Origin: Deltaproteobacteria bacterium
GTDB lineage: Bacteria > Myxococcota_A > UBA9160 > JAFDDA01
Length of the DNA: 53,628 bases
Assembly (NCBI GenBank): GCA_019311105.1
Contig: JAFDDA010000060.1
Span: forward strand, 1 to 53,628
Direction of reading: 5' to 3'
The notes under the pieces were generated by a model. The model was given only the letters and a program-made list of their open reading frames with translations. It did not search any database and had not been told where the DNA came from. The translations under genes and the position numbers were made by a program. Of this stretch, positions 1-53,628 are shown in pieces (the stretch's first letter is position 1; each line of letters begins with the position of its first letter).

Positions 1-1
1 C

Positions 2-160
2 GCCGCCGTCGCTTGGATGTATGACAAGGTCGCGGCCGGCGTGTTCCCACACGTATTGGTGGGGCTATGCGAGCGAGGACACGAAGCGCCCGAGAATGAA
101 CCGGGGAATCCTTCTTGGTCAACCTCGGCGCACTGCGGCTCGTCGAAGGCCCGGCCCTGA
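2..160 (+). other. Possible 3' end of a gene entering the window
   Basis: The second forward frame is open from the window edge to a TGA at 158-160. It would encode about 52 residues beginning AAVAWMYDKVAAGVF. It overlaps the next small reading frame and I recognise no family. It may be the tail of a gene cut by the window edge, or chance openness in GC-rich DNA. Confidence 0.2.
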
Positions 161-351
161 CCCGCGCCTGGATCGTGCTGAGCGTCTTGGCCTGCGTCGG
201 CGCAATCGGCGTCTGGGTCGTCTACACCCTGGAGCACGCACCGCACTCGCTCTGGATCTTCGCGTCGTTCCTCGTCCTCTCCTTCCTGGCGGAAGGCCTG
301 ATCCAACGCGCACACGGGAATAGGATCCTGAGCCGGAGTCGCCGATGTTAG
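115..351 (+). CDS. Small hypothetical membrane protein
   Basis: This 78-residue reading frame with a TTG start holds two clear hydrophobic stretches, residues about 19-40 (AWIVLSVLACVGAIGVWVVY) and 47-65 (SLWIFASFLVLSFLAEG), and an Arg-rich tail. It resembles a short two-helix inner-membrane protein or the remnant of a larger one. The upstream frame is closed by a stop at 97-99 and no convincing ribosome binding site precedes the TTG, so it could also be a degraded fragment. I do not recognise the family. Confidence 0.35.
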   Translation: MVNLGALRLVEGPALTRAWIVLSVLACVGAIGVWVVYTLEHAPHSLWIFASFLVLSFLAEGLIQRAHGNRILSRSRRC

Positions 352-385
352 AGTTCGAACGAATCAACGAAGGGAATCTTCTCCG

Positions 386-1753
386 ATGACCATTCGAGGG
401 ATGCAAATCCTACCGCTGCTGATCACGCTCGCCGCCTTGCCGGGAATGAGCGTGGCCGCGGAGCCGGGAGGTGGCGACGCGTCGGCGCAGTCCGCAGGGA
501 TTCTCCCGGTCCCGGACTACCAAGGCGACCTCTGGAACCGCAGTCACCTCACAGGCGACTGGGGCGGGTGGCGCACTACCCTGGCCGAAAAGGGGATCCA
601 ATTCGACGTAGACAACGTGAACTGGGTCGACAGTGTCGTCGGTGGCGGTAGCACCGACGATGCCGAGATCGGCGGCAACATCACCTACAACCTGAAATTG
701 GACCTGATGCGTGCGGGCATCCTTCCCGGGGCATTGATTCAAGTCCGTGGCGAGTCGCGGTACGGCAGTAGCGCCATCTTGAATACGGGCCAGCTCACTC
801 CCAACAACTCGGCGGCTCTCTCCCCCACCAACTATTCCAAGTTCGACGCGGGTCATGACATCGCCTTGTCGCAACTCTCCTACCTTCAGATGTTCTCCCC
901 GCACTTTGGCGTGATCCTCGGGAAGCTGGATCTCTATGCCGAGGGTGCCCCGAACGAGTTCGCCGGTGGACGCGGGCGTACGCAGTTCATGAACTGGAAC
1001 TTGAACTTCTCGACGCCCGCGCTGTTCGTCCCAGCCAGCACCCTCGGAGCAGGGGTGGTGATCTTGCCGAGCGAGAACCTGACCATCACGAGCCTGCTGC
1101 TCAGCGGCACGCAGTGTACGCATACCGACTGCTTCGACGACTTGGATGACAAGGGCGGTATATCAGTGACCACAGCCAGCTATCAATACGAGCTCTTCGG
1201 TCTTCCCGGCGGCACGAATGGATCGTTCATCTATTTCTTCGACGGTGATTTCGCGACCATCGGTAGTTTCGCAATCGGCCTGGATGCCGATGGCACGCTC
1301 GGATTGCAGGGATCAACGGAGTCCGATTCCTGGCAAGTCAGCGTCTCGTTCTGGCAGTACCTTTGCGTCGAGGACCCACACGACGGGCCGCTCCACCTGT
1401 TGAACGGGCGACCGGACCTGGAGGGATGGGGAGTCTTCGGCAGTGTCAGCGTTGCCGACAAGGACACGAACCCCTGGCGGACCAGTGTCGCCTTCGGGTT
1501 CGGCGGTCGCGGCGTGATTCCCAGCCGGCCCAATGACCTCTTCGGCATTGGCGGGTTCTACAACGAACTCGCGTCGAGCCTAACCGTGACGAATTTCGGC
1601 ATTGAAGAGGACTACGCGGGAGCGGAAGCTTTCTACAACTTTGCCATCACGCCGGCGGTGAGGTTCTCCGCCAACGTCCAGTACCTACCTTCGGTCCGGC
1701 CGAGGATCAACGACGCCACCATGGTCAGCGGGCGCCTCCAGTTCGTGTTCTGA
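386..1753 (+). CDS. OprB-family carbohydrate-selective porin
   Basis: A 455-residue outer-membrane beta-barrel protein of the OprB family (PF04966), which forms passive channels for sugars and other small solutes. It has an N-terminal signal peptide (hydrophobic core about residues 8-23, then AAEPGG). The family signature SHLTGDWGGWRTTLAEKGI is at about residues 54-72. The rest alternates polar and aromatic residues as in beta strands and ends in phenylalanine (LQFVF), the usual terminal signal for barrel assembly. Length fits the family. It precedes the sulfatase run by about 90 bases, so a role in importing the sulfatase substrate is possible but is inference. Confidence 0.9.
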   Translation: MTIRGMQILPLLITLAALPGMSVAAEPGGGDASAQSAGILPVPDYQGDLWNRSHLTGDWGGWRTTLAEKGIQFDVDNVNWVDSVVGGGSTDDAEIGGNITYNLKLDLMRAGILPGALIQVRGESRYGSSAILNTGQLTPNNSAALSPTNYSKFDAGHDIALSQLSYLQMFSPHFGVILGKLDLYAEGAPNEFAGGRGRTQFMNWNLNFSTPALFVPASTLGAGVVILPSENLTITSLLLSGTQCTHTDCFDDLDDKGGISVTTASYQYELFGLPGGTNGSFIYFFDGDFATIGSFAIGLDADGTLGLQGSTESDSWQVSVSFWQYLCVEDPHDGPLHLLNGRPDLEGWGVFGSVSVADKDTNPWRTSVAFGFGGRGVIPSRPNDLFGIGGFYNELASSLTVTNFGIEEDYAGAEAFYNFAITPAVRFSANVQYLPSVRPRINDATMVSGRLQFVF

Positions 1754-1840
1754 ACGCGACCGAGCAATGAAGCCTCGAGGGGCGAACCCTTGGCGGCGGC
1801 GCCGAGCGAGCGCGACCGAGAACAATCAAAGGAGTCAGTC

Positions 1841-3370
1841 ATGAAGTCGAAAGTCCATTGCCGAAGCGCCCTCGCACTGGGTTTGCTTGCCCTCCTCGCC
1901 CCCCTGAACACAGCCTGGGCTGCGGCGAAGCCCAACATCGTCGTCATCTGGGGCGATGACATCGGCCTCACCAATGTCAGCGCGTACTCGAAGGGGGTGA
2001 TGGGCTACCAGACACCCAACATCGACCGCGTTGCGAACGAAGGCGTGACCTTCACGGACGCCTACGCCGACCAGAGCTGCACGGCGGGCCGCTCGTCCTT
2101 CGTCACCGGCCAGTCCACGTTCCGAACGGGGCTCTCCAAGGTCGGCATGCCGGGCGCCAAGGAAGGGCTCAACTTCGAGGACCCGTCGATCGCCACCCTG
2201 CTCAAGCAGGAGGGCTACGCCACGGCTCAGTTCGGCAAGAACCACCTCGGCGACCGCAACGAGCACCTGCCGACGGTGCACGGCTTCGACGAGTTCTACG
2301 GCGCCCTCTACCACCTGAACGCGTCGGAAGAGCCGGAGCACGACGTGGACGACCCGACCGTGGACCCGCGCGCCGGCAAGATGGGCAAGCAGGTCTGCAC
2401 GGACACCGGCCCCTTGACCAAGAAGCGGATGGAGACCGTCGACGACGAGATCCAGGATCGGGCGCTGGACTTCATCAGGCGTCAACACGAGGCTGGGAAG
2501 CCCTTCTTCACATGGGTCAACTTCACCCACATGCATTTCCGGACCCATGTGAAGCCCGAGAGCCTGGATCAGTCGGGGGTCGCGCAGAGCGAGTATCACG
2601 ATGCCATGATCGATCATGACAAGAACGTCGGAGCGGTCCTGGACCTCCTCGACACGCTCGGCATCGCGGACGACACCATCGTCCTCTACAGCACCGACAA
2701 CGGTCCGCATCGCAACACCTGGCCCGACGCCGGGACATCCCCGTTCCGCAACGAGAAGAACAGCGGCTGGGAGGGTGGCTACCGAGTGCCGTCGATGGCG
2801 CGCTGGCCGGGCAAGATCAAGGCCGGCCAGGTGTCGAACGAGATCATCTCCCACCTCGACTGGCTGCCGACGCTCCTGGCGGCGGCGGGCAACTCCGACG
2901 TCAAGGAGAAGCTCCTGACGGGCTACGAGGCGAACGGCAAGAGCTACCGGGTGCACCTCGATGGCTACGACTTCCTTCCGTATCTGACCGGGAAGACGAA
3001 CGAGGCCCCTCGCGACCAGTTCTTCTACTTCTCCGACGAAGGCGACCTGCTGGGCCTCCGTCACAAGAACTGGAAGGTGCACTTCATGGTGCAGGACCAG
3101 GCCGGAACCCTGGAGATCTGGCAGCGTCAGTTCCGCGGTCTGCGCATGCCATACATCTTCAACCTGCGCACCGACCCCTTCGAGCAGGCCAACATCACGT
3201 CGAACAGCTACTGGGACTGGTACATCGACCATGCGTGGGTCCTGTACCCGCTCTCGGACGTCGTGGGTGAATTCCTGGCGACCTTCAAGGCCTACCCGCC
3301 GCGGATGAAGGCCGGCTCCTTCACCATTGGCGACGCCTTGGAGAAGCTCTCGTCGCCCGGCAGTCACTGA
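1841..3370 (+). CDS. Arylsulfatase (type I sulfatase), exported
   Basis: A 509-residue sulfatase of the alkaline-phosphatase superfamily that hydrolyses sulfate esters. I place the start at ATG 1841 because GGAG lies just upstream and it gives a clean signal peptide (LALGLLALLAPLNTAWA, cleavage near AAAK), placing the enzyme in the periplasm. Metal ligands are in VVIWGDDIG (Asp39, Asp40) and STDNGP. The catalytic loop is SCTAGRSSFVTG with Cys80 as the predicted formylglycine residue. It reads C-x-A-x-R instead of the common C-x-P-x-R, a variant also known in sulfatases. It leads a co-directional run of five genes with small gaps. No formylglycine-generating enzyme is present here, so maturation must be encoded elsewhere. 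The substrate is unknown. Confidence 0.93.
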   Translation: MKSKVHCRSALALGLLALLAPLNTAWAAAKPNIVVIWGDDIGLTNVSAYSKGVMGYQTPNIDRVANEGVTFTDAYADQSCTAGRSSFVTGQSTFRTGLSKVGMPGAKEGLNFEDPSIATLLKQEGYATAQFGKNHLGDRNEHLPTVHGFDEFYGALYHLNASEEPEHDVDDPTVDPRAGKMGKQVCTDTGPLTKKRMETVDDEIQDRALDFIRRQHEAGKPFFTWVNFTHMHFRTHVKPESLDQSGVAQSEYHDAMIDHDKNVGAVLDLLDTLGIADDTIVLYSTDNGPHRNTWPDAGTSPFRNEKNSGWEGGYRVPSMARWPGKIKAGQVSNEIISHLDWLPTLLAAAGNSDVKEKLLTGYEANGKSYRVHLDGYDFLPYLTGKTNEAPRDQFFYFSDEGDLLGLRHKNWKVHFMVQDQAGTLEIWQRQFRGLRMPYIFNLRTDPFEQANITSNSYWDWYIDHAWVLYPLSDVVGEFLATFKAYPPRMKAGSFTIGDALEKLSSPGSH

Positions 3371-3383
3371 GGGAAGTGTCGTC

Positions 3384-4382
3384 ATGAACCGTTCCTTGCA
3401 GACGATCGTGATTCTCCTTCTCGTGCTTCCGCTGTCGGTGACGGCAGCGGAAGCACGAGCCGATGCACTCCCGTCCTGGCAGTACGGGGCCACGAAGCTC
3501 CGAATCGTCCAGTTCGTCGAGCGCGCCACCACTCCCGGGGGGCCGGGCTGGGTGCCGGCGGCGGAGCGCATCGCCGTCTTCGACAACGACGGCACGCTCT
3601 GGGCCGAGCAGCCCCTCTATTTCCAGCTCTTCTTCGCCTTGGATCGCATCAAGGCCCTCGCGCCCGAGCATCCCGAGTGGAAGGAGCAGCAGCCCTTCAA
3701 GGCGGCCCTCGAAGGCGACATGAATGCGGTCCTGGCCGGGGGGAAGAAGGCGATCCTCGACATCGTCATGGCGAGCCACGCCGGCAACACCGCGGCCGAG
3801 TTCGGGAGCATCGTCGCCGACTGGATCGAGACGGCGCGTCACCCGACGACGGGGCGCCCCTATACCGAGATGGTCTACCAGCCGATGCTGGAGCTGCTCG
3901 CCTACCTGCGCGCGAACGGGTTCAAGACCTACATCGTGTCGGGCGGTGGCGTCGAATTCATCCGGGTCTGGTCGGAGCGCGCCTACGGCATCCCGCCCGA
4001 GCAGGTGATCGGGTCGAGCATCAAGCTCGAGTTCGAGCTTCGGGACGGCGGCCCCGTCCTCGTGCGCAAGGCCGAGGTCGACTTCGTCGACGACAAGGCC
4101 GGCAAGCCGGTCGGCATCCAGAAGTATATCGGCCGCCGCCCGGTGCTCGCCTTCGGCAACTCCGACGGTGACCTGCAGATGCTGAAGTGGACCGCCGCGG
4201 GCGCCGGGCCGAGCTTGATGGCGATCGTCCATCACACGGACTCCGAGCGGGAATGGGCTTACGATCGGGAGTCCCACATCGGCACGCTGGATGCCGCGCT
4301 GGACGAAGCGCGCGTCCGCGGCTGGCTGGTCGTGGACATGGCTCGCGACTGGAACGCGGTTCACCCGCCCGCCGAGGAGTAG
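3384..4382 (+). CDS. HAD-superfamily phosphatase-like hydrolase, exported
   Basis: A 332-residue haloacid dehalogenase-family hydrolase, related to phosphoserine-phosphatase-type proteins. The start is ATG 3384 with GAGGGAAG upstream. The signal peptide ends near TAAEARA, so it is probably periplasmic. Motif I is FDNDGTLW with nucleophile Asp67 and Asp69. Motif II is the serine in IVSGGGVEF. Motif IV is FGNSDGDLQML. The start is 13 bases after the sulfatase stop, indicating one transcript. The substrate is unknown; a phosphate ester handled together with the sulfatase is inference. Confidence 0.88.
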   Translation: MNRSLQTIVILLLVLPLSVTAAEARADALPSWQYGATKLRIVQFVERATTPGGPGWVPAAERIAVFDNDGTLWAEQPLYFQLFFALDRIKALAPEHPEWKEQQPFKAALEGDMNAVLAGGKKAILDIVMASHAGNTAAEFGSIVADWIETARHPTTGRPYTEMVYQPMLELLAYLRANGFKTYIVSGGGVEFIRVWSERAYGIPPEQVIGSSIKLEFELRDGGPVLVRKAEVDFVDDKAGKPVGIQKYIGRRPVLAFGNSDGDLQMLKWTAAGAGPSLMAIVHHTDSEREWAYDRESHIGTLDAALDEARVRGWLVVDMARDWNAVHPPAEE

Positions 4383-4426
4383 TTGGACTCATGAAGACGG
4401 TGACATCCAGTGAAGGGGATAGAGAC

Positions 4427-6370
4427 ATGACGGCGCCGAGAACTGTCCATTGTCTGGTCATGACGTTCGTGATGGCGGCGATGACTGCCCTGCCGGCTGC
4501 CGCACAGGATGCGGGCACGCCGAACAAGGGGGCCCTGTCCGACGCCTACACGGGCAAGGCTTACTCACCCTATGCAGGGCGCGACTATCCCGAGCGCCCG
4601 CTGTGGGGCGACTCCCATCTCCATACCGCGCTGTCGATGGATGCCGGCGTCTTCGGCAACCGCTTGGCGCCCCGCGAAGCCTACCGGTTCGCACGGGGTG
4701 AGGAAGTGACGTCGAGCACGGGCAGGCGGCTTCGGTTGTCGCGACCGCTGGACTGGCTGGTCATTGCCGACCATTCCGATGGGATGGGGCTCGCCGGCGA
4801 TGTGATCGCCGGCAAGTCGTCGTTGATGGCCTATGAGCAGGCGGCGCGTTGGCACGCGGGCATCGAGGAGGGCGGTGACGCGGCGGTCCAGGCGTCGCTC
4901 GATCTGATCGGTGCCTTTTCGCAGGGCACGGTCGACCCGGAGATGATGGCGCAGTATTCGCCGGGCTCGAAGTCGTACAAGAACCTCTGGGAGAGGGTCG
5001 TCGCCGAGGCGGAAGCCTTCAACGATCCGGGCCGGTTCACCGCCTTCATCGGCTTCGAGTGGACCTCGCTGATCAAGGGCAACAACATGCACCGCGTCGT
5101 GATCATGCGCGACGGTCCTGTCCGGGCGCGGCAGGTCGTGCCCTATACGATGGGCGCGCCGGGAAGCCCCGACCCGCGGGACCTGTGGAAGTATCTGACC
5201 AACTACGAAGAGAAGACGGGCGGCGAGATCCTGGCGATCCCTCACAACGCCAACCTCGCCAACGGCATCATGTTCCCGCTCGAGGCGCAGTGGAACGGCA
5301 AGAAGCTCGATGAGACCTACGTGACCCAGCGCGACAAGTGGGAGCCGCTCTACGAAGCCACCCAGATCAAGGGGGACAGCGAAGCTCACCCATACCTGTC
5401 GCCCGAGGACGAATTCGCCGACTACGGGACCTGGGACGTCGGCAATCTCGACCTGAGCGAAGCCAAGACCAAGGACATGCTAGCCGGGGAGTACGCCCGC
5501 GAAGCCCTGAAGCGCGGGCTGGAGATCGAGGCCAGGCTCGGCACCAACCCATACAAGTTCGGCCTGATCGGAGCGACTGACAGCCACACCTCGCTGGCCT
5601 CGGCCGAGGAGGAGAACTGGTTCGGCAAGCATGCCGGCTACGAGCCCAAGCCCGATCGAATGACTCATCCCATGTTCAAGACCGAGGCCGGCACGATCGA
5701 GGGACACATGCAGCTCGCCTCGGGGCTCGCGGGAGTCTGGGCGAGGGAGAACACCCGCGAGGCCATCTTCGACGCATTGATGCGCAAGGAGGTCTACGGC
5801 ACGACCGGCCCGCGAATGCATGTCCGCTTCTTTGGCGGCTGGGAGTTTACGCCGCAGGATCTGCACTCACGCACGCCTGCCGCCTCCGGCTACCTGAAGG
5901 GGGCACCCATGGGCGGCGACCTGCGCGCCATGCCCAAGGACGCGAAGGCGCCGGTCTTCATGGCCTACGCGCTGCGCGATCCGGTTGGTGCCAATCTCGA
6001 TCGCATCCAGATCGTGAAGGGCTGGCGCGACGCCGACGGCACCCACGAAAAGGTCTACGACGTCGCCTGGTCCGGCGATCGGACGGCGGGCGCAGATGGC
6101 AAGCTGCCGGCAGTCGGCAGCACCGTCGACATCGCCAACGCCAGTTGGAGCAACGCGATCGGCGCTGCCTCCCTGGGGGAGGTATGGACCGACCCTGATT
6201 TCGACGCGGCTCAGAAGGCCTTCTACTATGCCCGGGTAATCGAGATTCCGACGCCGCGCTGGACCGCCTACGATGCCTTCCGCTTCGGAATCGCGCTGCC
6301 CGAGGGCGTGGCGGGCTCCCACCAGGAGAGGGCCTACACGTCGCCAATCTGGTACACGCCCGGATCCTGA
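4427..6370 (+). CDS. DUF3604 family protein, exported PHP-like metalloprotein
   Basis: A 647-residue DUF3604 protein (PF12228). I choose ATG 4427, preceded by GAAGGGG, because it gives a standard signal peptide (VMTFVMAAMTALPAAAQ); ATG 4391 in the same frame is an alternative. After the signal come PLWGDSHLHTALSMDAG (His64, His66) and DWLVIADHSDGMG, which resemble metal-binding motifs of PHP-type phosphoesterases, and further on AIPHNANL and GATDSH. Proteins of this family often sit beside sulfatases, as here. The biochemical function is not established, so no reaction is assigned. Confidence 0.88.
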   Translation: MTAPRTVHCLVMTFVMAAMTALPAAAQDAGTPNKGALSDAYTGKAYSPYAGRDYPERPLWGDSHLHTALSMDAGVFGNRLAPREAYRFARGEEVTSSTGRRLRLSRPLDWLVIADHSDGMGLAGDVIAGKSSLMAYEQAARWHAGIEEGGDAAVQASLDLIGAFSQGTVDPEMMAQYSPGSKSYKNLWERVVAEAEAFNDPGRFTAFIGFEWTSLIKGNNMHRVVIMRDGPVRARQVVPYTMGAPGSPDPRDLWKYLTNYEEKTGGEILAIPHNANLANGIMFPLEAQWNGKKLDETYVTQRDKWEPLYEATQIKGDSEAHPYLSPEDEFADYGTWDVGNLDLSEAKTKDMLAGEYAREALKRGLEIEARLGTNPYKFGLIGATDSHTSLASAEEENWFGKHAGYEPKPDRMTHPMFKTEAGTIEGHMQLASGLAGVWARENTREAIFDALMRKEVYGTTGPRMHVRFFGGWEFTPQDLHSRTPAASGYLKGAPMGGDLRAMPKDAKAPVFMAYALRDPVGANLDRIQIVKGWRDADGTHEKVYDVAWSGDRTAGADGKLPAVGSTVDIANASWSNAIGAASLGEVWTDPDFDAAQKAFYYARVIEIPTPRWTAYDAFRFGIALPEGVAGSHQERAYTSPIWYTPGS

Positions 6371-6384
6371 CGAGGGGATCGGGC

Positions 6385-7242
6385 ATGAATCTCGTCTGGC
6401 GGCTGCTTCGGGAGCCGCTCTTCCAGTTCCTCGTCGGTGGCGGCCTGCTTTTTGCGCTGTACACGGCGCAGTCCGACGACGCTCCGGGCCCGGCCAACGA
6501 GATCGTCCTTGGGGCGGACCGCATCGAGCTGCTCGCCAAGGGGTTCGAGGCTGCGTGGCGGCGCCCGCCGTCCGACGACGAGCGGAGGGCTCTGATCGAT
6601 GATCACATCCGCGAAGAGATCTATTACCGCGAGGCGCTGGCCCTCGGCCTCGACCGGAACGACACGATCATCCGGCGGCGGCTCCGCCAGAAGATGGAGT
6701 TCTTTTCGGACGTCGGCGCCGACCTCCTGACGCCGGCTCCGGGCGAGCTGGAGGCCCACTACCTGGTAAGGGAGGAAGCCTTCCGGCACGGGCCCCAGCT
6801 GGCCTTTGAACAGCTCTATCTCGGCGAGGCACCGGAGAGTGGAACGATCGAGCGCTCCTTGCGTGCGTTCCAGTCGAATGCCGTCGCGGACGAGGAAATT
6901 TCGTCGTTGGGGGTGCGCACGCTGCTGCCGCCGGGCCTCGGGCTGTCGCCCCCCGAGGCGGTGGACGGCGTGTTCGGATCGGGATTCTTCGACCAGCTCG
7001 CGGAGCTACCGGTGGGCGTGTGGACGGGGCCCGTCCAATCCTCCTACGGCGTGCACCTTGTACGAATCGTCGAGCGAGTCCCCGCACGGACACCGCCCCT
7101 CGAGGAGATCCGTGACGCCGTGCTGAAGGACTGGCGGGTCGTGAAGGCGCAGCGACTACGCGAACTGCACTTCGAACGATTGCGCGAGCGGTACGTGATT
7201 GAGATCGAGGGCACCGTCGACCCCGCAGCGGGCGAACGGTGA
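6385..7242 (+). CDS. Membrane-anchored parvulin-type peptidyl-prolyl isomerase
   Basis: A 285-residue protein with one N-terminal transmembrane anchor (FQFLVGGGLLFALYTAQ) and a SurA/PpiC-like body. A helical N-domain (about residues 45-130) is followed by a rotamase-like region with LAELPVGVWTGPVQSSYGVHLVRI, matching the parvulin core pattern of Gly-x-W then S-x-x-G-x-H-L. The C-terminal helix is basic. It probably assists folding of exported proteins at the inner membrane. It starts 15 bases after the DUF3604 gene and overlaps the next gene by four bases (GTGA), so it is co-transcribed and may serve the exported enzymes of this run. Confidence 0.85.
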   Translation: MNLVWRLLREPLFQFLVGGGLLFALYTAQSDDAPGPANEIVLGADRIELLAKGFEAAWRRPPSDDERRALIDDHIREEIYYREALALGLDRNDTIIRRRLRQKMEFFSDVGADLLTPAPGELEAHYLVREEAFRHGPQLAFEQLYLGEAPESGTIERSLRAFQSNAVADEEISSLGVRTLLPPGLGLSPPEAVDGVFGSGFFDQLAELPVGVWTGPVQSSYGVHLVRIVERVPARTPPLEEIRDAVLKDWRVVKAQRLRELHFERLRERYVIEIEGTVDPAAGER

Positions 7243-8258
7243 CGACCCTCCGGGGTAGGTCGATTCTGGTGCCGTTGTTGCTGCTCGCCGGAGCCCTCGG
7301 ATTCGCCGCTTCCGCCGACGCCCATGCGCTTCAACCCGGATATCTGGAGCTGCGCCGGATCGAAGGCGATCTCTACCAGGTGCTTTGGAAGGTGCCTGCG
7401 ACGGGCGGGCGCCCCATGGAGATCTCCGCGGAGCTGCCCGAGGGCTGTGACCCACGGGTGCCGCAAGCGCTCGCCTGGAACGGCGCAGCCTACCTCGCGG
7501 CGTGGGTCGCGAGTTGCTCGCGAGGCCTCGAAGGAGGGGTGATCACGATCGTCGGCCTCGAGCAGACCGCGACCGACGTCCTCGTCCGGTTGGACTTTGC
7601 CGATGGAGTCGACCGGGCGCACCGCCTGACCGCCGGCGATCCGAGCTTCAGGGTTCCAGCCCGACCCAGCAGCGTGGAAGTCGTTCGAACCTACCTGCTT
7701 CTGGGCTTCGAACACATCCTGCGCGGCATCGACCACCTCCTGTTCGTTCTGGCCCTGCTGCTTCTCGTGAAAGGCGCGCGGAGGCTCGCTGCCACCGTCA
7801 CCGCTTTCACGGTCGCTCACAGCCTCACTCTGGCCGGTGCGACCCTGGGCTTCGTTCATGCCCCCGGGCCGCCGATCGAGGCCGCCATCGCGTTGAGCAT
7901 CGTGTTCCTCGCCGCAGAGATCCTCCGAAGCCGACGAGGCCAGCAGGGGCTTGCAGAGCGCCGTCCATGGGTCGTCGCCTTTGCGTTCGGCCTGCTCCAT
8001 GGCTTCGGCTTCGCCGGGGCGTTGATCGAGGTCGGATTGCCACAGAACTCGATTCCCATGGCGCTGTTGTTCTTCAACCTCGGCGTAGAGGCAGGGCAGC
8101 TGTTCTTCATCGCCTGCGCGTTCGCGTTGCTTGCACTCGCGGGCCAGGTCACCCAACGCATCGACGTCGCGCTTCCGTCCTGGGGATGGGCCGTTCCGCC
8201 CTACGCCATCGGCTGCCTCGCGGCGTTCTGGGTCCTCCAACGCATCGAAGCTTTCTGA
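7239..8258 (+). CDS. HupE/UreJ-family membrane protein
   Basis: A 339-residue protein with a signal peptide, a periplasmic domain of about 130 residues and then about six transmembrane helices. Helix motifs EHILRGIDHLLFVLALLL and FAFGLLHGFGFAG are characteristic of HupE/UreJ-like membrane proteins. Some relatives are nickel or cobalt permeases, others are uncharacterised. The start is GTG 7239 overlapping the preceding stop as GTGA. It is the last gene of the five-gene run. No hydrogenase or urease gene is nearby, so a nickel role is not supported by context. Confidence 0.82.
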   Translation: MTTLRGRSILVPLLLLAGALGFAASADAHALQPGYLELRRIEGDLYQVLWKVPATGGRPMEISAELPEGCDPRVPQALAWNGAAYLAAWVASCSRGLEGGVITIVGLEQTATDVLVRLDFADGVDRAHRLTAGDPSFRVPARPSSVEVVRTYLLLGFEHILRGIDHLLFVLALLLLVKGARRLAATVTAFTVAHSLTLAGATLGFVHAPGPPIEAAIALSIVFLAAEILRSRRGQQGLAERRPWVVAFAFGLLHGFGFAGALIEVGLPQNSIPMALLFFNLGVEAGQLFFIACAFALLALAGQVTQRIDVALPSWGWAVPPYAIGCLAAFWVLQRIEAF

Positions 8259-8440
8259 GGGGTGGGCATCGGGCGACGTGCACGAAATGGAGGCGGACGG
8301 GGACCGCCGAGATACGTCTCGGCCGACCTGATCAGCCGCGCTTGCGGAACGCGAGAGCCACAGGGCCTTCCCACAATCTGCCCACGAGACTGGATTTGCT
8401 GTTAGAGCGCGCGGAGCGCGACACGCGCAACGGGCTGGGA
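8259..8440. other. Intergenic, no gene seen
   Basis: Between the HupE-like gene and the tRNA I see no convincing gene on either strand and no clear terminator with a T-run. Confidence 0.5.
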
Positions 8441-8532
8441 TGGCGGAGAGGGTGGGATTCGAACCCACGGAGGGCTTGCACCCTCACCTGATTTCGAGTC
8501 AGGCACGTTCAACCGGGCTCCGCCACCTCTCC
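8441..8532 (-). tRNA. tRNA-Ser (anticodon CGA)
   Basis: The reverse complement folds as a class II tRNA. The acceptor stem pairs GGAGAGG with CCTCTCC, the anticodon stem is CCTGA/TCAGG with loop CTCGAAA giving anticodon CGA, there is a long variable arm (GAGGGTGCAAGCCCTC), and the T arm contains GTTCGAATC. The discriminator base is G and CCA is encoded at 8443-8441. The long variable arm and anticodon identify tRNA-Ser reading UCG codons. Confidence 0.95.
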
Positions 8533-8606
8533 GACGGGCGCGCATCGTAGCACGCACAAGGGCAGCGAAAAGCTCGATCCCGTGCAAGAAAACCACATGA
8601 AATCAG
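8531..8606. repeat. Noncoding repeat, copy 1
   Basis: About 76 bases starting at the 5' end of the tRNA gene and closely similar to 13085-13161. Both copies share CCGACG near the start, AGGGCAG in the middle, then CGATCC-x-GTGCAA, and end in CACATGAAATCAG. By eye roughly three quarters of positions match. The minus-strand reading lies directly upstream of the tRNA. Function unknown. Confidence 0.7.
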
Positions 8607-8701
8607 CCCAGTAGGCTCGACCCGGCGAGGCGCAAAGGTGGGTAAAACGGGGCCGTCGGACGCTGGCTCGTGGGACGCAATGTGGGTAAAGTGCGGCAGT
8701 C

Positions 8702-9418
8702 GTGGCCGAACTGAGCATCGTTGTGCCTTGCTATCTAGAGGAGTCACATCTCCGCCAGAGCGTCGCGGAACTCCTCGAGATCATGGATGCCACACGCTGG
8801 GACTACGAGGTCATCTTCGTAAACGACTGCAGCCCCGATGGCACCGGCGCGGTCCTCGATGAGATCCTCTCGGCCCATCCCGGGCACCAGCTCTGCAAGC
8901 TCGAACACCCGCACAACCGGGGCCGTGGTGCTGCGGTGGCCACGGGGGCCCAGGCCGCGACCGGGGAGATCATCGGCTTCATCGACATCGACCTCGAAGT
9001 CCACGCCCGCTACATCCCGTCGCTGGTGCTGGCCGCCCAGAAGGACGCGGACATCGTCATCGCCGAGCGGGTCTACAAGATCCGGCCGTCCTTGATGTAC
9101 CGGGCGGTGCTCAGCAAGGGCTACAGATATCTCAGGAACGTCGCCCTCGGCACCAAGCTGCCCGACACGGAGTCCGGCTTCAAATTCTTCAAGCGCGAGG
9201 CCCTGCTGAGGCTGTTGCCGGAGATCGAGGACGAGGGCTGGTTCTGGGACACGGAGGTCGTCGCCCGCGGGGCGGCCCACGGCTACCGGATCGCCACCGT
9301 TCCCGCCCTGTTTCTCCGCCGCTCCGACAAGAAATCGACGATGAACGTCTGGCGCGACGTGGCCGACTATCTGATCAAGCTGGCGCGCTTTCGCCGCCAA
9401 CGACGTCGGGGCAAATGA
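8702..9418 (+). CDS. Family 2 glycosyltransferase (dolichol-phosphate mannose synthase-like)
   Basis: A 238-residue GT-A fold glycosyltransferase of family GT2. It opens with ELSIVVPCYLEE, has the nucleotide-binding segment VNDCSPDGT (about residues 40-48), RGRGAAVATGAQAATGE and the metal-binding IDIDLEV (Asp95, Asp97). A C-terminal WFWDTEVVARG segment is typical of the DPM1/GtrB branch, which transfers a sugar onto a polyprenyl phosphate. There is no C-terminal transmembrane domain, so it is probably peripheral at the cytoplasmic membrane. The start is GTG 8702 with a weak ribosome site. It overlaps the next gene by four bases. Confidence 0.88.
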   Translation: MAELSIVVPCYLEESHLRQSVAELLEIMDATRWDYEVIFVNDCSPDGTGAVLDEILSAHPGHQLCKLEHPHNRGRGAAVATGAQAATGEIIGFIDIDLEVHARYIPSLVLAAQKDADIVIAERVYKIRPSLMYRAVLSKGYRYLRNVALGTKLPDTESGFKFFKREALLRLLPEIEDEGWFWDTEVVARGAAHGYRIATVPALFLRRSDKKSTMNVWRDVADYLIKLARFRRQRRRGK

Positions 9419-10020
9419 CCCGGGCCTCGGCGATCTACCGCAACCCATACCTCTACCAGGCACTCATGCGCGCGCTCTACGGGCCTTACTACGAGGCCCG
9501 CTACCGCGCGGTGGCCGTCGAGATCCCCGAGGAGACCGAGGTCGTCGAACTCTGCGCCGGGGACTGTCGGCTCTACCTCAAGCACTTGCGCAGCAAGCGG
9601 GTCCGCTACGTCGCGCTCGACAACGCCCGACCTCTGGTGGACTGGGCTCGCCGACACGGGGTCGACGCGCGGGAGTTCGACGTCGCCCGCGACCCGATTC
9701 CTCAGGCGGATGTCGTCCTCATGCAGGCGTCCCTGTACCAGTTCCTGCCCGATGTGGAGCCCGTGATCGAACGCATGTTGGACGCCGCCCGCCAGCGCGT
9801 CGTCATTGCCGAACCCGTCCGGAACCTCACACAGACGCTGCCCGCTGGCATTGTCCGATGGGCGCGGAAGCTCACCCAACCGGCTGGTGACTCCCGCTAT
9901 CGAGGCGAGCGCTTCGATGCCGAGACCCTGCAATCCCTGTTCGAGCGGTTTGACTGCAAGCGCAGCTTCGCGATCCCGGGAGGGCGGGAGAGGGTCGGCG
10001 TCTTCGAGGGACGTGCCTGA
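9415..10020 (+). CDS. Class I SAM-dependent methyltransferase
   Basis: A 201-residue predicted methyltransferase. The nucleotide-binding loop is VVELCAGDCRLYLKH (about residues 43-57), a variant of motif I, followed by VRYVALDNARPLVDWA with the acidic residue that holds the ribose, and ADVVLMQASLYQFLPDVEPV as motif post-I/II. It overlaps the glycosyltransferase by four bases (ATGA) and is followed two bases later by another methyltransferase. The acceptor is unknown; a glycan, lipid or small molecule of the envelope pathway is inferred from context. Confidence 0.78.
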   Translation: MTRASAIYRNPYLYQALMRALYGPYYEARYRAVAVEIPEETEVVELCAGDCRLYLKHLRSKRVRYVALDNARPLVDWARRHGVDAREFDVARDPIPQADVVLMQASLYQFLPDVEPVIERMLDAARQRVVIAEPVRNLTQTLPAGIVRWARKLTQPAGDSRYRGERFDAETLQSLFERFDCKRSFAIPGGRERVGVFEGRA

Positions 10021-10022
10021 AC

Positions 10023-10763
10023 ATGCGGGATGACATCTACGACACGACCTTCGAGCTGGAGGAACGTCACTGGTGGTACGTGGCGCGCAGGGCGATCGTT
10101 CTCGACGCCGCCAAGGCGTGGCTGCCCACCGGCGCCGCCACCCCGCGCATCCTCGACTACGGCTGTGGAACGGGCAGGAACCTGGTCGCCCTCGGGCAGC
10201 TCGGCGACGCCTACGGTCTCGAGCCTCACCCGAGGGCGGTGGAGCTGGCTCGTAGCCGCGGAGTGCGAGTCGAGGCCACTGCAGACGGCGCCACCGAACA
10301 CCCCTTCGGCGACGACTTCGATCTGATCTGCATGCTCGACGTGCTCGAGCACGTCGAGCATGACGTTGAAGCGCTCGCGCGGCTGCGCTCGTGGCTGCGC
10401 CCCGGCGGACGACTGCTGCTCACGGTTCCAGCCTACGGATGGCTGTGGAGCGCTGAAGACGACGTCTCGCACCATCTGCGGCGCTACACGCGTCCGCGGC
10501 TCCGATCGACGGTCGAGGCGGCGGGTCTGTCCCTCTGCAAGCTCAGCTACTTCAACAGCGTCCTTCTGGCGCCGCAGGCCATCGTCGCAGCCTCCCAGCG
10601 TGTGGCCAGGCGCATCCGCCCGCGTGAACTGCGCTCGAACCTGCGCCCCCTGCCGAGCGTGCTCAACGGTGTGCTGCGACGCATCATGGCGGCCGAGGTT
10701 CCGATCCTGCGCCATGTCGACCTTCCGGTCGGGAGCAGCATCGTATGCGTGGCCGCGCGATGA
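10023..10763 (+). CDS. Class I SAM-dependent methyltransferase
   Basis: A 246-residue Methyltransf_11/23-type enzyme. Motif I is RILDYGCGTGRNLVALGQLG (about residues 42-61), the ribose-binding acid follows in YGLEPHPRAVELA, and LICMLDVLEHVEHD is the typical motif before the substrate pocket. The N-terminal FELEERHWWYVARR is common in methyltransferases of polysaccharide and lipid gene clusters. It overlaps the membrane-protein gene downstream at ATGA. The substrate is not determined. Confidence 0.85.
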   Translation: MRDDIYDTTFELEERHWWYVARRAIVLDAAKAWLPTGAATPRILDYGCGTGRNLVALGQLGDAYGLEPHPRAVELARSRGVRVEATADGATEHPFGDDFDLICMLDVLEHVEHDVEALARLRSWLRPGGRLLLTVPAYGWLWSAEDDVSHHLRRYTRPRLRSTVEAAGLSLCKLSYFNSVLLAPQAIVAASQRVARRIRPRELRSNLRPLPSVLNGVLRRIMAAEVPILRHVDLPVGSSIVCVAAR

Positions 10764-13060
10764 CCCCCACCATGGATTCCCTCGACAGCGACGAGCAGGC
10801 CCCGCGCTTCGGGCCGCGAGCGCTCGCGGCCGCGGCCGTCGGTCTCGCTGTGCTCGTTGCCCTCGTGAATCTTCCGCTGCTGACGGGCGAGGCCTACCCG
10901 ATCTGGGACGCGGATTCGGCCTACGCCCCGTGGCAGATGATGGTGGGCGACGCCGCGCGCGCGCTGCGGCTCCTGCTCTGGAATCCGTGGAGCAACGCAG
11001 GCTCGCCCGATGGCTTCGAGCCCGACTTCGGCGCCCTGTCGCCCGTACATCTGCTCGTGGGCCTCGCCTTCGGCGGGGGCCTCGCGAGCTACTACGCGCT
11101 CTGGCTCGGAACCTGGTGGCTCGCCGGCGTGGGGATGCTCGTCCTCTGCCGTTGGCTCGGCGCGAGCGTCGTGGGTGCGAGTCTCGCCGCGCTGGCCTTC
11201 GCGTTCTCGGGGTTCCTGCTCTGCCACAGCCAGCACATGTCGTTCCTGTTCACCTACGCGGCGATGCCGTTCGTGGTGTGGCGCCTCGACGTCGCGCTCT
11301 GCGGGGCGCGCTGGCGTCCCGTTGCAGAGTCGGCCGCGCTCTTCGGCCTCGGCTCGCTGGGTGGCTATCCGGGCATCTCGGTGGTCTCGGCCCTCGTCGT
11401 CGGGCTCTGGGCCGTCGGCCGCGTAGGGTGGATGGGTCCCGACGGGGGGGCCGGGCAGCCCGTGCGGCGGCCGACGACACCTGGCTGGCTCGTTGGCGCC
11501 GCCGCTCTCTGGGGCGTGGTCGCACTGACCGTCGCGGCACCGACCACGCTCGGCCTGGCCTACGAGGCACGCGGCTTCTCCGATCGCTCCGAGCCCATCT
11601 CCCGCGAGATGGCGGCGGGGAGCAACCCGATGCTGCCGGTCGCCCTCTTCTCCTCCGTGGGCCCCTACGTCGCCCAGGTCAAGGCGGCCAATCGCGCCCT
11701 CTGGCCCGAGACCGACACCTCGTCGATGAGCTTCTACCTGGGAGCGGTGGCTCTCTGGCTCGCCGTCTGCGGGCTCGTCCTCGGACGCCGGCGGGGCCTC
11801 CATGCCTGGCTCTTTGCGATCGGTCTGCTGAGCCTCGGAATCGGGCTCGGCACGACGCTGCCACTTCGCGGCTGGCTCTACGATCTCTTTCCGCCCGCCC
11901 GCTACTTCCGGCACGCGAGCAGCTTCCGCGCCTGGTTCGAGCTGACGATCGCCATCTCGGCGGCGCTCGGCTGGCGCGAGATGGCCGCTTGGTGGCACGA
12001 GCGCCCAACGCGAGGCTGGCGGCGCGTGGCCCCGGTGGCGATTGCGGGAGCCGGAGCGCTCGCGGCGGCGAGCCAGCTCCTGCTGGCCCGTGGCTTGGAC
12101 GTCGAGGTGCCGCATGCGTCGTGGGTCCTTGCTCACGGGGTTCTCGTCTGGACCGGTGTCCTCATCCTCGCGGCAACGCTCTGCTACGGGCCCCGTGGAA
12201 CGAGCATGCTGCCTCGCACGGCGTGGGCCCTGCTGACGCTCGCAGCGCTCGATCTGTCGGCGACCGCATGGCTCCAGGCGCCGCTGCGCATGGACAGGCG
12301 AGAAGAGGCCGCCGAGAGCTGGCGGGTCGTCGCGGCGGGCCAGAGGGCCGGATTCGACCTCGTCGCCCTCGGCACCCCCCGCGAGTTCGCGAGCCCGCTT
12401 TTTCCAAACAACACCAACAAGGGCATGCCCCAACGCATCCCGACCCTGCGCAACTACTCGCCCCTCGCGAACCGGTTCCAGCAGAGGATGGTCAGGAATC
12501 TGCAGGAGATCCCTTGGGCCATCGGCGAAGATCGCTTCTGGTTCGTGCCCCGAGCGGGAGCGGGTTTCGTCGCGCTCTCGGATGCGACCTACGACGCGAC
12601 GATCGCGCGTTTCCAGGCCACCAGCCGCCGCTTCATCCCTCTGCACCTGCCTTCGGACGTCCTCGATCCCGCGCCGGAGGGAGAGGCCGGGCCGCGCGAT
12701 GCCGCCGACGCGGTCACGCTCGCCCGCATGGCATCTGCCCGACGCATCGCCCATCGCATTCTCGCCTACGAGCCCGAACACCTGCTGCTCGAGGTGACGG
12801 CGCCGGCTGCCGGCTACGTCGTGGTGACGGATCGTTGGGCGCGCGGCTGGAAGGCCTTCGTGGACGGCGAAGCCGTGCAACTGTTCGGGGCGAGCTTCGT
12901 CTACCGCGCCGTCGCGGTCCCGCCCGGAACCCATCGGATCGACATGCGCTACGAGCCACGCAGCCATCCGCTGCTGCTCTCGGCGAGCTGGGGAACGCTC
13001 ACCCTCGTCGGTGTGTGGAGCCTTTCGGCCGTCCGAGCCAGTCGACGCCGGCGCGGCTAG
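10760..13060 (+). CDS. YfhO-like large multipass membrane protein
   Basis: A 766-residue protein with about 11-12 transmembrane segments in its first 530 residues and a C-terminal soluble domain of about 230 residues. The arrangement matches the YfhO family (PF09586), GT-C-like proteins that in Gram-positives help glycosylate lipoteichoic acid. Supporting motifs are WDADSAYAPWQ early on, ARYFRHASSFRAWFELTIA in the membrane part, and YVVVTDRWARGWKAFVDG near the end. I choose ATG 10760, which overlaps the previous stop as ATGA. With the upstream glycosyltransferase it suggests a polyprenyl-phosphate-sugar dependent glycosylation step; the acceptor is unknown. Confidence 0.82.
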   Translation: MTPTMDSLDSDEQAPRFGPRALAAAAVGLAVLVALVNLPLLTGEAYPIWDADSAYAPWQMMVGDAARALRLLLWNPWSNAGSPDGFEPDFGALSPVHLLVGLAFGGGLASYYALWLGTWWLAGVGMLVLCRWLGASVVGASLAALAFAFSGFLLCHSQHMSFLFTYAAMPFVVWRLDVALCGARWRPVAESAALFGLGSLGGYPGISVVSALVVGLWAVGRVGWMGPDGGAGQPVRRPTTPGWLVGAAALWGVVALTVAAPTTLGLAYEARGFSDRSEPISREMAAGSNPMLPVALFSSVGPYVAQVKAANRALWPETDTSSMSFYLGAVALWLAVCGLVLGRRRGLHAWLFAIGLLSLGIGLGTTLPLRGWLYDLFPPARYFRHASSFRAWFELTIAISAALGWREMAAWWHERPTRGWRRVAPVAIAGAGALAAASQLLLARGLDVEVPHASWVLAHGVLVWTGVLILAATLCYGPRGTSMLPRTAWALLTLAALDLSATAWLQAPLRMDRREEAAESWRVVAAGQRAGFDLVALGTPREFASPLFPNNTNKGMPQRIPTLRNYSPLANRFQQRMVRNLQEIPWAIGEDRFWFVPRAGAGFVALSDATYDATIARFQATSRRFIPLHLPSDVLDPAPEGEAGPRDAADAVTLARMASARRIAHRILAYEPEHLLLEVTAPAAGYVVVTDRWARGWKAFVDGEAVQLFGASFVYRAVAVPPGTHRIDMRYEPRSHPLLLSASWGTLTLVGVWSLSAVRASRRRRG

Positions 13061-13084
13061 CCGGGGGTCGTGTCGCTCGCCGTG

Positions 13085-13161
13085 CCGACGAGTCTGCGGA
13101 TCGCCGCACTCGCCAGGGCAGGGAAGAGTGCGATCCTGTGCAAAAAGTCACATGAAATCAG
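13085..13161. repeat. Noncoding repeat, copy 2
   Basis: Second copy of the element at 8531-8606, in the same orientation, located between the YfhO-like gene and the polyphosphate kinase gene. It begins CCGACGAG and ends CACATGAAATCAG. The two copies bracket the glycosyltransferase/methyltransferase/YfhO module. Confidence 0.7.
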
Positions 13162-13284
13162 GCTGTTGGGGTCTTTTTCCGGCAAGCTCGTAGCAGGGTC
13201 GGACGATACCGTTGAAGGGGCCGGCCGGGGCCGCGGTACCCTCCGACGCTCCCGATCCCCCAACCCTGTGCGAAGGCGGCAGCG

Positions 13285-15441
13285 ATGACCCCCGAAACCC
13301 GAGATGCCAAGCCCGAGGCGAGCCCGCTCGAAGTGGACTCTCCGGAGCTCCTGCTGAACCGGGAGACCACCTGGCTTTCGTTCAATGCGCGGGTCCTCCA
13401 CGAGGCGAAGGATGAGCGGACGCCGCTGCTCGAGCGGGTGAAGTTCCTGGCCATCGTCAGCTCGAACCTCGATGAGTTCTTCATGAAGCGCATCGGGGGG
13501 CTGAAGCAGCAAGTCGGCGCCGGGATCCGAGCCCGCACCGTCGATGGCCGCACGCCCGAAGAGCAGATCGTCGAGTGCGAAGAGATCGTGCGCGAGATGG
13601 AGGCGAGCAAGGCCAAGGAGTTCTCGCGCCTGATCGGGCTGCTCTCCAAGGACGGGATCGAACTCGTCCGTTACGCGAAGCTCGAGGAGAGTGAGCAAGC
13701 GCTCATCCGCGACCACTACGTGGACAACATCTTTCCCCTCGTGACGCCCCAGGCCATGGACCCGGCGCACCCGTTCCCCTTCGTCTCGAACCTCTCGCTG
13801 AACCTGCTCGTCATGCTCCACCACCCGAAAGACCCGACGCAGTCGCTGGCGCGGGTGAAGGTGCCGGTGGGGGCGGGCATCCCGCGCTTCGTGCGCGTCG
13901 GCGCCGGGCATCGCTTCGTGCCCCTCGAGGAGGTGATGGCGGCGAATCTCGATCTGCTCTTCCCGGGCATGGAGATCGACGGCTGCGAGCTGTTCCGCGT
14001 CACCCGCAACGCCAATACCGACCGCGAGGAGGACGTGGCGGACGACCTCCTCTCGATGATCGAGACCGAGCTGCGCGAGCGGCAGTTCGCCCCCATCGTG
14101 CGGCTCGAGGTGGCGAAGGGGATGTTGCCCATCCATCGTGGCATGCTCGCGGCCGAGCTCGGCCTCGACGAGGAGTCGGACGTCGCGGAAGTGGACGGCA
14201 TGCTCGGAATGGGCGACCTGACCGAGATCGCCTTCCTGCCCGTCCCCGACCTGCATGATGCCAAACACGCGCCGGTGGATTCGCCGGCCCTGGCCTCGGA
14301 CCGAAACATCTTCCACATCGTGCGCGACGCCGGCTCGGTGCTGCTGCATCACCCCTACGAGTCGTTCAGCGGGTCGGTGGAACGCTTCCTGCGCGAAGCC
14401 GCCGATGACGTGAAGGTCCGCGCGATCAAGATGACCATCTACCGGACGTCGGATGATTCCGGGATCGTCGAGCACCTGATTCGCGCCGCGCGCAACGGCA
14501 AGCAGGTCGCGGTCGTGGTCGAACTGCAAGCCCGCTTCGACGAGGACGCGAACATCCGCTTTGCCAGCAGGCTCGAAGAGAGGGGCATCCACGTCACCTA
14601 CGGCGTCGTCGGGCTCAAGACGCACTGCAAGGTCACCCTGGTCGTGCGCCAGGATTACGACGGCCTGCGTCGCTACTGCCACATTGGCACGGGGAACTAC
14701 AACGCCGACACGGCGCGCATCTATTCCGACATGGGACTGCTCACCGCCGACGAGGAGATCGGGCGCGACGCCACCGAGCTCTTCAACTATTTGACGACGG
14801 GCTACAAGCCGCGGCGGACGTATCGGAAGCTGCTACCGGCCCCGACCGTTCTCAAGCAAGCGCTGCTCGGCAAGATCGAGCGCGAGATTCGCGAGCACGG
14901 GGCCTCGCAGTCGGGCCATATCCAGATGAAGATGAACGCCCTCGAGGATGCCGACGTGACCCGCGCCCTCTACCGCGCGGCCCAGGCCGGTGTGAAGGTC
15001 GACCTGATCGTCCGCGACACGTGTCGCCTGCGTCCCGGCCTCGAAGGCTTCTCCGAGAGCGTCCGCGTCGTGAGCATCGTCGGGCGCTTCCTCGAACACG
15101 CCCGGGTCTACTACTTCGCCAACGGCGGCGCGCCCGAGTACTACATCGGCTCGGCGGATTGCATGAAGCGGAACCTCGAGAGCCGCGTCGAGGTGCTCGC
15201 CCCCGTCGAGGCGCCCGAGGCCCAGGCCGAGCTGCGTGCCTTCCTGGACGCCCAGCTCGAAGACCTGCGAAACGGCTGGGACATGCAGCCCGACGGCACC
15301 TATGTGCAGCGCGAGCCCCAAGGCACGGGGCGCAAGAGCCGCGGAAGCCACCAAGGCTGGATCGAGTGGGCCGACCGTCGCCAGCGCGATGCCTCTCGTT
15401 TGCGCAAGCGCCGGCCGCGCGGCCCCGCGCAGCGAAACTAG
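13285..15441 (+). CDS. ppk1: Polyphosphate kinase 1
   Basis: A 718-residue enzyme that reversibly polymerises the ATP gamma-phosphate into inorganic polyphosphate. The N-terminal domain begins LLNRETTWLSFNARVL and has SSNLDEFFMKRIGGL, both typical. The catalytic core has VVELQARFDEDANI, then GLKTHCKVTLVVR with the phosphorylated histidine (His447, equivalent to E. coli His435) and CHIGTGNYN, followed by the second phospholipase-D-like half ending in SRVEVLAPVE. The length is normal. It stands alone after a gap carrying the noncoding repeat. Polyphosphate is a stress and energy reserve, which suits the neighbouring dormancy-like genes. Confidence 0.96.
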   Translation: MTPETRDAKPEASPLEVDSPELLLNRETTWLSFNARVLHEAKDERTPLLERVKFLAIVSSNLDEFFMKRIGGLKQQVGAGIRARTVDGRTPEEQIVECEEIVREMEASKAKEFSRLIGLLSKDGIELVRYAKLEESEQALIRDHYVDNIFPLVTPQAMDPAHPFPFVSNLSLNLLVMLHHPKDPTQSLARVKVPVGAGIPRFVRVGAGHRFVPLEEVMAANLDLLFPGMEIDGCELFRVTRNANTDREEDVADDLLSMIETELRERQFAPIVRLEVAKGMLPIHRGMLAAELGLDEESDVAEVDGMLGMGDLTEIAFLPVPDLHDAKHAPVDSPALASDRNIFHIVRDAGSVLLHHPYESFSGSVERFLREAADDVKVRAIKMTIYRTSDDSGIVEHLIRAARNGKQVAVVVELQARFDEDANIRFASRLEERGIHVTYGVVGLKTHCKVTLVVRQDYDGLRRYCHIGTGNYNADTARIYSDMGLLTADEEIGRDATELFNYLTTGYKPRRTYRKLLPAPTVLKQALLGKIEREIREHGASQSGHIQMKMNALEDADVTRALYRAAQAGVKVDLIVRDTCRLRPGLEGFSESVRVVSIVGRFLEHARVYYFANGGAPEYYIGSADCMKRNLESRVEVLAPVEAPEAQAELRAFLDAQLEDLRNGWDMQPDGTYVQREPQGTGRKSRGSHQGWIEWADRRQRDASRLRKRRPRGPAQRN

Positions 15442-15448
15442 CTTGGCC

Positions 15449-16246
15449 GTGGGCAGGCGCCCGGACCCCGCCCGGCGATTCCTCGATCTCCACCGAGTGG
15501 GCGACCCGTTGCTGCTCGCGAACCCGTGGGATGCGGGCTTCGCGAAGCTGCTGGCGGCGGCGGGCTTCCAGGCCCTGGCCACGACGAGCTCGGGTCACGC
15601 CGGCAGCCTCGGTCGGCGCGATGGCGGAGTGACTTGCGAGGAGGCGCTAGCCCACGCCGCATCGATCGTGCAGGCCACGGAGGTCCCGGTGAACGCGGAC
15701 CTCGAGAACGGCTTCGCCTCCGATGCCGAGGGCGTTGCGGAGACGGCCCGCCAGGCATTGGCCACGGGCGTTGCGGGGTTCTCCATCGAAGACGCGACCG
15801 GTCGGAAGGACGACCCCATCTTTGCGCGCGACGTCGCCACCGCTCGCATCGAAGCGGCCGCCGCGGCGTCGGCCGGCCTCGTCCTGACGGCGCGCGCCGA
15901 GAACTACGTCTACGGCATCCAGGACCTCGGCGACACGATCGCTCGCCTCCAGGCATTCCAGGAAGCGGGCGCAGACGTGCTGTATGCACCGGGCGTCGTC
16001 GAACCGGGTGAGATCCGCACGCTCATCGAGTCGGTGGATCGCCCGGTCAACGTCTTGATGCTGTCGGGTGGCCTCTCGGTCGCCGAGCTGGGCCGCGTGG
16101 GGGCTGCCCGCATCTCCGTAGGGGGCGCGTTCCACGGGGTAGCCTTTGCGGCCGTGGACGCGGCGGCGCGCGAACTGCTCGAGCAGGGGACGGCCGGCTA
16201 CTTGGAACGTGCCCGAGCCGGGGTGAAGATCCGCAACGCCTTCTAG
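15449..16246 (+). CDS. Isocitrate lyase/PEP mutase family protein
   Basis: About 265 residues with the PEP mutase/isocitrate lyase barrel signature. LLLANPWDAGFAKLLAAAGF opens the barrel, ATTSSGHAGSLGRRDG covers the substrate region, and NADLENGF and GFSIED carry the acidic Mg-binding residues. LTARAENYVYG and VLMLSGG follow. Members cleave or rearrange C-C or C-P bonds of small 2-oxo/2-hydroxy acids (for example methylisocitrate, oxaloacetate); the exact substrate cannot be read here. The start is GTG 15449 or TTG 15443, both just after the ppk1 stop and without a strong ribosome site. It is probably co-transcribed with ppk1. Confidence 0.82.
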   Translation: MGRRPDPARRFLDLHRVGDPLLLANPWDAGFAKLLAAAGFQALATTSSGHAGSLGRRDGGVTCEEALAHAASIVQATEVPVNADLENGFASDAEGVAETARQALATGVAGFSIEDATGRKDDPIFARDVATARIEAAAAASAGLVLTARAENYVYGIQDLGDTIARLQAFQEAGADVLYAPGVVEPGEIRTLIESVDRPVNVLMLSGGLSVAELGRVGAARISVGGAFHGVAFAAVDAAARELLEQGTAGYLERARAGVKIRNAF

Positions 16247-16279
16247 GCGCCGGCCCCGGCCCGAAAGCCCGCCCTCGGT

Positions 16280-16543
16280 CTAGAGCAGCTCGCGAACGTG
16301 CCGGTATCCGGCGCGGATCTCGTCCATCAGCAGCCGGGCGGCGTCACCCACCTCGTCGGCCGCCTCGCGCGAGGCCCCGGAAAGCACCTTCAGCTTGCCC
16401 TCGAGATGCTCCCAGTCCTTCTCTGCCTTCTCGAAGCGCGACTGCGCCTCCATCTGGCCCAGGCGAACCTGCAGCTTCAGGTCATCCCGCAGGCCGCGCA
16501 GCTCGTCCACCTCTCGATGAAGTCGTTCGTTCCAATCGGACAT
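16280..16543 (-). CDS. Small coiled-coil protein, hypothetical
   Basis: An 87-residue, highly charged, helix-forming protein (WNERLHREVDELRGLRDDL, EKAEKDWEHLEGKLKVL), probably an antiparallel or dimeric coiled coil without cysteines or membrane segments. The ribosome site GAGGAGG precedes ATG. It lies 16 bases after the universal stress protein gene on the same strand, so it is probably the second gene of that sigma-54 transcript. I do not know the family. Confidence 0.75.
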   Translation of the reverse strand: MSDWNERLHREVDELRGLRDDLKLQVRLGQMEAQSRFEKAEKDWEHLEGKLKVLSGASREAADEVGDAARLLMDEIRAGYRHVRELL

Positions 16544-16559
16544 CTCGTCCTCCTCTCAG

Positions 16560-17384
16560 TCATCGCCGCGGCACGCGGCTCAGCCGTCGCTGCGGCGCAC
16601 CGTGAGCACCGGGCAGGGGGCGTGTTGCACCACGCGCTCGGCCGTGCTGCCGAGCACCATGTGGGGCAGGAAGCTGCGGCCGTGGGTCCCCATGGCGATC
16701 AGGTCCACGCCGCGTTCGCGCGCTTCGATCTCGATGGCCTGGGGCGCATAGCCTTCGCGAGCGGCCACGGTGATCGCGTGGCCTTCGCTTCGCTATGTGG
16801 AAGGCGTGGAGCAGGACGATCTCCGTGCCTTCGTCCGCCATCAGGCGAAGGGAGGCGTGCAGGGGCTCGTGGTCGTCATCGGAGAAGTCCGTCGGCACGA
16901 GGATGCGCGAGATCTTGTCCGGCGGCTGCATGTCGGGGTGCACCGACAGCACCGGGATGGGCGAGTGTTGTACCAGCCGCTCTGCGGTGCTGCCGAGCAG
17001 GACGTGTCGCAGGCCCGAGAGCCCGCGCGTGCCGGTCACGATCGCATCGGCGTCGTGCTTTTCCGCGACCATCAAGATGGTCGACACGGCGGGGCCCACC
17101 TGGAGGTCGACGATGGCTTTGAGGCCGTCCTCGCGCGCGGCCTGGGCCGCCTTCTCGAGGCGATCCATGGCGGCCTTGCGGTACTGCTCGTGGAGCTCGG
17201 GCGGGTAGGGCACGAGCTCCGGCATTGTCGGGGCGCCTTGCGGCGGTGCAAGGGCGTGGTGAATCACGAGCTTGGCGCCGTGGCGGTCTGCGAGGCGTTG
17301 CGCCCAAGCCAAGGCAAACCCCGCGCACTCCGAGAAATCCGTGGCGAGCAGGAGTGTTTCCACGGGCTGGGTGGCGGGAGTCAT
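16560..17384 (-). CDS. Tandem universal stress protein with frameshifted second domain
   Basis: The first UspA domain (about residues 1-150) is complete, from TLLLATDFSECAGFAL to the nucleotide-binding GTRGLSGLRHVLLGSTAERL. A second domain begins at about residue 158 (RILVPTDFSDDDHEPL) but after IVLLHAFHIA the frame changes, and the reading frame continues with about 84 meaningless Arg-rich residues. The proper end of domain two lies in another frame (16580-16792). Several dozen residues expected between these blocks are missing, so this is a deletion plus frameshift, not a single-base error. The first domain could still work. It is transcribed away from the CBS gene at 17580 from a shared promoter region; a ribosome site GGAGGAAG precedes ATG. 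Confidence 0.8.
   Translation of the reverse strand: MTPATQPVETLLLATDFSECAGFALAWAQRLADRHGAKLVIHHALAPPQGAPTMPELVPYPPELHEQYRKAAMDRLEKAAQAAREDGLKAIVDLQVGPAVSTILMVAEKHDADAIVTGTRGLSGLRHVLLGSTAERLVQHSPIPVLSVHPDMQPPDKISRILVPTDFSDDDHEPLHASLRLMADEGTEIVLLHAFHIAKRRPRDHRGRSRRLCAPGHRDRSARTRRGPDRHGDPRPQLPAPHGARQHGRARGATRPLPGAHGAPQRRLSRVPRR
16580..16792 (-). pseudogene. Displaced C-terminal part of the second universal stress domain
   Basis: This frame encodes EGHAITVAAREGYAPQ, then GVDLIAMGTHGRSFLPHMVL and STAERVVQHAPCPVLTVRR, which is the end of a UspA domain including the GxHGR...GS nucleotide-binding motif. It is out of frame with the upstream domain, and an in-frame TAG at 16795-16793 closes it on the N-terminal side. 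It is the lost end of the preceding gene. Confidence 0.8.
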
Positions 17385-17431
17385 GGGGCTTCCTCCGGGT
17401 TCAATCGAGCAATCGTCGCTCTCTTCTTCAC

Positions 17432-17447
17432 TTCAAGGGTCGTGCCA
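17432..17447 (-). promoter_or_regulatory. Probable sigma-54 promoter for the universal stress protein gene
   Basis: Minus-strand TGGCACGACCCTTGAA has a perfect -24 box with correct spacing, but the -12 box reads TTGA instead of TTGC. The predicted start is near 17421, giving a leader of about 37 bases with a good ribosome site before ATG 17384. Confidence 0.55.
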
Positions 17448-17538
17448 ACCGGAGGGAACACAAGTGCCTCCCTTTTCACCTCGCTGGTCCATTTCGCCCC
17501 ATCGCTGCTCCGCCCGTTCGCTTCAACACACGGCTCGC

Positions 17539-17554
17539 TGGCACGGCCCATGCA
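17539..17554 (+). promoter_or_regulatory. Sigma-54 promoter for CBS protein 1
   Basis: TGGCACGGCCCATGCA matches the -24/-12 consensus (GG and GC ten bases apart). The predicted start is near 17565, with GGGAGGAGGG and ATG 17580 just downstream. Confidence 0.8.
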
Positions 17555-17579
17555 CTGAGCCCATGGGAGGAGGGCCACC

Positions 17580-17996
17580 ATGGACGCAGCCGAAACGCCG
17601 GTCTCCGAGGTGATGCAGCCGGAGTTCGCCCATATGTCACCCGACGATGGGCTCGACTTCGTGGAAGAGATCATGACGCTCGGCCGGATCCGACACTTCC
17701 CGGTGATGCGGGACGGAGAGCTGGTGGGGCTCGTGTCGCAGCGAGACCTCCTGGCCGCTTCGCTGACGCGCATGCTGGACTTCGACGGCACCCACCGACG
17801 CGCCTTTCTGCGTTCGGTGAAGGTTGCGGAAGTCATGACGACGAAGGTTCGGACGGTCTCGCCCGACGCCACGCTCGCCTCCGTCGCGCGGCTCTTCGGG
17901 CGTCACAAGATCGGATGCGCCCCGGTGGTGGGGAGCGATGGCGCAGTGGTCGGGCTCGTGACCGAAAGCGACCTGTTGGCCCGGGCGTACCTGTAG
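17580..17996 (+). CDS. CBS-domain pair protein 1
   Basis: A 138-residue protein consisting of two CBS motifs, about residues 8-62 (SEVMQPEFAHMSPDDGLDFV to GLVSQRDLLAA) and 80-136 (KVAEVMTTKVRTVSPDATL to VVGLVTESDLLARA). A CBS pair binds adenine nucleotides or similar ligands and usually acts as an energy or redox sensor. It is about the size of the stand-alone hypoxic response protein Hrp1 of mycobacteria. It has a strong ribosome site and its own sigma-54 promoter, divergent from the universal stress protein gene. The ligand is unknown. Confidence 0.9.
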   Translation: MDAAETPVSEVMQPEFAHMSPDDGLDFVEEIMTLGRIRHFPVMRDGELVGLVSQRDLLAASLTRMLDFDGTHRRAFLRSVKVAEVMTTKVRTVSPDATLASVARLFGRHKIGCAPVVGSDGAVVGLVTESDLLARAYL

Positions 17997-18021
17997 GGCT
18001 GCGCTCCCGAGCGCGCGTGGC

Positions 18022-19401
18022 TCAGGCCTCGTCGGCTTTGGGAGCGTTCGCTCGCTCGCCGCGCCGGTAGAGCGTGCGCCGGTTGATTCCGAGGATCTTG
18101 GCGGCGCGCACTTTGTTGCCACCCGTTTGCTTCAACGTCTCTTCGATGTAGAGGTCGCCGAGCTCGTGGAGTGTCATGCGGCGATCGACTGCCACTCGCA
18201 GCAGGTTGCCCCCGCCGCTCGGCGCCGCGGTCATCTCGCTGCCGAGGGGGAGGTCGGCGGCGCCGATCACCTCCTCGTCGGAGAGGGCGAGGGCCCGCTC
18301 GAGCACGTTTTCGAGTTCGCGTGCGTTCCCTTCCCAGGGGCAGGCCATGAGCCGCTCGATGGCGCTTGGCGCGAGCCGCCGCGGTGAATCCGTGCCCGCG
18401 TGCTTGGCGAGCAGGGCTTCCGCCAGCGGGCGCACGTCCTCCGGTCGCTCGCGCAGGGGCGGGATGTGGATCGGGATCACGTTCAGGCGATAGAACAGAT
18501 CGCGGCGGAAGTGGCCCGAGTCCATCTCCTTATCGAGGTCCTTGTTGGTGGCGGCGACGATTCGCACGTCGACCTTGACGGACTGGTTTCCCCCGACCGG
18601 CCGGATCTCGCGGTCCTGCAACACGCGAAGCAGCTTGCTCTGCAGGCCGGGGCCCATGTCCCCGATCTCGTCGAGGAAGAGCGTTCCGCCATGCGCCTCC
18701 TCGAAGAGGCCGCGCTTGGTGGCATGGGCGCCGGTGAAGGCGCCGCGCACGTGCCCGAACAGCTCGCTCTCGAGCAGACCTTCCGGGATCGCCGTGCAGT
18801 TGATCGGAACGAAGGGCTTCTCCTTGCGTGTGCCGGCGAAATGCAGCGTGCGCGCGACGACCTCCTTGCCCGTTCCGCTCTCGCCGGTGATCAGGACGCT
18901 GCTGCGGTTGTCGGCCACCTTCCGCATGAGGGCGAAGATGTCGTGCATGGCGGGGCTCGAGCCGATCAAGTCCCCGAAAGCGCTGCTGCGATCGACGGCG
19001 CGGCGCAGGCGGCGGTTCTCCTCCAGCAACGCACGGGTCTCGAAGGCTCGCTCGAGGGCGAGAAACAGCTCGTCGCGCTTGAAGGGCTTCGTGATGTAGT
19101 CGAAGGCTCCGGCGCGCATGGCCTCGACCGCGGAGTCGATGGAGCCGAAGGCGGTCATCAGCACCACCGGCGTCGCGGGCCGCAGCGCATGGATCGCCCC
19201 GACGAGCTCGAGGCCGCTCATCCCCGGCATGCGGATGTCGCTCACCACGGCATCCACGTCATGGGCCCGGAGGTGCTCGAGAGCGGGCTCCGCCGCGTCC
19301 TCCCCCGTCGCCTCATAGCCTTGATCGCCCAGGAGGGAGACCACCATCTCGCGCATGGCGTCGTCGTCGTCGACGACCAGGATCCGACGTTGTTCAGTCA
19401 T
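18022..19401 (-). CDS. NtrC-family sigma-54-dependent response regulator
   Basis: A 459-residue transcription activator in three parts. The receiver (about 6-120) has RILVVDDDD and phospho-acceptor Asp55 in VVSDIRMPG. The AAA+ ATPase (about 140-375) has Walker A GESGTGKE (173-180), the sigma-54 contact loop GAFTGA (220-225) and GGTLFLDEIGD as Walker B. The C-terminal Fis-type helix-turn-helix is VRAAKILGINRRTLYRR. I place the start at ATG 19401 because it directly precedes the receiver. A consensus sigma-54 promoter sits just upstream, so it probably activates its own gene. The kinase at 19963-21261 is the likely partner. Confidence 0.95.
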   Translation of the reverse strand: MTEQRRILVVDDDDAMREMVVSLLGDQGYEATGEDAAEPALEHLRAHDVDAVVSDIRMPGMSGLELVGAIHALRPATPVVLMTAFGSIDSAVEAMRAGAFDYITKPFKRDELFLALERAFETRALLEENRRLRRAVDRSSAFGDLIGSSPAMHDIFALMRKVADNRSSVLITGESGTGKEVVARTLHFAGTRKEKPFVPINCTAIPEGLLESELFGHVRGAFTGAHATKRGLFEEAHGGTLFLDEIGDMGPGLQSKLLRVLQDREIRPVGGNQSVKVDVRIVAATNKDLDKEMDSGHFRRDLFYRLNVIPIHIPPLRERPEDVRPLAEALLAKHAGTDSPRRLAPSAIERLMACPWEGNARELENVLERALALSDEEVIGAADLPLGSEMTAAPSGGGNLLRVAVDRRMTLHELGDLYIEETLKQTGGNKVRAAKILGINRRTLYRRGERANAPKADEA

Positions 19402-19414
19402 GATGGGTCTCCAA

Positions 19415-19430
19415 AGCATGTGCCGTGCCA
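19415..19430 (-). promoter_or_regulatory. Sigma-54 promoter for the response regulator
   Basis: Minus-strand TGGCACGGCACATGCT is a full -24/-12 match. The predicted start, about 19404, is only three bases before ATG 19401, so the message would be essentially leaderless. Confidence 0.75.
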
Positions 19431-19477
19431 TCAGGGAAGGGGCTCACGGGGCTGCGGCGGCAAGGTCGGGTGGCGAA

Positions 19478-19496
19478 GTGAGGTGATTTTCTACAC
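19478..19496 (+). promoter_or_regulatory. Candidate activator site upstream of a sigma-54 promoter
   Basis: GTGAG...CTACAC spans 19 bases between the two divergent sigma-54 promoters. It resembles GTGAG...CTCAC at 24892-24910, also 19 bases, which lies upstream of another sigma-54 promoter. Only two loose copies support it. Confidence 0.25.
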
Positions 19497-19533
19497 GAGA
19501 GGCATCATGTCACATTCTTGCCCGATTTACGCC

Positions 19534-19549
19534 TGGCACTACGCGTGCA
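19534..19549 (+). promoter_or_regulatory. Sigma-54 promoter for CBS protein 2
   Basis: TGGCACTACGCGTGCA has GG and GC at the exact -24/-12 spacing. The predicted start near 19560 is two bases before ATG 19562, again giving a nearly leaderless message. Confidence 0.78.
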
Positions 19550-19561
19550 TAGGCCGAGCCC

Positions 19562-19966
19562 ATGAGCCGCCGAGTTCGCGATCTCATGCACCGGAATTTC
19601 ATCCAGGTCTCGCCCCACGAGCGAGTTGCCGACGTTCTGCAGTTGATGGCTCTGGCCCGCGTTCGAGCGCTCCCGGTGATCCACGGCGGGGTCTGGCAGG
19701 GGCTCGTGTCCCACCGGGACCTCGCGCTCGCGGCGCTGGCCGGCCACGGGGTGCCGTCCGGGGACATCGCCGAACACGTTCGGGCCATCGCACCGGTGTC
19801 GCCGGATGCCCCGCTGTCCGAGGCGGCTCGCCGCATGTTGGGTGATGCCGCGCCGTGCCTGTTGGCGGTGGAGGGCGAAGCGGGCGAGGCCCGTGTGGTC
19901 GGGTTGCTCACCGAGAGCGACCTCCTGCGCGAGGCCTATCGGACCGGCGGTGGCCCCGCGGCCTAG
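19562..19966 (+). CDS. CBS-domain pair protein 2
   Basis: A 134-residue protein of two CBS motifs, about residues 5-60 (VRDLMHRNFIQVSPHERVAD to LVSHRDLALAA) and 68-128 (DIAEHVRAIAPVSPDAPLSE to GLLTESDLLREA). The layout matches CBS protein 1, so they are probably paralogues, with the same presumed nucleotide-sensing role. It is divergent from the response-regulator gene, each with its own sigma-54 promoter. Its 3' end overlaps the convergent kinase gene by four bases. Confidence 0.88.
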   Translation: MSRRVRDLMHRNFIQVSPHERVADVLQLMALARVRALPVIHGGVWQGLVSHRDLALAALAGHGVPSGDIAEHVRAIAPVSPDAPLSEAARRMLGDAAPCLLAVEGEAGEARVVGLLTESDLLREAYRTGGGPAA

Positions 19967-21261
19967 CTGCCGGCCGGGGCCTTCGCGCGTGCCTTCGTCG
20001 GTGCCATGGGCAGGCGGATGCGGAACGTCGCGCCCTCTCCCGCAACGCTCTCGACCTCGATCTGCCCACCGTGGTCGCCCACGATTCCCTTGGCGACGAC
20101 CAGGCCGAGCCCGTTGCCCTGGCCCGCCGGCTTGGTGGTGAAGAAGGGATCGAAGATCAGGCCCAGTTGCTCCGGCGCCACGCCAGACCCGGTGTCGGCG
20201 AAGATCAGCTCCACGGTGTCGCCCTCGGACGGTCGCAACGAGACGCAGAGCGTGCCGCCGCCTTCTTCCATGGCGTCTACGGCGTTGAGCCCCAGGTTCA
20301 AGAAGAGCTGTTGGAGCTTCTCGGCATCGCCCAGCACCGACGGCGTCGGCTCGAAATCCCGCTCGACCGTCACCTGATACCGCTTCATCTTCACGCTGAG
20401 GAACGACAGCGTCGTGTCGAGCAGGGCCTCGAGGGCAACGGGCTCGCGCACCATCTCGTGCGGCCGCGCCATGTTCAGCAGGGCCTGGATGATCCGCGAG
20501 ATGCGGTCGACCTGATCGCGGATCGTCTGGAGTCGCCAGCGCCCCTGCTCGTCCTCCACCAGGGGTTCGAGCGCCTCGGCATGGCCCGAGATCACCCCCA
20601 TCGGGGTTCCGATCTCGTGAGCCAGACCGGCCGCCAGCGTGGCGACCGAGGCCAGGTCTTCGGCGGCTCGAGCGCGGCGGCTGGTGACGCGCAGCTCCTG
20701 GTCGCGATCGCCGAGCCGACGTTGCAACGAGCGGCTCGACGCAGCGAGCTCGCGGTTCAGGTGCGCGAGCTCCCCCTCGCTGCGCTCGATGTAGGCCTCC
20801 ATCGCGATCTGTGCGTCGAGCATGAGGCGCTTCATCAGGGCCGCGAGGATGCGCTCGCCCCGGTCGGGGTCGTGGGCGAAGGCGTCGCGGAGGAGCGGCA
20901 GGAGCAGGGTGAAGTAGAGGGCGTAGGCGCCCAGGTACCAGCGCGGCTCGAGGCCGATCCGCTCGTGGGCCTTGCCGATGCGCACCCGGTCAGCGAGGTA
21001 GTCGGCATCGATCTTCGGGTCCGCCAGGGACAGCAAGTAGCGTCGCTGGGAGACGAGCAGCCGCTCCTTGACGGCTGGCTCCACCAACAGGCCACGGGTC
21101 GCCTCGAACGACAACAGATGCCGGTAAAAGGAGGCCACCAGGCCCTCGGCGGCCTCCTCGAGGGTCGGCCGGGCTTCTGCCAGGAGTGCGAGATCCTCGG
21201 GCTCGAGCCCCAGGAACGTCAGGCGCCGCTCGAGGTCGCGGATGTCGGTCGGGTCGGTCAC
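19963..21261 (-). CDS. Globin-coupled sensor histidine kinase
   Basis: A 432-residue cytoplasmic sensor kinase. Residues about 10-155 form a globin-coupled-sensor (protoglobin-like) domain: SFYRHLL, then IGKAHERIGLEPRWYLGAY, where His99 is the predicted proximal haem ligand. This is the HemAT-type signature for binding O2, NO or CO. A helical linker (about 156-205) leads to the dimerisation domain with phospho-acceptor His215 (GLAHEIGTP). The ATPase domain has NLGLNAVDAM, IFADTGSGVAP and GNGLGLVVAKGI. I choose GTG 21261; ATG 21336 would add 25 residues without recognisable sequence. No transmembrane segment is present. The partner is probably the NtrC-type regulator next door. Confidence 0.9.
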   Translation of the reverse strand: MTDPTDIRDLERRLTFLGLEPEDLALLAEARPTLEEAAEGLVASFYRHLLSFEATRGLLVEPAVKERLLVSQRRYLLSLADPKIDADYLADRVRIGKAHERIGLEPRWYLGAYALYFTLLLPLLRDAFAHDPDRGERILAALMKRLMLDAQIAMEAYIERSEGELAHLNRELAASSRSLQRRLGDRDQELRVTSRRARAAEDLASVATLAAGLAHEIGTPMGVISGHAEALEPLVEDEQGRWRLQTIRDQVDRISRIIQALLNMARPHEMVREPVALEALLDTTLSFLSVKMKRYQVTVERDFEPTPSVLGDAEKLQQLFLNLGLNAVDAMEEGGGTLCVSLRPSEGDTVELIFADTGSGVAPEQLGLIFDPFFTTKPAGQGNGLGLVVAKGIVGDHGGQIEVESVAGEGATFRIRLPMAPTKARAKAPAGS

Positions 21262-21384
21262 GCCGGGACGGTGTCCCAACCGCCTCGCCCGGTCAAATGC
21301 GACCCGACGCCCCAGATGGGTGGGGCGGGAAGTCATTTCGTGCCGAGGCATCGCGCTGAACGAGCGGTAGGGGCCCCGGAGTCC

Positions 21385-21400
21385 TGGCACGGCGCTTGCG
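21385..21400 (+). promoter_or_regulatory. Sigma-54 promoter for the ferritin-like operon
   Basis: TGGCACGGCGCTTGCG matches the -24/-12 consensus, including TTGC. The predicted start near 21411 leaves a leader of about 58 bases with GGAGG before ATG 21469. Confidence 0.82.
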
Positions 21401-21468
21401 ATTCCGTTCGGTGACCGGGCCGCCAGAAGCGCCCGCGTGGCTGCGCCCAGAAACCTTTGGAGGCCTCC

Positions 21469-22362
21469 ATGGCTGACTTTCTTTCCGGATACTCGATTCA
21501 ATATTGGCTCGAATCGTGCCCCCAGGGCTACTTGGAGGAGACCGAGTACGGGCACAAGGCCGGGGTCTCCGAATCCGACCTGATTCTCGGAGACGACCTG
21601 CTGCGCGAGCAGGCGATCAAGGTCACGACCCAGATGGTCGTGGGCGAGCGTTGCGCCCTGGCCGCGTCCTCGGGCCTGATCAACGCGGCACCCGACGAGG
21701 CGGCCAAGCGCTTCCTCGCGACCCAGACGCTCGACGAGGCTCGCCACGTCGAAATCTTCACCCAGCGCCTCTACGACCTCGGCGTCGGCAAGAACGACCT
21801 GGAGAGCACGCTCCGCGAACACGCGAACCCGAACCTCGTGAAATTCGCGGAGGCCCTGCTCGAGAAGGTCGAGGCCAAGGATTTCATTCCCGGCGTCGTG
21901 GGCCAGAACATCATCCTCGAGGGCATGGCCTTCAGCGTCTTCGAGATGCTGTACGCGGGCAACCAGAAGCTGAACCCGAAGTTCGCCCAGACCCTCGCGG
22001 GGACGATCGCGGACGAGCGTCGCCACGTGGGCTTCGGCGAGAACTACATCGGCGCGCTGATCAAGGAACAGCCGGAGAAGCGGCCCGAGATCGAGAAGCT
22101 CCAGAAGGAGATGTCGTACTATATGCTCGCAACTTTCGCGGACCAGTTCCGGGACAACGACGCCCGCGCCGAGCTGGAAACGATGAAGAAGCGTGCAGTG
22201 GAAGCCGGTGGCGAGGAGTCGCAGGGCACCTGGCAGGGTGCAAACCTCGCCGAACTCGATCCCGAAGAGATGGAGGCCCTGCTCGCCAGCACGGTGCTCG
22301 GTGAGTTCAAGACCCGCCTCGGTCGCATCGGTCTCGAATACCAGACGCCGGCGCAGCCCTAG
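21469..22362 (+). CDS. Ferritin-like diiron protein A
   Basis: A 297-residue all-helical protein of the ferritin/R2-like superfamily. Predicted diiron ligands are Glu60 (VVGERCAL), Glu90 and His93 (LDEARHVEIF), Glu151 (IILEGMAF), and Glu183 and His186 (ADERRHVGFG), the two E/E-x-x-H sets expected of an R2-type site. It may be an oxidase, oxygenase or oxygen scavenger; the reaction cannot be told from sequence. The start is ATG 21469 after GGAGG. It is first in an operon with paralogue B, a Cys4 mini-protein and WS/DGAT, under sigma-54 control. Confidence 0.85.
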   Translation: MADFLSGYSIQYWLESCPQGYLEETEYGHKAGVSESDLILGDDLLREQAIKVTTQMVVGERCALAASSGLINAAPDEAAKRFLATQTLDEARHVEIFTQRLYDLGVGKNDLESTLREHANPNLVKFAEALLEKVEAKDFIPGVVGQNIILEGMAFSVFEMLYAGNQKLNPKFAQTLAGTIADERRHVGFGENYIGALIKEQPEKRPEIEKLQKEMSYYMLATFADQFRDNDARAELETMKKRAVEAGGEESQGTWQGANLAELDPEEMEALLASTVLGEFKTRLGRIGLEYQTPAQP

Positions 22363-22373
22363 CTGGAGGTTTC

Positions 22374-23150
22374 ATGAGCGATCCCGCCGAAGTCCATGCG
22401 CTGGACCCCGAGTCCTTCGAGGAGCGCGTCCACTCGTTCCAGTTCTGGTTCGAGGCGGTCCAGGGCTATCTGGTGGATCGCGAGTACGGCCACCGGCCGG
22501 AGCTCCCGGAACCCGAACTCACGGAGTCCGAGCGCGACCGGCTGGTGACCGTCCTCTGCAACTACTGCGTAGGCGAGACCGCGGCCCTCGACGGGGCCAG
22601 CGGCCTCATCGCGGTGGCGCCGAACCGGCTCACGAAGATCTTCCTCTCCACCCAGGTCGTCGACGAGGGGCGCCATCTCGAGGTGTTTCGCCACCGGCTC
22701 CTCGCACTCGGGGTCGAGCATCCCGAGGACGAGATCGAGCGCCGCGCGAGCCCGCGGCTGCGCGAGTTCCGTCGGAAGCTCGAGGCACTCGTGGCCGAAC
22801 GCGACTGGGATGCTGCGATCTTCGCCCAGAACGTGATCCTCGAGGCCATGGAGTTCTCGACGTTCCAGATGCATGCCGGCTATGCCGACCCGATCACGCG
22901 TGAGGTCCTGATCGGAATCATCAAGGACGAGCGCCGTCACATCGGCTTCGGCGAGAACGAGCTCGGCCGCCGCCTGAAGCATCACCCGACCCTGCGCGAG
23001 CGCCTGCAGCGCGTGAGGCAGGAACTCGACCCGCTCGTTCTCGCGACCCTCGAAGAGGCTTTGGGCGAGCTCCAGGTGCCTCGGGCCGAACGCGAAGACC
23101 TGGGCCGCAGCTATCTGGCCGCGGTGGAACGACTGGGGGTTCGGGGGTGA
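22374..23150 (+). CDS. Ferritin-like diiron protein B
   Basis: A 258-residue paralogue of the preceding protein. Ligand motifs are VGETAALDG (Glu68), VDEGRHLEVF (Glu98, His101), VILEAMEF and KDERRHIGFG. The N-terminal segment FQFWFEAVQGYLVDREYGH parallels IQYWLESCPQGYLEETEYGH in protein A. Two such subunits side by side suggest a heteromeric complex or duplicated function. It starts 12 bases after gene A and overlaps the Cys4 gene as GTGA. A truncated recent copy of this gene is at 26469-26777. Confidence 0.85.
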   Translation: MSDPAEVHALDPESFEERVHSFQFWFEAVQGYLVDREYGHRPELPEPELTESERDRLVTVLCNYCVGETAALDGASGLIAVAPNRLTKIFLSTQVVDEGRHLEVFRHRLLALGVEHPEDEIERRASPRLREFRRKLEALVAERDWDAAIFAQNVILEAMEFSTFQMHAGYADPITREVLIGIIKDERRHIGFGENELGRRLKHHPTLRERLQRVRQELDPLVLATLEEALGELQVPRAEREDLGRSYLAAVERLGVRG

Positions 23151-23440
23151 GCGCCGAGATCGCGAAGCTGCCGACCGAGCCGGCACGTCGGAAGTACGAA
23201 CTGTTCGACGACACGGGCTTCGATGAGGTGCCGAAGAAGTACCGCAAGTTCTACCGGCGTTGGGGCGGGGAGGGCGACCCTCTGGCACCGAACGAGGTGC
23301 TCTGCCCGGTGTGCAAGATCGTGATCCGTTCGAATCGCGAGCTGCGCCCTGGCGACCGCGTGTATTGCATGGCCTGCATGGCGCGGCTCCGGGTCGCCGA
23401 AGGGCCGGACGGGGCTCTGGTCGGGCTCGTGGAGTACTGA
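23147..23440 (+). CDS. Small Cys4 (zinc-ribbon/rubredoxin-like) protein
   Basis: A 97-residue protein with a basic N-terminal half and two CxxC knuckles, EVLCPVCKIVI and VYCMACMARL, about 25 residues apart, able to hold one zinc or iron ion. Being translationally coupled to the ferritin-like gene upstream (GTGA overlap), it could be an electron-transfer partner or an assembly factor for the diiron proteins. I do not recognise a named family. Confidence 0.78.
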   Translation: MSAEIAKLPTEPARRKYELFDDTGFDEVPKKYRKFYRRWGGEGDPLAPNEVLCPVCKIVIRSNRELRPGDRVYCMACMARLRVAEGPDGALVGLVEY

Positions 23441-23455
23441 GAGGGGAGGCCGAGC

Positions 23456-24895
23456 ATGCTCGAGGCAGGCGCAACCAGTCCGCAGGGGCCCGACTTCGAG
23501 AGGCTTGGCGCCCAGGACAGCTCCTTCCTGATGTTCGAGGGTCGGCATACGCCGATGCACGTGTCCGCCCTCGCGTTGTTCGAGGCGCCACCGCTCCCCG
23601 GTCGCACAGGGGGGTTCGACTTCGAACGCATCCGCGACCACGTGGCGGCCGGGCTTCACCGCCTGCCGCGCTACCGGCAACGCATCGTTGCGACGCCCGT
23701 CGAGGGTCACCCGATCTGGATCGACGACGAGCACTTCAACCTCGACTACCACGTTCGTCACACCTGCCTGCCGCCGCCCGGAGACGAGTCTGCGCTCGAG
23801 TCCCTGGTTGGCCGGATCCTCTCCCAGCAACTCGACCGCAAGAAGCCGTTGTGGGAGATCTGGGTGGTCGAAGGGCTCGAGGGCGGGCGCTTTGCTCTGC
23901 TGTTGAAGGTCCATCACTGCATGGTGGACGGTGTTGGCGGGATGGCGCTCCTCGAACAGTTGCTCTCCGCTTCGCCCGACGCCCGGCCCGAGCCGGCGCC
24001 GGCCTGGGTGGCGCGGCCGCGGCCGAGCGGCGTGCGGTTGTTGGCCGATGCCATCCTTCGCCGCGGTCAGGCGCCCGCCGAAGCCATGGGCGCCCTGCTC
24101 GATGCGGCTCGCGAGCCGCGTCGAACGGCTGAAGAGCTGGGGCACAACCTGACCGCCATGCTGGGTGCGCTGCGCGAGGGGTTCCGCATCCCCGACGACA
24201 CGCCCCACAATCGGAAGATCGGGTCGCATCGACGGGTGGGATGGTTGAGTCTCGACCTCGCCGAGTTGAAGTCGCTGCGTCGAAGCCTCGACTGCACGGT
24301 CAACGATCTCGTCCTCACCCTGGTCACGGGCGGCATCCGGAGGTTCCTGGCCGAACGCGAGGTCGACCTCGAAGGGCTCGACTACCGCGTCGTGATCCCC
24401 GTGAACGTGCGCGCCTTTCGCCAGGGAGACGAAGATGCTTCGGGGAACCGTGTGTCGGCGTGGTTTCTGTCGCTTCCGGTCGCAGAGCCCGACCCGCACC
24501 GACGACTCGAGCTCATTCGTGAGGCCACGAGCCGCCTTCGCGAATCCGAGGCAGCGGTCGGGATGGACCTTTTCACCCGGGTGGTCGAGTGGACGGGCTC
24601 TTCCCTTCTCACCTATGCCGGAGTGCGGCTTGCGGCTCGGGTGCATCCCTACAACCTGATCGTGAGCAACGTGCCGGGGCCCCAGTTCCCGCTGTATCTG
24701 CTCGGCGCGCGAATGGCTCGCGGCGGATTGGGACCTGGTGCCCGAGCTCGATGGCCTGCGAAACGGCATCCGCCTCGCCCTCGACGAGCTAACCGGCCTC
24801 GAGTCGGTCCCGAAAGCGGCCGCTCGCTAGGGCTCGATGTCCGCCTCTGCGAGGGTTCCTTTGAGGCAAAATTGGACGAATATGATGCCAAGTGA
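23456..24895 (+). pseudogene. Wax ester synthase/diacylglycerol acyltransferase with C-terminal deletion and frameshift
   Basis: The first ~410 residues are a normal WS/DGAT enzyme (PF03007), which esterifies fatty alcohols or diacylglycerol with acyl-CoA to make storage lipid. It has LGAQDSSFLMFEGRHTPMHV at the start, catalytic VHHCMVDGVGG, CTVNDLVLTLVTGG, and SNVPGPQFPLYLLGARM. After ARM about 30 expected residues are missing and the frame shifts. The true end, ADWDLVPELDGLRNGIRL to a TAG at 24828-24830, is in another frame, while the annotated frame continues to 24895 with Arg-rich nonsense. Function is therefore doubtful. It has a strong ribosome site (GGGGAGG) and closes the sigma-54 operon. 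Confidence 0.85.
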
Positions 24896-24910
24896 GCATT
24901 ATTGACTCAC
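24892..24910 (+). promoter_or_regulatory. Candidate operator, inverted repeat
   Basis: GTGAG-N9-CTCAC is a perfect 5-bp inverted repeat 38 bases upstream of the -24 box of the hemerythrin promoter. Its position suits an enhancer-type activator site, and it resembles 19478-19496. A possible sigma-70 -10 (TATGAT, about 24881-24886) lies just before it. Confidence 0.35.
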
Positions 24911-24947
24911 CCCAGTGGCTGGCGTGCGTCGAATTCGCTGCACACTT

Positions 24948-24963
24948 TGGCACGTCTCATGCT
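24948..24963 (+). promoter_or_regulatory. Sigma-54 promoter for the hemerythrin-like gene
   Basis: TGGCACGTCTCATGCT is a full -24/-12 match. The predicted start near 24974 is two bases before ATG 24976. Confidence 0.78.
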
Positions 24964-24975
24964 TTTCACTGTGGC

Positions 24976-25413
24976 ATGAACGATCCGAAGCGTCCGCAGT
25001 TCCAGCCTGGGCTTCGCATGCGCGTGGCGCGCGAGGCCCGTCGGATCGCCAGCCAGCACCGGCAGCTCGATCTCTTCTACGAGGCGTTGCTGAAGTCGCT
25101 GTTCCACGAGAACGTGGCGAAGTCGCGCTCGGAGTTCTTGCGCTTCCACGATGCGCTCGAGGCGCATTTCACCGTGGAGGAGCGCATCCACTTCCCCGCC
25201 TTGCACGGGCTTCGGCCGGAACTCGACGCGGAGCTCGTAAGCCTCGTCGAAGAGCACAAGAGTTTCCGATCGACCCTCGATCACCTGGCCGCACTGCTCG
25301 AGCGGAAGGAGTTGGCGCGCTGCTCCGATGAACTTGACGGCTTCGTGACCGATATCGTCGCCCATGAGGGCCGCGAAGAGCGCATGGGTGAGCGCGTGGC
25401 CCATTCCGGCTAA
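24976..25413 (+). CDS. Hemerythrin-like (HHE) protein
   Basis: A 145-residue four-helix HHE protein. The expected diiron ligands appear as ASQHRQLD, RFHDALEAHFTVEERIHFPAL, LVEEHKSF and IVAHEGREE, that is the His and Glu residues of a hemerythrin pocket. Such proteins bind O2 or NO or sense iron and oxygen. The start is set at ATG 24976 because the sigma-54 promoter would begin transcription at about 24974; the frame is open further upstream. It is followed five bases later by the cation exchanger gene. Confidence 0.85.
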   Translation: MNDPKRPQFQPGLRMRVAREARRIASQHRQLDLFYEALLKSLFHENVAKSRSEFLRFHDALEAHFTVEERIHFPALHGLRPELDAELVSLVEEHKSFRSTLDHLAALLERKELARCSDELDGFVTDIVAHEGREERMGERVAHSG

Positions 25414-25417
25414 GCCG

Positions 25418-26428
25418 ATGCTTGCCAACGTCTGGGTCGAGTTCGCCTTTGCGGTCCTGCTGATCGGCGTCGCCGGAAGCCGGCTCTCGCAGTATGGCGA
25501 CCGGATCGCGCTGCGTACGGGGCTCGGCGAAAAACGGGTCGGGCTGTTCCTGCTCGCGACGGTGACGTCGCTCCCCGAGCTGGCCATCGGGATCTCGGCC
25601 GTCACGCTGGCCGACGCCCCCGACATCGCGGTGGGTGCAGTGCTCGGCAGCTGCGTCTTCAACCTCGTGATCATCGTGCTGCTCGACTTCCTGCTGCGAT
25701 CCGAGACGGTCTACGTTCGGGTCTCGCGCGACCATGTCCTCTCGGCCGGGTTCGGCGTGATCCTGATCGGCGTGGTGGCCTTCAACGTCGCACTCGGGAC
25801 CAATGGGGGGATTCCAGCGATCGGCCATGTCGGTCTCTACGTCCCGATCCTGCTGTGCATCTATGTGATCGCGGCCCGCGTGCTTTCCAACGTCGAGACT
25901 GCCGAAGACGACGTGGAGACTGCCGAAGACGATGTCGAGCCCGAGCGGCCGGTGGCCCGGGCGCCGTGGCTTCGGTTTTCGCTGGCCGCCGTCGTCGTGG
26001 TCGCCACCGGGATCTGGCTGCCGTTCGTGGGCGAGCGATTGGCGGTGATCCTCGGCGTCGACGAGACGTTCGTCGGCACGCTATTCCTGGCGTTCGCCAC
26101 TTCGCTCCCGGAAATCGTCGTGACCGTGGCCGCCTTGCGCATCGGCGCCTTGGACATGGCGGTCGCCAACCTCTTTGGCAGCAATCTCGTGAACATCCTC
26201 ATCCTCGTGCCGGAGGATCTCCTCTACAGCGAAGGCCCGATCCTCGCGGCGGTGTCCCCGCTGCACACGGTTTCGGGGATCTCGGCCATGGTCATGACGT
26301 CGATCGCGATCGTGAGCCTGCTCTATCGCCCAGAGAAGCGGGTGTGGCACGGCATGTCGTGGGCGAGTCTGTTCCTGCTCGTGATCTATCTGCTGAACAG
26401 CTACGTCATCTACCTCTACGGCCGCTAG
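25418..26428 (+). CDS. CaCA-family cation/H+ or Na+/Ca2+ exchanger
   Basis: A 336-residue inner-membrane antiporter with about ten helices in two inverted halves. The alpha-repeats are ATVTSLPELAIGISAVTL with GSCVFN, and ATSLPEIVVTVAALRIGA with LFGSNLVN, holding the conserved TSLPE and GSxxxN ion-binding elements. The acidic loop between halves contains a duplicated VETAEDD unit. The start is ATG 25418 without a strong ribosome site. It may be co-transcribed with the hemerythrin-like gene. The transported ion is inferred from the family only. Confidence 0.88.
   Translation: MLANVWVEFAFAVLLIGVAGSRLSQYGDRIALRTGLGEKRVGLFLLATVTSLPELAIGISAVTLADAPDIAVGAVLGSCVFNLVIIVLLDFLLRSETVYVRVSRDHVLSAGFGVILIGVVAFNVALGTNGGIPAIGHVGLYVPILLCIYVIAARVLSNVETAEDDVETAEDDVEPERPVARAPWLRFSLAAVVVVATGIWLPFVGERLAVILGVDETFVGTLFLAFATSLPEIVVTVAALRIGALDMAVANLFGSNLVNILILVPEDLLYSEGPILAAVSPLHTVSGISAMVMTSIAIVSLLYRPEKRVWHGMSWASLFLLVIYLLNSYVIYLYGR
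25892..25933 (+). repeat. 21-bp tandem duplication inside the exchanger gene
   Basis: Two adjacent 21-base units (25892-25912 and 25913-25933) differ at two positions and encode VETAEDD twice in the cytoplasmic loop. The frame is kept. Confidence 0.9.
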
Positions 26429-26432
26429 GCGA

Positions 26433-26444
26433 CTAGCCGGCTAG
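26433..26444. terminator. Possible terminator-like palindrome
   Basis: CTAGCCGGCTAG is a perfect 12-base palindrome five bases after the exchanger stop codon. No T-run follows, so terminator function is weakly supported. Confidence 0.25.
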
Positions 26445-26468
26445 CCGGCGAAGCGGCCTAGCGGCGAG

Positions 26469-26777
26469 GTGCGTTGGCACGACCCGGGCCGGGACGGGAT
26501 CACACTTCAATTCTGGTTCGAGGCGGTCCAGGGCCATCTGTCGGATCGCGAGTACGGCCTACAGCAGGATCACGCCGAGCCCGAACTCACGGAGCCCGAG
26601 CGTAATCGGCGGGTGACCGTGATCTGCAACTCCTGCGTCGGCGAGACCGCGGCCCTCGACGGGGCCAGCGGTCTCGTCGCGGCAGCGCCCAACGAGGTGC
26701 TCTGCCCCGTCTGCCAGGTCGTGATCCGTCGCGGCCCGCGAGCTGCGCGCCGGCATTCCGTGCGGCAGAGCGCGTAG
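26469..26777 (+). pseudogene. Fused relic of ferritin-like gene B and the Cys4 gene
   Basis: Residues ~13-76 copy ferritin-like protein B (LQFWFEAVQGHLSDREYG, then SCVGETAALDGASGLVAAAP) and the frame then passes directly into the Cys4 protein (APNEVLCPVCQVVI). A deletion joined the two genes at a shared GCnCCnAACG sequence. The second CxxC knuckle is lost through a further frame change and the frame ends in Arg-rich nonsense. Over one 114-base stretch I count about 15 mismatches to the intact gene B. TGGCACGACCCGGGCC at 26475-26490 keeps a -24 box with a degraded -12 box, so a promoter may have been copied too. The product is not expected to be functional. Confidence 0.85.
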
Positions 26778-26779
26778 CT

Positions 26780-26938
26780 CGACGGCTAGAGTTTCTCCGG
26801 CGCGGTCATGCTGAAGGCGAGGTGCCCGTTCCAGGTGGCCAGGAGCGGGCGCTTCAGCAGGTGGGGTACCCGAGGTCGACGCCTTCGATCTCGAATCTTC
26901 GCTGCCGGGCTTCGCCAGTTCGTTCCGGCGCCATCGCC
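26780..26938 (-). other. Intergenic with possible gene remnant
   Basis: The minus strand contains a short stretch ending RPLLATWNGHLAFSMTAPEKL before a TAG and, in a neighbouring frame, RRFEIEGVDLGYPT. Both look protein-like but are split by a frame change. I cannot name the parent gene. Confidence 0.25.
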
Positions 26939-28306
26939 CTACCCGGGGTGTGTCGACTGAAACGCGTGCAGCACGATGTCGGCGATCTGGTCCGCCTCCG
27001 CCTGAGTGGTGCAGAGCGGTGGGGCCAGCGCGACGTTCTCCCAGAGAGCCCGCACGATGAGATCGCGCTCGTAGCAACGCGCCGCGACCTGGGCAGGGAA
27101 GGCCATGGGTTTTCCTCCCACCGGCTCCTTGCTCCCCGGCTCGGCGCACTCGATGGCGAGCATCATCCCGATGCCGCGGACATCGGCCACCAGCGGATGC
27201 GAGGCCAGCCCCTCGCTCAGCCGCTTGCGCAGGTGGTCGCCCACCACCCGGGCGTTGGTCACCAGGCCTTCCCGCTCGACGATGTCGAGGTTCGCCAGGG
27301 CGGCGGCGCAGCAGCTGGGGTGGTTGTTGTAGGTGAGGCCGAACATGAACGGCAGCCCGCGCGGGCTCTGGTCGCGGATCGTTTCGTAGACGTGATCGGT
27401 GAAGGCGATCCCGCCGAGTGGCAGGTAGCCGCTGGTGATGCCTTTGGCGAAGGCCATCACGTCCGGCCGCGCATCCCAGTGCTCCATCCCGAACCAGGCC
27501 CCGGTCCGCCCGAAGCCCGTGATCACCTCGTCGAAGATCAGCAGGATTTCGTGGCGGCGGCAGACCTCTTGCAGCCTGGCGAAGTAGCCGGGCGGCGGAA
27601 GGATGATGCCGCCCGTTCCCATCACCGGCTCGACGATCATGGCCGCGATGGTGTCCGCCCCCTCGCGCTCGATCGTCTGCTCCACATCGGCGACGCAGGG
27701 CATGTCGCAGCTCGACGGCTCCTCACCGAACTCACAGCGGAAGCAGTAGGGCGCCGCACATTCGACGTGGGCGGGGTCCACCGATGCCAGCGCGTGGTAG
27801 GCGGGGATCCGCGTCGCGGAGCCGGCCGCTCGGGTGATGCCGTGGAAGGCGTGCCGCCGCGAGAGGATCTTGCTGCGCTCGGGCCTGCCGCGAGCCGCCT
27901 GGTACATGCGCACCACCCGGAAGGCCGCCTCGTTGGCGTCGGACCCGCCCGTGGTGAACAGCAGATGCCGGAGCCTGCGGTCTTCGGGCAGCAGCCCGAC
28001 GATCCGTTCGGCGAGGCGGATCGCACTCTCGCTCGAGAAATCCCAGAAGGCCGGGTAGTAGGCGAACTCGTGCATCTGCTGCGCCACCGCGTCGGCGATC
28101 TCGCGCCGTCCGTGGCCCACGTTGATGTTGAAGAGCCCGGACAGGCCGTCGATCAGACGACGCCCATCGGCCAGTTCGACGTGGATCCCCTCGCCCCCCA
28201 CCACCACACGCGGCCCCTTGGTCTCGTGCTTGCGGAACTCCGTGATGGGGTGGATCAGGTGCGCCCGGTCCAGGTCGCAGAGGGCATCGAGATCAGCTCG
28301 CGGCAT
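26939..28306 (-). CDS. Class III PLP-dependent aminotransferase
   Basis: A 455-residue class III (omega-type) aminotransferase moving an amino group between an amine or amino acid and an oxo acid. Motifs are LIDGLSGLFNINVGHGRREI near the N-terminus, TTGGSDANEAAFRVVRMYQ (phosphate-binding), IVEPVMGTGGI, LLIFDEVITGFGRTG with the PLP-pyridine aspartate, and FAKGITSGYLPLGG with the Schiff-base lysine. The start is ATG 28306 after GAGGAGAGA. The substrate is unknown. It is first of a minus-strand group facing away from the diiron genes. Confidence 0.92.
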   Translation of the reverse strand: MPRADLDALCDLDRAHLIHPITEFRKHETKGPRVVVGGEGIHVELADGRRLIDGLSGLFNINVGHGRREIADAVAQQMHEFAYYPAFWDFSSESAIRLAERIVGLLPEDRRLRHLLFTTGGSDANEAAFRVVRMYQAARGRPERSKILSRRHAFHGITRAAGSATRIPAYHALASVDPAHVECAAPYCFRCEFGEEPSSCDMPCVADVEQTIEREGADTIAAMIVEPVMGTGGIILPPPGYFARLQEVCRRHEILLIFDEVITGFGRTGAWFGMEHWDARPDVMAFAKGITSGYLPLGGIAFTDHVYETIRDQSPRGLPFMFGLTYNNHPSCCAAALANLDIVEREGLVTNARVVGDHLRKRLSEGLASHPLVADVRGIGMMLAIECAEPGSKEPVGGKPMAFPAQVAARCYERDLIVRALWENVALAPPLCTTQAEADQIADIVLHAFQSTHPG

Positions 28307-28376
28307 GGGGTCTCTCCTCGCGTTGCGCGGAAGGGTTTCAGTGGATCTGTTCACCAGACCGTGGGTCGCGTACGGG

Positions 28377-29222
28377 CTAGCAGCCCGCTTCGATCGATGC
28401 GTACCACTCCGTCAGATACTTCTCGTCGTCGAAACTCCACGGGTGGAAGCCGGGCTTGAAGTACTGCGCGATCATGCGGAGTTGAGGGCCTACCAGCTTC
28501 TGGTTGATGCTCTTCGCCTGTGCGCGCATCTCATGGGTCACCTTCGTCCCATCGTCCTTCATCATGCGCCGCGCGATCCGGCTGAGCGGAAGGGCGAGCA
28601 GAAGCAGCGCAGCGACCGCGGAGAACACCCTCAGGAAGTATCCGCCTCCGACCTGCCGGAAGAGATCGAAAGCGACGGCCTTGTGCTCGAGCTCCTCGGC
28701 GGCGTGCCAGCGCCAGAACCCCTCCATCTCCGGCGGCATCGACTCGGCGACCAGTGGCTCCATGAACAGCATGTGCGCCCCGACGGCGGTCAGATGCTCG
28801 AGGAAGGCGGTCGCACCGAGGCAGACCTTTGCGGGCAGGGCCCTCTCTATCGAGTCCATGACGCGATTCGCGTACGCCCTCTCGCGCTCGACGTCGATCC
28901 CGAACGCCGCGAGGGAATCGTTGAACTGGTTGTGGGCCTGGGTGTGCAGCCCTTCCTGCTGGATGAATGCCCGGATCAGGTCCTGCAGCTCCGGGTCGGT
29001 TACACGGTCCTGGTAGTGACGGACGGAACGGATGAAGAAGCGTTCGCCCGGTGGGATCATGATCGAGAACGCATTCTCGAAGTGGGTGATGATCGGATTC
29101 CCGGCGAACCAGTATTGGGGCACGGACGCCAGATCCCCGAACTCGAACTTCCGCGGTTGAACCACCACCCCGGCGGGTAGGCGCGAAGAATGTGCAGCGT
29201 GGGATGTCGCCTGGATGGCCAT
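28377..29222 (-). CDS. Predicted metal-dependent hydrolase (PF10118/COG3687)
   Basis: A 281-residue helical protein with the pattern of the PF10118 family: HFENAFSIMIPPGERFFIRS, FIQQEGLHTQAHNQFND, FLEHLTAVGAHM and WHAAEELEHKAVAFDLF, giving several Glu and His positions suited to a dinuclear metal site. One hydrophobic stretch (VFSAVAALLLLALPLSRI, about residues 200-217) may touch the membrane. Family members are uncharacterised 'predicted hydrolases' often near lipid or hydrocarbon genes. It is followed upstream (minus strand) by a 42-residue gene and a TetR gene. Confidence 0.8.
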   Translation of the reverse strand: MAIQATSHAAHSSRLPAGVVVQPRKFEFGDLASVPQYWFAGNPIITHFENAFSIMIPPGERFFIRSVRHYQDRVTDPELQDLIRAFIQQEGLHTQAHNQFNDSLAAFGIDVERERAYANRVMDSIERALPAKVCLGATAFLEHLTAVGAHMLFMEPLVAESMPPEMEGFWRWHAAEELEHKAVAFDLFRQVGGGYFLRVFSAVAALLLLALPLSRIARRMMKDDGTKVTHEMRAQAKSINQKLVGPQLRMIAQYFKPGFHPWSFDDEKYLTEWYASIEAGC

Positions 29223-29244
29223 GGCAGATCCTCCTCGACCAAGG

Positions 29245-29373
29245 CTACTCGACCGTCCCGAAGAGGGTGTCGGGGATCGGTGTGAGGAACGCGTAGTAGT
29301 GCACGCCTCCCACCAGCTCCAGCGTGATCGAACCGGCGGAATAACCCAGGACCAGGACGATGAAGAGCTCCAT
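29245..29373 (-). CDS. Small single-pass membrane protein (42 residues)
   Basis: ATG at 29373 is preceded by GAGGGAAG with good spacing and opens a 42-residue frame starting MELFIVLVLGYSAGSITLEL and ending in FGTVE. Residues ~2-22 are hydrophobic. It lies between the PF10118 and TetR genes, 16 bases from the TetR stop, on the same strand. Family unknown. The ribosome site, tight packing and membrane-like composition support it as real. Confidence 0.6.
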   Translation of the reverse strand: MELFIVLVLGYSAGSITLELVGGVHYYAFLTPIPDTLFGTVE

Positions 29374-29389
29374 GTCGGTCTTCCCTCGT

Positions 29390-30058
29390 TCAGGCGGAGG
29401 GCTTCGACCCTGCGCTCGGGGCGCCGGCCGAGCCTTGCTCCGGGCGGATCGCTCCCCAGGCGAACTGGGATGCCTGCCGTAGCCGCTGTTCGATGGGGTA
29501 GTCGGGTTCGGCGAGCCAGTTGGTGATCGCGGCGTTCAGGATGCCGACCAGCATCTCAGCCAGGAAGGCCGCATCCTCGTCGCAACGCACCTCTCCGCGC
29601 TCCTGACCCTCGCGCAGCAGCGTGGCGAACGGCTCGTGGATGCGTCGAAGGTAGGGGGGCTGCTGTCCCGGCTTGGATTCGGTGCGCACCAGCTCCAGCA
29701 ACACGTCGCGGGCGATGCCCCGGTTCTCCCCGATCTGGTCCGCCGCACGCGTCACGAAGCCCGTCAGGCGTTCGTGGGTCGACTCGGCGGTCTTGAACTC
29801 ATCCTCGAGCATGACCTCGAGGAATCCGAGAACCTCGCTGGTCATCTGCCCGAGCAGGGCGTTCTTGCTCTGGAAATGGTTGAAGAACGTCGCCGGCACG
29901 ATGTCCGCCGCTGCGGCGATCTGGCTGACGGTGGTGCCCTCGAACCCCTGGGTGCGGAAGAGGTCCATGGCCACGTCGTAGATGCGCAGCCGCCGCTCGA
30001 GCTTTCGCTTTTCCAGCCGCCCGATCCGTGCCGGCTCGATCGTTGAATCCGCCTTCAT
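29390..30058 (-). CDS. TetR-family transcriptional regulator
   Basis: A 222-residue regulator. The N-terminal DNA-binding domain has RIYDVAMDLFRTQGFEGTTV then the helix-turn-helix VSQIAAAADIVPATFFNHFQ. The ligand-binding domain (about 80-200) is helical as usual. It is divergent from the ferredoxin/diiron pair across an AT-rich gap with palindromes at 30177-30198, which are its likely operators. It probably represses that pair and its own operon until a small hydrophobic ligand binds (inference). Confidence 0.9.
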   Translation of the reverse strand: MKADSTIEPARIGRLEKRKLERRLRIYDVAMDLFRTQGFEGTTVSQIAAAADIVPATFFNHFQSKNALLGQMTSEVLGFLEVMLEDEFKTAESTHERLTGFVTRAADQIGENRGIARDVLLELVRTESKPGQQPPYLRRIHEPFATLLREGQERGEVRCDEDAAFLAEMLVGILNAAITNWLAEPDYPIEQRLRQASQFAWGAIRPEQGSAGAPSAGSKPSA

Positions 30059-30176
30059 CTGGGCATCTTAATGCATCGACTCGCCAAGTTCGACCGCGCA
30101 GAAGGCCGCTTCCGGAAAGGGGGAATGGGGCTAGGTGTTTGAAAATGAATGGGATTTAGCCTCTCTTTCAGGACTT

Positions 30177-30198
30177 TTAGATACTTATCTAAGCTTAG
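30177..30198. promoter_or_regulatory. Overlapping palindromes, probable TetR operator
   Basis: TTAGATACTTATCTAA (30177-30192) is a perfect 7-bp inverted repeat and overlaps CTAAGCTTAG (30189-30198), also perfect. They lie directly before a -35 box in the divergent region between the TetR gene and the ferredoxin gene. The AT content contrasts with the surrounding DNA. Confidence 0.7.
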
Positions 30199-30227
30199 TT
30201 GAATCTCCAATATTAGGATGGTATACA
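30199..30227 (+). promoter_or_regulatory. Sigma-70-type promoter for the ferredoxin/diiron pair
   Basis: TTGAAT (30199-30204), 17 bases, then TATACA (30222-30227). It abuts the palindromes, so repressor binding there would interfere with polymerase. Confidence 0.6.
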
Positions 30228-30301
30228 AAAGTGGAGCCGAGCCAATGTGGTGCAGGCCCGCCGAGCCCACGGCGAACTTCAAGCGGGGAGCCCTAGATCC
30301 C

Positions 30302-30610
30302 ATGTCGCAGCGTTTCGAGGTCATCGAAGAGGACTGCATCGGTTGCGGGCTGTGCTCGGAGCGAGCTCCCGAGAACCTCGAGATCCGCGACAGCGATCGC
30401 CTCGCCCAGGTGTTCAAGCAGCCCGAGACCCCGCTGGAAGAGGAAGCCTGTCTCGAGGCCAGCGACTACTGCCCGGTCGGCGGGCTCCATGCAAAGGCTG
30501 TGGATTCAACCCCCACCGATTCCTCGGCGCCAGGCACCACTCACCCCACCTCCATTGCGGCTGGCGCTCTCTCGCCGGTCGCTGACACCCCAACGAGATC
30601 GGAGAGCTGA
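30302..30610 (+). CDS. Single-cluster ferredoxin
   Basis: A 102-residue ferredoxin. Cluster ligands are Cys12, Cys15 and Cys18 (DCIGCGLCSERAPEN) and Cys57 (YCPVGG), with an extra Cys50. This is the monocluster [3Fe-4S]/[4Fe-4S] layout often paired with P450s and oxygenases. The last ~40 residues are a low-complexity Ser/Thr/Pro tail. The start is ATG 30302 after GGGGAG. It is three bases from the diiron gene and is its likely electron donor. Confidence 0.85.
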   Translation: MSQRFEVIEEDCIGCGLCSERAPENLEIRDSDRLAQVFKQPETPLEEEACLEASDYCPVGGLHAKAVDSTPTDSSAPGTTHPTSIAAGALSPVADTPTRSES

Positions 30611-30613
30611 AAC

Positions 30614-31579
30614 ATGAATTTCGAAACGATCGACACCACGGTCAAGACGCTCTGGCGCTACGACTACGACACGAACATCAAACCGCTGAGAGATCTCTAT
30701 GAGGTAGCCAAGCGGGAGCAGTGGAACGCGGCTACGGACATCCCGTGGGAGCTGGAGACCGACCCGAGCCAGGTCGGTGACATGAACGCGACGTTCTCCG
30801 AGCCGTACGACTTCGTCAAGGCGCTCTCGACGGAGAAGCAGATCGAGCTCGCGAGGCGGCGCTCGGCCCATCTGCTGTCGACCTTCCTGCACGGCGAGCA
30901 GGGCGCGATGATGATCTGCGGGCAGCTCGTGGAGGTCGTCCCGGACATGGACGCCAAGCTCTACGCATCCACACAGGTCATCGACGAGGCCCGCCACGTC
31001 GAGGTGTTCCACCGCTACATCCAGCGCCTGGACAAAGTCTATCCGATCATGCCCGGGCTGAAGGCGTTGCTCAACGCGGTGCTCACGGCGGATCTCTGGC
31101 AGATGAAGTGCGTCGGCATGCAGATCATCGCGGAGAGTCTGGCGATGGGCTCGTTCAAGACCATGCTGAAGATCACCAACGACGAGGTCTTCCGTAAGGT
31201 CCTCGAGCTCACCTCCCAGGACGAGGCACGACATGTGTCCTATGGGCTGATCTACATGAAGGACGCGATCCCGAAGATGAACGAGCGCGATCGCGATCGA
31301 CTGGAGGACTTTGCCTGGACGGCGATGACGCTGCTGGCATCGACGCCGCAGATGGAAAAGGGCAAGGAGTATGTCGATCCCATGGAGGAGATCTACACCG
31401 ACGTCGGCATCGACCCGAAGAAGGCGGCCAGCGAGATCATCTCCAGGATGAGCGACCCCGAAGCCGCCAAGGCCCAGCCGAACCCCTTCCGTGAGTATGC
31501 CTTCCCGCAGCTCAATCGTGTCGGCCTGATCACCGATCGCACGATCGAGAAGTATCGCGAGGTGGGCCTGACAGATTGA
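30614..31579 (+). CDS. Ferritin-like diiron oxygenase/oxidase C
   Basis: A 321-residue R2-like diiron protein. Ligand motifs are LHGEQGAMMICGQLV, VIDEARHVEVFHRYI, AESLAMGSF and SQDEARHVSYGLIYM, giving two Glu/E-x-x-H sets. It is related in plan to proteins A and B but longer and more divergent. Coupling to a ferredoxin and TetR control suggest an inducible monooxygenase or desaturase on a hydrophobic substrate; that is inference. The nearby P450 stub and Rieske protein suggest a degraded oxygenation locus. Confidence 0.83.
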   Translation: MNFETIDTTVKTLWRYDYDTNIKPLRDLYEVAKREQWNAATDIPWELETDPSQVGDMNATFSEPYDFVKALSTEKQIELARRRSAHLLSTFLHGEQGAMMICGQLVEVVPDMDAKLYASTQVIDEARHVEVFHRYIQRLDKVYPIMPGLKALLNAVLTADLWQMKCVGMQIIAESLAMGSFKTMLKITNDEVFRKVLELTSQDEARHVSYGLIYMKDAIPKMNERDRDRLEDFAWTAMTLLASTPQMEKGKEYVDPMEEIYTDVGIDPKKAASEIISRMSDPEAAKAQPNPFREYAFPQLNRVGLITDRTIEKYREVGLTD

Positions 31580-31601
31580 CCCGGGGCGCGCGCTCTTTGC
31601 C

Positions 31602-31636
31602 TGGCGCCAGGGGTTTCCACTGGGACCCTGGCGTCA
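31602..31636. repeat. Inverted repeat 1 (possible terminator)
   Basis: TGGCGCCAGGG (31602-31612) pairs with CCCTGGCGTCA (31626-31636) over 11 positions with one wobble. It starts 23 bases after the diiron gene stop. No T-run follows. Confidence 0.6.
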
Positions 31637-31688
31637 GCAGACCGGGCGTCGCTGCGAGTTCATACGAGCCCGGAGCCGACAAGCGACT

Positions 31689-31710
31689 CGATATGACGCA
31701 GCTCATATCG
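31689..31710. repeat. Inverted repeat 2
   Basis: CGATATGA (31689-31696) and TCATATCG (31703-31710) form a perfect 8-bp stem with a 6-base loop. Confidence 0.75.
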
Positions 31711-31717
31711 TGTCGCG

Positions 31718-31770
31718 CTCCGGCGTCTACGGTGCTGCACGAGCTTCGTGCAGCACCGTAGACGCCGGAG
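31718..31770. repeat. Perfect 25-bp inverted repeat
   Basis: The arms 31718-31742 and 31746-31770 are perfect reverse complements over 25 bases with a 3-base loop (GCT). The left arm begins CTCCGGCGTCTACGG and the right arm ends in GCCGGAG, seven bases before the ATG of the P450 stub. It would form a very stable hairpin and hide the stub's ribosome site. No T-run follows and no transposase gene is near. Confidence 0.9.
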
Positions 31771-31777
31771 TTGACCG

Positions 31778-32013
31778 ATGATCCATGACAGCCCGCTCAT
31801 GGAAGAGATCCTCGACGACCCCTATCCCATCTACAAACAGCTCCGCGACGAAGCGCCTGTCTACTACCTGGAAGAGTTCGACGACTGGGTACTACGTGGA
31901 AGAGCTCGACTGCTGGGTACTACGTGGAAGAGCTCGACTGCTGGGCGCTCTCCCGCTTCGATGACATCTGGGAGCAGTCGGGCGATGCCAATTCGGACCC
32001 AGATCTGGGATAG
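31778..32013 (+). pseudogene. Cytochrome P450 N-terminal stub, disrupted
   Basis: The frame starts like a bacterial P450 (MEEILDDPYPIYKQLRDEAP, then VYYLEEFDDW) but a 28-base unit is present three times at 31862-31945, which changes the frame. After the third unit the text resumes as LSRFDDIWEQSGDA and stops at 32011-32013. Without the two extra units the piece is exactly 60 codons. The rest of a P450, including the haem-ligand Cys region, is absent, so this is a relic. Confidence 0.8.
31862..31945 (+). repeat. 28-bp unit repeated three times
   Basis: Units 31862-31889, 31890-31917 and 31918-31945. The second and third are identical (starting TACTACGTGGAAGAGCTCG); the first differs at four positions. 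Because 28 is not a multiple of three, each copy shifts the frame. Confidence 0.92.
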
Positions 32014-32304
32014 GAGCTCCGGCAGCGATGGGCTCGCCCGGCCGCGTGCGAAACCGCGCGTCGGATGACCGACGGTCAACACTCGAGACGATTCAACGGG
32101 CCTTGCGCTGGGAAACCGCCGACGCGACGAGGAGAAAGGCTTGGAGGCAAACGAAAGAGCCTGCAAAAGATGGCAGTCGTGCTATGACGAGCCAACGGCC
32201 TCGTGGCCAGGGGCATTCCTGCGAGAAGTCGCGGTCCTGTTCCTCTGTCCTTGATCTGCATGAGCATCCTCGATGCACACGAGTTTTCGAGTGAAGGAGA
32301 ATCC

Positions 32305-32637
32305 ATGGAACACGATGCGTGCGCTCTGACGGACATCGCGGACGGGGGCAAGAAGGTCGTCTCCATCGGTGAGGAGAAGGTCCTTCTGCTTCGCAAGGGG
32401 AACGAAGTCTGGGCCGTCGAGCCGAGGTGCCCCCACATGAAGCTCCCGCTGAGCACCGGCAAGTGGGATGGAGAGACCCTCAAGTGCCGCTTCCACGGCG
32501 CCTGCTACAGCGTTGCGGACGGCACCCGCGTGAAACCTCCCTGGCTGCTGGCGAGCATGGGAAGCGACAAGCTCGGGACCTACGGCGTCACCATCAAGGA
32601 CGGGCGGATTCTCGTCCAGACCGCCGGGGGCCAGTAG
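32305..32637 (+). CDS. Rieske [2Fe-2S] protein
   Basis: A 110-residue Rieske-domain ferredoxin. Cluster ligands are Cys42 and His44 (EPRCPHMKLPLS) and Cys61 and His64 (KCRFHGACYSV). It has no catalytic oxygenase domain and no signal peptide, so it is a cytosolic electron carrier, as in multi-component oxygenases. The start is ATG 32305 after GAAGGAG. Partner unknown; the disrupted P450 upstream and diiron protein C are candidates. Confidence 0.88.
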   Translation: MEHDACALTDIADGGKKVVSIGEEKVLLLRKGNEVWAVEPRCPHMKLPLSTGKWDGETLKCRFHGACYSVADGTRVKPPWLLASMGSDKLGTYGVTIKDGRILVQTAGGQ

Positions 32638-32699
32638 AGCAAGTCAGGACGACAAACCGACCTGCGCGTGGGCAGGGGCAAATCCATCGAGGCTACCGC

Positions 32700-32912
32700 T
32701 CACTCGAGGTAACCGAGATCGCGGCCCCGGAAGAAGAGGTAGATCGCGATCGCCGGGCCGGCGTTCAAAAGAAACATGACCACGGTGACCTTTACCCAGA
32801 ACTGCCAGCTGTCGGCCGGGCGTTCGATGAACGAGTAGAGCACCCCGATGGCGTACTCCTCGAGCCTTGCCAAACCCGTCTTCCGCTCGTCCTTCCCGTC
32901 TTCCATCGACAT
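32700..32912 (-). CDS. Small hypothetical membrane protein
   Basis: A 70-residue protein with a charged N-terminus and one hydrophobic segment (FWVKVTVVMFLLNAGPAIAI, about residues 37-56). I choose ATG 32912 because GAGGGAGG precedes it. It overlaps or abuts the end of the minus-strand frame at 32924-33190. Family unknown. Confidence 0.55.
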   Translation of the reverse strand: MSMEDGKDERKTGLARLEEYAIGVLYSFIERPADSWQFWVKVTVVMFLLNAGPAIAIYLFFRGRDLGYLE

Positions 32913-32923
32913 CCCGGCCTCCC

Positions 32924-33190
32924 TCATCGCTCGCTCCCGAAGCGTATCATGCGTTCGAGCCAGCGCAGCCGAGCGGGCGGCGAGAGGCGTCGGCCCAGAA
33001 GGTCAGCTTGCCGGAGCTTCTCCAACCCTTCGGGATCGAGCCAACCCGTCTGTACATGGCTCAGAGGACGGAGGGGCTTGCCCGACTCCTGGCAATGCGG
33101 CGCGAAGGCCAATGTTTGGTAAACCTGTCCATCGAAGTCCGAAGGCAAAAAGGGGATCTGGCGATTCCTACACACGATAGTGGGTGTCAT
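32924..33190 (-). CDS. Hypothetical small protein
   Basis: An 88-residue frame ending LLGRRLSPPARLRWLERMIR, which looks like genuine protein sequence, and containing HVQTGWLDPEGLEKL. Its stop overlaps an ATG of the next minus-strand frame (ATGA). The start at 33190 lies only two bases from the oppositely directed gene at 33193, so the N-terminus is uncertain. Function unknown. Confidence 0.4.
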   Translation of the reverse strand: MTPTIVCRNRQIPFLPSDFDGQVYQTLAFAPHCQESGKPLRPLSHVQTGWLDPEGLEKLRQADLLGRRLSPPARLRWLERMIRFGSER

Positions 33191-33192
33191 CG

Positions 33193-33543
33193 ATGTTGAA
33201 ATACTACGCGTTCATGTTTCTGATCCTCGGAATCGGTCTCTACTTCGTCTTCATCAAGGATCCCTGCAATAACCAGGTGAGAACGGATTTCTTGAACCGG
33301 TTTCCCGGTTACGAGATCTTGGATCATGGTCCTTCCGAAGGATCTCGAGAAACTGTCCGCTGTCATATCTCCTATCGAAAGCCCGATAGTGAAGAGGTCT
33401 ATGAAGACATCTGGCTGTATCAGGACTCCGGTCGTGGCTGGGAGTTTTCGAAGATCCTCGAGAGCCGCAAGCAGACAGGGCCGGGCGGGGATCCCGGCGA
33501 CCGCCCTCGAAGTGACGATCCGGCGGCGTCTCCATCGCTCTGA
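33193..33543 (+). CDS. Hypothetical membrane-anchored small protein
   Basis: A 116-residue protein with an N-terminal hydrophobic anchor (YYAFMFLILGIGLYFVFI) and a soluble part of about 90 residues containing CNNQVRTDFLNRFPGYEI and VRCHISYRKPDSEEVYEDIW. The anchor suggests an exported domain. The ribosome site is weak. I do not recognise the family. Confidence 0.6.
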   Translation: MLKYYAFMFLILGIGLYFVFIKDPCNNQVRTDFLNRFPGYEILDHGPSEGSRETVRCHISYRKPDSEEVYEDIWLYQDSGRGWEFSKILESRKQTGPGGDPGDRPRSDDPAASPSL

Positions 33544-33671
33544 CCGCGAGAGCCAGGACGCCGGGCCCGTGATCCACGGGCCGCCGCGGTTCAACCGAGA
33601 CTCGACCCTCGAGGCCGTCGCCGAGCGCGGCTCCCGCAGACAAGGGTGGGCTCCGCGGCGCTCGCGAGGGC

Positions 33672-33741
33672 TTTTCGACCGACTGCCGGGTCTCAATGCT
33701 CGATTATTTTCGACCGACTGCCAGGTCTCAGTACTCGATCA
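33672..33741. repeat. 35-bp tandem duplication at a gene end
   Basis: Units 33672-33706 and 33707-33741 both begin TTTTCGACCGACTGCC and match except at four positions. The second unit covers the last codons and stop of the minus-strand hemerythrin gene, so the first is a duplicated gene tail in noncoding DNA. Confidence 0.85.
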
Positions 33742-34177
33742 GCTTCTCGCGGATCTTTGACCAATCGGCCGTGAGGGTCTGCTCCGCCATGGGGTAGAGC
33801 ATCTGCTCTTCTTTCTGGTTGTGCTGTTGAATCAGCATCAACAGCGTATCTCCCAGGTCGACGAGTTCGTCGTAATCGCCCCCGTCCGCGGCTGCACTCA
33901 TCTGCGCGATGAGCCCGCGCATCTGCTCATGCTCGGAGCGCATCACGAAGGTGGGGCCGCCGCCGGTCATGCCGCTGGCCTGCTCGAATGCCGGGAACAT
34001 CACCTCCTCCTCCATCCGGAGATGCCGCAGCATCTGGCTCTGGAACTCGCGCCACTTCTCCTTCTCGACCTCCCGTTCGCCGGCCTGTGCGGCGGCCTCG
34101 ACCTCGGCCCACCGTTCGTCGCAGCGGCGGTGGTCGTGGGTGAAGAACTCCTTCAGGCTCAGGCTGGCATCGGACAT
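33728..34177 (-). CDS. Hemerythrin HHE-domain protein
   Basis: A 149-residue four-helix protein with the HHE pattern: FFTHDHRRCDERW, MLRHLRMEEEVMFPAFEQA, RSEHEQMRGLI and IQQHNQKEEQMLYPMAE, giving the His/Glu diiron pocket. The start is ATG 34177 after GAGGAAG. It is divergent from the DUF2249/NnrS pair, a common arrangement in loci that handle nitric oxide or repair Fe-S clusters under nitrosative stress. A role in NO/O2 binding is inferred. Confidence 0.87.
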   Translation of the reverse strand: MSDASLSLKEFFTHDHRRCDERWAEVEAAAQAGEREVEKEKWREFQSQMLRHLRMEEEVMFPAFEQASGMTGGGPTFVMRSEHEQMRGLIAQMSAAADGGDYDELVDLGDTLLMLIQQHNQKEEQMLYPMAEQTLTADWSKIREKLIEY

Positions 34178-34267
34178 CGGGCGGCTTCCTCTTGGTGGCG
34201 CGGATCCCGGGAGCATGGGCAGCCCCGGAGCGTGCCTTCGTAGCAGTGTGCTAAGTAGGCTGCCAGC

Positions 34268-34777
34268 ATGGCTCACCAAGGCAGAGTCAAGGCGCGCAGC
34301 ACATCGATGCAGAACCGGTTGGACGGAGATTCGGACGGCGAGCGGATCTGCCATTCCCGCTTCGACGACCGCACGCCCGAATCGGCTCACGCGTTCGTCA
34401 TGCAGCAACTGACGACGCTCCGCGAGGGCTGCATTCTCGAACTCGAACTCGGCTTCGATCCTTCGGATGTTCTCGATGAGCTCGCCGAGCGCGGCGCCCA
34501 TGCCCAGCTCCAGAAGATTGCGCGCCACCGTTGGATGCTGCTGCTCCAGCCTCCGGGCGGAGGCGAGTTGCTGGACCTGTGCGACCTCGAGGCCCCCCTT
34601 CCGATGGAACGGGTCCTCGCCGAGGCGGCCGAGCTGCGGCCCGGCGAGGCGCTGATCGCCCGCACGCCTTGCTTCCCTCGGCCGCTGTTGGCGCAGCTCG
34701 ATCGCCGGGAACTCGACTGGGAGGCGGTCGAGGCAGCGGACGCAAGCGGGCTCGTCTGGGTCGGACGGCGCGGCTGA
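34268..34777 (+). CDS. DUF2249-family protein (TusA-like fold, two units)
   Basis: A 169-residue protein of two similar halves. The first includes DDRTPESAHAFVMQQL, EGCILELELGFDPSDVLDEL and the second LCDLEAPLPMERVLAEAAEL, PGEALIARTPCFPRPLLAQL, the pattern of DUF2249 domains. These are typically found beside hemerythrin, NnrS and nitrate/nitrite respiration genes, as here. No molecular function is established. It lies two bases before the NnrS fusion gene. Confidence 0.75.
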   Translation: MAHQGRVKARSTSMQNRLDGDSDGERICHSRFDDRTPESAHAFVMQQLTTLREGCILELELGFDPSDVLDELAERGAHAQLQKIARHRWMLLLQPPGGGELLDLCDLEAPLPMERVLAEAAELRPGEALIARTPCFPRPLLAQLDRRELDWEAVEAADASGLVWVGRRG

Positions 34778-34779
34778 GT

Positions 34780-37353
34780 ATGGACACCGGCCGCTTGAGC
34801 CTCCAGGACGCGCCGCCGCTCGCGGTTCCCGTCTTGTTCTTCCTGACCGCGCCGCTGGCCCTCGCAGCGGCGGGCGCCACGGTGCTCCTTGGCGGAGCCG
34901 ACGTGCTGACGAGCCGCTGGGCTCCACTCACGCTCGCCGTGACCCACCTCGGCACCCTCGGCTTCATCTCCATGGTGATGCTGGGCGCGACGTATCAGAT
35001 GACTGCGGTGGTCGTTGGAAGCTCCATCCCTTGGCCGCGATCGGCCTACGGCGTGTATGCGCTCTTCACGCTCGGCGTTGCCGGCTTCTGCTGGGGCATC
35101 GCGAGCGGGAACCCGTCGATCGTCTTCGTGGCGATCGCAATACTGACCTTCGCCGTCGGTCTCTTCGTGGTACCCGTCGGAATCGCGTTGTTCAGGGCGC
35201 CGTCCCTGAACGAGACGGTCTTCGGATTTCGCGCGGCCATCGCTTTCTTCTTTTTCGCGGCCGTCGCGGGCATCTGGATGGCTCACGGCTTCAGCGGCAT
35301 GGCCTTCCCTGGCTCCCGATTGCTCTGGAGCCAGGCACACCTCAGCGTGGCGCTCGTTGGCTGGGTGGGGGGGCTGCTTGCGGCGGTCTCGTGGCAGGTG
35401 CTGCCCATGTTCTATCTCGCGCCGCACCCGCCTGGTGTGATCAAGTGGACGGTTCAGATCCTCGTGGTCGTCGGTGCCGTCGGGCCCGTGATCATCCTCG
35501 GCATCGACTACCTCGGTCTGCTCGGCGAGGGCGGCCCCCCCCTCGAGCCCGCCGTCGCGGCGGCCGCCACGCCCGGCATCCTCGCGGTCTGGGTGCTGCA
35601 TCCGGCCGTCAGCGCCTGGAGCCTCTCGAAGAGGCGCCGCAAGCGCGTCGACCCGAGCCTGTACTTCTGGCAGGCCGGTCTGCTGATGGCTCCGCTCACC
35701 GCGCTAGCCGCCATCGCCGCCTGGTCGTTGGACGCACCGCACTGGGATGTCCTCTTCGGGTGGCTCGCGCTCTGGGGCTGGGTCGGCATGATCATGCACG
35801 GGATGCTCACGCGCATCGTGCCCTTTCTGGTCTGGTTGCATCGCTTCGCACCCGTGGTGGGCCGGATGCCCGTCCCCTCGGTCCGAAAGCTGTCCCCCGA
35901 CGCGTTCATTCACCGAGGGCTCGCGCTCCACCTCTCCTCGTTGCTCCTCGGCATCGCGGCCATCTTCACGGTCTCCGATCTGCTCTGCAGGCTCGCTGGG
36001 CTGGGGCTCATCCTGACGGCGGCCTCGATCGCACATCTCCTGGTCCACGTGCTGCGGCAACGACCTCCGGCGGAGGTCGTCTCCGCGGTGGCGCACGCTC
36101 TCGATGGGACCGATGCCCACTCGATCCCGCATCAGGCCGCAGCGATCCAGGTCCTCGACGCCCCGGGCCACTCGACGTCGGAGGCGTTCGGGCTGTGGGG
36201 CCGTGCCTTCCGGCCGTTCTTTCTGGCCGCCGCGCTCTACGGAGCGCTCGTGATTCCCTGGTGGACGGGAATCTGGCTCGGTGCCGTCCCCGCACCGGGG
36301 TGGCTGCTTCCGACGTGGTGGCACGGGCACGAGCTGATGTTCGGCTTCGCCGCCGCGGCGATCACCGGCTTCCTGCTCACGGCGTCACCCGTGTGGACGG
36401 GAGGGCCGGCACTTTCGGGCCGGCCGCTGGCCGCGCTGCTCGCGCTCTGGGTCGCGGGGCGGCTCGCTTTCGCGATGGCGGGGGCTCTGCCGGTTTCGCT
36501 CGTCGCCGCGGTCGACATCGCCTTCCTCCCCGCGGTCGCGTTGGTGCTGGTCCGTACGCTCTGGGGCTCGGGGCAGCGTAGGAACTACGCCATTGTGGGC
36601 ATCCTGGTCGTGCTGGCGACGGCCAATGGCGTGATGCACGCCGAGGCCCTCGACCTCACCTCGGGTGTCGCGGGACGAGCGCTGCGGTTCGCAGTCGATG
36701 GGGTCGTCGTCCTGATCCTCGTGATCGGCGGCCGCATCACTCCCCCATTCACCCAGAATGCCTTCCGGCGCAGCGGCATCGACCGCCCGGTCCGATCGTG
36801 GCCCTGGCTGAACGCGCTGGTGATCGGAGCGGCGGGGATGTTGGCGTTCGTGAGTCTCGTGAGCGCACGAACGCCGACGACCGGGATCCTCGCTGCGATT
36901 GCCGGCCTCGCCGGGGCCGTTCGGCTGGCCGGCTGGCAGCCGTGGCACACGCGATCGGACCCTCTCCTCTGGTCGCTCCACGCGGGATCCGCCTGGGTCG
37001 TCGTCGGGCTGCTCCTGGTCGGAGCCAGCGATCTCGGTGCGCCAATTCCGGCTGCAGCGGGCCTGCACGCACTGACTGCGGGAGCGATGGGAGCCACGAT
37101 CCTCGCCGTGATGACACGGGTCGGCCTCGGTCACACCGGGCGTCCCCTCGAGCTGCCCGATCACGTCGTCTGGTGCTACGGGCTGGTTCACGCGGGCACG
37201 CTTGCGCGAGTGGCAGCGCCGTTCGTTGGCGGGGACGGGCAGCGCGCCCTTCTGCTGGTGAGCGGGATCGCATGGGCGGCCGCATTCGGGCTCTTCGCTG
37301 TTCGCTACTGGCACATCCTCACGGAGCCGCGGCCCGATGGAAGGCCGGGATAG
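34780..37353 (+). CDS. Fusion of oxidase-subunit-I-like membrane domain and NnrS
   Basis: An 857-residue polytopic protein with about 24 predicted helices in two halves. The N-terminal half (to about residue 450) has LGTLGFISMVMLGATYQM and WGWVGMIMHGMLTRIVPFLV, resembling the subunit-I-like proteins that accompany NnrS. The C-terminal half (about 465-850) is NnrS (PF05940): LWGRAFRPFFLAAALYGALV, WHGHELMFGFAAAAITGFLL and GGRITPPFTQNAFR. NnrS is a haem- and copper-containing membrane protein that protects against nitric oxide. The start is ATG 34780 immediately after the DUF2249 stop. Whether the first half keeps metal sites is unclear. Confidence 0.85.
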   Translation: MDTGRLSLQDAPPLAVPVLFFLTAPLALAAAGATVLLGGADVLTSRWAPLTLAVTHLGTLGFISMVMLGATYQMTAVVVGSSIPWPRSAYGVYALFTLGVAGFCWGIASGNPSIVFVAIAILTFAVGLFVVPVGIALFRAPSLNETVFGFRAAIAFFFFAAVAGIWMAHGFSGMAFPGSRLLWSQAHLSVALVGWVGGLLAAVSWQVLPMFYLAPHPPGVIKWTVQILVVVGAVGPVIILGIDYLGLLGEGGPPLEPAVAAAATPGILAVWVLHPAVSAWSLSKRRRKRVDPSLYFWQAGLLMAPLTALAAIAAWSLDAPHWDVLFGWLALWGWVGMIMHGMLTRIVPFLVWLHRFAPVVGRMPVPSVRKLSPDAFIHRGLALHLSSLLLGIAAIFTVSDLLCRLAGLGLILTAASIAHLLVHVLRQRPPAEVVSAVAHALDGTDAHSIPHQAAAIQVLDAPGHSTSEAFGLWGRAFRPFFLAAALYGALVIPWWTGIWLGAVPAPGWLLPTWWHGHELMFGFAAAAITGFLLTASPVWTGGPALSGRPLAALLALWVAGRLAFAMAGALPVSLVAAVDIAFLPAVALVLVRTLWGSGQRRNYAIVGILVVLATANGVMHAEALDLTSGVAGRALRFAVDGVVVLILVIGGRITPPFTQNAFRRSGIDRPVRSWPWLNALVIGAAGMLAFVSLVSARTPTTGILAAIAGLAGAVRLAGWQPWHTRSDPLLWSLHAGSAWVVVGLLLVGASDLGAPIPAAAGLHALTAGAMGATILAVMTRVGLGHTGRPLELPDHVVWCYGLVHAGTLARVAAPFVGGDGQRALLLVSGIAWAAAFGLFAVRYWHILTEPRPDGRPG

Positions 37354-37773
37354 ATCGGGAGGCGGCCTCGCCGCGCTCCAGCCGCTTTCGGAGAACCCGC
37401 GGCGAGCGCCATGGCAGCCTCGCCGATTCGCGCGATTCGCGCGGGTCGCGGTCGAGACGGATTCGAGCGATTTCGCCGCGCCCCGCCGAAGCGACCCTGC
37501 CCGCCAGCGATGAGAAGGCCTGGGATCTCGAGACGGCGCATCGCGTCCATGGCAACCTCGGCCTTGAAGGGCGAGAGGCCCTCTGCGCTCTATGTGTGAC
37601 TCCATGTCACAGGCGCAAGCGGCTCCGGTTGAGCTGCGTCCAAAGCCCTACGATCGACCGCGAGGAGCTATGAGCGCGGTCATACCGGCTGGCTGGAGAG
37701 CGGGCTAATCATAATCGAAGGGACACCGGCGCTGTGCCTGGATGTCTCTTTTGCCTCGTTCGGAGGAGTTCGG
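37354..37773. other. Intergenic region upstream of the LuxR-type gene
   Basis: No full-size gene is convincing. The region contains short direct repeats (CGATTCGCG twice near 37424-37440). At 37670-37708 an ATG preceded by GAGGAG opens a 12-residue mini-frame (MSAVIPAGWRAG), about 65 bases before the regulator start. It may be a leader peptide or chance. Confidence 0.35.
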
Positions 37774-38283
37774 ATGGCCGCTGCAATCCCCGCTGTCGTC
37801 GTCGCCCGCAAGGACGGCACGCTCGTCACACAGAATGCTCCGGCCCGTCGCTTGATGGGCCAGGGGACCGGAAGACTGTGCTGGAACGTGGTTGGCGGGC
37901 TGGAGGACGCCGAGGGGCTTCCGTGCCAGCCGCACTGTGTGAGGCGTCTGCTGGCCAAAGGGCTGGAGCGCTCGCAGCGGGCGGATCTCAAGCTCGCCGG
38001 AAGAGAGCATCGCCTCACCTGCGTGCCGGTGGACGACACCGTCATCTGCGTGCTCGACCGCGGTGCAGAGCACGATCCCGACGAGTTTCAGCTCTTGACC
38101 GCCCGCGAACAGGACGTCCTTTCGCTTCTCGCTGATGGTGACGAGACCCAGGCCGTGGCGAAGAAGCTGGACGTCAGCGAGTCGACGGTGCGTACCCACG
38201 TAGAGAAGATGCGGGCCAAGCTCGGCGTCAGGACGCGCGCCGCTCTCGTGGCCTTGGGCTTCCGTTTCGGATACCTGAGCTGA
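37774..38283 (+). CDS. LuxR-family regulator with PAS-like N-terminus
   Basis: A 169-residue regulator. Residues ~1-100 look like a small PAS-type sensory domain (PAVVVARKDGTLVTQNAPAR, GRLCWNVVGG) with four cysteines (CWNV, CQPHC, TCVPV) plus CVLD, suggesting a metal, Fe-S or redox input. Residues ~108-165 are a LuxR helix-turn-helix: LTAREQDVLSLLADGDETQA, then LDVSESTVRTHVEKMRAKLG. The start is ATG 37774 after GGAGGAG. Its place among nitrogen-oxide genes suggests it regulates them, but this is inference. Confidence 0.85.
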   Translation: MAAAIPAVVVARKDGTLVTQNAPARRLMGQGTGRLCWNVVGGLEDAEGLPCQPHCVRRLLAKGLERSQRADLKLAGREHRLTCVPVDDTVICVLDRGAEHDPDEFQLLTAREQDVLSLLADGDETQAVAKKLDVSESTVRTHVEKMRAKLGVRTRAALVALGFRFGYLS

Positions 38284-38694
38284 GGGATCCGGGTCGTTCC
38301 TCTGCTGCTGGATAGAACGCCACCCACCGGCGAGCATCGCACCCAGCGCCTCCTTCCCGACCGAAGCCAGAGTGCTCATGGTGCCTCTGCACACCTCGGG
38401 CCTGTGCGTGGGAGGGGTGCCTTCACCGTGACGTCGATCGGATGATGAGAGAGACGAGCTGTGTTTCGGCAACGTCCCCTAGTGCCGGGGTCGATGCAAA
38501 ACCCAGGTCGCGCGGGCTATCGATTTGACGCAGGGACTTGGAAAAAATAGCCTGTATCTGCACCGCGGGAGTTCGCGCGTCCTTCGTGCAGGCGCGTGAC
38601 CGGGTTGCATCGTATCGGAACCCCATCGGTCGATGGCCTCGCGAATGAATACTGATCCACACGTTTCGTGTGGGTGACAGGGAGACACGAAACG
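38284..38694. other. Intergenic region with possible promoter and leader hairpins
   Basis: No convincing gene. A possible promoter is TTGACG (38525-38530), 17 bases, TAGCCT (38548-38553), on the plus strand. The last 40 bases hold two mutually exclusive hairpins, listed separately. Confidence 0.4.
38657..38694 (+). promoter_or_regulatory. Two alternative hairpins before the rhomboid start codon
   Basis: CCACACG (38657-38663) pairs with CGTGTGG (38667-38673), 7 bp with a 3-base loop. CGTTTCGTGT (38662-38671) pairs with ACACGAAACG (38685-38694), 10 bp with a 13-base loop that contains the ribosome site GGGAG. The second stem ends at the base before GTG 38695. The two cannot form together, so they could switch translation. 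Confidence 0.5.
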
Positions 38695-39492
38695 GTGTAC
38701 GGACAGCAGTCCATGCGCTTTGGACCGCCGGAGACCCCGAAGATCATCAAGCAGCTGATGATCGCGAACCTGGTGGTCTTCATTGCGCAGCTGGTCGTCC
38801 CACAGAGCGTCTCTGATCTGGCTGCCGTGCAGCCCAGCGCCGTGTGGAACGGGGGCTACCTCTGGCAGCCTTTCACCTACATGTGGATGCATGGCGGCTT
38901 CGCGCACATCGGGATGAACTGCTTCGCGCTGTGGATGTTCGGGTCAGAGGTCGCCCTGGTCTGGGGGACGAGACGCTTCCTCCGTTTCTACCTGCTATGC
39001 GGTGTCGGCGCCGGCTTCATCATCGCCAGCTGGCCGTTCGCGACGCTGCTCTTCTCGGGCACGGACGTCGACGTACTGGACACGTACACGGTGGGCGCAT
39101 CGGGCTCGATCTATGCCGTCGTGCTGGCGTACTCGTTGATGTGGCCGGATCGTCGCATCATGCTGATCTTCCCGCCGGTGAGCTTTCGCGCCATCTGGCT
39201 GATCCCGCTGCTCCTCGGCATGACGATCATGATGGGCGGATCCGAGGGCGGCATCAGTCACGTCGGCCACCTGGGCGGCGTCTTGCTGGGCTGGCTCTAC
39301 CTGCGCCGCCATGGCGTGGTCGAGGAAATGCCCTCCTCGGGTACCGCTGCCTCGCGGGCCGCTTCCTCGAGCGCCCTCAGACGCCGCTGGCGGCGCTGGC
39401 GCATGCGCAAGAAGCTGCGCTCCGTCCAAACCGGGCAGGCCCAGCTGCCGCACGAGAACCAGGACCGCAACGACGGCGACCTGACTCCCTGA
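38695..39492 (+). CDS. Rhomboid-family intramembrane serine protease
   Basis: A 265-residue membrane protease with about six helices. The family motifs are WQPFTYMWMHGGFAHIGMN with the conserved His/Asn region, the nucleophile in VGASGSIYAV (Ser136), and the catalytic His192 in SHVGHLGGVLLGWL. A basic, hydrophilic C-terminal tail of about 55 residues follows. I choose GTG 38695 because GGGAG lies upstream; ATG 38713 is an alternative. Substrates unknown. Confidence 0.88.
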   Translation: MYGQQSMRFGPPETPKIIKQLMIANLVVFIAQLVVPQSVSDLAAVQPSAVWNGGYLWQPFTYMWMHGGFAHIGMNCFALWMFGSEVALVWGTRRFLRFYLLCGVGAGFIIASWPFATLLFSGTDVDVLDTYTVGASGSIYAVVLAYSLMWPDRRIMLIFPPVSFRAIWLIPLLLGMTIMMGGSEGGISHVGHLGGVLLGWLYLRRHGVVEEMPSSGTAASRAASSSALRRRWRRWRMRKKLRSVQTGQAQLPHENQDRNDGDLTP

Positions 39493-39642
39493 GATGCGGA
39501 GCTCATACGCGGAACAGCGACCCTGCTCCAGCCCGGGCGCTGGGATCGCGATCGGAGCTGGGTCGCCCGCTCGTGTCACTTCGAGCCGCCCCGGGTGCTC
39601 CCGAGACTCCGGGGCGGTTCAGCCCGCGCAGGAGTCTCTCCC

Positions 39643-40257
39643 GTGAGCGGTCGGAACATCATCGCGCTCGACCCGAGTCGACGCGCGCGGAAGGCGTTCC
39701 CCGAAAAGGGCATCGTCGCGATGCTCATCTTCTTGATCTTCGACGCGATGTTGTTCACCGGCATGGTGGGCATCTTCATGCTCACGCGGACGGCCGCAGG
39801 TGGCGAGTGGCCACCGGCCGGACAGCCATGGTTCCCGCCGGGGGAGACGGCCATCAATACCGCGGCCCTGCTGCTCAGCGGCGCCCTGGTCTTCCGGTCG
39901 GCTCGCATGTGGGAGAAGCGGGAGGCCCGGATCGGCCCTCTCCTCTTCACCGCCATCCTGCTGGGCGCCTTCTTCGTATTCTTCCAGGGCGTCGTATGGG
40001 TCGGCCTGATCGGCCAGGGGCTGAGCCTGACCTCGAGCCAGCATGGCCACTTCTTCTATCTCGTCGCGGGAATGCACGGCGCCCATGTCGTGGGCGGCCT
40101 GATCTTCCTGGGCATCGTCTGGCGGCGCCTGAAGCCTGTCCACGACGACGACGGGCCGCGGGGATCCCTGACCAGCGGCACCTTCAAGACCGCTCGCATT
40201 TTCTGGTACTTCGTGGTGGGCGTCTGGCCCGTCCTCTACTTCTCCCTCTACTTTTGA
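39643..40257 (+). CDS. Haem-copper oxidase subunit III / NorE-like protein
   Basis: A 204-residue membrane protein with five hydrophobic segments and the subunit III pattern: MLIFLIFDAMLFTGMVGIFM, GETAINTAALLLSGALVFR, LLGAFFVFFQGVVWVGLI, FYLVAGMHGAHVVGGLIFLG and IFWYFVVGVWPVLYFSLYF. Without oxidase subunits I or II beside it, and among NnrS and nitrite reductase genes, a NorE-like role near nitric oxide reductase is likely, but the subunits with catalytic metals are not in the window. The start is GTG 39643 after AGGAG. Confidence 0.85.
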   Translation: MSGRNIIALDPSRRARKAFPEKGIVAMLIFLIFDAMLFTGMVGIFMLTRTAAGGEWPPAGQPWFPPGETAINTAALLLSGALVFRSARMWEKREARIGPLLFTAILLGAFFVFFQGVVWVGLIGQGLSLTSSQHGHFFYLVAGMHGAHVVGGLIFLGIVWRRLKPVHDDDGPRGSLTSGTFKTARIFWYFVVGVWPVLYFSLYF

Positions 40258-40321
40258 GGTGGGAGCTCTCGAGCTCTTCGGGCTGCGACGGGTCCTGGCA
40301 CCACACCGGGTGAGGTCCGCT

Positions 40322-40984
40322 TCACCAGACCGCCGCGCAACCGCCTGCCGGCAATCCGACTCGCGCACGGAGGTCGACGAGCGGCTCAGCCATGACTTCC
40401 TCATAGGGGAAGCGGAACATGTTCGGTAGCGTTCGCGCGGCCTTGACGAGGCTGCGACTCTCGACCCAGATCCGGCGCAGCCTCAGATAGCGGGCCGCCA
40501 GATACGGCAATCCTGTCGTGAACACGGTCGACACCGGGTCCCGTGTGTTGACGAACAAGAACAGGTGCAGCGCGATCTCTTCTTGAGGGGTCACGCCGAT
40601 GCCGAGCATGACGTGGTGCAGGTCGTGCAGCCGTGCGAAGCGCGCGAAGACCCAGTTTCGCTCCAAGTCTTCGAGGCAGTCCGGGTACACCTTGGCGTGG
40701 AAGTCCGGGTCGAAGCCATGAGTCGTGAAGAACCGACTGTAGGCTCCGCCGAGCGTGGTCTCCGGCAGACTTGCCAGCGCGTGGTGGTCGATCGGCGTGC
40801 GAGTCAGCGACTCCAGGTACACACGCTCCGATGCATCGACACCGATGAGCATTTGACGGAAAGCCAGTCTCATCATCGGCGTGTCGATGATGCCGTGCAG
40901 GAACTCGATGCCTAGATCGAGAGCGAACGGGTCCTTCAGCAACCCGGGCAGGGTTCTCCGAAGCGGTTGGAGGTGCATTGCCAC
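40322..40984 (-). CDS. Coq4-like protein
   Basis: A 220-residue helical protein with the COQ4 signature (PF05019): LPETTLGGAYSRFF, then the zinc motif RLHDLHHVMLGIG followed by the downstream glutamate in PQEEIALHLF. COQ4 organises ubiquinone biosynthesis and has recently been linked to C1 decarboxylation/hydroxylation of the quinone ring. This indicates a ubiquinone-type quinone pool. It is transcribed with the small membrane gene upstream (6-base gap). Confidence 0.82.
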   Translation of the reverse strand: MAMHLQPLRRTLPGLLKDPFALDLGIEFLHGIIDTPMMRLAFRQMLIGVDASERVYLESLTRTPIDHHALASLPETTLGGAYSRFFTTHGFDPDFHAKVYPDCLEDLERNWVFARFARLHDLHHVMLGIGVTPQEEIALHLFLFVNTRDPVSTVFTTGLPYLAARYLRLRRIWVESRSLVKAARTLPNMFRFPYEEVMAEPLVDLRARVGLPAGGCAAVW

Positions 40985-40990
40985 GACGAG

Positions 40991-41194
40991 TCAGCCCAGC
41001 AGTCCGACCGCGATTCGAATGGTTCCGAACGCGATCAGAAAAGGAGGGCCGTACTGGCTGAATGATGGGTGCTGGTCGCGCCAGTTCGACCAGTACTCGA
41101 GACTCGACTCGGTCCGACTGATCTGGCCGTTGATCAGGGCGTGGAAGAACATGCCGCCCAGGATGTTAGCCGCTCCGATCAAGTAGTCGGACAT
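40991..41194 (-). CDS. Small hypothetical membrane protein
   Basis: A 67-residue protein with hydrophobic stretches at both ends (YLIGAANILGGMFFHALI and FLIAFGTIRIAVGLLG) around a polar middle (SSLEYWSNWRDQHPSFSQYG). ATG 41194 or GTG 41209 may be the start. It is six bases upstream of the Coq4-like gene on the same strand. Family unknown. Confidence 0.55.
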   Translation of the reverse strand: MSDYLIGAANILGGMFFHALINGQISRTESSLEYWSNWRDQHPSFSQYGPPFLIAFGTIRIAVGLLG

Positions 41195-41325
41195 CTGAGG
41201 TTGCCCCACTTCGGTGGAGAGATTGACCAGGCAGCCGCCTTCCGCTGGGCTCCGGCAGTCGCCTCCTGGCTCGCGGGACTCATCTGTCCGAGAAAGGCGC
41301 GCGGGCGTTCCGGATTGCCGGAGAG

Positions 41326-41706
41326 CTAGGCATCCTCGACCTCAACCACCTCCTGGCGCGGATTCGTGAGCGACGGAACCAACCGTTGCCACCAGCTCGG
41401 AGCGTCGGCCGCCCGGAAGTGGGAGGTCTTGGGCGAGAGAATGGGCGGTTTGGGGGCTCTGGCGTGGATTCGCACGGCGCGCGCAAACAGAGCTTCTTCC
41501 GTCTCCACGTTTTCGGGATCGGCGACACAGGCGCCCTCGATCGGGCACACCGCGGCACACCGTTCGGAGGAGAAGAAGCCCACGCACTCCGTACAGAGAG
41601 TGGCGTCGAGCAGGACCTTGTGTTGGCCCTTGCTGATGCCATCGTTGGGGCAGCTGAGCAGACAGGCGCCGCAGTTGACGCATTCGTCAGTGATCATGGT
41701 CGGCAT
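41326..41706 (-). CDS. Dicluster 4Fe-4S ferredoxin (YfhL/FdxN type)
   Basis: A 126-residue ferredoxin. Cluster one uses Cys9, Cys12, Cys15 and Cys19 (ECVNCGACLLSCPNDG). Cluster two uses Cys38, Cys41, Cys50 and Cys54 (LCTECVGFFSSERCAAVCPI), with the 8-residue insert between the second and third Cys that is typical of the YfhL/nif ferredoxin type. The C-terminal 60 residues form an extension with two Trp. The start is ATG 41706 after GGAGAAG. A general low-potential electron carrier; its partner is not evident. Confidence 0.85.
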   Translation of the reverse strand: MPTMITDECVNCGACLLSCPNDGISKGQHKVLLDATLCTECVGFFSSERCAAVCPIEGACVADPENVETEEALFARAVRIHARAPKPPILSPKTSHFRAADAPSWWQRLVPSLTNPRQEVVEVEDA

Positions 41707-42103
41707 CGAAGGGTCTTCTCCGGTTCGTCGCTGGTGCTCAACTGCCACTTCTCGTGCTCTTCCTGTGCGCCGGAAGCCAGACGGATGGAGCGCTCACGAA
41801 CTCGCCCCAGGGCCGTTCGGGGCACCTCATGCGAAGGGTGCCGGCGCGTACCGTGGGTCTGCCCCGAGTTCGAGCGCGAGCCTGTCGAGCGCATTGTGTC
41901 AGGAGACCACACGGGGGGCCTCGACACATCCGTCATACGGCCGATCCCCCCCAAAACAGGAGCCGTTCCAGGGCGTTGGAGTCGAGTCGGCGGGCTGGGA
42001 AGCCTCCGAGGGCTCGCTCGATGGCTCCCCTTGCATCCTCGAGATGCCGCCCGCCCGTCAAACGGCCGATTCAGCGCCCGATCTAGTACTGTAGTTACCC
42101 GCC
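41707..42103. other. Intergenic, nothing identified
   Basis: About 400 bases between divergent genes. Frames on both strands are open but Arg-, Ser- and Pro-rich without recognisable motifs, and I see no consensus FNR or sigma-54 site. Confidence 0.4.
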
Positions 42104-42718
42104 ATGCGAGGGACGGATCGCCAATGGGAACGACTCCTCGATCCGAGAGTTCCGACCGATCGCGGAACGGTGCGGGTCGCGCCGCGCTGGCGCTGGACCG
42201 TCCTGCTTGCGCTGCTCGGCTCGGTGCTTCCGAGCTGTGCGACCGATTCGAGCGCCAGCCTCGCCCCAACCCTTGCTGCGTCGACACCCCGTGGCGCGGA
42301 ACAGCGCATCTCGACGCTGGTCCATGACTGGTTTGCCACGCTCGCAAGCGCCCCCCTCGAAGCGCGCGATCTGGAAGGCTTTCTGGCCGAGCCCTCGTTC
42401 GAACTCTCGCTGATCGGCGGGAGCCTTCAGCGCCTGCCCGAGCTCGAAGCGTGGCGCGCCAAGCTCCGCTCCACGCACCTCGATCTCACGTACCGGATCG
42501 ACTCGATCGCTGTAGAGCCCGCTGGTGAAGGCCTCCATCGGGCCCGGTTCGAGTTCGAGAGACGAGCCGTGGATGCCGAGGGAATCCCTCACATTGCGCG
42601 CCGAGAGCACGCCTGGCTGGTTCGAAACGCCCAGGGCGAGGCGCCCGTGATCCTTCGAATCGACGAACGCCCGCTGCTGGCCTTTCCGGGGACCGGGCCT
42701 CGGATCGTCTGCTATTAA
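42104..42718 (+). CDS. Putative lipoprotein with NTF2-like fold
   Basis: A 204-residue protein with a late hydrophobic segment and lipobox-like site (WTVLLALLGSVLPSC, Cys about residue 45), followed by a ~150-residue domain resembling NTF2/SnoaL-like proteins (LVHDWFATLASAPLEARDLE, LTYRIDSIAVEP, HRARFEFERRAVD). The long tail before the signal suggests the real start may be a downstream GTG such as 42170. It precedes the Sco1-like gene by 13 bases. Function unknown; the context suggests a periplasmic role in nitrite reductase maturation. Confidence 0.65.
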   Translation: MRGTDRQWERLLDPRVPTDRGTVRVAPRWRWTVLLALLGSVLPSCATDSSASLAPTLAASTPRGAEQRISTLVHDWFATLASAPLEARDLEGFLAEPSFELSLIGGSLQRLPELEAWRAKLRSTHLDLTYRIDSIAVEPAGEGLHRARFEFERRAVDAEGIPHIARREHAWLVRNAQGEAPVILRIDERPLLAFPGTGPRIVCY

Positions 42719-42731
42719 AGAGCGTCTCGCC

Positions 42732-43520
42732 ATGGAAGCAAGAATCATCGTCCTACTGAGCGTCTTCTCCGTGCTCTTGATCCCGGGGGCCGGCCAGACG
42801 AGCGCGGCCAAGACGCTGCCCATCCACGACGGGATCGGCGGCGAGTTCGCCGCACAGAGCAGCCTCGGGCGCGAGGTCCGACTGTCCGAGTTCGCGGGCA
42901 AGCCCGTGTTGCTGTTCTTCGGGTACACGAGCTGCCAGGATGTCTGCCCCGCGACGCTCTCGCGCCTCGGCTCGCTGACTCGGAGGCTCGGGCCGAGGGC
43001 AGGGGATGTGCAGGTTCTGCTCGTCACGGTCGACCCCGACAACGACACCGCTGAACATCTCCGAGAGTATCTCGCACGTTTCGATGACCGCTTCATCGGC
43101 GTGACGGGCAGCCAGGAGGCGATGGACCGGATCGCCGCGCTCTACATGGTGAAGCACGACGCGAGCCACGGCATGAAGGTGACTACGGAGCACAACCGCT
43201 CGAAGGCGCTCGTGAAGGAAGCCTTTCTGTACTCACACTCTCAGCAGATCTATCTGCTCGACAAGGCCGGCCGAACCCGGGCGTTCTTCTTCACGGGGTC
43301 GCCTCTCGACGAGATGGAGCAAGCCGTATTGGCGCTGTTGAGTGAGGGAACTCCTGAACCGGAGTCCGGAGTTCGATCAGATCTCGACCACGGTGAACAC
43401 CCTGGATCTATGACCAATCTCGACCAGGGCGAACACCCTGGATCTATGACCAATCTCGACCAGGGCGAACACCCTGGATCTATGACCAGGCATGACGCCC
43501 AGAACTCGATGGAGGATTGA
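42732..43520 (+). CDS. Sco1/SenC-family copper chaperone with repeated tail
   Basis: A 262-residue exported thioredoxin-fold protein that delivers copper to periplasmic copper sites. After a signal peptide, residues ~35-205 form the Sco domain with copper ligands Cys68 and Cys72 (GYTSCQDVCPATL) and His169 (YSHSQQIYLLD). The C-terminus adds three 12-residue repeats of the type LDQGEHPGSMTN, containing His and Met. The gene is three bases before nirK, so it probably loads copper into NirK. A ribosome site for nirK lies in its last codons. Confidence 0.9.
   Translation: MEARIIVLLSVFSVLLIPGAGQTSAAKTLPIHDGIGGEFAAQSSLGREVRLSEFAGKPVLLFFGYTSCQDVCPATLSRLGSLTRRLGPRAGDVQVLLVTVDPDNDTAEHLREYLARFDDRFIGVTGSQEAMDRIAALYMVKHDASHGMKVTTEHNRSKALVKEAFLYSHSQQIYLLDKAGRTRAFFFTGSPLDEMEQAVLALLSEGTPEPESGVRSDLDHGEHPGSMTNLDQGEHPGSMTNLDQGEHPGSMTRHDAQNSMED
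43381..43488 (+). repeat. 36-bp unit repeated three times in frame
   Basis: Units 43381-43416, 43417-43452 and 43453-43488 are contiguous. Units two and three are identical and unit one differs at two positions. Each encodes a 12-residue repeat in the tail of the Sco1-like protein. Confidence 0.95.
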
Positions 43521-43523
43521 ACA

Positions 43524-44663
43524 TTGAAACGGACAGCTTACGCACTACTGGTGGTGATTCTCGCAATGGTGGTGCTCCCCGCGCACGCAGACAAGCCGTC
43601 GAAGGCGCAAGGCCTGGAGCGAGTGAAGCAGGAGCTCGTGAAGCCTCCGTTCCTCCCGAAGCACTCCATCACCGCCGAGGGCGGCCCGAAGATCGTCGAG
43701 GTGCGCCTCGTGGTGGAAGAGCGGAAGCTGGTGATCGACAACGCCGGGACCGAAGTCAATGCGCTGACCTTCCAGGGCAGCGTGCCGGCGCCGATCATCG
43801 TCGTCCACGAAGGCGACTACGTCGAGCTCACGGTCGTCAACCCGCGGAATCGCGCCGACAGCGTCGACGATACCCGGCACTGGGATGGCAGCACGCTGTC
43901 GAACATCATGAGCCACAACATCGATCTCCATGCGGTGACCGGTGCTTTGGGCGGGGCCGGCATGACGCTGGTCAACCCGGGTGAATCGGCGACGATCCGC
44001 TTCAAGGCGACCAAGCCGGGCGTGTTCGTCTATCACTGTGCCCCGGGCGGGGTGATGATCCCCTACCACGTGGTCGCGGGCATGAACGGCGCCATCATGG
44101 TGCTCCCGCGCGACGGTCTCAAGGACCGCGACGGGAACGCGCTCAGCTACGACAAGGCCTACTACGTTGGTGAGCAGGACTTCTACGTGAAGGAGGACAG
44201 AGGCAGCGGCTTCAAGAAGTACGACTCGGCCTTGACCGCGATGGCCGAGACCCTGGAGGTCATGAGGACCAACGAGCCGAGCCATGTCGTCTTCAACGGT
44301 GCGGTGGGTGCGTTGACGGGCGACAACTCACTCACTGCGAAGGTGGGCGAGACGGTGCTCTTCATCCACTCGCAGGCAAACCGCGATACGCGCCCGCACC
44401 TGATCGGCGGCCACGGCGACCATGTCTGGCAGGGCGGCTCGTTTGCAGACCCGCCGGATACCAACCTGGAAACCTGGTTCATCCCCGGGGGCTCCGCCGG
44501 CGCCGCGCTCTACACCTTCAAGCAGCCCGGCCTCTACGTGTACCTGAACCACAATCTCATCGACGCGGTCATGAAGGGCGCGGCTGCGCACGTCGTGGTC
44601 GAGGGAGAGTGGGACAACGATCTGCTCGAGCAGATCAAGAAGCCTGGGCCGATCAACCCGTAG
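43524..44663 (+). CDS. nirK: Copper-containing nitrite reductase NirK
   Basis: A 379-residue periplasmic enzyme reducing nitrite to nitric oxide. The start is TTG 43524, eight bases after GGAGG, with a signal peptide ending in VVLPAHA. Two cupredoxin domains follow. Type 2 copper and catalytic residues are His131 context with Asp134 and His136 ([18 protein letters not shown]), His171 next to Cys172 ([14 protein letters not shown]), His292 ([11 protein letters not shown]) and His343 (YLNHNLID). Type 1 copper uses His131, Cys172, His182 and Met187. All key residues are present, so it looks active. It is coupled to the Sco1-like chaperone. Confidence 0.95.
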
Positions 44664-44708
44664 CGTGACGCACTCGCCGAAGCGCGGCACGAGGCCGGGA
44701 CGAGTCCA

Positions 44709-44722
44709 GGGGGCGCTCCCCC
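44709..44722. terminator. Possible terminator hairpin after nirK
   Basis: GGGGG-CGCT-CCCCC gives a strong short stem 46 bases after the nirK stop codon, within a larger CCAGG...CCTGG repeat. No T-run follows, so termination is only possible. Confidence 0.35.
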
Positions 44723-44970
44723 ACCTGGGTATCGCGGAGGTGCTGCGACGAGGAACGACCCCAGGGCTCATCGGGTAAGCCGAGGCCCAGGGGACTCGGA
44801 GCGGGATCGGCATGACGGACGATTGGCTCGAGGGTGCAGGCCATGTGACGGCTCGAGGTCGCGACGAGCATCGCCCTCGAGCCGTCCGTCGATCCGGTGC
44901 TCCGATCTCCCGGCGCGTGGAGCGTGCTGGATCCCTCGAAGGCTCCTCGGTTCGGCTATCGTCTCCTCCC
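44723..44970. other. Intergenic before the RegB-like gene
   Basis: The frame used by the RegB N-terminus is open back to ATG 44812, but the residues there (Arg-rich, no motifs) do not look like RegB, so I treat this as mostly noncoding. Confidence 0.4.
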
Positions 44971-46298
44971 GTGCGGAGCGCCCTTCTAAGCTTCTTCCTG
45001 CCTCCCCTCGCGGCGGGGGCCTCGGGGGAGGTCGCCAAGCTCACCTGGGTGATGCGGCTCCGTTGGGTCGCCCTCTCCGGACAGGCGTTCTGCATCGTTC
45101 CGGGCCTGGCCTTCGGCTTCCTTGAGCCTCGGTTTCTCCCGAGCTTCACCGGAACCATCGCCACGATGGCGATCTTGAACACGGTCACATGGACGGAACC
45201 ATCGCCACGATGGCGATCTTGAACACGGTCACATGGAGGGGGCTCCAGCAGAACTCCCGGTTCGTCGCGGGTCGCTACGCATTGCTGACTCAGCTCGTCC
45301 TCGACATCGTCGGGCTTTCGGCGCTGCTCGCCCTGACCGGTGGCGCTCGGAATCCGTTGATTCCTCTCCTCTTCGTTCACGCGGGCATCGGCGCGCTGCT
45401 GCTCGGGAGGAGACAGAGCTCCGTGCTGTTTGCCTTCATCATCAGCTGCTTGATCGTTCTGCAGTTCTTCTCCCAGGTCCCGCCGGCGCTCGAGAAGATG
45501 GAACTCCCGCTGAGGAATCTCTTTCCTGCACAGGTATTGGTGGCTCTGGTCTTCTGGATTCTCACCATATGGCTCTCGTCGACCCTCGATTCCCTCCGCG
45601 AGGCCTCGACTCAGGCGCGGGAGCACAGCACCCGCATCGATCGGCTGCGGGCTGTGGGCGCCCTGGCAGCTGGATTGTCGCACGAGTTCGCGACGCCGCT
45701 GAATACCGCACAGCTCAGGCTCAATCGACTGGGGCGCAAGGAGCAGCTCCAGTCCAACAGCGATCTCGCCGCCGCCGTCGATTCACTCGAGCGCTGCGAT
45801 GACATCCTCCGGCGCATGGCCGGAGCACCGCTGCGGCCCGAGAAGCTCGACCTGCAGGCGTTCGACGTGGGGGAGTTCGTCGAGCGCGTATGCTCGAGCT
45901 TGTCCGAGGCCCATCCGGAAACGTCGATTCGGGTCCATGTGAAGGGCTACGCATCGCTCCGGGCCCTGCTACCCCAGGTGGCCTTCTCCCAGGCGCTGAT
46001 CTATCTGATCGACAACGCCGTGGAGTCCGCCGGCCCCGAAAAGCCAGTCGACGTCGTCGTGGAGAGCACGCCCGAACGCGTCGACGTCTCGGTCCTCGAC
46101 CGCGGCGAGGGCTGGCCGGAGATCGTTCGCGCTCACATCGGTCAGCCCTTTCTCACCACGAAGCCGGACGGAGTCGGTCTCGGCCTCTACTTCGTCCACA
46201 CCTTGATCGAGGCGATCGGGGGCTCCTTCCACATGGAGGATCGCAGCGAACGCGGGGCGGTCGCCAGGATTTCCTTATCGTCCGTGTTCTCCGAATGA
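44971..46298 (+). pseudogene. regB: RegB/PrrB-type redox sensor kinase, frameshifted by a tandem duplication
   Basis: Reading from GTG 44971 gives the RegB-type start (AGASGEVAKLTWVMRLRWVA, LSGQAFCIVPGLAFGF) up to TGTIATMAILNTVTW, then nonsense. The rest resumes in another frame from 45189: NSRFVAGRYALLTQLVLDIV, LTGGARNPLIPLLFVHAGI, H-box LAAGLSHEFATPLNTA, IYLIDNAVESA and GVGLGLYFVHTLIEA. The break is a 44-base tandem duplication; removing one copy gives 428 codons in frame. RegB kinases sense quinone redox state. ATG 45189 could start a truncated kinase of 369 residues. It lies directly upstream of regA. Confidence 0.85.
45151..45238 (+). repeat. 44-bp tandem duplication inside regB
   Basis: Units 45151-45194 and 45195-45238 begin GGAACCATCGCCACGATGGC and differ only at the last base. 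The unit length is not a multiple of three and breaks the reading frame. Confidence 0.95.
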
Positions 46299-46310
46299 GG
46301 CCCCGCAGCA

Positions 46311-46871
46311 ATGACCCGTGATCGGCGCAAGTTACTCATCGTGGAAGATGACGAACGATTCGCGGAGACGTTGGCCGCCGAGTTCCGGGATCGCGACTAC
46401 GATGTCCGGATCGCCAGCAGCCTGAGGGAACTCCGCCAGATCTGCGATACACCCGTCTCCTACGCGGTCGTAGACCTGCGCCTGCGTGGGGACAGTGGGC
46501 TCGACGCGATCCCGATCATCAAGGAGAGCAGCCCGGGCGCAAAGGTCGTCGTCTTGACCGGGTACGGGAGCATCGCCACGGCCGTGCAGGCCACGAAGGA
46601 TGGGGCGGACAATTATCTGACCAAGCCGGTGAGCATCGAGACGATCGAGCACTCCCTGGGAATCGGTGTCGACGAGGAGAGCGAGGCCGAGTGTGACGAG
46701 GGAGAGGATCCCTCCGATGCGCTGGATTTTCCGAGCCTCGCCCGTCACGAGCGCGAGTACATCGAATACGTCCTGGCGGAATGCGATGGAAACATCAGCG
46801 AGGCTGCGCGTCGTCTCGGCCTCCACCGCCAGAGCCTCCAGCGCAAGCTTCGCAAGTACCCTCCCCGATAG
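46311..46871 (+). CDS. regA: RegA/PrrA/ActR-type response regulator
   Basis: A 186-residue response regulator of the global redox family. The receiver has LLIVEDDERFAETLAAEF, phospho-acceptor Asp55 (AVVDLRLRGDSGLDA), LTGYGSIATA and YLTKPVS. After an acidic linker the Fis-like helix-turn-helix reads GNISEAARRLGLHRQSLQRK and ends LRKYPPR, the near-invariant DNA-binding end of RegA. RegA regulators control respiration, including denitrification genes, in response to redox state, consistent with NirK and NirS on either side. It starts 12 bases after the kinase gene. Confidence 0.93.
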   Translation: MTRDRRKLLIVEDDERFAETLAAEFRDRDYDVRIASSLRELRQICDTPVSYAVVDLRLRGDSGLDAIPIIKESSPGAKVVVLTGYGSIATAVQATKDGADNYLTKPVSIETIEHSLGIGVDEESEAECDEGEDPSDALDFPSLARHEREYIEYVLAECDGNISEAARRLGLHRQSLQRKLRKYPPR

Positions 46872-47224
46872 AGCGCCCCATCCGTCGAGGATTCCCCGGG
46901 GGAGCATTCCTCCGAGTCCCTTCCGGCAGCTCGTCGAATCCGCTGGCGGTTGCTCCCATCCCCGTATCCTCATGGTGGGCCCTCCCCACTGCTCAGCGGG
47001 TCGTCTGCTCCCTCATCCTGAGCAGGGATCGGCGCCGTGTCGATCCGCGTGTTGGCAGGACGACCCTCCGAGCAGCGATCAGCCAGTGACGCAACGATCT
47101 GCTGCATTGAGCAAGGGCCTCAACGCTGCGAAACGTCTTAGTACCAGGGATTGGTATGGAGCCGGAATGGTGCCGACACTGTTTGTCGCGCACCCGGCGG
47201 ACCGATCAAGGAGGAGCAGGGACG
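46872..47224. other. Intergenic region upstream of nirS
   Basis: No gene is convincing. The region contains an inverted repeat CTGCTCA (46989-46995) / TGAGCAG (47019-47025) and TACCA-N5-TGGTA (47141-47155), about 70 bases before the start codon of nirS. Either could be a regulator site. I find no consensus FNR box (TTGAT-N4-ATCAA). Confidence 0.4.
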
Positions 47225-48895
47225 ATGAAGCGGATCAACACATCGATTCGAGCATTCTCGCAGTCGCAAAGCCGACGCAACGGGTCACCGCGACTCCGGT
47301 GGGTTCTCTCAGCCGGCTCGGCGATCCTGCTCGCGGCGCTGCTGGGCGCCCCCCTCGCAGGGGCGGCCCCCGAGCTGAGCAAGGAAGAGAACGAGAGGGC
47401 GCAGTTCATCTACTTCGATCGCTGCTCGGGATGCCATGGGGCCCTTCGCAAGGGGGCCACCGGCCCGAACATCACGGCCGAGAAGATGCTCAAGAGGAAA
47501 TTCGCGGAGCTGGAGGACTCCATCTTCAATGGCACCGATGCAGGGATGCCCGGATGGGGCCGAACCGGCGAGCTCACCGCTGCAGAGTCGACCCTGATGG
47601 CCAAGTTCGTGCAGCTGCCCGCTCCGATTCCGCCGGAGATGGGGCTGAAGGCCATGAAGGCTACCCACAAGGTCCACGTCCCCGTCGCGGATCGCCCCAC
47701 GAAGCCGCAGCACGGGCGAAACATCGACAATCACTTTGGAGTCATCCTGCGCGACGCCGGCCAGGCGGCGATCGTCGACGGGGACACCAAGAAGCTGATC
47801 AGCGTCATGGATAGCGGGCATGCGGTCCACATCTTCCGTGCCTCCGCGACCGGCCGTTACTTCTACACCGTGGGGCGTGACGGCAAGCTCAACCTGATCG
47901 ACCTCTGGGAGGAGAAGCCGAGAGTCGTGGCCGAATCGCGGGTCTGCCTCGATGCTCGCTCCGTGGACGTGTCGAAGTACAAGGGACCGAAGGGCGATTT
48001 TGTCGACAAGTACGCGGTGGTGGGCTGCTACTGGCCGCCGCAGATGGTGGTCGTCGACGGGAAGACTCTGGAGCCGATCAAGGTGATCTCGACGCGATCC
48101 TCCACCTACGACACCAACGAGTATCACCCGGAGCCGCGGGTCGCGACGATCGTGGCCTCGCACCATGCTCCCGAGTGGGTGGTCGCGATCAAGGAGACGG
48201 GGCTGGTCTGGCTTGTGGATTACTCCGATCTCGACAACCTGTCGATGACCCAGATCGCGACCGAGCGATTCCTGCACGACGGCGGCTTCGACGCGACCGG
48301 ACGCTACCTGCTAATCGCCGCCAACATGCGTGATCAGATCGTGGTGGTCGATACCAAGAAGAGGAAGTTCGTCACGAAGTTCGAGACGGGCGTCAAGCCG
48401 CATCCCGGACGGGGAGCGAACTGGGTCGATCCCGAGTACGGCCCCGTCAGCGCGACGACGCATCTGGGTGAGGGATTGATCGCGGTCTATGGATCCGATC
48501 CCGAGGGTCACCCCGAGCACGCCTGGAAGGTGGTGCGGGAAGAGGAGACGGCGGGCCCGGGTCTCTTCCTGAAGACCCATCCCAAGAGCAACCACGTCTG
48601 GACCGACTCCACCCTGTCCAAGGAGGAGGGGGTCAACCAGGAGATCTGCGTATTCAAGAAGGACGACTTCGCCGCCGGTCCGAATTGCTGGAGGGCTGCC
48701 GATCACGGCAAGGTCGTCCACTTCGAATACAACAAGGCTGGCGACGAGGTCTGGGCTGCGGTGTGGGACAAGAAGGGTGAACTCATCATCTATGACGACA
48801 AAACTCTGAAGGAGAAGCAGCGGATCAAGGGCGACTGGCTCGTCACGCCGACCGGCAAATGGAACGTCTACAACACGGTCAACGACATCTACTGA
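47225..48895 (+). CDS. nirS: Cytochrome cd1 nitrite reductase NirS
   Basis: A 556-residue periplasmic enzyme reducing nitrite to NO. I choose ATG 47225 after AAGGAGGAG; a signal peptide ends near LAGAAPE. The cytochrome c domain has haem motif CSGCH (67-71) and Met-containing GMPGWG. The C-terminal eight-bladed d1 domain has EYHPEPRVATIVASHHAPEW, FLHDGGFDATGRYLLIAAN, KPHPGRGANWVDPEYGPVSA, FLKTHPKSNHVW and TPTGKWNVYNTVNDIY, closely following classical NirS rather than NirF/NirN. None of the haem d1 biosynthesis genes is in the window. Confidence 0.93.
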   Translation: MKRINTSIRAFSQSQSRRNGSPRLRWVLSAGSAILLAALLGAPLAGAAPELSKEENERAQFIYFDRCSGCHGALRKGATGPNITAEKMLKRKFAELEDSIFNGTDAGMPGWGRTGELTAAESTLMAKFVQLPAPIPPEMGLKAMKATHKVHVPVADRPTKPQHGRNIDNHFGVILRDAGQAAIVDGDTKKLISVMDSGHAVHIFRASATGRYFYTVGRDGKLNLIDLWEEKPRVVAESRVCLDARSVDVSKYKGPKGDFVDKYAVVGCYWPPQMVVVDGKTLEPIKVISTRSSTYDTNEYHPEPRVATIVASHHAPEWVVAIKETGLVWLVDYSDLDNLSMTQIATERFLHDGGFDATGRYLLIAANMRDQIVVVDTKKRKFVTKFETGVKPHPGRGANWVDPEYGPVSATTHLGEGLIAVYGSDPEGHPEHAWKVVREEETAGPGLFLKTHPKSNHVWTDSTLSKEEGVNQEICVFKKDDFAAGPNCWRAADHGKVVHFEYNKAGDEVWAAVWDKKGELIIYDDKTLKEKQRIKGDWLVTPTGKWNVYNTVNDIY

Positions 48896-48946
48896 TGGGA
48901 GCCCGTTGTTCGCGCCCGGCGCGTCTGAAAGAAGCGAGATCTGCAG

Positions 48947-49618
48947 ATGATACCCGAAGGTTCCTCAATTCGTCTGGGACGCGCCATCCGTGGCTTGCTC
49001 ACCATCGGCAGCTCTGTCGTCGTGCTCGCGCCGGCGCTCCCGGCTACGTCCGCCGCGGACGGGATTCCGGGAGCGTCTTCGGTGCCCGTCGTGCACAAGT
49101 TCGCCGGAAACCACAAGTGCAAGACGTGTCATGAGAAGGAGCCGATCGGCAACCAGTACGGCGTCTGGCTCGACTCCACGCACGCCAAGGCGTTCGGGAC
49201 GCTTGCGACCGACAAGGCCAAGAAGTGGGGAGCCGAAGCCGGCGTCGACGACCCCCAGGCAGACGAGAAGTGCGTCAAGTGCCATTCCACGGCCTACGGC
49301 GTCCCGGACAAGATGGTCTCGAGGAAGTTCGACCGCACGGCGGGTGTGCAGTGCGAGGCCTGCCACGGCGCCGGCAAGGATTTTCGCAAGAAGAAGGTGA
49401 TGATCGACCGCGATCTCGCCGTCTCCAAGGGGTTGGTTCTGCAGAACGCAGAGGTCTGTACCCGCTGCCACAACGATGAGAGCCCGGCCTGGGACCCGGG
49501 CCGTTACAGCCTGCCGGGCGGCGGCAAGGCGGGGTTCGATTACGACCAGGCCGTGAAGAAGATCGTGCATCCCGTTCCCGAGGGCTACGACCCCTTGGCA
49601 GACGGAGAGGTGGATTGA
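48947..49618 (+). CDS. Tetraheme cytochrome c (cytochrome c554-like)
   Basis: A 223-residue exported protein with signal peptide (LLTIGSSVVVLAPALPATSA) and four c-type haem motifs: CKTCH (58-62), CVKCH (109-113), CEACH (136-140) and CTRCH (171-175). Spacing and the HAKAF, GVQCEACHGAG context fit the cytochrome c554 family. It probably passes electrons between the quinol dehydrogenase module and NirS or NapA. It begins the run continuing into the Nap genes. Confidence 0.87.
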   Translation: MIPEGSSIRLGRAIRGLLTIGSSVVVLAPALPATSAADGIPGASSVPVVHKFAGNHKCKTCHEKEPIGNQYGVWLDSTHAKAFGTLATDKAKKWGAEAGVDDPQADEKCVKCHSTAYGVPDKMVSRKFDRTAGVQCEACHGAGKDFRKKKVMIDRDLAVSKGLVLQNAEVCTRCHNDESPAWDPGRYSLPGGGKAGFDYDQAVKKIVHPVPEGYDPLADGEVD

Positions 49619-49619
49619 G

Positions 49620-50255
49620 GTGCCGGGTGCAGGGAACGACCCAGGCAAAGATCGGCTTCCCGGAAATCAGGCGACGATCTGGGGCACGCTCGGCCTTGCG
49701 GTCGTCGTCATCGTCGGGCTTTCGGCTGTGCGCCTCGAGCATCAGCCCGAGACTACGCGCGACTATCCCCCGCGCCCGCTGATCGCCGACGGCCCTGCGG
49801 TCATGAAACCCGCGCCCGAGATCGACGACGAGTATCTACCCTGCCGGGATTGCCACACCAGCCCGGATCGGCAGACAGGCCCGATTCCGCGGGAGCTCGA
49901 GTACGAGCACGAGGACACGGAACTCGCGCACGGGAACCTCTGGTGTCTCCACTGCCACGATCCCGAGCGCCCGGGCAGGCTGCGGCTGGCGGATTCCTCC
50001 CTGGTGAAGTTCGAGGACTCGTGGCAGCTCTGCACCCAGTGCCATGCGAAGAAGCTTCCCGAATGGCGCGCAGGCGTGCACGGGAAGCAGACCGGGCATT
50101 GGCGCGGACCCAAGGAGTATCAGACCTGCGTGGAATGCCATGAACCGCACGCGCCGCCCTTCGGCACCATCGAGCCCAAGCCCAGGCCGAAGCGTCCAGA
50201 CGAGATCATCCAGCCAGCGCGTATTTCGGGAGAAGAGCAGCATGGGGACTCCTAG
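49620..50255 (+). CDS. Membrane-anchored tetraheme cytochrome c
   Basis: A 211-residue protein with one N-terminal transmembrane helix ([18 protein letters not shown]) and four haem motifs: CRDCH (75-79), CLHCH (109-113), CTQCH (138-142) and CVECH (170-174). The first sits in [20 protein letters not shown]. The C-terminal tail is Pro-rich. It starts at GTG 49620, two bases after the previous stop, and overlaps the next gene by 14 bases. It could take the place of NapB/NapC as an electron carrier; it is not recognisably either. Confidence 0.85.
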
Positions 50256-51213
50256 GAATCGAAGAGTGAAGCAGGCGGGTGAAGCCCCCGAGCCGTCGGG
50301 CAGCTCCCGGCGCGACTTCATCAAGACTGCCGCGACCGTGGGAGCGGGAGCGATCGTGGCCGCGCCCGCCGTCGCGAGCGGCTTCGACTTCGATCTGGAG
50401 TCGTTCTTCCAGAAGAACTTCCGCGAGCTCTCGGAAGAAGAGCTGGACGCCCTGGTGAAGAGGCTCTCGCGGAAGTACTCGAAGAAGTATGGCAAGGACG
50501 TGAGCGTCTCTGCGATCGGCCCCATGGACGGCGTGCTCTACGGCTACGGCCTCGATATCTCGCGTTGCACCGGCTGCAGACGTTGTGTCCACGCATGTGT
50601 GGAAGAGAACAACCAGTCGCGTGATCCCGAAATCCAATGGATTCGCGTCCTCGAATTCGAGCGCTCCGAGGCTCTGAGGGGAATCGATCTCAAGGACGGT
50701 AACCCCTACTACGAGCACAAAGAGGTCCCGGACGAGGGCAAGTTCTACATCCCGATCGCCTGCCAGCACTGCGAAGACTCGCCGTGTTCCAAGGTGTGTC
50801 CGACCGGTGCGACCTGGCGGGAGCCCGACGGCATCGTCGTGATCGACTACGACTGGTGCATCGGCTGCCGGTACTGCATGGCCGCATGCCCGTACGGTGC
50901 ACGTCACTTCAACTGGGCTGAACCCAACGTCCCAGCAGAAGACATCAACCCCGACATGCACGTCATCGGCAACGTGCCGCGGAAACGAGGCGTGGTCGAG
51001 AAGTGCACGTTCTGCATCCAACGGACGCGTAAGGGCCGGTACCCCGCCTGCCACGAGATCTGTCCGGTGGGGGCTCGCAAGTTCGGGAACCTGCTCGATC
51101 CGGAGAGCGAGATCCGATACGTGATGAAGCACAAGAGGACGTTCGTCCTGAAAGCCGAACTCGAGACCAAACCGAAATTCTTCTACTTCTGGGGAACCGA
51201 GGGCCGGAGCTAG
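50242..51213 (+). CDS. Tat-exported NrfC/DsrO-like 4x[4Fe-4S] protein
   Basis: A 323-residue iron-sulfur protein. The twin-arginine signal is [20 protein letters not shown]. Four cysteine groups for four [4Fe-4S] clusters are [49 protein letters not shown] and KCTFCIQR with [14 protein letters not shown]. This matches the electron-transfer subunit of NrfCD-, PsrBC- or DsrOP-type quinone-interacting complexes. The partner is the NrfD-like protein four bases downstream. The start is ATG 50242 after GGAGAAG. Confidence 0.92.
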
Positions 51214-51217
51214 ACCG

Positions 51218-52438
51218 ATGGATACGCTGAGGCTGTTTTCACAGTTCATACGAGGAAGCATCCGAGTCGTGGCCCACGGCGGTGCCGGCTACTACATCTG
51301 GCTAGCCGTTCTGGGCGTGGTCATGGCGGCAGGACTGTTCGCGTACGGGAACCAGGCACTGAACGGTCTGATCACTTCGAACATGCGCGATCAGGTGTCA
51401 TGGGGCTTCTACATCGGGAACTTCGCGTTTCTCGTCGGGGTGGCGGCAGCGGCGGTCGTCCTGGTCATTCCCGCCTATGTCTACAACTGGGGCCCGATCC
51501 GCGACGTCGTGCTGGTCGGCGAGCTTCTCTCGGTTGCCGCCATCGTCATGTGCATGCTCTTCGTCGTGGTCGATCTCGGTCGTCCGGAGTTCGTCTGGCA
51601 CCTGATGCCGGGCTTCGGGACGCCGAATTTCCCGCACTCACTCCTGACCTGGGACATCCTGGTCCTCAACTGTTACTTCCTGATCAACTGGTTCATCGTC
51701 ACCCACATCCTCTTCATGGCCTTCACCGGTCGAGACTACAACCACCGACTGGTACTCCCGATCATCTTCCTGTCGATCCCGTTCGCGATCGGGATCCACA
51801 CCGTGACCGCCTTTCTCTTCATGGGGCTCGAGGGGCGTCCCTACTGGCACACTGCATTGCTGGCGCCTCGGTTCCTCGCGGGCGCCTTCTGCTCCGGACC
51901 CTCCCTCACCCTCGTGGTCTTCCTGGTGCTTCGTCGGATCGGGAAGCTGTCGATCACCGACGCGGCGCTCCTCAAGATCGGGGAGCTGCTCGCCTACGCA
52001 ATGGCGGTGAACCTCTTCTTCGTGGGAACCGAGGTCTTCACCGAGTTCTACGGAGAGACTGCCCACACGGTTCACGCCCGCTTCCAATGGTTCGGAATCG
52101 ACGGTCAGAGCACCCTCGCGACCTACAGCTGGCTGGCGCTCGCCATGAATGCAACGGCCCTGGTGATCTTCGTCGCTCCCTCGCTGCGCAACAGGATGCC
52201 GCTGCTCGCGGCGGCCTGCGTCCTTGCGTTCGGGGGCGTATTCATCGAGAAGGGAATGGGCCTGATTCTCCCCGGATTGACGCCGGACGCCTTGGGCGAG
52301 GTGTACGCCTACGGCCCCAGCTCGACCGAGGTCGTGGTGGGCCTCGGCATCTGGGCCTTCGGTGCGTTCCTCTTCACGTTGATGACCAAGGTGGCGAGTG
52401 CCATCACGAGCGGTTCACTGCGAAGCGAGAGCGCATGA
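51218..52438 (+). CDS. NrfD/PsrC-family quinone-interacting membrane subunit
   Basis: A 406-residue membrane protein with about ten helices of the NrfD family, which exchanges electrons with the quinone pool. Recognisable parts are WGFYIGNFAFLVGVAAAAVV, FVVVDLGRPEFVWHLMPGFG, SLLTWDILVLNCYFLINWF and FLFMGLEGRPYWHTALLAPR. It is paired with the upstream Fe-S protein as a quinol dehydrogenase. Its position before napD and napA indicates that electrons from quinol reach nitrate reductase and/or the cytochromes through this module (inference). Confidence 0.9.
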   Translation: MDTLRLFSQFIRGSIRVVAHGGAGYYIWLAVLGVVMAAGLFAYGNQALNGLITSNMRDQVSWGFYIGNFAFLVGVAAAAVVLVIPAYVYNWGPIRDVVLVGELLSVAAIVMCMLFVVVDLGRPEFVWHLMPGFGTPNFPHSLLTWDILVLNCYFLINWFIVTHILFMAFTGRDYNHRLVLPIIFLSIPFAIGIHTVTAFLFMGLEGRPYWHTALLAPRFLAGAFCSGPSLTLVVFLVLRRIGKLSITDAALLKIGELLAYAMAVNLFFVGTEVFTEFYGETAHTVHARFQWFGIDGQSTLATYSWLALAMNATALVIFVAPSLRNRMPLLAAACVLAFGGVFIEKGMGLILPGLTPDALGEVYAYGPSSTEVVVGLGIWAFGAFLFTLMTKVASAITSGSLRSESA

Positions 52439-52454
52439 CGAGAGGTGACGGGAC

Positions 52455-52715
52455 ATGATCATTTCGGGAATCGTGATGACGAGCCGGCCGGGACGTCTGA
52501 AAGAGCTCCGCGAGACGTTGGACGCGATCGCGTGGTTGGACGTCCACTTCTGCGAAGAGAGCGGTCGCATGGTCGTCACGATCGAAGCGGCGGACGTCGA
52601 AGAGAGCATCGTCCGTCTGAGAGACCTTCAGGAGCTTCCGGACGTAGGGATGGCGGAGCTCTCTCATTACTACATCGAAGGAAATGAAACCCATACCGAA
52701 GAGGCGCACCCATAG
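52455..52715 (+). CDS. napD: NapD, Tat-signal chaperone for NapA
   Basis: An 86-residue cytoplasmic ferredoxin-fold chaperone of the NapD family (PF03927), beginning MIISGIVMTSRPGRLKEL and containing VVTIEAADVEESIVRLRDL. It binds the twin-arginine signal of NapA and delays export until the molybdenum cofactor is inserted. It lies between the NrfD-like gene and napA, and napA begins 86 bases later. Confidence 0.88.
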   Translation: MIISGIVMTSRPGRLKELRETLDAIAWLDVHFCEESGRMVVTIEAADVEESIVRLRDLQELPDVGMAELSHYYIEGNETHTEEAHP

Positions 52716-52801
52716 AGGGCGACGCCCAGCGGCACCGGCGGGGCAGGCATCGACCGAACCCGCCCGACAACGAGTTCGGCAAACCGGGATAGGAGACAGG
52801 C

Positions 52802-53628
52802 ATGGACCAGGCGCGACGTGACTTCATCAAGACGGCCATCGCGGCATCCGCAGCGGCCGGATGCGGCATCTCGGTTCCGTCGAGTGTTCTCGATCAGACG
52901 AGTGCTCTGGAGAAGCAATCGAACTGGAAGTGGGACAAGTCGGTCTGCCGATTCTGCGGCGTGGGCTGCGGCATCATGGTTGCGACCAACGAGGGGCGAA
53001 TCGTTTCCGTCAAGGGAGACCCCGAGTCGCCGGTCAATCGCGGCCTCGTCTGCATCAAGGGCTACTACAACGCCACGATCATGTACGGCAAGGATCGCTT
53101 GACCCGGCCCCTGCTGCGCATGAAGAACGGCAAGTTCGACAAGGCGGGGACCTTCGAGCCCGTCAGCTGGGATACCGCCTTCGACGTCATGGAGCAGAAG
53201 TTCAAGGAGTACTACGGCCAGCACGGCCCCAGCAGCGTGGCCATCTTCGGCTCGGGGCAGTACACGATCGACGAGGGCTACGCGGCGGCGAAGTTCATGA
53301 AGGCCGGCGTGCGCTCCAACAACCTCGACCCCAACGCGCGCCACTGCATGGCTTCAGCGGTCGCGGCTTTCATCCAGACCTTCGGCATCGACGAGCCTTC
53401 GGGCTGCTACGAGGACATCGAGCTGACCGACGCGGTGGTTTCGTGGGGCGCGAACATGGCCGAGTGCCACCCGATCCTCTGGGGTCGGGTCACGGATCGC
53501 AAGCTCAAGAACCCTGGGATGAAGGTGGTCAACCTCTCGACGTTCACCAATCGCTGCAGCGATCTGGCAGATCTGGAGATGATCTTCAATCCACAGACCG
53601 ACCTGGCCATCCAGAACTTCATCGCCCG
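52802..53628 (+). CDS. napA: Periplasmic nitrate reductase NapA (5' part, runs off the window)
   Basis: The first 275 residues of the catalytic molybdoenzyme that reduces nitrate to nitrite. The start is ATG 52802 after AGGAGACAGG. The twin-arginine signal is [20 protein letters not shown] [4Fe-4S] cluster is held by Cys49, Cys52, Cys56 and Cys84 ([19 protein letters not shown]). The molybdenum ligand is probably Cys182 in [10 protein letters not shown], typical of NapA rather than the Asp of Nar[17 protein letters not shown] also fits. The gene continues beyond the right edge. Confidence 0.93.

Follow-up and report, generated by a model that had tools for sequence, protein, structure and literature searches.

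A predicted oxygen-responsive regulon built on a protoglobin-coupled histidine kinase and an NtrC-type regulator in a class of Myxococcota

Which signal is read by a haem-type sensor kinase that lies beside a sigma-54 activator and several stress genes, and what does the regulon under its control provide for the cell? The question is raised by positions 16280-25413 of contig JAFDDA010000060.1, which was analysed over its whole length of 53,628 nt (hereafter the window; Table 1). A preliminary description of this DNA had proposed a DosR-like dormancy regulon. In mycobacteria, the DosS/DosT-DosR system couples a haem sensor kinase to a regulon with the gene classes universal stress protein (USP), CBS and wax ester synthase/diacylglycerol acyltransferase (WS/DGAT), the sensor being a GAF haem sensor and the regulator of the NarL/LuxR type; DosR is not known to rely on sigma-54. 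Our analysis favours, with a probability of about 0.72, an autoregulated two-component regulon that responds to oxygen and belongs to a Myxococcota class. Judged from its sequence, the locus forms a small genetic switch that probably senses oxygen and is predicted to activate genes for stress and for the handling of oxygen.

Table 1. Module features in the window, with the evidence for each assignment.
Feature	Position	Strand	Evidence
Conserved 87-aa module protein, coiled-coil-like by eye, no family assigned	16280..16543	(-)	no Pfam match
Universal stress protein (USP), Usp domain	16560..17384	(-)	Pfam
Sigma-54-type promoter of USP, TGGCACGACCCTTGAA	17432..17447	(-)	pattern match
Candidate regulator operator between divergent USP/CBS1 promoters, 37 bp from each	17485..17501	.	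3 mismatches, weak
Sigma-54-type promoter of CBS1	17539..17554	(+)	pattern match
CBS1, small protein with two CBS	17580..17996	(+)	Pfam CBS pair
NtrC-type response regulator: REC, sigma-54 activation domain with GAFTGA, Fis-type HTH	18022..19401	(-)	Pfam
Sigma-54-type promoter of the regulator's own gene	19415..19430	(-)	pattern match
Candidate operator between divergent regulator/CBS2 promoters	19498..19514	.	2 mismatches
Sigma-54-type promoter of CBS2, leader ~2 nt	19534..19549	(+)	pattern match
CBS2, second small two-CBS protein	19563..19966	(+)	Pfam CBS pair; frame 19586-19966, likely start 19563
Protoglobin-coupled histidine kinase	19963..21261	(-)	Pfam: Protoglobin + HisKA + HATPase
Sigma-54-type promoter of diiron operon, TGGCACGGCGCTTGCG	21385..21400	(+)	pattern match
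Diiron oxygenase-like protein, VlmB/ADO-like fold	21469..22362	(+)	phmmer, AlphaFold2, Foldseek
Second diiron protein, aldehyde-decarbonylase-like	22374..23150	(+)	phmmer 4kvr 1.2e-11; Pfam Ald_deCOase 8.9e-10
Small four-Cys Zn-ribbon-like protein of diiron operon	23147..23440	(+)	CPVC/CMAC cysteines conserved
WS/DGAT	23456..24895	(+)	TIGR02946, 364.2 bits vs cut-off 309.95
Sigma-54-type promoter of hemerythrin gene, leader ~2 nt	24948..24963	(+)	pattern match
Hemerythrin-domain protein	24976..25413	(+)	Pfam PF01814 6.9e-11

By its composition the kinase is a globin-coupled sensor kinase, in which a protoglobin domain (E=1.9e-37 in Pfam) with the proximal His is joined to a kinase. His99 and Tyr46 align with the conserved His and Tyr of HemAT, the proximal and distal haem residues of that protein, and among 53 globin kinases (52 class loci and the window) the His is kept in 51 and the Tyr in 52; the two kinases without the His are those of L110 and L111. 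The domain is predicted to bind haem and O2. The regulator combines Response_reg, Sigma54_activat and HTH_8 domains in Pfam/NCBIfam, and the GAFTGA motif is exact in 44 of the 48 regulator frames from class loci and window. The preliminary description was right to place a haem-type sensor kinase and a sigma-54 activator beside USP, CBS, hemerythrin and WS/DGAT genes. Its term DosR-like holds as an analogy of gene content, whereas the sensor has another fold, the regulator belongs to another class and the sigma factor is a different one: protoglobin, NtrC-type regulator and sigma-54 sites stand in the window in place of a GAF haem sensor and a NarL-type DosR.

The two proteins first described as ferritin-like resemble VlmB and aldehyde-deformylating oxygenase (ADO). 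The first diiron protein matched 6d9f in phmmer (6e-13), and its AlphaFold2 model (pLDDT 86.7) retrieved 6d9f/8wvr in Foldseek with E 4.1e-9 to 1.9e-8; no ferritin family was found for the pair at E<=0.01, and the proteins are VlmB/ADO/R2lox-like instead. A ferredoxin label for the third product was also rejected in favour of a four-Cys Zn-ribbon-like protein, which has no Pfam/NCBIfam match at E<=0.01 and no fold match at E<=0.001. In this assembly, a second Usp domain of the USP runs on in another frame (16580-16768), so that the frame is broken, and the C-terminus of the WS/DGAT is out of frame, the WS_DGAT_C match ending at position 91 of 145. At 34-53 kb the window also carries denitrification-type genes, i.e. 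cytochrome d1, NnrS and cytochrome genes.

Six -24/-12 sites were identified in the window. Those announced earlier before module genes are supported by their conservation in class relatives and a common operator, and the sixth was added at the start of the regulator itself. The pattern YTGGCACN6TGCW occurs 3 times exactly in the window vs 0.05 expected (0 of 100 shuffles), while TGGCACN6TGCW with <=1 mismatch occurs 11 times vs 5.25 expected, a number reached by 4 of 100 shuffles. Genome-wide, exact sites are rarer (30) than matches to the reversed control (60), hence single sites mean little, and the weight of the promoter case comes from the concentration in the window (4 of the 30 fall within 7.4 kb of the 4.76-Mb assembly) and from conservation among relatives. 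The density of TGGCAYN6TGC reaches 14.8 per 100 kb in kinase loci vs 1.5 in control segments. Upstream of the regulator, a site is present in 30 of 48 cases exactly and in 42 of 48 with <=1 mismatch, compared with averages of 0.1 and 2.5 for 100 permuted patterns and with 7 and 15 on the antisense strand; exact sites before hemerythrin genes show no excess (sense 4/38 vs antisense 5/38). RpoN is encoded in the genome. The leader of the regulator transcript would measure ~3 nt if the -12 C sits at -12. Such a nearly leaderless sigma-54 transcript of the regulator would constitute a self-amplifying loop and may favour translation in energy-starved cells; mostly open literature, including the accessible text of PMC3616915, yielded no description of a leaderless sigma-54 promoter for a regulator of this kind.

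The probable enhancer of the regulator in the class is a 17-bp palindrome, TGnGGCA-N3-TGCCnCA, spaced from the promoters in helical steps. Its EM score in 42 regulator promoters was 260.5 vs 29.5 in shuffled sequences, and it was recovered (135.7 vs 35.2) from 67 other, non-overlapping promoters, which remained after 18 of 85 non-regulator promoters had been dropped beforehand for overlap or duplication; three fer2 promoters were dropped from the promoter rows. Allowing <=2 mismatches, 48 of 127 promoters carry it vs 1.5% in shuffles, and across the class its end was computed to lie about 37, 48, 59 or 70 bp upstream of the -24/-12 sites. This helical phasing of 53 sites was matched by none of 2000 uniform nulls and is marginal for the 15 sites with <=1 mismatch (122 of 2000). 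None of the 20 control segments contains the palindrome with <=1 mismatch, and operators at 2 mismatches occur there at 2.5 per 100 kb vs 7.1 in loci. The NtrC-type hallmark of a palindromic enhancer upstream of -24/-12 promoters is present for the class and weak in the window, where the copies have 2-4 mismatches. The window's own genome contains the operator with <=1 mismatch at 10 places vs 8 for the control, none of them in the window, and the strict pattern of operator plus sigma-54 site is matched in 7 of 89 class genomes, this one not among them, with at least 3 of the 7 matches being regulator promoters.

The full-length kinase was found in 52 of 90 genomes of the class, representing 10 of its 12 families, and in 43 of the 52 loci the regulator lies on the same strand, no more than 1 kb away; a regulator orthologue (E<=1e-140) is present in 60 of 89 class genomes. 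Neighbouring genes were counted, with profiles for module genes only, in 54 kinase loci, whose related sequences are not independent samples, and in 20 control segments: usp in 33 vs 0, cbs in 34 vs 1, hemerythrin in 24 vs 0, diiron genes in 17 vs 0, relatives of the 87-aa protein in 14 vs 0 and WS/DGAT in only 6 vs 0. The neighbouring ppk1, which had been regarded as part of an energy-reserve theme, occurs in 0 of 54 and was excluded from the module. Clustering of further neighbours at related loci returned mostly antisense shadow frames, and a scan of genome contigs mainly other kinases among the matches listed. Recurrence outside Myxococcota is weak. Among 12 stretches from the Nitrospirota phylum (out of 29 matches listed, 25 of 198 genomes), 4 have an NtrC-type regulator, adjoining a globin kinase in 2, and USP plus CBS occur in 1, CBS alone in 1 more. 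The recurrence in several lineages that the preliminary description named as support applies to the families of one class, enriched over controls, and hardly beyond the phylum.

The nearest published system is NmpRSTU of Myxococcus xanthus (PMC11841059, PMC6211767), where a protoglobin kinase, an NtrC-like regulator and sigma-54 have been connected, under hypoxia, with genes for CBS, USP and hemerythrin proteins. The principle is not new, because a system of the same phylum already works that way, with the protoglobin kinase upstream of the NtrC-like regulator, sigma-54 promoters, comparable targets and Nmp components that are themselves NmpR-regulated, similar to the regulator's own promoter here. 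However, the hybrid kinase NmpS (REC~HK) and an NmpT-like arrangement are absent from the 54 class loci, where REC-only frames occur only in L087, L090 and L092 and never in the Nmp arrangement. The operator also differs, as the NmpR motif GCGCA-N5-TGCGC with <=2 mismatches is found in 25 of 127 class promoters vs 19% in shuffles, i.e. at chance level, while exact copies precede genes of L229, L239 and L244, all outside the class. Membership in NmpRSTU was rejected for these loci. Moreover, in quick trees with long branches, the class kinase domain falls outside both the NmpU and the NmpS type, on another branch and with another H-box, and the regulator forms a separate branch, although it may still derive from an NmpR-like ancestor common to both systems. 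At the class loci, VlmB/ADO-like diiron proteins and WS/DGAT are among the neighbours. In the four Nmp-type loci examined, the globins are only 28-32% identical to the window globin. A search of mostly open literature found no publication joining globin-coupled histidine kinase, sigma-54 and universal stress protein.

In the proposed mechanism, O2 binding to the protoglobin haem would set the kinase activity, and the kinase would hand its phosphate directly to the regulator observed next to it. The latter would bind the palindromes upstream of the -24/-12 sites and activate, through sigma-54, its own gene together with those for USP, CBS, hemerythrin and diiron oxygenase and, at times, for WS/DGAT. 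The sign of the signal is suggested by a natural exchange. In L114/L115, a FixL-type PAS domain (4.9e-33 to S. meliloti FixL for L114) replaces the globin on the same kinase-regulator lineage, nested among globin kinases and, in a quick regulator tree, among globin-partnered regulators; weakly scoring kinase domains were left out of the kinase tree, and L282, whose locus holds both PAS- and globin-labelled kinases, counted by default as globin-partnered in the regulator tree. By motif, FixL-type PAS kinases also adjoin the regulator in L287, L288, L290, L291, L292 and L294, those of L293 and L295 being PAS kinases that are not FixL-like. The class system differs from FixL-FixJ in that the regulator is NtrC-type and the window's own sensor a globin. 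It appears that one haem sensor was exchanged for another in evolution while the rest of the switch was kept, which supports oxygen as the signal and hints at a kinase that works in the absence of oxygen. Somewhat better than even odds are given to a kinase switched on in the deoxy state of the haem, because elsewhere a FixL-type haem-PAS drives a close relative of this kinase-regulator pair with largely matching neighbours, and because NmpS, the inverter for the O2-activated globin kinase of M. xanthus, is missing from the class loci.

The strongest competitor, though an unlikely one, retains the same machinery with opposite sign: the kinase would be active with O2 like AfGcHK/NmpU, and the arrival of oxygen would induce the regulon, providing a microaerobe with oxygenases and an O2-binding hemerythrin. 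AfGcHK of Anaeromyxobacter, which is NmpU-like and the globin-coupled histidine kinase studied in most detail, is active as Fe(II)-O2 and inactive as Fe(II), with key roles for His99 and Tyr45 (PMC8697598), which counts against the deoxy-on sign; its solved globin matches that of the window kinase (5ohe, 2e-8). The VlmB/ADO-like diiron products would need O2 and could fit such an oxygen-induced regulon. On the other hand, FixL is inactive in the presence of O2 (PMC8697598), and its type of PAS sits on this kinase and regulator lineage; the comparable NmpR target mxan_4236 is hypoxia-induced (PMC11841059). For the favoured deoxy-on kinase, the polarity is predicted to be opposite to AfGcHK.

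A true DosR-like dormancy regulon, induced for non-replicating survival, appears improbable: the overlap in USP, CBS and WS/DGAT classes with the mycobacterial regulon, put forward in the preliminary description, is opposed by the three differences in sensor, regulator and sigma factor, the scarcity of WS/DGAT and lack of ppk1 at related loci and an operon without ferredoxin. Since the diiron proteins resemble O2-using oxygenases, low-oxygen use fits at least as well as dormancy. Less probable still is NO as physiological ligand, or a redox sensor, tied to the denitrification-type genes of the window; NO is a ligand that globin haem accepts. The FixL-type exchange speaks for O2 instead, and the comparable Nmp system follows O2 (PMC11841059). 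A mere stress island, with promoters due to chance or another activator, would agree with the genome-wide site counts and the weak window operators and is the least credible reading, given conserved promoters with a helically spaced palindrome at several gene types and its absence, at <=1 mismatch, from control segments.

The output of the favoured oxygen-responsive regulon is best described as low-oxygen adaptation, comprising energy sensing, oxygen capture and oxygenase or lipid chemistry, rather than as dormancy. As a tentative extension, somewhat short of even odds, the sensor may be an exchangeable plug-in on a fixed chassis of kinase, regulator and regulon, with globin and FixL-type PAS substituting for each other while selection kept signal and sign constant; class globin kinases would then be off with O2, the reverse of AfGcHK, need no inverter and act through a regulator made from a nearly leaderless, self-amplifying sigma-54 transcript. 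If the reading is true, a class of mostly metagenome-derived bacteria would gain a defined oxygen regulon for which sensor, regulator, operator and targets have candidates, and the four-part wiring of NmpRSTU would be one of at least three Myxococcota arrangements with a globin kinase beside an NtrC-type regulator. Furthermore, the class would offer natural kinase pairs that differ in the haem sensor and have the kinase/regulator lineage and neighbours in common, which would make it directly testable how the sign of oxygen signalling depends on the fold of the sensor.

Pfam and NCBIfam matches bore out the gene list of the preliminary description, namely a protoglobin histidine kinase, an NtrC-type sigma-54 activator (the regulator), a universal stress protein (USP), two small two-CBS proteins (CBS1 and CBS2), a WS/DGAT and a hemerythrin. 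No protoglobin other than that of the kinase was found in the source assembly, and RpoN is encoded in the same genome. In this assembly, the reading frame is broken in the USP gene and at the end of the WS/DGAT gene. The label ferritin-like for two operon proteins was abandoned, since solved VlmB and aldehyde-deformylating oxygenases were matched instead; the AlphaFold2 model of the first of these diiron proteins (gene fer1; pLDDT 86.7) gave structure matches in agreement with the sequence ones. A ferredoxin identity was likewise rejected for the small third protein of the diiron operon, which is four-Cys Zn-ribbon-like. Further along the window lie a fragment, apparently a degenerate copy of the diiron operon, two more metal-type genes and a long stretch with denitrification-type genes.

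Coordinates of the features in the window
Feature	Position	Strand	Remark
Operator copy	17485-17501		between divergent promoters, exactly 37 bp from both USP and CBS1 promoters
NtrC-type response regulator	18022-19401	-	Pfam/NCBIfam
Near-leaderless sigma-54 promoter	19401-19430	-	
Operator copy	19498-19514		between divergent promoters
Near-leaderless sigma-54 promoter	19534-19565		
Protoglobin histidine kinase	19963-21261	-	Pfam/NCBIfam
Near-leaderless sigma-54 promoter	24948-24978		
Fused fragment	26469-26777	+	similar to pieces of second diiron and Zn-ribbon proteins
Metal_hydrol gene	28377-29222	-	PF10118
AurF-like gene	30614-31579	+	PF11583
Denitrification-type genes	34780-53626		NnrS, COX3-like, SCO1, multicopper oxidase, kinase with Fis-type regulator, cytochrome d1 (nirS-like), cytochrome c554-like, NrfD
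Palindrome TGTGACTCCATGTCACA	37595-37611		directly past NnrS gene; we take it to be CRP/FNR-like in shape

The pairing of a globin kinase with an NtrC-type regulator, which the preliminary description had seen in one genome, recurs in relatives. A full-length kinase is present in 52 of 90 genomes and 10 of 12 families of one class, the Myxococcota class of the source genome, and a separate list of globin matches likewise covers 52 genomes of the class. Among the 54 class neighbourhoods fetched (L062-L115), 52 contain the globin kinase (one genome twice) and two do not. The regulator lies within 1 kb of the kinase on the same strand in 43 of the 52 loci; several of the nine others stop at contig edges, and L090 and L092 have a receiver-only frame at this place. 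A regulator orthologue (E<=1e-140) was found in 60 of 89 class genomes. In two loci (L110, L111) the globin kinase lacks the proximal haem His with the regulator still adjacent, and because of this loss these kinases may sense something else or nothing. Compared with 20 arbitrarily placed 20-kb segments from ten of the same genomes, USP, CBS, diiron and hemerythrin genes recur around the kinase as proposed earlier, but WS/DGAT does so in few loci, and the assignment of ppk1 to an energy-reserve theme has to be given up, with ppk in 0 of 54 kinase loci and 0 of 20 control segments.

Neighbouring genes in kinase loci and control segments, and sigma-54 sites upstream of them (exact / at <=1 mismatch; counts inflated by kinship among the genomes)
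Gene	Kinase loci (of 54)	Control segments (of 20)	Sense sites	Upstream regions	Antisense sites
usp	33	0	7 / 15	59	3 / 10
cbs	34	1	19 / 42	76	13 / 30
diiron	17	0			
fer1			5 / 6	11	0 / 1
Zn ribbon	17	0			
hemerythrin	24	0	4 / 15	38	5 / 8
87-aa protein	14	0			
WS/DGAT	6	0	0 / 3	7	0 / 0
kinase			0 / 4	53	9 / 17

Six -24/-12 sites were found in the window, upstream of USP, CBS1, the regulator, CBS2, the diiron operon and hemerythrin. The pattern YTGGCACN6TGCW occurs exactly three times in the window against 0.05 expected, and TGGCACN6TGCW with one mismatch 11 times against 5.25 expected (4 of 100 shuffles as high), whereas the 30 exact sites genome-wide are rarer than the reversed control (60). 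Given these counts, single matches prove little, and conservation in relatives was examined, where kinship among genomes inflates all promoter and operator counts. Within the 350 bases before the regulator domain, a sigma-54 site is present in 30 of 48 cases exactly and in 42 of 48 at <=1 mismatch (window included); the means for 100 permuted patterns are 0.1 and 2.5, and the antisense strand shows 7 and 15, partly divergent promoters. Hence, almost every regulator gene is preceded by a site for the regulator's own type of sigma factor. At 31 of the 37 TGGCAYN6TGC sites assigned to regulators a start codon follows 13-17 nt past the -12 C; were this C to sit at -12, the leader would be about 2-6 nt long. 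In class loci and window together there are 128 sites of this kind, whose possible starts peak at 13 nt (26) and 14 nt (15) and never fall at 12. Near-leaderless starts also occur at certain cbs, usp and hemerythrin genes of the class loci. In another fetched stretch (L022, G000:C168), an exact sigma-54-type site precedes the gene for a putative small heat-shock protein (Hsp20-like by eye), and the class operator described below was not found there at <=3 mismatches.

Expectation-maximisation on 42 regulator promoters with masked sigma-54 sites yielded the 17-bp palindrome TGtGgCAtaaTGcCaCA (score 260.5 vs 29.5 shuffled), a candidate operator of the form TGnGGCA-N3-TGCCnCA. The same palindrome, as TGgGGC-N5-GCCcCA (135.7 vs 35.2), was recovered when the method was applied to 67 of the 85 non-regulator promoters, namely those without overlap with regulator promoters or one another. 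It is present at <=2 mismatches in 48 of 127 promoters vs 1.5% of shuffled ones. A sigma-54 site lies within 130 bp of 15 of the 19 operator sites at <=1 mismatch vs 5.5% of random positions; control segments hold no operators at <=1 mismatch and 2.5 per 100 kb at two mismatches, vs 7.1 in kinase loci. Operator-to-promoter distances step by about 10 bp, with a best period of 10.1 for 53 sites at <=2 mismatches and 10.4 for 115 sites at <=3 mismatches (0 of 2000 uniform nulls as good in both cases), while phasing of the 15 best sites by themselves is marginal (122 of 2000). The two window copies are weaker ones.

In the NmpRSTU system of Myxococcus xanthus, a protoglobin kinase is combined with an NtrC-like regulator and sigma-54, and genes for a CBS protein, a USP and a hemerythrin are linked to them; hypoxia induces the CBS gene, mxan_4236, 6.5-fold (PMC11841059). 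The class system is, judged by its sequences, not a member of NmpRSTU, because neither NmpS nor NmpT turned up in the class loci examined, the kinase belongs to a different branch and the operator is another one; the regulators of the two systems may share an NmpR-like ancestor. The NmpR operator occurs at chance in class promoters (25 of 127 vs 19% shuffled). Nmp-type loci were found in four fetched stretches (L238, L239, L240, L244). A third wiring occurs in other Myxococcota (L232-L235, L237), where the regulator is NmpR-like and the adjacent kinase has a globin fused to a domain of NmpS rather than NmpU type. The earlier comparison with DosR is an analogy of content and does not support a role in dormancy.

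In the two class loci without globin kinase (L114, L115), the regulator, usp, hemerythrin, the diiron pair and the Zn ribbon are kept and the kinase domain is 58-61% identical to that of the window, but in place of the globin stand a PAS domain and, N-terminally, a part in which hydrophobic stretches are seen by eye. The best solved match of the L114 PAS is FixL, the haem-PAS sensor kinase, of S. meliloti (4.9e-33). In a kinase tree of 73 rows (quick method, no bootstrap), both are nested among globin kinases and adjoin a family member of this type (support 93). The 15 other PAS kinases group together elsewhere (95), and two changes between globin and PAS labels are needed, a number forced by the starred branches. 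The L114 and L115 regulators are likewise placed among globin-partnered ones. Fifteen further stretches (L282-L296) came from genomes without globin kinase or from beside an extra regulator copy. By motif, the kinase next to the regulator has a FixL-type PAS in L287, L288, L290, L291, L292 and L294, and a PAS that is not FixL-like in L293 and L295; L282 holds the regulator with kinases of both labels. The regulator was not found in six of the 15 (L283-L286, L289, L296), three of them on short contigs.

The window combines haem-ligand residues, kinase-regulator adjacency, sigma-54-type sites, one of them at the regulator's own start, and a palindromic candidate operator. In the proposed mechanism, the protoglobin haem would bind O2, the kinase would transfer phosphate directly to the regulator, and the regulator would activate the module promoters. 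AfGcHK, the Anaeromyxobacter globin kinase, is active with O2 and FixL inactive with it, as stated in PMC8697598, and PMC11841059 and PMC6211767 describe NmpS as proposed to convert O2-active NmpU into a hypoxia response. We favour a globin kinase that would be off with O2, because class loci lack NmpS and NmpT and a FixL-type sensor can replace the globin. The opposite sign, a kinase on with O2, is less likely; the main argument for it lies in the oxygenase-like neighbours. The link of such a kinase, regulator and sigma-54 to CBS, USP and hemerythrin genes was already known from NmpRSTU; we rate the exchange of the sensor, together with the testable polarity it implies, as the real surprise of this system.
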